A DNA stretch of 26,253 nt, taken from assembly GCA_009881125.1 (NCBI GenBank), contig WXFH01000010.1, forward strand, positions 1 through 26,253. Direction: 5' to 3'. The DNA comes from Acidaminobacter sp. (GTDB lineage: Bacteria > Bacillota_A > Clostridia > Peptostreptococcales > Acidaminobacteraceae). Under the pieces are notes generated by a model, which made no database searches, was not told the origin of the DNA, and saw nothing but the letters and a program-made list of their open reading frames with translations. Both the position numbers and the translations under genes were made by a program. Below, piece by piece: positions 1-26,253 of this stretch (position 1 is the first letter of the stretch; each line of letters starts with the position of its first letter).

Positions 1-98
1 TTGGTTATGGGGGTGTTTCCTTTTGGAAGACGGTTCCTGGGAAACCGGCAACCAAGCTTCAATTGGAGGAAGGTGGTGTCTGACACCGGCTTCCTTCC
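1..98. repeat. Partial copy of dispersed palindromic repeat element
   Basis: The first 98 bases closely match 11672-11770, with a few substitutions and small indels. Shared parts are the end of a large palindrome (GGGGGTGTTTCC), a hairpin made of GGAAGACGGTTCC and GGAAACCGG, and a tail ending in GGTGTCTGACACC-GGCTTCC. The left half of this copy lies outside the window. It is non-coding. Bases 99-166 hold nothing I can identify. Confidence 0.8.
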
Positions 99-166
99 AT
101 CCCATACCGACTTAAATTTTCATTTCCAAACCCGCCTTCACACTCATGTTTCTAGTCCTCCCACCC

Positions 167-199
167 ACCATATGGTATAGTATAAGAGAGACTATATCC
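167..199 (+). promoter_or_regulatory. Palindrome and inverted repeat upstream of BTAD regulator
   Basis: A perfect 10-bp palindrome ACCATATGGT (167-176) overlaps an imperfect inverted repeat, GGTATAGT (174-181) with ACTATATCC (191-199). TATAGT (176-181) or TATAAG (181-186) could serve as a -10 box, but neither has a good -35. This may be an operator or promoter for the downstream regulator. The assignment rests only on symmetry and position. Confidence 0.3.
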
Positions 200-241
200 C
201 CAATTTTTCAAGGCTTCAGCCACATTTAAGGAGACAAGTCC

Positions 242-3200
242 ATGAAGGTCAAAGTCAATTTCCTCGGGATTCCCAGCGTCACTTTGAACGACAAAACAAT
301 TTCATTTAAGTATCAAAAGGCAGAAGCAGTTTTTTATTATGCAGTCTATCACAAGACCGCAGACCGCTTCAGGCTCATGGCCGTATTCTGGCCGGATGAG
401 CCTGAAGAAAACGCCAGAAAAAACCTGAGAAACGCCCTTTATTCCATACGTCAGGCTTTTGGCTTTCAAGTTTTTGAAAATCTGGGACAGCGTATGATAA
501 CACTTTCAGAACAGATCCAGTTCGAATCCGATCTGATGACAGCTGTCGAAAACGATCAAGAATTTCTTCAGGATTTTGTCGTTAAAGATATCCCGGCCTT
601 TGATGAATGGATTTCTTTTACCCGAGACGCATTTCGTGAACAGACAGTCAGCGAGATTAAGGCAAAGCTTGTTGAAGTACTGAAAACCGGAGGAGATCCG
701 GAATTCCTTTATAAGCGCCTGATCCGACTCGACCCTTATGACGAAGCCTCCGTAAGGGCTCTGATGCTGCATTATGAGAAAGCGAATCAAATCAGCCGCA
801 GTATTGAACTCTATAATCAACTCGAAAAAGTTTTGGATGCTGAACTTTCGTTACAACCTGAACCTGAAACCGTTCAGCTCTTTAAAAGTGTCTTGGGTAA
901 GCGAAGAACCCCAAATAAGAACAACCTTCCGTCTCCCGTTCACTTTATTGGACGAGGAGACGAAATGGAAAGACTGAATCAGTTCCGCCAAAATGTCGCG
1001 GACCAGCAGCAATCCGGTCTTGTGCTAATCTCCGGTGAAGCCGGTGTCGGCAAAACAACATTGTTGAGAAAATTCTCCGAATTATCAGAGGGATTAGGCT
1101 GCCGAGTTATTGAAACCACTTGTCATGAAGGTGATGAAAACCATCGGCTAAGTGCTTGGCATCCCCTGGTGATGAGATTGGGCGACTTGCTTGAGCAAAA
1201 CGACCTTAAACCTGATGGCGTCTACATGGACATTTTATCAAAAGCCTTCCCGCCTTTTATGCAGCCTGACAACAGTACCTCATCTGCTCAGATTGACAGA
1301 CAGGACCCCCTTTATTTTTCTGCGATTCTGAGAGGCCTCGTGGAACTCATTACACAAATTCGAGAGCATGGTCAAGTTCTAATCTGTCTTGAAGATATCC
1401 AGTGGCTGGACGAATGGAGCCTTGATATTCTAGGACGTCTGGCTTCAGAGTCCGGCACCGGAAGAGATCTGATGTTTATCACCACCATACGATCATCCAG
1501 CACTGATGTTGCCTGGTATACAGCTTCCAATCTAAGACGTCTGAAGAACTTCGATCATATTGAGCTTCAACGCTTTTCAAAAGATGAAACAGATCAGTTT
1601 ATTTCAGCCTATCTAGAGGGTATGCCTCTTGATCCTCAAACTCAAACCATAATTTATTCCGAATCAGAGGGTAACGCGCTTTACTTGACCGAAATACTTA
1701 AGTGCCTGCAAGGACACAAATCTTTCAAAGAGCTTCCTCAGAAAATTCGCCATATCTTTAGTTCGCGTTTCAACCGTTTAAGTGAGGATGCCAGAAAATT
1801 AGCAGAACTGCTCTCCATATTTCCCGAAATGATCTCATGGGAAGACATATCCGCCCTTACCGGCAAGGACGATCTAGTCCTGCTGGACATTGCTGAAGAA
1901 CTTATACAGAGCGATATGATCCGAGAAGTACCCCTTGATACCAATGAACTCCAGTACTCCTTTTCCCATCAGAAATTGAAGGACTTTATCTATGAAGGTC
2001 AAAGCGCTACCAAGCGAAGACTTCTTCATAAGCGTATCGGGGAGTATTTCCGCGATCAGCTTACCGGAAAACCATCAGACCGTCTTATTTACCCAAAACT
2101 AATCTATCATTTTGAAAAGAGTGGAGACAAACGTTCCCAACTCCAGTACAGAATCCTGAATCTATTCGACTATCTTGAGCTCAGTCACGAACTCTTCCCT
2201 CGGATTCGAGACCAGGCAATCCTCAGAATGCACAGTCGGCAGGACTATAACACGTCCTTTATTGAGCGGGAAATTGAGAGAATAGATACACTGATGAAAA
2301 TTGTACCAGAGGCAGAAACTCAGGGCCTGATCCAGATAGAGTATCTCAACATGATCAGTCGTTACCACCTGATTAAAGGAGATGTCGATCTAGGCTATTC
2401 ACTGACCCAGACCATGATTAGCCTTGCTCAAAAACTGAACTTGATGGATTTTGTGTACAAAGGTTACCTTCAATTAATTTTTCATTGCATCAATCAACGC
2501 CGGATTCAGATGATGGAGATCTATGTCAATCAAGCCTTTCAAATTTTCAGGAATCATGCCGATAAAGGCGAGCTCGGCGTACTCATCCGCCTGAAAGGCT
2601 ATCTCATGCTGCTGATGAACCGGTTCAAGCACGGCGAGGAACTCCTGATGAGCGCTGCTGAAATTTTCAGCAGATCTGAATATAGAGAGCCCTACGCGTT
2701 GAATCTCGTCGCGTCGTATTATTATCTTGGTGAGAGCAGACGACTGCAAAATGATACCGACGGCGCATTAAACTGGTATCTCAAGGCTGATAAAATTTGT
2801 GTCGACCAAGGTTTTATCAGCCATTTGCCGCTCATCTTATGCGGCAAAGGCATTGCCTTATATGATGCCGACAGAATGGACGAGGCCGCAGAAAATCTCA
2901 GCAGAGCTGTTGATTTCTACGATCACCTGGATTTCAAATGGGGACAAGTCCCCGCTTATGCTTATTGGGCGCTGATCAGCTATCGGGAAGGCAATTATAA
3001 GCGCTGCCTGGAGTATTTGAAGAAAGCTGACGAGCAAGCAACGCTGTTAGGTCGGGTTTATGAAACCGGCTTAATGCTGCGGGTAAAAGCCGAGCTCTGC
3101 AGCCTGGCGCGACACAACAAGCCCACTAAGATTTTAAGCAATTACCTCAATTTTAATGACAATAGTTACTGCAAAGCCGCCATTCGCTACTTTACTGACA

Positions 3201-3277
3201 ATGATAGTTTCACTTACGAAAAGAAGGTGCTTCAGGATATTCACAGCATTTGCGGAGAATGCAGTCACTTCAATTAA
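242..3277 (+). CDS. BTAD-domain / AAA-ATPase / TPR transcriptional regulator
   Basis: A 1011-aa cytoplasmic regulator of the SARP/LuxR-large (MalT-like) type. Residues 1-95 form a winged-helix region and about 100-220 a BTAD helical domain. A STAND/AAA ATPase follows, with Walker A GEAGVGKTT at 265-273 and Walker B-like LICLEDIQWLDE near 380-391. The C-terminal half is helical and TPR-like. An AAGGAG ribosome site lies 8 nt before the ATG. Family members are usually ATP- and ligand-dependent activators of nearby metabolic genes. It converges on the lyase/transporter genes and shares a terminator with them, so it is the natural candidate regulator of that island, although this is inference. 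The inducer is unknown. No C-terminal LuxR-type HTH is evident, so DNA binding would have to come from the N-terminal domain. Confidence 0.85.
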   Translation: MKVKVNFLGIPSVTLNDKTISFKYQKAEAVFYYAVYHKTADRFRLMAVFWPDEPEENARKNLRNALYSIRQAFGFQVFENLGQRMITLSEQIQFESDLMTAVENDQEFLQDFVVKDIPAFDEWISFTRDAFREQTVSEIKAKLVEVLKTGGDPEFLYKRLIRLDPYDEASVRALMLHYEKANQISRSIELYNQLEKVLDAELSLQPEPETVQLFKSVLGKRRTPNKNNLPSPVHFIGRGDEMERLNQFRQNVADQQQSGLVLISGEAGVGKTTLLRKFSELSEGLGCRVIETTCHEGDENHRLSAWHPLVMRLGDLLEQNDLKPDGVYMDILSKAFPPFMQPDNSTSSAQIDRQDPLYFSAILRGLVELITQIREHGQVLICLEDIQWLDEWSLDILGRLASESGTGRDLMFITTIRSSSTDVAWYTASNLRRLKNFDHIELQRFSKDETDQFISAYLEGMPLDPQTQTIIYSESEGNALYLTEILKCLQGHKSFKELPQKIRHIFSSRFNRLSEDARKLAELLSIFPEMISWEDISALTGKDDLVLLDIAEELIQSDMIREVPLDTNELQYSFSHQKLKDFIYEGQSATKRRLLHKRIGEYFRDQLTGKPSDRLIYPKLIYHFEKSGDKRSQLQYRILNLFDYLELSHELFPRIRDQAILRMHSRQDYNTSFIEREIERIDTLMKIVPEAETQGLIQIEYLNMISRYHLIKGDVDLGYSLTQTMISLAQKLNLMDFVYKGYLQLIFHCINQRRIQMMEIYVNQAFQIFRNHADKGELGVLIRLKGYLMLLMNRFKHGEELLMSAAEIFSRSEYREPYALNLVASYYYLGESRRLQNDTDGALNWYLKADKICVDQGFISHLPLILCGKGIALYDADRMDEAAENLSRAVDFYDHLDFKWGQVPAYAYWALISYREGNYKRCLEYLKKADEQATLLGRVYETGLMLRVKAELCSLARHNKPTKILSNYLNFNDNSYCKAAIRYFTDNDSFTYEKKVLQDIHSICGECSHFN

Positions 3278-3284
3278 AGCAGGC

Positions 3285-3346
3285 AAAAAAAGGACGACCT
3301 TAGTGGTTCGAGGAGCTCGAACACTTAGGTCGTCCTTTCTTATTTT
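3285..3346. terminator. Bidirectional Rho-independent terminator
   Basis: A near-perfect long stem pairs 3289-3312 with 3316-3338 (core AAAGGACGACCT / AGGTCGTCCTTT). An A-run lies on the left and a T-rich tract on the right. It sits between the convergent regulator and lyase genes and can end transcription from both strands. Confidence 0.9.
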
Positions 3347-3364
3347 GAATCAAAAGTTTACAGC

Positions 3365-4882
3365 TTACAGTTCTCCTGCAATTGCCCTGAGTCCATCAAG
3401 AAGCTCATCACTCTTTAGAACTTCATAAGCTGCCTGAATATCCGGTGTCAGCGGCCTATCCATTGACAAAAATGGTACTTTATCACGAATCGCATTGTAA
3501 ATCAATTTTGAACCCTTGCCCATCTCAATGCCCGCTCTCAGATCGACAGCCTGTGCTGCGTGCATTGCCTCGATCCCTAAAATATAAAAGGCGTTGTCAA
3601 TAATTTTCTCTGTCTTTTCGATGACATAAGGCGCATTGGTCGCATGGTCTTCAATGTCTCCAGCAACAGAGAAGTAGTCTGTATTAGCCGGATTCATCAG
3701 ATGGCGGATCTCACCGTCCAAAGAGGTAAACGGCTTTTGAATCGTCTGATACGCCTGGACTTCGCCTTCACGCGGACTTAAAAATCTGGACAAGTTTGTG
3801 AACTGCGGTGTGGACAGTTTAATCGTTCTGTGACAAGCACTTCTGGCCAGATGCGCCACTGCCTGCCCCAGCATTTCAAAACCAAGCACCCAATTCGTGA
3901 TTTCAAAGTTGCAGCAAGAGATAATTTCTTCATTTTCAAGAATAATACAAGGATTATCATCTGTAGCATTGAGCTGGATGGTCAATAATTCCCGAATATA
4001 GTCAAGTGCATCCAGAACCGTTCCGTTGATTGCTGAGGCACAGCGGAAACCCAGCGGATCCTGCAGCGTTTTGGTGATGCCCTTCTTCTCGAGATAACTG
4101 CCATCCAGAAGTTTTCGCATGCTCTCAGCACATAGGATCTGAGATTTCATTCTTCTGGCTGCGTTCGGTTCAGGTCTGAGCGGCGTGATATTCCCATCCA
4201 GCCCTTCCACGGAAAGCGCATAGACGGCATTGGCCACTTCTGTAAGGCGTTTGGCCTTCTCAAATACCAAGGCACCGGTTCCCGCTGCGAGGGCGTTGGA
4301 AGAGACAATAGAGAGTCCGTCCTTAGGTCCGAGAACTATAGGCTTCAACCCCTCAGCTTCAAGTGCTTCCATAGCTGCCACACGGCTGCCCTTGTAGAAC
4401 ACATCCCCTTCACCAATCATTGCCAGCCCAACATGTGACAGATTGACAATATCGCCTTCACCAACACTGCCTCTGGCAGGAATGACCGGATGGATGCCGC
4501 GGTTCAGAAATTCCTTGTACATTTCAACAATTTCGAGTTGAATGCCGGTTCTGGCGCTTAATAGCGTATTCAGACGCGCCAGGAGTACCGCTCTGACCTT
4601 CTCTTCTGAAAGTGCTGGTCCAATCGAACAGCAATGGGCATAAATCAGATTCCTATTATATTGCTCAAAAAAACTCCCGAAGACATGCTTATCTTTGTTC
4701 CAGCCTACACCCACGGTGAACCCATAAATTGGCACATCACTGTCTGCCAGCCGGTAGACCAGATCTCTGGTCTTCTGCAGCTGTTCAATAGTTTCGCTGG
4801 CAATCTCAAGCTGAACGCTGCCGGTTGAAATCCTGTAAGCCTCTTCCAGAGTGAGATTGCGGCCGTCCAAAATCATTTTCAT
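3365..4882 (-). CDS. MIO-less HAL/PAL-family lyase, probable ergothionase-like
   Basis: A 505-aa protein with the aromatic amino-acid lyase fold. It keeps the family landmarks GSVG (138-141), LSH (148-150), QDPLGFR (274-280), DDNP (308-311), CNFE (324-327) and NPANTD...EDH (397-413). The MIO-forming triad is absent: the usual GSVGASGD reads GSVGEGD, one residue shorter and without Ala-Ser-Gly. The usual NGT of the active site reads SSN (194-196). Tyr53 (IYGFTVGVG) is kept, and lysines lie at 63, 65 and 383 where ordinary HAL is not basic. Lack of MIO is the reported feature of ergothionase, which releases trimethylamine from ergothioneine to give thiourocanate. The adjacent BCCT transporter fits a betaine substrate. 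I chose the ATG at 4882 because GGAGG lies 9 nt upstream; an in-frame ATG at 4954 would add 24 basic residues without homology. It is not a standard HutH, and no hutU or hutI is present. Fold is certain, substrate inferred. Confidence 0.8.
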   Translation of the reverse strand: MKMILDGRNLTLEEAYRISTGSVQLEIASETIEQLQKTRDLVYRLADSDVPIYGFTVGVGWNKDKHVFGSFFEQYNRNLIYAHCCSIGPALSEEKVRAVLLARLNTLLSARTGIQLEIVEMYKEFLNRGIHPVIPARGSVGEGDIVNLSHVGLAMIGEGDVFYKGSRVAAMEALEAEGLKPIVLGPKDGLSIVSSNALAAGTGALVFEKAKRLTEVANAVYALSVEGLDGNITPLRPEPNAARRMKSQILCAESMRKLLDGSYLEKKGITKTLQDPLGFRCASAINGTVLDALDYIRELLTIQLNATDDNPCIILENEEIISCCNFEITNWVLGFEMLGQAVAHLARSACHRTIKLSTPQFTNLSRFLSPREGEVQAYQTIQKPFTSLDGEIRHLMNPANTDYFSVAGDIEDHATNAPYVIEKTEKIIDNAFYILGIEAMHAAQAVDLRAGIEMGKGSKLIYNAIRDKVPFLSMDRPLTPDIQAAYEVLKSDELLDGLRAIAGEL

Positions 4883-4956
4883 TTTTGTCTTCCTCCATTT
4901 CCTGCGCTTCTTTATTGATCTGGCAGAATTTGCATCACTCAGATAAATAGTCATTT

Positions 4957-4994
4957 AGAAACGGGCTTCATCCCGAAGGGATCAGCCCGTTTCT
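4957..4994 (-). other. Intercistronic UUCG-capped hairpin
   Basis: Eleven-base arms AGAAACGGGCT and AGCCCGTTTCT (4957-4967, 4984-4994) enclose a second stem ATCCC/GGGAT. On the minus strand that stem closes on a C(UUCG)G tetraloop. It lies between the transporter stop and the lyase ribosome site. There is no real U-run after it, so it may be a processing or mRNA-stabilising element, or a weak terminator, rather than a full stop. Confidence 0.6.
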
Positions 4995-5009
4995 CGAAGT
5001 CATAAAAGG

Positions 5010-6671
5010 CTATTCCTCCGCCACCGGTACCAGTGTTTCAGACTTCATGATTTCACCCGAGGGCTCGTCATCAGGTTCTTCAATGATCCTGTCCATGAAC
5101 CAGCACTTAAAGAACGACACCAACTGAATGGCGAAAATGAACAACACGACAAATCCACTCGCGGCCGCCAATGCCTTGACACCGTCGACGCCTTGAACCC
5201 CGCCGCCGAAGGCTGCCATAACAATGGCGACAGCGCCAAGGGCTACACCCCAAACCACTTTGACCATCGCAGGTGGTTCGGTGCCGATAGGAACGTCCTT
5301 CATACACATTGAACCAATATTGGTCAAAGTCGCATCCGCCGCAGTAATAAAGGAAACCAAAATGACGACTATGTTAAATGGAATAATAATTCTGCCCAGG
5401 CCAAACGGCAGGTTGTCGAGGAATGCCCAAAGGGCCGCGACCGCGCCGCCTTCATTGATGACGTTGATGAGATCCACAACACCAGTGGTTTGCATATGAA
5501 TAGCGCTGCCGCCCCAGACGGAGAACCAGACAATACCAAATATTGATGGAAGAATCCAGTTCACGATCATGTATTCACGAATAGTACGTCCATAGGAAAT
5601 CATAGCCAGGAAGATGCCGGTAACAGGCGCGAAGCCAACCCAGAATGCCCAGTCGAAAAGCGTCCAATACATGGTCAGCGCTTCACCGCCTATGTCGATA
5701 GGATCAAGTCCCCAGCGGAAGAAATTCTGAAGCCATTCCGCAACACCTGCTGTGCCAATTCTAAGAATGTAGACCGTTGGACCCGTGACGAACAGAAGTG
5801 CCAAAAGGAAATAATAGAACCATGCGTTCATTTTGCCAAGTCTTGCAAGACCTTTTTCAAGGCCCACATAAGATGAAAACGTGAACATACAGATGATGAA
5901 AATACCAATCCCTGCAAACAGCGGAACGCTGGATTCAATACCGTAGGCACCTTTTAAGCCCGACATGACTAAGGTAATACACATGGTAATGCCTGTAGTT
6001 ATGCCGATGGCAAGACCCAGCATAGCGAGCATATCCACGATGCCGGCAAATAAACCTTTAGTGACCTTCTCTCCAAAAAGCGGCTTCAAGGTGGACGTGA
6101 CAGCCAGACGCTCCCGCTTATTAAAGTAAATGTAAGCGACTAAGAGTCCGCAGAAGGCATAGATCGCGTAAGGGACAAAAGTCCAGTTATAGAAGGAACG
6201 CGCCATGGCAAAGACAGCCGCTTGAGTGGTATTAGGCTCAATCCCCAGTGTATTCAGCTCGCCCCAGACGTTTCCGTAATAGATCAAGGGCTCATTGACA
6301 CCCCACGTGACAATGCCGGTGGCTACCCCGCCTGTCAGGGTCATGGCGAACCAGGTACCAAAGCTGAATTTAGGCTTGGCGTTTCTCCCACCCAGACGAA
6401 TGTTGCCATACTTGGAAAACATCATAATCACGGTAAAGACAAACGCGGCCATAATGGTCCACTGGAACAGCCAACCGAAATTGCGCAGAGACCAGAAGAA
6501 AAAGTTCATGACACTCGTTGTTAAAAGTTCTTTGTTGACGATGCCTATGACAGCAGCACTGCCAATGACCAAATAGGCCGGCGCGAAAACTTCCCAGCGG
6601 ATGGCGTTTTTTTCCAGCTTCGTTCCCTGGTTAAACTTTTTATTCCCTTTCGACTCTTGCTTATTGCTCAC
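5010..6671 (-). CDS. BCCT-family (betaine/carnitine/choline) transporter
   Basis: A 553-aa, 12-TM secondary transporter. The BCCT signature is clear: WTLFDWAFWVGFAPVTGIFL followed by GRTIREY. The TM3 segment GGVATGIVTWGVNEPLIYYG corresponds to the glycine-rich substrate and ion-binding stretch of BetP/CaiT. The family moves quaternary-ammonium zwitterions in symport with Na+ or H+ or by exchange. The start is GTG, with GGAGG 7 nt before it. The lyase follows 127 nt downstream on the same strand, so the two are probably co-transcribed and the transporter likely brings in the lyase substrate. Ergothioneine is itself a trimethyl betaine, which suits this family. Short hydrophilic tails make an osmosensing role like that of BetP less likely. 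Exact substrate is unproven. Confidence 0.9.
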   Translation of the reverse strand: MSNKQESKGNKKFNQGTKLEKNAIRWEVFAPAYLVIGSAAVIGIVNKELLTTSVMNFFFWSLRNFGWLFQWTIMAAFVFTVIMMFSKYGNIRLGGRNAKPKFSFGTWFAMTLTGGVATGIVTWGVNEPLIYYGNVWGELNTLGIEPNTTQAAVFAMARSFYNWTFVPYAIYAFCGLLVAYIYFNKRERLAVTSTLKPLFGEKVTKGLFAGIVDMLAMLGLAIGITTGITMCITLVMSGLKGAYGIESSVPLFAGIGIFIICMFTFSSYVGLEKGLARLGKMNAWFYYFLLALLFVTGPTVYILRIGTAGVAEWLQNFFRWGLDPIDIGGEALTMYWTLFDWAFWVGFAPVTGIFLAMISYGRTIREYMIVNWILPSIFGIVWFSVWGGSAIHMQTTGVVDLINVINEGGAVAALWAFLDNLPFGLGRIIIPFNIVVILVSFITAADATLTNIGSMCMKDVPIGTEPPAMVKVVWGVALGAVAIVMAAFGGGVQGVDGVKALAAASGFVVLFIFAIQLVSFFKCWFMDRIIEEPDDEPSGEIMKSETLVPVAEE

Positions 6672-6794
6672 AGAATTACCTCCCTCACGATCTGAATGCT
6701 ATGACTCCAATGTGTATTTTTCGAAACTATCGTGGTGTGACAAACGCATGATGCACGGTTAAACAATAAGGCCGAATGAAACTGCTGTTCTTGA

Positions 6795-6803
6795 ATTATA
6801 TCA
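6795..6803 (-). promoter_or_regulatory. Extended -10 promoter for transporter-lyase transcript
   Basis: On the minus strand TGATATAAT gives a consensus -10 (TATAAT, 6795-6800) with the TGn extension. The -35 position (TGAACT, 6818-6823) is weak. Transcription would start near 6788 and leave a leader of about 117 nt. It lies in the 212-bp gap after the molybdopterin subunit gene, so transporter and lyase could be expressed separately from the upstream genes. Confidence 0.55.
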
Positions 6804-6883
6804 TCGTTCGCTTCTTTAGTTCATTGGTTCACGCTCCATTTCCGTATGATTTTTCAAGGTTTCTTATTTCTGCAGCATGTGTC

Positions 6884-9136
6884 TTAGTAATCACTGAGCG
6901 CTTCAATAATGCGCTCCGGCGTTGCCGGTAAAACTGACAGCCGAGTCCCGAGGGCGTGATTGATGGCGTTGATGACCGCAGGTGCCGTGGCCACGGAAGA
7001 GGATTCTCCAATACTCTTCGCCCCATAGGGTCCTCCCGGTTCTCCCGCCTCTATGAGGATGACCTCCACGGGCGGCATTGAAGGCGCATTGATGACGTGA
7101 TACTTGGAAAAGCTTTTGTTCTTCACGCTGCCATCTTCGTTCAGAACAATTTCTTCGCAGAGCGCGTAGCCCAGGTTCATCTGGATTCCGCCGTAGATCT
7201 GTCCTCTGACGAATTCCGGATTGATGGCTTTTCCAATGTCATGGGCTGCAACGATTTGCTTCACCTGTACAAAGCCCGTCCAGGTATCCACCTCCACTTC
7301 AACAAAGTTCGCCCCATAGGAGCCAGGGTTAGCACTGGCCTGATAGTCAAAGCTGACACAAAGGGTTTCTCCAAAGCTTCGATGACATTTCGAAGCCAAT
7401 GTCGGAAGATCCATAAGGGGTAAGCCGGAAAGATCCGTGATGATGCTGTCTTTGAGCTGTAATGTGACCATCGGCAAATCCAAAAGCTCAGAAGCACGCT
7501 TGAGAATTTTTTCTTTCAGCTGCTCGGCACCTTGCCTCGCGGCTTCACCGCAGACAAAGGTCACGCGGCAGGCCTGAGTGCCGGCCGGATCATAGGGCGA
7601 CCTTAGGGTATCCGCCTCAAGCACTTTGACTTTTTCAAGCACTACACCCAGAGCTTCTGAAATGATCTGGGACGCCACAGTCAGTGTGCCGCACCCAAGG
7701 TCATGAAGGGCAGAATTGACCAGGATGGTCCCATCCGGCATTAGGGTCAGCTGAATGGCGGTGAATTCAGGAAATCCGCCAAAATAGCCGTTGCCATGAA
7801 CAATAGCCGCCATACCGACGCCTGTTCTGTAGCGGCCGCTGCCCGGAGCCTTAAAATATTTTTCTTTCCAGCCAAAGCGCGCAGCGCCCTGCCTCAGGCA
7901 GGCTTCAATCTGGACGTTCCCGAGGGCGGGACCACCCATGGGGTCCGCGTCGCTGCCGCTGACAATGTTGGCCAGTCGAAAATCAAGGGGATCGAGTTTA
8001 AGTACTCTGGCAGCGTTCTCAATGTTGATTTCCGTGAGCGCATGAATCTGAGGCGAGCCGTAACCTCTGGCCGCGCCGCCTACCGGCGTATTTGTGATGA
8101 CCGCTCTGGCTCGGTACCGCTGGCTTTCCATTTTGTAGAGCCTGACGGATTTTTTGAGCATGGCCATGGAAACCGCGGCCCCATTGCTGAAATAGGCTCC
8201 TGTATCCGTCACGACATCCAGGTCCCGGCCCAGGATTTTACCCTCTTCACTGACAGCAAGCCGGATCCGGCCTCTGACAGAGTTGCGCCTTCTGCTGGAA
8301 ACTATGCTCTGAGCTCTGTCCATGGTCATGAGCACCGACTTCTTAAGATCATAGGCCAGATAGCCGCACAGCGGTTCGAGAACCGGTTGACTTTTGCCGC
8401 CAAAGGAACCGCCTGTGGCCGTTTTGATAATTCTGACCTGGGTCATTGGAAGCCCTGTGATTCTCGACAGCATCATTTGGACTTGAAATGTGATTTGACA
8501 AGGTGTTTTAAGGGTCAGGACCCCATCCTCCATAGAAGCCAGACAAACGTGGCATTCTATAGCTGCGTGGTGCTGGGCAGGTGTGGTCACTGTGTCTTCT
8601 ATTATGTGCGGCGCTTTTGAAAAGACCTGATCAAAGCTTCCGAACTCCTTAACGGTATCAAAAGGCACATTGCCATAGCTGTGAATACCAGGTGTGCTTT
8701 CATCCAGCGCGGATTCTATGTCGATCACCGCTGGCCGCGGCTCATAGTCAATCCGAATGCGGCGGGCTGCAGTGATCGCTGCTTCGTCAGTCTCAGCCAC
8801 AACTATGGCTACCCGGTCGCCGTCATGTTTGGGATCCATGGTCAGCAGCGGTTCGTCCTCCAGGTCGCTCATGTCCATTAGCCAATTGTGTGCGCTATAG
8901 AGGACTTTCGGCACATCAGCGGCTGTATAGATTTTTACGACGCCGGGCACTTTAAGGGCTTCTGCTGAATCTATGCTCAAAATTTTCGCGCTTGCCTGAT
9001 CTGAGGTGACCAGCCGGGCGTACAGCATGCCTGCTGCTGTGTAATCACCTGTATACTTGATTGTTCCGGTAACTTTTTCAAGACCATCCAGCCGAAGGAC
9101 GGACTGGCCGACAACATTATATTTTATTGTTTCCAT
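6884..9136 (-). CDS. Molybdopterin-binding subunit, xanthine dehydrogenase family
   Basis: A 750-aa large catalytic subunit of a three-subunit molybdenum hydroxylase (XdhA/CoxL/HcrA type). The Mo-pocket motif is GGSFGGK (242-248), followed by ARGYG (356-360) and GAKSIGE (705-711), whose Glu711 matches the universal catalytic base. In purine xanthine dehydrogenases the residue after GGK is a substrate-binding Glu; here it is Ser249, so xanthine is unlikely to be the substrate. The Arg of the RGYG motif is kept. ATG lies 4 nt after the FAD-subunit stop behind a GAGGG site, so translation is coupled. Such enzymes hydroxylate or reduce N-heterocycles, aldehydes or aryl-CoA. An imidazole or thio-imidazole product of the neighbouring lyase is a possible substrate, by inference from location only. 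Confidence 0.88.
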   Translation of the reverse strand: METIKYNVVGQSVLRLDGLEKVTGTIKYTGDYTAAGMLYARLVTSDQASAKILSIDSAEALKVPGVVKIYTAADVPKVLYSAHNWLMDMSDLEDEPLLTMDPKHDGDRVAIVVAETDEAAITAARRIRIDYEPRPAVIDIESALDESTPGIHSYGNVPFDTVKEFGSFDQVFSKAPHIIEDTVTTPAQHHAAIECHVCLASMEDGVLTLKTPCQITFQVQMMLSRITGLPMTQVRIIKTATGGSFGGKSQPVLEPLCGYLAYDLKKSVLMTMDRAQSIVSSRRRNSVRGRIRLAVSEEGKILGRDLDVVTDTGAYFSNGAAVSMAMLKKSVRLYKMESQRYRARAVITNTPVGGAARGYGSPQIHALTEINIENAARVLKLDPLDFRLANIVSGSDADPMGGPALGNVQIEACLRQGAARFGWKEKYFKAPGSGRYRTGVGMAAIVHGNGYFGGFPEFTAIQLTLMPDGTILVNSALHDLGCGTLTVASQIISEALGVVLEKVKVLEADTLRSPYDPAGTQACRVTFVCGEAARQGAEQLKEKILKRASELLDLPMVTLQLKDSIITDLSGLPLMDLPTLASKCHRSFGETLCVSFDYQASANPGSYGANFVEVEVDTWTGFVQVKQIVAAHDIGKAINPEFVRGQIYGGIQMNLGYALCEEIVLNEDGSVKNKSFSKYHVINAPSMPPVEVILIEAGEPGGPYGAKSIGESSSVATAPAVINAINHALGTRLSVLPATPERIIEALSDY

Positions 9137-9140
9137 CCCA

Positions 9141-10001
9141 TCACCCTCGATACTCTGAAATAGCCTGTTCCACTATAGACACCGCGACCGCCTTCACTGC
9201 CGAACGCTTGTAAGCCAGTGAGGCTCTTCCCGGAATTGCCTGTTCAACCTGCTGGACGAATAGTTCAATAAATGCCTCTGTCTTTAGTGCATCCAGCGTC
9301 ATGCCGGTTAGTCCCTCAGAGACCAGGCTTGAATGGAAGCCTCTCTGCCCAAGTGATCCGAATGCCACTCTGGCCTCTCTGATGACGCCGCCGCTGAAGC
9401 TGAAAATCCCGGCGCAATTGACTTTAGCTATGGTCACAGACGCCCGCGAGCCAATCTTACAGTAGCCGCCTGCCTTGCCTAAGTTCCAGGCAGGTATGAG
9501 AAATGCCGTCACCACTTCGGTTTCGTCGATCAGGGTTCTTCCAATCCCCGTCACAAACGCCTCGACTTTCATCCTTCTCGTCGCCCCGTTTGCTTTCATC
9601 AGCTCGACACTGGCATCCAGGGCGATCAGCGCCGGAATGGTATCCGCGCACTGGGCTGCGTTAGCCACGTTTCCGCCGATGGTCGCCCGATTCCGAATCT
9701 GAGTGGACCCCACTTGGGACGCCGCGCAGGATAGAACTTTCGCAGCATGTTGTACCAGCGGTGATTCCCAGAGCTCTGTCATGGTGCACATTGCGCCTAT
9801 TCGGAGCCCTTCTTCGTTAATGTCACAGCTTTTCAGCGCTTCCATATGGGACAGATCAATAATCAATGCCTCTTCCGGCGGATTGGCTCTCATGCGGATC
9901 ATGACGTCGGTTCCGCCGGCGACCATGATTTTTTTGCCGGTCCCCTGAAGGGATTCAAGTAAAGCTGCCATATTATCCGGCTGTATGATTTTATTGGCCA
10001 T
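9141..10001 (-). CDS. FAD-binding subunit of molybdenum hydroxylase
   Basis: A 286-aa CoxM/XdhB-type flavoprotein that passes electrons between the 2Fe-2S subunit and an external acceptor. The FAD-contact motifs VAGGTDVM (about 27-34) and TIGGNVANA (about 107-115) are intact, and the C-terminal part is the usual CO-dehydrogenase flavoprotein C-domain. The length is normal. There is no insertion carrying the 4Fe-4S cluster found in hydroxybenzoyl-CoA reductase. Its ATG overlaps the end of the 2Fe-2S gene by 11 nt, and the Mo subunit starts 4 nt after its stop. This tight layout is expected for a stoichiometric complex. Confidence 0.9.
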   Translation of the reverse strand: MANKIIQPDNMAALLESLQGTGKKIMVAGGTDVMIRMRANPPEEALIIDLSHMEALKSCDINEEGLRIGAMCTMTELWESPLVQHAAKVLSCAASQVGSTQIRNRATIGGNVANAAQCADTIPALIALDASVELMKANGATRRMKVEAFVTGIGRTLIDETEVVTAFLIPAWNLGKAGGYCKIGSRASVTIAKVNCAGIFSFSGGVIREARVAFGSLGQRGFHSSLVSEGLTGMTLDALKTEAFIELFVQQVEQAIPGRASLAYKRSAVKAVAVSIVEQAISEYRG

Positions 10002-10461
10002 GAACCGCTTCCTCCTTCAGAGATTCCACCGCTTTGATGATGGGATGATACCCCGTGCACCGGCAGAGATTGCCTTCTATCGCTTTTATGACCTCTTCCT
10101 TGGATGGATCCGGCCGTTGAAGCAGCAGCGCCTTGACCGACATCAGCATACCCGGCGTGCAATAGCCGCACTGGATGGCGCCATTGTTTATAAACGCCTC
10201 CTGAAGTCTGTCCAGTTCACCACCCTGCTGGAGCCCTTCCGTCGTCAGCACCTCACACCCGTTGACCTGCACTGCCAGCATGGTGCATGACGTTACCGCC
10301 CTCTGATCCACAATAATAGTGCACGCGCCGCACTCGCCTTCGCCGCAGCCTTCCTTGACGCTGGTCAATCCAAGACGGTTGCGCAGCATGTCTATCAGTC
10401 TCTCGAGGGGTTCGACCTCAACTTCTCTATTTTCATGATTAATGGTCAGGTTAATTTTCAT
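9991..10461 (-). CDS. 2Fe-2S subunit of molybdenum hydroxylase
   Basis: A 156-aa CoxS/XdhC-type iron-sulfur subunit with two [2Fe-2S] clusters. The plant-ferredoxin-like cluster has EGCGEGECGACT and a distal Cys in VTSC; the helical-domain cluster has QCGYCTPG and LCRCTGYHP. The start at 10461 (MKINLTINHENREVEV) has GGAGG 5 nt upstream and matches normal family length. An in-frame start at 10566 would add 35 residues unlike any family member. A 150-nt gap separates it from the DUF169 gene upstream, and I see no convincing promoter there. It is probably in the same transcript. Confidence 0.92.
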   Translation of the reverse strand: MKINLTINHENREVEVEPLERLIDMLRNRLGLTSVKEGCGEGECGACTIIVDQRAVTSCTMLAVQVNGCEVLTTEGLQQGGELDRLQEAFINNGAIQCGYCTPGMLMSVKALLLQRPDPSKEEVIKAIEGNLCRCTGYHPIIKAVESLKEEAVHGQ

Positions 10462-10611
10462 CTCTGCCTCCCGCTTACCATCCTTGATCCAAAGCCCTAA
10501 ACTTGAATCAAAGAAGCGATATGTCTTTCTTTTCACAAAATCACTGTATCTTAGTGCCGACTTCAAATCGTCTAATAAATCAAACTATTTTAACTTTTCT
10601 GTATTGTTGCC

Positions 10612-11397
10612 CTACAGGTCATTACCTGAGGTTTTAAAGTAAGTGCTGTTGATCATGATCTTCCCAGCGACTTCGTCATCTCCGAGGCGTTCCAGAATGG
10701 CCTCTTTTCTTTCGTTGGGTTCGCATGGATTAACGGTCTTCACCAGACCATCATGGATCATGCTCAGCATTCCATACGGCAGGCCAATGCCCATTTCATA
10801 GTCGTGCCATTTGGCTGCATACCTGGTGTTGGAACAAAGGAGGGACACATTCATGTCATTGGTGTCATAGGGCGTCGCGGTGCATTCTGAACAGATCCCG
10901 GAGTTGGCAGCAATTTTGATATTCTTTGGTGTTCCCCTGTAGTACACGTAGCTCTGTGTCACGCGCATGGCCTGATAAGGATTGACCAGCATCAATACCA
11001 CGTCCGGACGGTTCTCAAAAGCCTCCAGCGGCTTGACTACCACCGCTGTTGCCTCATGATCGAGAAATGTAACGTCTTTCTGAACATTTCTTGCCGTCCC
11101 CAGGCTGTCATAAATCCCGAAGCTATAATAAATTCTTCCGGAGATGGCCCGGGCATCAGGTTTGACGAGTCCCAGTGCTTTGGCCGAGCCCACACACAGA
11201 AAATTGTCCAGATCAGCCTTGAAGCTCTTTCCTTCAGAAGCCATTCTGACCATACTGCAATAGGACATTTTGTACTTTACTCTTGGTGCAGACTCTTCCT
11301 CAAAGTCACGCTTGTCGAATATAAATTTCACGCCTACAAGTTTGCGTTCCAGGCCTAAAAGTTTCTCAATTTGAGTGCCAACGTTCCGTTTAAACAT
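10612..11397 (-). CDS. DUF169 family protein
   Basis: A 261-aa cytoplasmic protein of the DUF169 family, whose biochemical role is not established. Conserved-looking features include VGVKF near the N terminus, paired cysteines in SGICSECTATPY, and AMRVTQSYVYY. GGGAGG lies 7 nt before the ATG. Its position as probable first gene of the molybdenum-hydroxylase operon suggests an accessory, redox or substrate-handling role. That is inference from location. The CxxC pair could bind a metal or cluster. Confidence 0.8.
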   Translation of the reverse strand: MFKRNVGTQIEKLLGLERKLVGVKFIFDKRDFEEESAPRVKYKMSYCSMVRMASEGKSFKADLDNFLCVGSAKALGLVKPDARAISGRIYYSFGIYDSLGTARNVQKDVTFLDHEATAVVVKPLEAFENRPDVVLMLVNPYQAMRVTQSYVYYRGTPKNIKIAANSGICSECTATPYDTNDMNVSLLCSNTRYAAKWHDYEMGIGLPYGMLSMIHDGLVKTVNPCEPNERKEAILERLGDDEVAGKIMINSTYFKTSGNDL

Positions 11398-11425
11398 TAA
11401 ATCGCCTCCCTATAGTATTAATATC

Positions 11426-11437
11426 AGACAGGTGTCT
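11426..11437 (-). promoter_or_regulatory. Short inverted repeat upstream of DUF169 gene
   Basis: AGACA-GG-TGTCT is a 12-bp inverted repeat 29 nt upstream of the DUF169 start. It could be an operator for the molybdenum-hydroxylase operon. No confident -35/-10 pair is visible. Evidence is symmetry and position only. Confidence 0.25.
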
Positions 11438-11491
11438 ATAAAAAGGCTAAAGAATATTGAAAGGATTTCCGGCATGAGGTGTTGTGAGGTT

Positions 11492-11604
11492 GGTGACGCG
11501 GACAAAGTTGGAGTTGGTGACGCGGACAACTTTCAACTTGGTGACGCGGACAGAGTTGGACTTGGTGACGCGGACGAAAATAAATCCGGTGCCAGAGCTT
11601 GCGA
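11492..11604. repeat. 24-bp tandem array (GGTGACGCGGAC type) with fixed end sequence
   Basis: Four direct units of exactly 24 bp (11492-11515, 11516-11539, 11540-11563, 11564-11587) each start GGTGACGCGGAC and carry a variable 12-bp second half. The array ends in GGTGCCAGAGCTTGCGA (11588-11604). Similar arrays lie at 14910 and 21776. A short reading frame crosses it, but it has no ribosome site and its peptide only reflects the repeat. I treat it as non-coding. Confidence 0.85.
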
Positions 11605-11634
11605 AAATCATTCTCAGTTGGGATACGCTTACAA

Positions 11635-11770
11635 GGAAAAACACCCCCTGAACCAACAGGCCGCCGGCCTGTTGGTTCAGGGGGTGTTTCCTTCTTGGAA
11701 GACGGTTCCTGGGAAACCGGCTTCCAAGCTTCGACTGGAGGAAGGCGGTGTCCGGCACCGGCTTCCTACC
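11635..11770. repeat. Large palindrome plus hairpin element; chrA terminator
   Basis: Two perfect 25-bp arms (11639-11663 and 11665-11689) are separated by one base, forming a near-continuous 51-bp palindrome. It is followed by a second hairpin (CTTGGAAGACGGTTCC with GGAAACCGGCTTCCAAG) and the tail GGTGTCCGGCACC-GGCTTCC. On the minus strand the palindrome runs into TTTTTCC, so it can terminate the chromate-transporter transcript. The right half recurs at 1-98. Confidence 0.85.
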
Positions 11771-11781
11771 TTTTTTTACCT

Positions 11782-12954
11782 TCACCTCACAAACCCCGCC
11801 ACCAGTGCCAGCAGCACTATGATTGGCGCAGGAACTTTCTTCGTCAGTAAAAGGACAATCGTGACCGCCGACACCAGCAAGTTGTCTAGCTGAAAACCGC
11901 TCTTCTGCATGACAATCACCGCGGCCACGGCAATCATGCCGCCCGCGATGGCATTGATCCCCTTCAGGGCAATCTTGATGCCCCGGATCTGCCTTAGGCG
12001 CTCCCAGACGGGATAAACGAAGTAGATTAGCAGCAGGCCCGGAAGGAAAATGCCGATGCCGCTCAACACAGCCGCCATCACCTGAGTAAACGTCCCGTAG
12101 TTTCTGGCAGCCATGCCGCCCACATAGGCGCTGAAGCTGAACATTGGGCCCGGGAGGCCCTGCACGAGACCGTAACCCGTCAGGAATTCCTGGTTGTTCA
12201 TATATTGGCGGATGTCCACCATTTCACTGTACATCACCGGCACGACGACCTGTCCGCCGCCGAAAACCAGGTAGCCATATCTATAGAAGCTTTCAAAGAG
12301 GTGCACCAAGATATTGTCCCAAGTCAGGGTCAAAATGACACTTCCGAGAGCGATCCCTGCGAATGCCGCCAAATAGCGCCATGGCGGGCTCAGCTTCACG
12401 TGGTTCCATACGTTTCTTTCACCTGACGCCAGCACGCTGATGGCGCCGCCGATTAATAGGACCATCGGGAAAATCCAGGGAGATCTGATGAAGTAGGTCG
12501 TCACAGCGCCAAAAATCATCAGAATGGCCGTCAGACGATTGGTCACGACCTTCCTGCCTATCTTGAACGCGGCGACAACGATAAAGCCCACCGCCAGCGG
12601 GCCAATATACCTAAGGCTGTCAGTCGAAATATTAAGCAAGTCGAGGAATTGATACAAAAATGACAGAATTGTCATCAGCGTTAGTACCGGAAGTGACCAG
12701 ACCAGCATGGTCAGGAAGCCCAGCATTGGACCGCCCACTTTGTGGCCAACAGCAACTATGGTCTGAGTGCTGGTCGGGCCAGGCAGGATGCTGCACAGCG
12801 CGACGAGCTCGATCAGCTCTTCCTCGGTCAAGTGCTTCTTTTTGGTGACCAATTGATCTATAAATACGCCTATATGGGCCTCCGGGCCGCCATAGGCGCC
12901 GAGTGAACATACAAAGACGTCTTTGAGAAAGCTGTTCCATTTATGGTTGTTCAT
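11782..12954 (-). CDS. ChrA-family (chromate ion transporter) membrane protein
   Basis: A 390-aa polytopic membrane protein with both CHR half-domains in one chain. Domain 1 has YGGPEAHIG and ALCSILPGPTSTQT; domain 2 has FGGGQVVVPVM and GLVQGLPGPMFSFSAYVGG. The two halves are a repeat of one fold with about 10-12 TM segments. Characterised members expel chromate, while many anaerobe homologues have unknown anion substrates. AGGAGG lies 4 nt before the ATG. The gene stands alone: FetB ends 101 nt upstream on the same strand, and a repeat element with terminator ability follows it. Family is sure, chromate specificity is not. Confidence 0.85.
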   Translation of the reverse strand: MNNHKWNSFLKDVFVCSLGAYGGPEAHIGVFIDQLVTKKKHLTEEELIELVALCSILPGPTSTQTIVAVGHKVGGPMLGFLTMLVWSLPVLTLMTILSFLYQFLDLLNISTDSLRYIGPLAVGFIVVAAFKIGRKVVTNRLTAILMIFGAVTTYFIRSPWIFPMVLLIGGAISVLASGERNVWNHVKLSPPWRYLAAFAGIALGSVILTLTWDNILVHLFESFYRYGYLVFGGGQVVVPVMYSEMVDIRQYMNNQEFLTGYGLVQGLPGPMFSFSAYVGGMAARNYGTFTQVMAAVLSGIGIFLPGLLLIYFVYPVWERLRQIRGIKIALKGINAIAGGMIAVAAVIVMQKSGFQLDNLLVSAVTIVLLLTKKVPAPIIVLLALVAGFVR

Positions 12955-13026
12955 AATGCCTCCTTAGTTATAAGGTTTTCTGGTGGCAGCACATCGGTTT
13001 AGGATACCCCTTTGCTTGGGAGATTC

Positions 13027-13040
13027 GTGACCATCGGCAG
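13027..13040. repeat. Single arm of GACCATCGGCA repeat
   Basis: GTGACCATCGGCAG matches the arms of the inverted-repeat elements at 15161, 20261 and 21890, but no partner arm is visible within 100 bp. It looks like a decayed or half element in the fetB-chrA gap. Confidence 0.55.
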
Positions 13041-13055
13041 AAGCTTTTGTCTTTA

Positions 13056-13832
13056 TCACACCAGCTGATCCTGATCGTTGAAGAAGCTCTTGTAGCCAAA
13101 CTGCAGCAGGAGAATGACCGTCAGCGACACCGCCCCCAGGATGCCCAGCATGATGGCGATCTGGTACATGACCGCCGTGGTGGGCGCTGTCCCGGACAAG
13201 ATCTGGCCCGTCATCATGCCCGGCAGGGAGATGACGCCCATGCCCAGCATGGCATTGATGGTCGGCATGATCGCCGCGTCAAAGGTGGAGTTAATGATGT
13301 CGTGGGTGGCCATCTTTGGGGTCGCCCCCAGGTTTAGCGCTTCCTCCACAAGCTGGCGCTGGGTCGTCATGCCATCCAGCAGGGATTTTACCCCCAGGGA
13401 GATGCCCGTCATGGAATTCCCAATCATCATGCCCGCAAGGGGGATGAAGTACTGGGGCTGATACCAGGGATCAATTTGGATCACGACCAGTATAAAGTAG
13501 AAAATACAAGAAAAAGTCCCAGCCGCCATGGCGCCTGCAACGGTCTTTTTCAAAGAGGTTGACAGGCGACCCTTGAACTTCTGAAACACTGTCCGGATCG
13601 CGTAGGCCACCATGAAGCTGATGATCAGCAGCGTGAGCCATGGGCTGGGCGTTCCAAAGATGAAAGTGAGCGCGTAGCCCGTCAGGATCAGCTGCACCGT
13701 CATCCTGAGGGACGCCAGCAGCAGCTCTCGCTCCCTGCGGATCCCCCGTTTGATGAGGATGCCCAGCACTACCAGAACGAAAACATAGGACAGTGCTACC
13801 TGCCAAATGGAAAGCTCCATGACACCGCTCAT
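13056..13832 (-). CDS. fetB: FetB-like ABC transporter permease (UPF0014)
   Basis: A 258-aa integral membrane protein of the UPF0014/FetB family with about 7 TM segments. Family-typical stretches include IPLAGMMIGNSMTG, the cytoplasmic loop LVEEALNLGATPKMAT and LPGMMTGQILSGTAP. E. coli FetAB is linked to iron export and oxidative-stress tolerance. The start overlaps the ATPase stop by four bases (ATGA), so the two are translationally coupled. An alternative start five codons in (MELSIW) is possible. Substrate in this organism is inferred from the family. Confidence 0.85.
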   Translation of the reverse strand: MSGVMELSIWQVALSYVFVLVVLGILIKRGIRRERELLLASLRMTVQLILTGYALTFIFGTPSPWLTLLIISFMVAYAIRTVFQKFKGRLSTSLKKTVAGAMAAGTFSCIFYFILVVIQIDPWYQPQYFIPLAGMMIGNSMTGISLGVKSLLDGMTTQRQLVEEALNLGATPKMATHDIINSTFDAAIMPTINAMLGMGVISLPGMMTGQILSGTAPTTAVMYQIAIMLGILGAVSLTVILLLQFGYKSFFNDQDQLV

Positions 13833-14467
13833 GACCTCGCCCCCCTGTCTTTTATTTTTCCGTCCTCAAGTTCAATGATCTCGTCTGCGAACTGCGCCGC
13901 CACCGCCTTGGAATGGGTCACCATGATGATGGACTGCCCGTCCCGGCGCGCCTTTTCCACCACCAGCCTGATGACGGATTCCTCCGTGACGTCGTCCAGC
14001 GCCGAGGATGGCTCGTCCAGCAGGAAGACCGCCGGCGCTAGTAAAAATACTCTGGCGATGACTAGCCGCTGCTTCTCCCCACCCGACAAAAGTCGCACCT
14101 CAGTCTCCAGCGTTTTATTCAAATGGACCTGCTGCAGCATTTCCAGCATTGCTTTCTCTGACGGCAGCGCTTTATTCTGAAATTTGAAGCCAATCTCCAG
14201 GTTGTGTCTGAGGTCGCCATTAAAGATCGCAGGCTGCTGAGAGAGTAGAAGGACCTCACGTCTTAGTTTCACTGACGGGATCTCCTTCAGCTCCGTACCG
14301 TTGTAAGTGATGCTCCCCTCTGTAGGTGAAATGGATTTATTGAGGAGCCGGAGTAGCGTGGTCTTTCCGCTGCCGCTGGCCCCTGCTATGACCGTCACGC
14401 CCGGCTTGATGCTGAGTTCTGGGATCTCGAGGACTTCTTGATATTTTAAATTTCGAATTTCAAACAT
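13829..14467 (-). CDS. fetA: FetA-like ABC transporter ATP-binding protein
   Basis: A 212-aa ABC ATPase with Walker A GASGSGKTT (29-37), the Q-loop region LLSQQPAIF, signature LSGGEKQRL, Walker B VFLLDEPSSALD and the switch His in MVTHS. All catalytic parts are present. GGAGG lies 6 nt before the ATG at 14467, which I prefer to an upstream in-frame start at 14488. That start lies inside the padR gene and adds seven unrelated residues. It begins one base after the padR stop and overlaps fetB, forming a compact padR-fetA-fetB operon. It powers the FetB permease, probably for iron or another metal. Confidence 0.88.
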   Translation of the reverse strand: MFEIRNLKYQEVLEIPELSIKPGVTVIAGASGSGKTTLLRLLNKSISPTEGSITYNGTELKEIPSVKLRREVLLLSQQPAIFNGDLRHNLEIGFKFQNKALPSEKAMLEMLQQVHLNKTLETEVRLLSGGEKQRLVIARVFLLAPAVFLLDEPSSALDDVTEESVIRLVVEKARRDGQSIIMVTHSKAVAAQFADEIIELEDGKIKDRGARS

Positions 14468-14468
14468 G

Positions 14469-14786
14469 TTAGACCTCCAGGATGCCAATCTCTTTAGTCA
14501 GCTCGGTGAGGTAGCGCTTCGCTTCGTTAAGTTCCGACAGACCTTGTTCCGTGGTGACATAGTATTTTCTGATCTTTCCATTGACGTTTTCCTCATAGTG
14601 CTCCAGAAGCTGCTCTTCTTCCAAATGGTGCAGGATGGGATAGAGCGTTCCAGGGCTGAGCTTGTACCCATGCTCCGAAAGCTCTTCAATGAGCCAGCTC
14701 CCGAACACCGGCGTTTCGCTGGCGTGGTGCAGGATATGGAGGAGGATAAAGCCTTGAAACAGTCTTTTATTGACGTATCCGCTCAT
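14469..14786 (-). CDS. PadR family transcriptional regulator
   Basis: A 105-aa winged-helix repressor of the short PadR type. The recognition-helix and wing region reads GYKLSPGTLYPILHHLEEEQLL, followed by RKYYVTTEQG and a C-terminal dimerisation helix. GAGG lies about 6 nt before the ATG. As first gene of padR-fetA-fetB it probably represses its own operon; a consensus promoter with an overlapping inverted repeat lies just upstream. PadR proteins next to ABC exporters often respond to the exported compound. The ligand here is unknown and may not be iron. Confidence 0.9.
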   Translation of the reverse strand: MSGYVNKRLFQGFILLHILHHASETPVFGSWLIEELSEHGYKLSPGTLYPILHHLEEEQLLEHYEENVNGKIRKYYVTTEQGLSELNEAKRYLTELTKEIGILEV

Positions 14787-14844
14787 AGGGACCTCGCTTT
14801 GATTGTGGTATTAGGTGATTTCGCTTTTCAATTTCGTTTTTCGT

Positions 14845-14890
14845 TATCGTATTTCGATATTATTGTAGCACGAGATTCTTCACTCGTCAA
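14845..14890 (-). promoter_or_regulatory. Promoter and candidate operator of padR-fetAB
   Basis: On the minus strand TTGACG (14885-14890) and TACAAT (14862-14867) are separated by exactly 17 bp. The inverted repeat TATCG-TATTT-CGATA (14845-14859) covers the expected transcription start. Further TTTCG/CGAAA motifs at roughly 10-bp spacing follow towards the gene. This is a good site for autorepression by PadR. The remainder of 14787-15210 holds only the tandem repeat and the terminator listed below. Confidence 0.75.
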
Positions 14891-14909
14891 CCTATGTAAT
14901 TTAAGTATG

Positions 14910-15093
14910 GTGTCTGACACCGAGTTCAATTGAGTGTCTGACACCGAGTTCACTTGAGTGTCTGACACCAAGTTCACTTGAGTGCCTGACACCAAGTTCA
15001 ACTGAGTGCCTGACACCAAGTTCAACTGAGTGCCTGACACCAAGTTCAACTGAGTGCCTGACACCAAGTTCATTTCAGTGCCAGAGCTTGCGA
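14910..15093. repeat. 24-bp tandem array (GTGTCTGACACC type), 7 units
   Basis: Seven direct units of exactly 24 bp run from 14910 to 15077. Each begins GTGTCTGACACC or GTGCCTGACACC and continues with an AGTTCAnnTGA-like half. The array ends in GTGCCAGAGCTTGCGA (15078-15093). The next bases (TCTCAGTGGGGATAC) resemble those after the array at 11492 (TCTCAGTTGGGATAC). A reading frame on the minus strand would encode an octapeptide repeat, but it has no ribosome site. Confidence 0.88.
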
Positions 15094-15149
15094 TATCCAT
15101 TCTCAGTGGGGATACCACCCACTTCCATATCCTTCGTTCCAAAAGAACA

Positions 15150-15194
15150 CAACAAAAAACGCTGCCGATGGTCATTTAAACGACTATCGGCAGC
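15150..15194 (-). terminator. Terminator of hydrogenase operon, built from GACCATCGGC arms
   Basis: GCTGCCGATGGTC (15161-15173) pairs with GACTATCGGCAGC (15182-15194) with one G-U pair and an 8-nt loop. On the minus strand it is followed by GTTTTTTGTT. It lies 17 nt after the stop of the last hydrogenase gene. The arms are the same sequence found in the inverted-repeat elements at 20261 and 21890. Confidence 0.85.
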
Positions 15195-15210
15195 CCTCTT
15201 TCCACTATCC

Positions 15211-16716
15211 TTATCCCACACGCTTTTCCAACTTCCGCCCCAAAGCAATCTCCACATCGTCAAAAATCCTCGTAGCAGCAATGGCATCCTCTTCGAGCGC
15301 CAGCTTCGCGTATGCCTCCAGCGCCTTCAAATCTTTCGCGCCATGATGCAGCGCCACAGGACCCTTGATGCACCCGCCCTCACAGGCCATCCCTTCAATG
15401 AAGTTGCCTTCCAGACGATTGGCCTTTGCCAGCTTCAAGAGCTTGTCGCAGGCCTTGATGCCATCGCCGGCGACAGCAACGACTTTCACGTCTGAAGCAG
15501 GTGTCAATTTCAGCGCCGTGGCCACCACCGCCTTGGACAGGCCCCCTGCACCGGCAAAGATCCGCCCGTAGTAGGAAGCGTTGTTCATCGGCGACTCCGG
15601 AAGCTCTTCAAGGCGGATCTCCCGGGCATCCAGTAATGAAATCAATTCCTCAAAGGTCATCACATAATCCGTGATCCCTGCGAGCTCTGGCAGCGCCTTT
15701 TCTGCCTTCTTGGCAATACACGGGCCTATGAACACCGTCACTGCAGCCGGATCCACCGCTTTGATGAGCTTCGACGCCGCAATCATGGGGGACACGGTCC
15801 CAGAGACATTTTCAAGAACCTGAGGATGCTTCTTGTGAATAAAGTCCACAAAAGCCGGGCAGCAAGAACTCGTCATATACCGGTGGTGCTCCAAATGACT
15901 AAGGAGCTCCCCAGCCTCATGCACCGCCACCAGATCCGCGCCCAGGGCTGCCTCTACCACATCTCTGAATCCCAGACGCTTAATGCCGGTGATGATCTGC
16001 CCAAGATTCGCATAGTTAAACTGGGACGCGAACGCCGGGGCAATGACCGCATAAACCTGCGGCGCGCCGGGCTGCCGAGCGGCCATCAGCTTTCGAATAA
16101 TGGGCACAATTTCAGATTTGTCCTGAATTGCTCCAAAGGGACAGTTATACACGCAAGCCCCGCACTGGATGCATTTCTTATAATCGATCACCGCTTTTTT
16201 CTGAGCATTGATGGAAAGCGCCTCCACCGGGCAAGCCTTCATACAGGGGCGCAGAGTGTCTACAATGGCGTTGTAGGGGCACGCCGACTGGCAGCGCCCG
16301 CATTCCACGCACTTGCTTTCATCGATCATCGCCTTGCCTTGGAGCACCTGAATCGCGCCAACCGGACAGGCCGCCTGGCAGCGGTGGGCAAGACAGCCCC
16401 GGCAGGATTCTGTCACCTTGTAGCGGCTGACAGGACACTGATCGCAGGCCGCATCCAGGACTTCGACAACCCCCGGGATCGCCGGCGTGCCACCCATGGC
16501 CATTTTGATCCGCTCCTTGGTCACAGCCCGCTCATGATGGATACAGCACCTGAATCTGGGTTCCGGCCCCGGATTCACAACATTAGGGATCCGCACATAA
16601 AGTGCCTCCAGCTGATCCTGAAAGGTCAGCCTGGCGACCTCTTTCAAAACTTCATATTTGACGAGCTGCACTTGATTCTCAAAGGTTCTCACAACGACCA
16701 CCTCATTTTCAAACAT
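15211..16716 (-). CDS. Group B-like monomeric [FeFe]-hydrogenase
   Basis: A 501-aa iron-sulfur protein. Several ferredoxin-like Cys clusters occupy 91-192 (for example CxxCxxxxCxxxCP at 105-118, CVECGRCQSACP at 136-147 and CIQCGACVYNCP at 182-193). The H-cluster domain follows with L1 TSSCCPAF (Cys285, Cys286), L2 FIGPCIAKKAE (Cys333) and L3 MACEGGC (Cys445, Cys449). All four H-cluster ligands and the proton-relay Cys are present. The L2 and L3 forms match group B rather than the classical MPC / CxxxCxxGGG of group A. Physiological roles of group B are poorly known; H2 evolution or uptake with ferredoxin is expected. I chose the ATG at 16716 over a TTG at 16734 that lacks a ribosome site. It is the last gene of a signalling-type operon, separated from the phosphatase by a 139-bp repeat-bearing gap. 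Confidence 0.85.
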   Translation of the reverse strand: MFENEVVVVRTFENQVQLVKYEVLKEVARLTFQDQLEALYVRIPNVVNPGPEPRFRCCIHHERAVTKERIKMAMGGTPAIPGVVEVLDAACDQCPVSRYKVTESCRGCLAHRCQAACPVGAIQVLQGKAMIDESKCVECGRCQSACPYNAIVDTLRPCMKACPVEALSINAQKKAVIDYKKCIQCGACVYNCPFGAIQDKSEIVPIIRKLMAARQPGAPQVYAVIAPAFASQFNYANLGQIITGIKRLGFRDVVEAALGADLVAVHEAGELLSHLEHHRYMTSSCCPAFVDFIHKKHPQVLENVSGTVSPMIAASKLIKAVDPAAVTVFIGPCIAKKAEKALPELAGITDYVMTFEELISLLDAREIRLEELPESPMNNASYYGRIFAGAGGLSKAVVATALKLTPASDVKVVAVAGDGIKACDKLLKLAKANRLEGNFIEGMACEGGCIKGPVALHHGAKDLKALEAYAKLALEEDAIAATRIFDDVEIALGRKLEKRVG

Positions 16717-16789
16717 TTTCCAAACCACTTCCAAACAATCTTTACGTATTCATTTTTAAAAATCCATCTTTACAAATCTTTCATTCACT

Positions 16790-16844
16790 CTTCCAGCACT
16801 CTCCAACCACACTCCAACCACTCTTCAACCACACCCCAACCAAT
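16790..16844. repeat. 11-bp tandem repeats before hydrogenase gene
   Basis: Five head-to-tail 11-bp units of the pattern CTCCAACCACA run through the phosphatase-hydrogenase gap. Similar TTCCAAACCAC and TTCCAAACAA stretches follow at 16717-16740. Spacing near one helical turn would present repeated G-rich faces on the minus strand, so multi-copy regulator binding is possible. No promoter consensus is clear. Confidence 0.6.
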
Positions 16845-16855
16845 CTCTAAAATCC

Positions 16856-18016
16856 TCACACATACTGAATCATCACAATCTTCCCTATCTTCCTAAGGGT
16901 CGCAATGATCCTGTCCAAAATATTCTGCTTGATGCTCAGCTCAAATGGAAAATCCGGATTCTGGTGGGCGGGATTAATGGCCTTCCCAATCCAAAACTCA
17001 ATATGCGTACTGTCATTGATCAGCAGGTTCAGAAGCAGCGTAGCCGCGTCCGGCTTCCCAAAGGATATAATCTGCCCGGCGGCGTAGTCCTCCAGCCTTT
17101 CTGACACCCGCTTCAGCGTCAGGACGCCCTCCGTCACCAGATCAATGCCTTTGATGTGGGCGATCGGCGGAATGGACGGCTCATAATAATCCATCTCGCA
17201 CCGCAGCTCGCGGTTCAGCTCCCGGGCCATCAAATTGGCCGCCGTCCCGCCGCAGACCACCCGCTTTACCGACCCCTGAACAAAGCGCGCCGCCACCTCA
17301 TGATCCTGCTCTCTTTGCACCGGCGGCCCAGAAAACAACCGAGTGACCTTGGGCTCCACCAGCATGAGGGTAGCCACGCTGGTATCATCCCCGGGCAGGC
17401 CGCCGTATAAGTTGTTGCAGGTCTCAATCAAGGTTTTCGAGATCAGCTCCGCGGATTTGGGCTGCTGGCGGTTCAGGAACGCCGCAATGTGCGGCCACTC
17501 CCACCCGTGGTTGAGCATGGTCCCCACGCCCGCGTGGACCGCTCCATCGCTGACAATAGTCAAATAATCCCCAATTCCCAGCTCAAGCTCCGAGATCCGG
17601 ACCTCCTTGTCACCGTAAGTCTCATAGGTGCTGATATACGGGGTGATCCGCCCATTACTGCAGAAGAACACCGGCGGATTGTGGTACTCAATGAGCCGGC
17701 AGCGGCCGTCGTTTTTCAGGTGAACCATGCAAAAAGTCGAGTACGCCACCTTTCTGACGCTGCACACTGGCAGAGTCTGCATGATGGTGTCAATGGTCTC
17801 CTCCAGAGACTCCCCGTGCCGCAGCATGGTCATGGCGATTTTGACCGTCAGCGTCGCCAGGATGTTGGCTTTGACGCCGCTTCCGAGACCATCGGCCATC
17901 ACAAAGAAGACTTCGTCTTCGGACTTGAAGAGGTCCGCCTGATCGCCGCAGAGCTCCTCGCCCTTCTTGTTCAGCGCGTGAATGGCCACGTCTATGTAGG
18001 TTTCCGTTTTCCCCAT
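16856..18016 (-). CDS. SpoIIE/PP2C-type protein phosphatase of the HydS operon
   Basis: A 386-aa protein whose first 220 residues are a PP2C/SpoIIE domain. Metal-binding acidic motifs are visible: CGDQAD (23-28), MADGLGSG (40-47), VSDGAVHAG (155-163) and GDDTSVATL (209-217). The remaining 165 residues match nothing I recognise. SpoIIE-type phosphatases remove phosphate from Ser/Thr, often on anti-sigma-factor antagonists. It follows HydS and precedes the second hydrogenase, matching the known HydS-phosphatase pairing. The ATG at 18016 starts one base after the HydS stop, with GAGGG about 8 nt before it. An in-frame ATG at 18031 would overlap HydS by 14 nt and is the alternative. Confidence 0.85.
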   Translation of the reverse strand: MGKTETYIDVAIHALNKKGEELCGDQADLFKSEDEVFFVMADGLGSGVKANILATLTVKIAMTMLRHGESLEETIDTIMQTLPVCSVRKVAYSTFCMVHLKNDGRCRLIEYHNPPVFFCSNGRITPYISTYETYGDKEVRISELELGIGDYLTIVSDGAVHAGVGTMLNHGWEWPHIAAFLNRQQPKSAELISKTLIETCNNLYGGLPGDDTSVATLMLVEPKVTRLFSGPPVQREQDHEVAARFVQGSVKRVVCGGTAANLMARELNRELRCEMDYYEPSIPPIAHIKGIDLVTEGVLTLKRVSERLEDYAAGQIISFGKPDAATLLLNLLINDSTHIEFWIGKAINPAHQNPDFPFELSIKQNILDRIIATLRKIGKIVMIQYV

Positions 18017-18017
18017 C

Positions 18018-19730
18018 TCAATAGCCCTCATCCATCATCACGATCTCCTTCAGCCGGTTGAGATTGACCTTCGTCTCCGCGGTCGTCTCCCCCAGCAGGC
18101 TGGCAATCTCCTGGGCCACGCGCATCTGCTTGTTGATGACCTCCTGGCAGGCCACCAGCGTCTTCTCCTTCACAGCAGCCAGCTCCTGGCGGCTCTTCTC
18201 GAAGGCGGTCATGTCCGTCATGATCCCCAGGATAAACCGCTCCGTATAAATAGCATTGCAGTACAATACTTTGCCGATGGTCTCAAGATGTTCCCTCTGC
18301 CCAAAAATGCTCTTCTCCGTCCTGACGCACTCGCTGAAAAACGCGCCATCCAGGAACGCCACCACCGGCACCTCCTTAAGGGAATGCTTTTCCATATCGA
18401 AGGTCTTGGCAAAGGTAGGATTGTACTCCAAAATGTTCAGCTGGTGATCCAGAACGCACACCAGATTGGGCGTGTTCTCAAACAACGCCATGCTGAGACT
18501 TTCAGCCTTTGAGCGCAAGTAAGGCAGGCACATCTGAGGCTTTGACATCTCATTGTAAACGGCTATGGCCTTGCTGACACAGGTTTCATAGCCACAGGCA
18601 CCGCAGTTGAGATGATCCTTCTCGCTGAATTTGTCAATTTTGCGGAGGATCTCATTCACTTCTTCCTTGGAAGGCTTTTTCAGCTGCACCACATGGGCTT
18701 CAAAGTCATGCTTGAAGGATAAATCTGCGGAGCTTTCGCAAAGCAGCTGATCCAGCTCCCGATGGTCCGCATGGGCTTTCAGGTAATCCAGCATCCGGTC
18801 TTTGCGCTGGAAGAACTTCAGCCCGTCGTGGGGCATATCCGGACCGTTGATGCAGCTGCCGCTGCAGATATTCATTTCTATGCAGTAATTTTTGATGCCG
18901 CCTATTTTAAGGGTTTCCAGCAGATCTTTGCAGCGGTCAATGCCGTCCGCGCGGATCATTCTGTACCCGCTGTGAATAGGCGTCTGGCGGTCGTTCTTAA
19001 AGAGGCTCCCGCCCATGGGATAGGCCATGCCTCGAATGGTGGCCTTTTCATCAAAGACTCCCGGCGGCAGCTGTCTGTAAGAGATCCCCTCGTCTGCCAG
19101 CCACTCTGCCAGTTCGTTGAAAGTCAGCACCGCATCTATGTAGGGCATTTCCTCTGCTTCCGCTTTTTTGGCCAGGCACGGTCCAATAAACACGGTGTAG
19201 CAGTCCGGACCAAACTTTTCTTTCAGCATTTTCCCATGGGCAATCATGGGCGAAACCACCGGCAGCATGGCGTCCAGAAGTTCGGGATAATATTGCTGGA
19301 CCAGGTAGTTCGCGGACGGACAACAGGTGGTCAGGACATTCTCCGACCCCATGGTTTCCAGCATGGCTTCATAATTTCTGGAGACCAGTTCCGCAGCGAC
19401 ACCCGTCTCCTCCACCCAAGTCACACCCAGAGTCCTGAGCGCGGTGATGATCCTCTTGGGATCCTGATCCTCAAAGGCCGCAGCAAAGGATGGCGCAAGG
19501 GAGACGGCAATTTTTCGACCAAGATGGATTTGCTTCTTGATCTTGTGCCGGTCATTTTGGATGGTCAACGCGCTTTGGGGACAGCTGGCCTGACACAGCC
19601 CGCACTTGATGCAGAGGCTGTTGATGATGTCGCGGCTGTGGTCGGTGAACTTGATGGCCTTGGTGGGACAGACGCGCAGGCATTTGTAGCATTCGTCGCA
19701 CTTATGATGATCAAACTCTATGAATTTCAC
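18018..19730 (-). CDS. hydS: Sensory [FeFe]-hydrogenase HydS with PAS domain
   Basis: A 570-aa multidomain protein. Two [4Fe-4S] motifs (Cys11/14/17/21 and Cys40/43/46/50) lead into an H-cluster domain with L1 TTCCPS (Cys136, Cys137), L2 FIGPCLAKKAE (Cys185) and L3 ICSGSC (Cys289, Cys293). A further cluster motif CGACGYETC (376-384, plus Cys401) follows, then a PAS domain (about 412-520) and a helical tail. This is the group C sensory layout: H2 binding is thought to signal through PAS rather than drive turnover. Both L1 cysteines are kept. The start is GTG, overlapping the ferredoxin gene by 20 nt, with AAGGGG 9 nt upstream. The partner is probably the phosphatase next to it. Confidence 0.88.
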   Translation of the reverse strand: MKFIEFDHHKCDECYKCLRVCPTKAIKFTDHSRDIINSLCIKCGLCQASCPQSALTIQNDRHKIKKQIHLGRKIAVSLAPSFAAAFEDQDPKRIITALRTLGVTWVEETGVAAELVSRNYEAMLETMGSENVLTTCCPSANYLVQQYYPELLDAMLPVVSPMIAHGKMLKEKFGPDCYTVFIGPCLAKKAEAEEMPYIDAVLTFNELAEWLADEGISYRQLPPGVFDEKATIRGMAYPMGGSLFKNDRQTPIHSGYRMIRADGIDRCKDLLETLKIGGIKNYCIEMNICSGSCINGPDMPHDGLKFFQRKDRMLDYLKAHADHRELDQLLCESSADLSFKHDFEAHVVQLKKPSKEEVNEILRKIDKFSEKDHLNCGACGYETCVSKAIAVYNEMSKPQMCLPYLRSKAESLSMALFENTPNLVCVLDHQLNILEYNPTFAKTFDMEKHSLKEVPVVAFLDGAFFSECVRTEKSIFGQREHLETIGKVLYCNAIYTERFILGIMTDMTAFEKSRQELAAVKEKTLVACQEVINKQMRVAQEIASLLGETTAETKVNLNRLKEIVMMDEGY

Positions 19731-19974
19731 GCTGAGTCACCCCTTTGACACGGTTTTCGAAAAAGCGAATCACCTCTTCAGGATGCAGCGGTTCCACAGG
19801 ATTTTCGTCGACCTGAATCGAAACCGCGCCGGAGCAGGCGCCAAGGCAAAAGGACGATTTGAGGATGACCTGATCCTCCAGCCCCTCCGCCTCAATTAGT
19901 CCCTTCAGGGTCTGGATCACTTTGTAGGAGCCTTTCAGGTGACAGGCGCTTCCTATGCAGACTTGAATTATCAT
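19711..19974 (-). CDS. Thioredoxin-like [2Fe-2S] ferredoxin
   Basis: An 87-aa protein with the thioredoxin-like ferredoxin pattern CIGSAC (Cys6, Cys11) and CLGAC (Cys43, Cys47), as in NuoE/HydC C-terminal domains and free-standing Trx-like ferredoxins. It likely passes electrons to or from HydS. The ATG has a full AAGGAGGT site 4 nt upstream. As first gene of the operon its promoter drives all four genes. Small Trx-like ferredoxins beside HydS and a PP2C phosphatase are a recurring arrangement in Clostridia and Thermotogae. Confidence 0.9.
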   Translation of the reverse strand: MIIQVCIGSACHLKGSYKVIQTLKGLIEAEGLEDQVILKSSFCLGACSGAVSIQVDENPVEPLHPEEVIRFFENRVKGVTQREIHRV

Positions 19975-20027
19975 AATGACCTCCTTAAGTCGGTTGTGGC
20001 GTCAATATTGGTGTGAAACACTATCTG

Positions 20028-20062
20028 GTATACAGTATACTATTTTGTTATTATTTTAACAA
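20028..20062 (-). promoter_or_regulatory. Promoter of hydS operon with GTATAC palindrome
   Basis: On the minus strand TTGTTA (20057-20062) and TATACT (20034-20039) are 17 bp apart. The -10 is embedded in GTATAC-A-GTATAC (20028-20040), an inverted and direct repeat that could be a repressor site. The leader would be about 50 nt. The rest of the 19975-20260 gap is AT-rich and shows no gene. Confidence 0.6.
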
Positions 20063-20260
20063 CAAAGACTTCTTTTTTGTCTTTTTTATTTAATAATTTG
20101 CTTATTTCAAGCATATAATTCATCTCAAAAGCATCTCTTCATTCTCGAAATGCTTTAAATAACTATGTTTGTATTTTAAAAATCAATACCTGATCGATTT
20201 GGTGTTTTTGTTAATATTTTAACCAATTTTGACGAAAATTGGACAGATGTTGTAAGTACC

Positions 20261-20319
20261 GTGACCATCGGCAACCCGTTTTTAGCCATTTTAAACCAAA
20301 AAAGTTTGCCGATGGTCAC
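20261..20319. repeat. GACCATCGGCA inverted-repeat element
   Basis: Perfect 14-bp arms GTGACCATCGGCAA (20261-20274) and TTGCCGATGGTCAC (20306-20319) bound a 31-bp AT-rich core. Total length is 59 bp and there is no coding content. It lies between the divergent hydS operon and proA. It resembles a tiny MITE or a REP-like palindrome. Confidence 0.8.
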
Positions 20320-20343
20320 CCCATTCCCCCCTCACCCCAGTTG

Positions 20344-20352
20344 TGATATAAT
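20344..20352 (+). promoter_or_regulatory. Extended -10 promoter of proA
   Basis: TGATATAAT gives a perfect TATAAT (20347-20352) with the TGn extension. No good -35 lies at the right distance. The start of transcription would be near 20359, leaving a leader of about 30 nt before the GAGGTGA ribosome site of proA. Confidence 0.65.
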
Positions 20353-20388
20353 ATTTAACCAACAACCCTACTAAATGAGGTGAATCCC

Positions 20389-21684
20389 ATGAGTATACAA
20401 GAACGTGCCCACGCGTCGAAAAAGGCGTCGATCCGCCTGGCGGCCCTGGACGGCGAGACCAAGAACAACGCTCTGGAGGCCATTGCGATTAAACTCGAGG
20501 CCAGAAAGACCGAAATCATTGCGGCGAACCGCGAGGACTGCGCCCGCGTCGCGGCGGAAAGCCCGGACACCCCGCTGCTGAAGCGCCTGCGCTTTGAGGA
20601 TGAGAAGCTGGCGGAAGTCACCGAAGGCATCCGCAGCCTGATGAAGCTTCCTGAGCCCGTCGGCCAGACCAAACTCGCCACGCAGCTGGACAATGGCCTC
20701 GACCTTTACCGGATCAGCTGCCCAATTGGCGTCATTGGCGTCATTTTCGAGTCCCGGCCGGATGCCCTGGTTCAGATTTCCAGCCTCTGCCTCAAGAGCG
20801 GCAACGCCGTGCTCCTGAAGGGCGGCTCCGAAGCGGCCAACACCAACCGGATCCTGGCGCAGATCATCTCCGAGGCCAGCGTGGAAGCCGGCTTGCCGGA
20901 GGGCTGGATCCAGCTCATCGAGACCCGCGCGGACGTGAGCGAGATGCTGAAGCTCAGCGACGACATTGATCTGCTGATCCCGCGCGGCTCCAACGACTTC
21001 GTCAAGTACATCATGGACAACTCCAGCATCCCGGTGCTTGGCCATGCCGATGGTGTCTGCCACATCTACCTTCACTCGGATGCAGACGAGGCAAAAATGC
21101 TCCCAATCCTCGTCGACGCGAAGACCCAGTATGTTGCGGCCTGCAACACCATGGAGACCTTGCTCGTCCATGAAAGTGTGGCGGCGCGTCTGCTGCCTGA
21201 GATTCAGGCGGCTATGGAAGCCAAGAACGTGGCACTGGTCGGCTGTGATCAGACCCGAAAGATCATTTCTGTTGGCGAAGCCACTGAAAAGGACTGGCGG
21301 ACGGAGTATGTGGACTATAAGCTCTCCATCAAAGTCGTGTCCAGCCTCGAAGACGCCATTGAGCACATCAACACCTATGGCTCCGGCCACACCGACGCCA
21401 TTCTCACTGAGGATGAGGCTGCGGCCAAGACCTTCATGACGCTGGTCGATTCCGCGAATGTGTTCTGGAACTGCTCCACCCGCTTCAGCGATGGATTCCG
21501 CTACGGCTTCGGCGCCGAGGTGGGCATCAGCACCAGCAAAATTCACGCCAGAGGCCCGGTAGGCCTGGACGGTCTGATGATTTATAAGTATAAATTGATC
21601 GGTCACGGCCAAACCGTAGGGGAGTTTGCGTCTGGCAAGCTGACTTATACACATGAGGCTTTGAATAAGGACTGCCCGCTTTAG
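20389..21684 (+). CDS. proA: Glutamate-5-semialdehyde dehydrogenase (gamma-glutamyl phosphate reductase)
   Basis: A 431-aa cytoplasmic enzyme reducing gamma-glutamyl phosphate to glutamate-5-semialdehyde with NADPH, the second step of proline synthesis. Family landmarks are PIGVIGVIFESRPDA, LKGGSEA, LIPRGSNDFV, the catalytic Cys in AACNTMETLLVH, and TDAILTED...FWNCSTRFSDGFRYGFGAEVGIST. The length is normal. The ATG at 20389 has GAGGTGA about 5 nt before it; an in-frame GTG at 20380 falls within the ribosome site and is rejected. proB (glutamate 5-kinase) is not adjacent. The gene looks more GC-rich than its flanks and sits alone between two inverted-repeat elements, with its own promoter and terminator. 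Confidence 0.96.
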   Translation: MSIQERAHASKKASIRLAALDGETKNNALEAIAIKLEARKTEIIAANREDCARVAAESPDTPLLKRLRFEDEKLAEVTEGIRSLMKLPEPVGQTKLATQLDNGLDLYRISCPIGVIGVIFESRPDALVQISSLCLKSGNAVLLKGGSEAANTNRILAQIISEASVEAGLPEGWIQLIETRADVSEMLKLSDDIDLLIPRGSNDFVKYIMDNSSIPVLGHADGVCHIYLHSDADEAKMLPILVDAKTQYVAACNTMETLLVHESVAARLLPEIQAAMEAKNVALVGCDQTRKIISVGEATEKDWRTEYVDYKLSIKVVSSLEDAIEHINTYGSGHTDAILTEDEAAAKTFMTLVDSANVFWNCSTRFSDGFRYGFGAEVGISTSKIHARGPVGLDGLMIYKYKLIGHGQTVGEFASGKLTYTHEALNKDCPL

Positions 21685-21718
21685 GCGGAAATGGATGGAT
21701 TTAGATGGAAAATGTTAA

Positions 21719-21759
21719 CAGCCCGCTGTCATGGAACTTGACAGCGGGCTGTTTTTTTA
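21719..21759 (+). terminator. Rho-independent terminator of proA
   Basis: A perfect 13-bp stem CAGCCCGCTGTCA / TGACAGCGGGCTG (21719-21731, 21739-21751) with a 7-nt loop is followed by seven T residues. It lies 34 nt after the proA stop. Confidence 0.95.
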
Positions 21760-21775
21760 TTGGAAGAAGGACATT

Positions 21776-21840
21776 GGTGACGCGGACAGAAATGAACTTG
21801 GTGACGCGGACAGGATTTGATTTGGTGCCAGAGCTTGCGA
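21776..21840. repeat. 24-bp tandem array (GGTGACGCGGAC type), 2 units
   Basis: Two 24-bp units (21776-21799, 21800-21823) begin GGTGACGCGGAC and are followed by the same GGTGCCAGAGCTTGCGA end (21824-21840) as the array at 11492. There is no coding content. Confidence 0.82.
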
Positions 21841-21889
21841 AATTAATTATTAATTTCAGAGTGTAAGGTATAGAATTTTGGGATGAAAA

Positions 21890-21955
21890 ATGACCATCGG
21901 CATATAAGTCTTACAGCACTGTGAAAAGCTGTAAAAACATTCTGCCGATGGTCAT
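21890..21955. repeat. GACCATCGGCA inverted-repeat element with inner hairpin
   Basis: Perfect 13-bp arms ATGACCATCGGCA (21890-21902) and TGCCGATGGTCAT (21943-21955) bound a core that has its own hairpin, TTACAGC / GCTGTAA (21911-21917, 21928-21934). Total length is 66 bp. Nothing else is identifiable in 21956-22043. Confidence 0.82.
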
Positions 21956-22043
21956 ATCAACTTCCAACTCATAATCTTTTGCCATGCCTCAGATTTAATC
22001 CTCGGGCTGGTCATCTGATGTCTTCCAGAATAAAACCTTCTAT

Positions 22044-23249
22044 TTAAGGAAATACAGCAGAACTATCAGTGTCACCTTCAATTTCAATAGTTTTCTCCAG
22101 CAAACCCAAGTACAGCTTTTCCGCCATCTCGCCGAATTTCTCCGTGGATAGCGAGGCTGCAACCTGGCGGCCTCTGACCGCAAGCGACTCCGCGTATTCC
22201 GGATCCAACAGAACGCTTTCAAGACACTTTGTCAGCTCTTCAGAGGTCTTGAAAAGCCTGCCCGACACGCCATCTCTGATCAAATCGGCCACATTGTCAT
22301 CCTCATAGACGACTACCGGCACCTGACAAGCCATAGCCTCCAGGATAGTCAACCCTTGGGTTTCGGTTTTGGAGGCGCTTACGAAAACATCGGCAAGGCT
22401 GTAGTAGTAAGGCACCTCTTCCCACGGCACGCGACCGACAAACTGCACGTGGCGCTCCAGCCCCTTATCCCGCGCCAAACGCTGCAGCGGCGCCATATAA
22501 GGACCGTCTCCCACGACCAGCAGCCTGACGTCTCCAGTCCGTGCGGACAGCGCCTCCATTTGAGCAATAATTACATCCACGCTCTTTTCCTCAGAAACGC
22601 GCCCAAGTGACAGAACGACCTTGGTCGAATCCGCAAGCCCCAGTCTTTGACGCAGCGCCGCCAGATGTGGATCAACCTTCTCGTAGCTCGGAAATTTTGC
22701 CAGGTCAATCCCCGTTGGGAGTATATGAATACTATTCTTAATCCCGTAGCTCCGCAGCGCTTTTTCAGTTTTAAGGGACGGCACGACGACCGCGTCATAG
22801 CGCCTGACATACCGTTTGCTTGAGTGGCGCATAAATCGCTTGACCAGCCCGCGTCCGCGCTTGATCCGCAGAATATAGTTGGTATAGTCTTCATACATGG
22901 TATGGTAGGTGTGCAGCATAGGAATCTTCAGGCGACTGGCCACGAACTGCCCAAAGAGACCAATGGTAAACTCCGTATGGGTGTGGATCACGTCCAGCTG
23001 CAGATCCCTGATGCACTGGTAATCCTGGTAGAACAGCGGCAACGCCATTCTGAAATCCATCAGCTTGAACTTGGGGATCGCTTTGATTCTTATGACACCA
23101 TCGCTTGATTTCTTATAGCCCGGCACCTGCACGGTGACAATGGTCACATTATGCCCCCGCCGAATGAGTTCTTCACGAAGGGTCATGACCGAGGTGACGA
23201 CACCGTTGATCTGCGGATAATAACAATCTGTAAAAATTCCAATGTTCAT
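22044..23249 (-). CDS. GT4 glycosyltransferase, diacylglycerol glucosyltransferase-like
   Basis: A 401-aa GT-B fold retaining glycosyltransferase. The N-terminal domain begins MNIGIFTDCYYPQINGVVTS, with a glycine-rich acceptor loop. The C-terminal nucleotide-sugar domain has the EX7E motif in ASKTETQGLTILEAMACQVPVVV. The N terminus and HTHTEF segment resemble membrane-associated monoglucosyldiacylglycerol synthases, which make glycolipid anchors from UDP-glucose and diacylglycerol. Mannosyltransferases of the same family cannot be excluded. The ATG at 23249 has GGAG 8 nt before it; a GTG at 23258 overlaps that site. It is a single gene converging on proA, with no second glycolipid synthase nearby. 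Confidence 0.82.
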   Translation of the reverse strand: MNIGIFTDCYYPQINGVVTSVMTLREELIRRGHNVTIVTVQVPGYKKSSDGVIRIKAIPKFKLMDFRMALPLFYQDYQCIRDLQLDVIHTHTEFTIGLFGQFVASRLKIPMLHTYHTMYEDYTNYILRIKRGRGLVKRFMRHSSKRYVRRYDAVVVPSLKTEKALRSYGIKNSIHILPTGIDLAKFPSYEKVDPHLAALRQRLGLADSTKVVLSLGRVSEEKSVDVIIAQMEALSARTGDVRLLVVGDGPYMAPLQRLARDKGLERHVQFVGRVPWEEVPYYYSLADVFVSASKTETQGLTILEAMACQVPVVVYEDDNVADLIRDGVSGRLFKTSEELTKCLESVLLDPEYAESLAVRGRQVAASLSTEKFGEMAEKLYLGLLEKTIEIEGDTDSSAVFP

Positions 23250-23415
23250 TTTTACCACTCCAGCTTGGGATTGACGACCAGCAGCTTCTCACGAGCGTCC
23301 GCGCTTCAGCTTGCGTGGGACGTCGCTCCGAACTCTGACTTTAAATATTATTTTATCATACCTTTCTAACTTGCGGTAAAGAACAGTTTTACACACCGGA
23401 ATGCTTCAAAATAAT

Positions 23416-23447
23416 ATGCCCACAGTCAAGACACAGACTGTGGGCAT
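23416..23447 (-). terminator. Hairpin terminator after MFS gene
   Basis: A perfect 12-bp stem ATGCCCACAGTC / GACTGTGGGCAT (23416-23427, 23436-23447) has an 8-nt loop. On the minus strand it is followed by a T-rich stretch (ATTATTTTG). It lies between the MFS stop and the glycosyltransferase. The remaining gap shows no gene. Confidence 0.7.
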
Positions 23448-23541
23448 TCCTATGAATACATTATCTCAGTTTATCCTTTTTAAAGCTCCAGCAGGTACTC
23501 ATTACCTAAAAATGAAACGTACAACATAGCGTTCTTATTTC

Positions 23542-24846
23542 CTATTTCACAGCCGCCTCAAACACATTCTCCGCGTTTGTCTCTGTGGCAAAAAAGGACG
23601 CCAGCACACTAATCGTAACCACTACAATCAGAATCAAGAACGCTTTGTCATAGCCAACCTGCGGCGTCGCGCTGTAGGTGTCGAGAATTCTACCCATAAA
23701 TACCGGAACAATGGCCGCCCCTGCAAAGCCAATGCAGTTCACTACACCTGTCGCAATGCCTGACAGCCGCCTGTCGTTGACTTCGTTGGCAATGGTCCAC
23801 GTCATGGTGAAGTTGGTGATCGCAAAGCCGTGCAGGAACAAGAACACAGGCAGGATTGCCACAGGGATTCCAACGTAAACAAACAACAGCCATCCAATCA
23901 GCGAAACAACGCTCAGCACGACCAGCACCGGCTTTCTTCTCTTGATTCGGTCGGAGACGTACCCAATAACCATGGCGCCCACTGCAGACCCCGCGACCGC
24001 GGCAATGATCATATTCGCAGCCTGAACCCGCTCCAGCCCGTAGGATTCCATGAGGTATGGCACGCCAAACTGCCCCAGGAGTACAATGTAGCCTACGTAC
24101 ATACCTATGTTAACGATCGAGACCGTCCAGGTTCTCGGATTGGACAAAACAGACTTCAATGCTGGCAGCACTTTGACATCAGACTTTGCTGATGGTCTTC
24201 CTTCAAGCTCATCCATCCCCGGCAGCCCCATCTCAGTCGGGTCATCCTTGACGAAGGCTTTAGTCAGACCGGCGAAAAACAGCATCATAATCCCAAGTGC
24301 GACGAAGGTCGTACGCCATCCCAATACCCCGGTCGCGTATACCAGCGGCGTTTGAGCCATGAGGGCGCCTGTGTTGGCAGCCAGTCCAACGAAACCGATC
24401 ATCAGCGCAAAGTTCCTGGAATAGAACCAGCGGGACTGGATTTTAATGAGACAAATGAATATGACGGAGACGCCAATTCCCACGATAAATCTTCCGAGGT
24501 ACGCCATTTCCAAGGTTGGCGCCAACCCGAAAATCACCGATCCAACTGCGGCCAGAATCGAAAACCACATCGCCGTCTTTCGCGGGCCAATCTTGTCTGC
24601 CAAAATGCCAGATGGGATCTGCATGATGAAGTAAGCATAAAAATACATTGATCCGATAGTCGCGAACTGAGCGGCACCAATTCCAAAGGTCTCCTGCAGC
24701 TCGGCCTTGACAACGCCCGTTGCCATTCTGTGAAAGGTAACGAAAATATACGTGAGCGCCAAGATGGTCCACACTACCCATCTGTATCTTTCGAGTTTCT
24801 TGACTTCCGGTCGGTCCAGAACATAGCCCTGATTGTTTTGCAACAC
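23542..24846 (-). CDS. MFS transporter
   Basis: A 434-aa major facilitator with 12 predicted TM segments. The loop 2-3 motif is GILADKIGPRKT, its repeat in the second half is GYVSDRIKRRKP, and a long central loop (about 205-230) separates the halves. The N-terminal region (FVTFHRMATGVVKAEL) resembles anion/organic-acid or nitrate-sugar-phosphate type MFS members. The substrate cannot be assigned. The start is GTG at 24846, with GGAGG 10 nt upstream; a TTG next to it is the alternative. It is transcribed alone. Confidence 0.88.
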   Translation of the reverse strand: MLQNNQGYVLDRPEVKKLERYRWVVWTILALTYIFVTFHRMATGVVKAELQETFGIGAAQFATIGSMYFYAYFIMQIPSGILADKIGPRKTAMWFSILAAVGSVIFGLAPTLEMAYLGRFIVGIGVSVIFICLIKIQSRWFYSRNFALMIGFVGLAANTGALMAQTPLVYATGVLGWRTTFVALGIMMLFFAGLTKAFVKDDPTEMGLPGMDELEGRPSAKSDVKVLPALKSVLSNPRTWTVSIVNIGMYVGYIVLLGQFGVPYLMESYGLERVQAANMIIAAVAGSAVGAMVIGYVSDRIKRRKPVLVVLSVVSLIGWLLFVYVGIPVAILPVFLFLHGFAITNFTMTWTIANEVNDRRLSGIATGVVNCIGFAGAAIVPVFMGRILDTYSATPQVGYDKAFLILIVVVTISVLASFFATETNAENVFEAAVK

Positions 24847-24854
24847 TTTCGATC

Positions 24855-24911
24855 AGCCTCCGCTTTCTCTTGGTTTTAGTTATTATAAAATATCACATGA
24901 GGGCGGAGGCT
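24855..24911 (-). promoter_or_regulatory. Inverted repeat able to mask the MFS ribosome site
   Basis: AGCCTCCGC (24855-24863), whose complement contains the GGAGG of the MFS gene, is perfectly complementary to GCGGAGGCT (24903-24911). If the transcript begins upstream of 24911, the ribosome site would be paired. A TATAAT at 24882-24887 (minus) lies inside the loop region, and starting there would avoid the pairing. Bases 24912-25080 are AT-rich without a gene. Confidence 0.35.
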
Positions 24912-25032
24912 TTCAACGTAAGAATATTTCGAATTTTAATAACTATTTTGATAAATATGAAAATAATTTCACTTTACCAAATGAGACTATTTTTTACATT
25001 TGTAAAGGCAATAGAGCTGGGGAAGGGCAAAA

Positions 25033-25042
25033 GACCATCGGC
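25033..25042. repeat. Single arm of GACCATCGGC repeat
   Basis: GACCATCGGC occurs once here, followed by a small hairpin GCTTAT / ATAAGC. No partner arm is found nearby. It is probably a remnant of the inverted-repeat family. Confidence 0.45.
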
Positions 25043-25089
25043 TTATCACATATAAGCGCAGTGTAAAATGTTAATAACTGTAATAAAAG

Positions 25090-25118
25090 TTGACACCAGG
25101 TAATTTATAAGCTATAGT
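25090..25118 (+). promoter_or_regulatory. Consensus sigma-A promoter
   Basis: TTGACA (25090-25095) and TATAGT (25113-25118) are separated by exactly 17 bp, the strongest promoter match in the window. The expected transcription start is near 25125. A terminator hairpin follows within 80 nt, before the small lysine-rich gene. Confidence 0.85.
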
Positions 25119-25124
25119 TAACAT

Positions 25125-25203
25125 AACGGCATTCACAAGAGGCGCGTGCTGTATTATATGGATAGTCATATCAAGCCACTTTACACAAAGTGGCTTTTGT
25201 TAT
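25125..25203 (+). ncRNA. Putative small RNA or attenuator leader
   Basis: Between the consensus promoter and 25203 there is no plausible ORF. The segment has a small hairpin ATATG / CATAT (25156-25160, 25167-25171) and ends in a perfect 10-bp terminator stem AAGCCACTTT / AAAGTGGCTT (25173-25182, 25187-25196) followed by a T-rich tract. The product would be about 75 nt. It could be a free small RNA, or a premature-termination leader controlling the gene at 25267. I do not recognise any known riboswitch class. Confidence 0.5.
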
Positions 25204-25266
25204 CTTTAAGTGTTCCATTTATATCTAACAATGCTTATATTTTACATTTAATAAAGGGGTGATCTC

Positions 25267-25380
25267 ATGGGTGATAAGAATCCAAACAAACAGAAAAAGA
25301 AGAAAAAGGAAGTCGAAAAGGTACAGGTGCTTGAACCGGAAACAACTGTCGTTAAGAACATCGTAAAGAGACGTTCGTAA
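25267..25380 (+). CDS. Small lysine-rich protein (37 aa)
   Basis: Encodes MGDKNPNKQKKKKKEVEKV followed by an acidic/valine stretch and a basic end KNIVKRRS. An AAGGGGTGA ribosome site lies 5 nt before the ATG. Small KKKK-rich proteins of this sort occur in Clostridia without known function; nucleic-acid binding would fit the charge but is a guess. It lies 64 nt after the terminator hairpin of the upstream leader, and may be made only by read-through. Confidence 0.65.
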   Translation: MGDKNPNKQKKKKKEVEKVQVLEPETTVVKNIVKRRS

Positions 25381-25506
25381 TGACGTCATGGACTTCAAAC
25401 CAGCGGTTTCAATTACCGCCTTCACTAGTCTCAACCTATGAAATGGAGCGATGCGCATTATGAAACCTCATCAGAGGCTCTACAAGCCGGAAACAAAGGA
25501 ACTCTT

Positions 25507-25761
25507 ATGGCTAGAAAGCTAAATCGCGGAGAAACCCCAAGAATGGCAGTTAAAGCACAGGCATTCAAAAAAAAGAACCGCCTCCGTGCGCTTCTCTCTG
25601 TTTGCTTAGTCGCAGCGGGGATCGGACTGATTGGGTTCGCGCTTGCTAAACTTGACATGCTGCCATTTGGTAAAGCAGCAGCAGAAGAAGATGTGTCGGT
25701 CACACAGGATTTGTTTATCCAGGACCGAGTTCCGTACCTGGCACGATTCTCGGAACGATAA
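25507..25761 (+). CDS. Small single-pass membrane protein (84 aa), unknown
   Basis: The protein has a basic N terminus (MARKLNRGETPRMAVKAQ...KKKNRLR), one TM segment (about residues 26-46, ALLSVCLVAAGIGLIGFALA) and an acidic extracytoplasmic tail of about 35 residues. The basic side implies an N-in, C-out topology. AAGGA lies about 7 nt before the ATG at 25507. An in-frame ATG at 25438 lacks a ribosome site. A 20-codon frame (25459-25521) overlaps its start and might be a leader peptide. I recognise no family. Confidence 0.5.
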   Translation: MARKLNRGETPRMAVKAQAFKKKNRLRALLSVCLVAAGIGLIGFALAKLDMLPFGKAAAEEDVSVTQDLFIQDRVPYLARFSER

Positions 25762-25868
25762 CGTTAAACAATTTTGAAAAGCTTGCAATCATTCAATTTC
25801 ATCAAAAACAACTTCTTCAATTTCGTTCTGCGTACCAGGTACATTTTAAAGAAGTTCGTTTCTGCCCA

Positions 25869-25898
25869 CACCCTCATTATAGCTACAATCCCTCGGAT
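25869..25898. repeat. Isolated copy of the 30-bp motif of the 138-bp repeat
   Basis: These 30 bases (beginning CACCCTCATTATAGCTAC) are identical to 26085-26114 and 26223-26252. What follows here is different, so this is a partial or ancestral copy upstream of the array. The rest of 25762-25988 shows no gene. Confidence 0.85.
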
Positions 25899-25988
25899 TT
25901 CGTTCCGCTCCACAATACTATTTAACTCTCAGTCTCTAAAAAATTCATCTCTTCTTTATCCCTCAAATTGCAGATCAGAGCTCCACTA

Positions 25989-26253
25989 CATCCTTCGTGA
26001 GTGACCCCCACCAGGCCTTCCGGCCTGGTGGATTTTTCTGTCCGCAGGACAGAAAAAAGCAGGGCGCGCATGCGCTTCTACTTGCACCCTCATTATAGCT
26101 ACAATCCCTCGGATGCTGCTGCGCGGCATCCTTCGTGAGTGACCCCCACCAGGCCTTCCGGCCTGGTGGATTTTTCTGTCCGCAGGACAGAAAAAAGCAG
26201 GGCGCGCATGCGCTTCTACTTGCACCCTCATTATAGCTACAATCCCTCGGATG
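25989..26253. repeat. 138-bp tandem repeat running off the window
   Basis: One complete unit (25989-26126) is followed directly by a second (26127 to window end), identical by eye over the 127 visible bases. Each unit holds a terminator-like hairpin CCACCAGGCC-TTCC-GGCCTGGTGG plus T-run, a second hairpin TTTTTCTGTCC-GCA-GGACAGAAAAA, the palindrome GCGCATGCGC, and a junction hairpin GGATGC / GCATCC. A reading frame crosses it because 138 is divisible by 3, but I see no ribosome site. The true copy number is unknown. Confidence 0.9.

Follow-up and report, generated by a model that had tools for sequence, protein, structure and literature searches.

Ergothioneine is an antioxidant that ergothionase (ergothioneine trimethylamine-lyase) splits into trimethylamine (TMA) and thiourocanate. 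The Treponema denticola enzyme (6S7J, 6S7Q) has the fold of the HAL/PAL ammonia-lyases and lacks their MIO cofactor. In the pathway of gut bacteria, ergothionase is followed by a xanthine oxidase homologue that desulfurises thiourocanate (Feng et al., JACS 2025, cited in PMC12771579 and PMC13405746). This homologue is summarised in PMC12771579 as cleaving an aromatic C-S bond reductively in ergothioneine catabolism, and PMC13405746 credits Feng et al. with showing that thiourocanate desulfhydrase releases H2S. The Ert pathway begins with the same enzyme family and uses thiourocanate hydratase, a DUF917-type thiohydantoin desulfurase, ErtD and ErtE. Among the loci examined here it occurs mostly in Paenibacillus and other Bacillales.

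The window analysed here is a stretch of 26,253 nucleotides from Acidaminobacter sp. (contig WXFH01000010.1), taken from a genome of 3.2 Mb in 66 contigs. It very probably holds one more ergothionase, in an operon that fits a published route. Its lyase resembles T. denticola ergothionase in full-length homology, fold and absence of MIO, and is encoded together with a molybdoenzyme in place of the hydratase and DUF917 desulfurase of the Ert pathway. The probability is estimated at about 85% that the lyase is an ergothionase and that the operon would turn ergothioneine into TMA and thiourocanate, and the latter into H2S and urocanate, which passes into the hut pathway.

The MIO-less lyase

The candidate ergothionase (505 amino acids, PF00221) is encoded at 3365..4882 on the minus strand. 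The plus strand of 3365-4882 contains stops, and the coding frame occupies exactly these coordinates on the other strand. Its ATG at 4882 is preceded by ggagg; for a longer form from the in-frame ATG at 4954, the relatives aligned offer no counterpart. The MIO site reads GSVGEGD, one residue shorter than GSVGASGD and without the Ser of Ala-Ser-Gly, and the NGT motif is replaced by SSN, as read again from the 505-residue translation. Both substitutions had been reported in the earlier note.

Lyase relatives were found at 131 loci in named bacterial genomes, and comparisons use the best 80 (46–74% identical), 78 of which yielded an open reading frame for a MIO-less lyase. With the window protein and its counterparts from T. 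denticola and T. phagedenis added, the alignment has 81 rows. The one-residue shortfall is common to all 81, mostly as G-[EAQ]-[GA]-D, which confirms the loss of MIO and rules out a HutH carrying a sequencing error. Y53, K63, H83, R280, K383 and E411 are invariant throughout the 81 rows, E411 being the EDH Glu that the earlier note had described as kept. The lysines it had listed at 63, 65 and 383 are all present in the window lyase, and K63 and K383 belong to the invariant set, but position 65 varies (K in 46 rows, R in 26, another residue in nine), and K65 was dropped as a conserved lysine. Y53, R280 and the EDH Glu recur in both HutH proteins of the same genome, whereas K63 and K383 align there with Ser and Tyr; the lysines, SSN and the deletion are thus the distinctive traits of the window lyase. 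Judged from conservation, Y53, K63, K383 and E411 are likely its catalytic residues. Aligned with T. denticola ergothionase (47% identity), as had been proposed, all four have equivalents, the two lysines included; unlike the window lyase, that enzyme reads SCN and SSIGEGD at the two motifs.

Among solved structures, phmmer ranked T. denticola ergothionase 6S7J best (E 1.9e-153), followed by HAL (4.7e-66). Eight NCBIfam models match the window lyase, all under their cut-offs. HutH reaches 353 of 539 bits, 186 short, vs 681 and 702 bits for the two MIO-bearing HutH of the genome, which pass and are 30–32% identical to the window lyase. With the MIO tripeptide absent and the NCBIfam score under the cut-off, the protein falls outside HutH, and it has the ergothionase combination of HAL/PAL fold and missing tripeptide. 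Its predicted model (mean pLDDT 89; the K63 loop, residues 59–67, under 50) retrieves 6S7J first in a structure search (47% identity, TM 0.93). HAL structures score TM 0.89–0.94, and Pseudomonas putida HAL gives a similar TM at 27–28% identity, so the fold alone does not decide what the lyase is.

In a tree of 89 proteins the 81 MIO-less rows, with the verified ergothionase among them, split with support 100 from the other eight (two HutH, and six lyases of a different unusual type). The clustering with MIO-containing HutH that the earlier note had named as a counter-sign did not occur. This is a quick-method tree with two HutH rows, its long branches meet at the root (as the program warned), and L069 and L083, which are without a lyase reading frame, were omitted. 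The window lyase lies within a 30-row set containing T. denticola ergothionase (SH-aLRT 97), and forms with L013, L014 and L015 a four-row set (support 100).

Conserved columns were taken from 29 rows with ergothionase context. Twelve are of T. denticola type (the T. denticola protein, T. phagedenis, and ten loci at 75–86% identity), and 17 come from loci with urocanase-family and DUF917 genes, among which the NCBIfam check recognised both genes in L014 and L035, the hydratase in L075 and the desulfurase in L043. The window lyase keeps 84 of the 85 columns invariant in these rows, vs 52 kept by one HutH of the genome and 49 by its second MIO-less lyase (contig C6, described below); many of the 85 hold in all relatives, and they therefore mark the family more than the substrate. 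Sequence, tree, invariant columns and gene context together support the earlier proposal of an ergothionase or histidine-betaine lyase rather than a HutH. The expectation that automatic annotation would choose a HutH-type name is borne out by the 240 homologues listed; the names shown for them include histidine ammonia-lyase, HAL/PAL/TAL family ammonia-lyase, phenylalanine ammonia-lyase and aromatic amino acid (ammonia-)lyase, and ergothionase is absent among them.

The operon and its molybdoenzyme

The operon runs on the minus strand from 10566 to 3365. It opens with three subunits ([2Fe-2S], FAD, Mo) of an enzyme resembling xanthine dehydrogenase, continues with a BCCT family carrier and closes with the lyase. 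The [2Fe-2S] subunit (9991..10566; PF01799, PF00111) is listed with a TTG start; the true start is probably further in, NCBIfam matches beginning at residues 32–48. It is followed by the FAD subunit (9141..10001; PF00941, PF03450), the Mo subunit (6884..9136; PF02738, PF20256, PF01315), which is a candidate thiourocanate desulfhydrase, and the carrier (5010..6671; PF02028, 369 bits; GTG start as listed, exact start unsure), a candidate importer of ergothioneine or another betaine. A strong minus-strand hairpin without a T-run (4957..4994; -25.7 kcal/mol, z -6.0, 200 shuffles) fills part of the gap between carrier and lyase, and is a possible mRNA processing or stability element. Behind the lyase, a terminator-like hairpin with a T-run (3285..3340, minus strand; -35.1 kcal/mol, z -7.8, 200 shuffles) separates it from the convergent gene of a BTAD/AAA/TPR transcriptional activator (242..3277, plus strand; PF03704, PF13191), a candidate regulator. 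The DUF169 gene upstream on the same strand (10612-11397) was rejected as part of the operon, its relatives occurring in no other locus.

Neighbourhood reading frames were called mechanically (greedy, at least 80 amino acids) and clustered by blastp single linkage. Gene labels follow these clusters unless a cut-off is named, and the urocanase cluster mixes plain HutU with thiourocanate hydratase. Among the best 80 of the 131 loci, 54 have at least one molybdoenzyme subunit (Mo in 51, related FAD in 51, related [2Fe-2S] in 45), 21 have a DUF917 protein and six have neither. Molybdoenzyme and DUF917 occur together in these 80 only at L017, where the DUF917 protein, at 77 bits, is far below the 440 required of a desulfurase; the three DUF917 proteins that were scanned in loci lacking the molybdoenzyme exceed this value. 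The near-exclusive presence of one or the other offers a simple rule to predict the downstream route. A BCCT carrier is found in 48 of the same 80 loci (45/54 with molybdoenzyme, 3/26 without) and a related BTAD regulator in 31 (30/54 and 1/26, respectively). The locus of T. denticola itself was replaced by close orthologues from other genera, a near-identical gene being absent from the 39 and 195 genomes searched. Where the lyase is 75–86% identical to T. denticola ergothionase (ten loci), a Mo subunit and a BCCT are always present; in one of the ten, L086, FAD and FeS subunits were not found in the locus. The window locus likewise presents a gene context of ergothioneine catabolism.

By Pfam domains and best solved match, the Mo-FAD-FeS genes belong to the xanthine oxidase family. 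They stay under the XdhABC equivalog cut-offs (590/780 bits for the Mo subunit against XdhA, and 184/310 and 184/217). The best solved match of the Mo subunit is the alpha subunit of 4-hydroxybenzoyl-CoA reductase, an enzyme presented in PMC12771579 as a reductive member of this family. In the Mo-subunit tree, 47 of the 50 sequences from other loci (best 80 of 131) group with that of the window, L067 and L091 on a long branch inside its set. Outside lie those of L013 and L017 (another branch) and L086 (far off), which are 29–30% identical to the window's, together with two other molybdoenzymes of the window's genome. These two come from four MoCoBD_1 matches in that genome, the window's lying apart from them; the fourth, L112, yielded no reading frame with the required motif and was omitted. 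Over 51 loci including the window, lyase and Mo-subunit distances correlate with r 0.70 (highest of 2000 permutations, 0.17), a value to which shared genome descent contributes and for which one short Mo subunit was omitted. Given the Mo tree and this correlation, it is unlikely that the molybdoenzyme stands beside the lyase by chance or is the genome's enzyme for purines. From gene context and the published enzyme of such kind, we infer that the Mo-FAD-FeS enzyme is a candidate thiourocanate desulfhydrase; its likeness to the gut enzyme lies in the description that the citing papers give. Oxidative hydroxylation of thiourocanate by the molybdoenzyme was also considered, and was replaced by reductive sulfur removal following the account in PMC12771579.

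Proposed route and alternative readings

In the proposed route the BCCT carrier would import the betaine, and the lyase would remove TMA from ergothioneine to leave thiourocanate; MIO may be dispensable because trimethylammonium by itself leaves readily. The molybdoenzyme would then reductively take the sulfur off thiourocanate as H2S, the presumed product being urocanate, which could enter the histidine-utilisation pathway through HutU, HutI and glutamate formiminotransferase encoded elsewhere in the genome. Three HutU, one HutI and a glutamate formiminotransferase of the genome score over their cut-offs; for thiohydantoin desulfurase it gave no match, and for thiourocanate hydratase none that exceeded the cut-off. 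Five of the best 80 of 131 loci combine a molybdoenzyme with a urocanase-family gene (L038, L042, L050, L086 and L079). In the first four, which were scanned, the urocanase scores above the cut-off of plain HutU and below that of thiourocanate hydratase, and in L038 a HutI exceeds its cut-off as well; L079 has a partial gene at a contig end. HutU-type urocanases without Ert genes at cut-off fit urocanate, not thiourocanate, being handed on. Two very similar urocanate hydratase genes of the genome stand in tandem near HutI, formiminotransferase and HutH (L009 12096-15867 and L011 1843-3903, both minus), and a third, longer type lies on contig C49.

The substrate is more probably ergothioneine than another histidine betaine, on the evidence of the kept columns and the gene context; the lysines, the same in 81/81 rows, cannot separate the two. 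A TMA-lyase for hercynine or ergothioneine sulfonate, as a sister function within the ergothionase clade, is improbable. T. denticola ergothionase also acts on ergothioneine sulfonate, the four-row set of the window is distinct (100), and Maledivibacter (L013, L026) and Dethiosulfatibacter (L017, L037) have two lyase paralogues each, pairs that could reflect two substrates; L013, whose lyase is 74% identical to the window's, and L017 carry a different molybdoenzyme. Yet 84 of the 85 ergothionase columns are kept, and hercynine would give urocanate directly, making needless the sulfur-removing enzyme that the operon nevertheless has. The sister lyase of L014 (73% to the window's) also speaks for ergothioneine, with a thiourocanate hydratase about 4 kb away (1010 bits vs a cut-off of 930) and a thiohydantoin desulfurase 5.6 kb away (613 bits vs 440); against it, a molybdoenzyme is absent from that stretch. 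L014 is not clean evidence, since an apparently broken copy of the hydratase and desulfurase genes lies between the intact ones and the carrier, and the sequence comes from a MAG that carries the label Betaproteobacteria; it is also among the 29 defining rows.

A histidine or aromatic amino acid ammonia-lyase working without MIO would share the Pfam family, Y53, R280 and the EDH Glu with HutH, and would account for HAL structures matching as well as 6S7J. It is very improbable, against a HutH score so far below those of the genome's own HutH, a split from HutH at 100, Ser and Tyr in HutH where the lyase has K63 and K383, and an operon shared with a betaine carrier. The missing superfamily cofactor could also mean that the protein is inactive or regulatory, which is the least credible of these readings when the candidate catalytic residues are invariant in 81/81 rows, the neighbourhood is conserved and the nearest relative among solved structures is an enzyme, listed as ergothionase. 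An active ergothionase remains the preferred assignment.

Carrier, distribution and other elements of the genome

The best solved match of the window BCCT is a BCCT named trimethylamine transporter. Among the BCCTs of 44 other loci, that of L013 is the most similar to it (82% identity), followed by six from Synergistaceae and spirochaetes (67–70%), by twelve from L038, L048 and the ten T. denticola-type loci (56–62%) and by that of L060 (50%). The other 24 reach 28–37%, and L015, a locus of the nearest relative, is one of them at 35%. In Corynebacterium glutamicum, deletion of the BCCT gene betP had a marginal effect on ergothioneine production, according to PMC12689799.

The genome contains a second MIO-less lyase on contig C6 (G000:C6; locus L010 8827-10470, minus) with the motifs GSVGYLSVEAH, SGT and EDY. 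Next to it are a BCCT (10477-12318, 52% to the window's) and a sigma-54-type activator (12412-14148). It shares 37–38% identity with the two HutH of the genome and 27% with the lyase of the window, and its best solved match is HAL (1.1e-90; ergothionase 2.3e-40), which hints that it lost MIO independently of ergothionase. The lyase tree was set aside as proof of independent loss, having only three groups and its root on the outgroup. It is a rather doubtful, speculative proposal that the operon BCCT would be a dedicated ergothioneine importer, apart from EgtUV-type ABC systems, and the C6 enzyme a separate betaine lyase (e.g., for hercynine) with independent loss of MIO. The GSVGYLSVEAH motif also occurs beside the ergothionase-type loci L060, L072, L076, L079, L080, L081 and L087. 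Tandem pairs of short, diverged lyase-like proteins were seen at L015 (15017-17850), L017 (153-2472, minus) and L029 (8668-11463). In the L015 pair the match of one protein to the HutH profile is chiefly to its first part (STGLSDL, NGS) and that of the other chiefly to the remainder, and such pairs may form a two-subunit lyase without MIO.

Among the genomes compared, one other, G198, falls in the same genus group, and its lyase has the coordinates of that in the Acidaminobacter hydrogenoformans genome. Of the 61 genomes searched, the source genome among them, four have a lyase of this kind with E at most 1e-180, and the trait is therefore patchy. The best 80 of the 131 loci include Peptoniphilus, Acidaminococcus, Oscillibacter, Clostridium, Sporomusa, Synergistaceae and spirochaetes. 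In a human study that included a small database search with one Burkholderia ergothionase (PMC13405746, 2026), the enzyme is reported as restricted to few genera, and the same source grants that divergent homologues may be missed. What is worth noting is the wide spread of the lyase under other names, together with the associated carrier; counting these MIO-less lyases alters estimates of the bacteria able to produce TMA, and probably also H2S, from ergothioneine.

The window also contains 24-bp tandem repeats at 14910-15082 and 11490-11575. The 18-base core of the 14910-15082 array occurs 54 times in the genome with at most two mismatches (reversed control 0). At the end of the window, 25989-26253 holds 1.9 identical tandem copies of a 138-bp unit, and the window is about 200 bases longer than the contig there, so an assembly-end effect is possible. 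On the minus strand, 15211-19974 encodes two proteins with FeFe-hydrogenase large-subunit and ferredoxin domains, one of them with FeS and weak PAS matches, as well as a SpoIIE-type phosphatase and a [2Fe-2S] thioredoxin-like protein; by its domains this looks like a sensory hydrogenase group.
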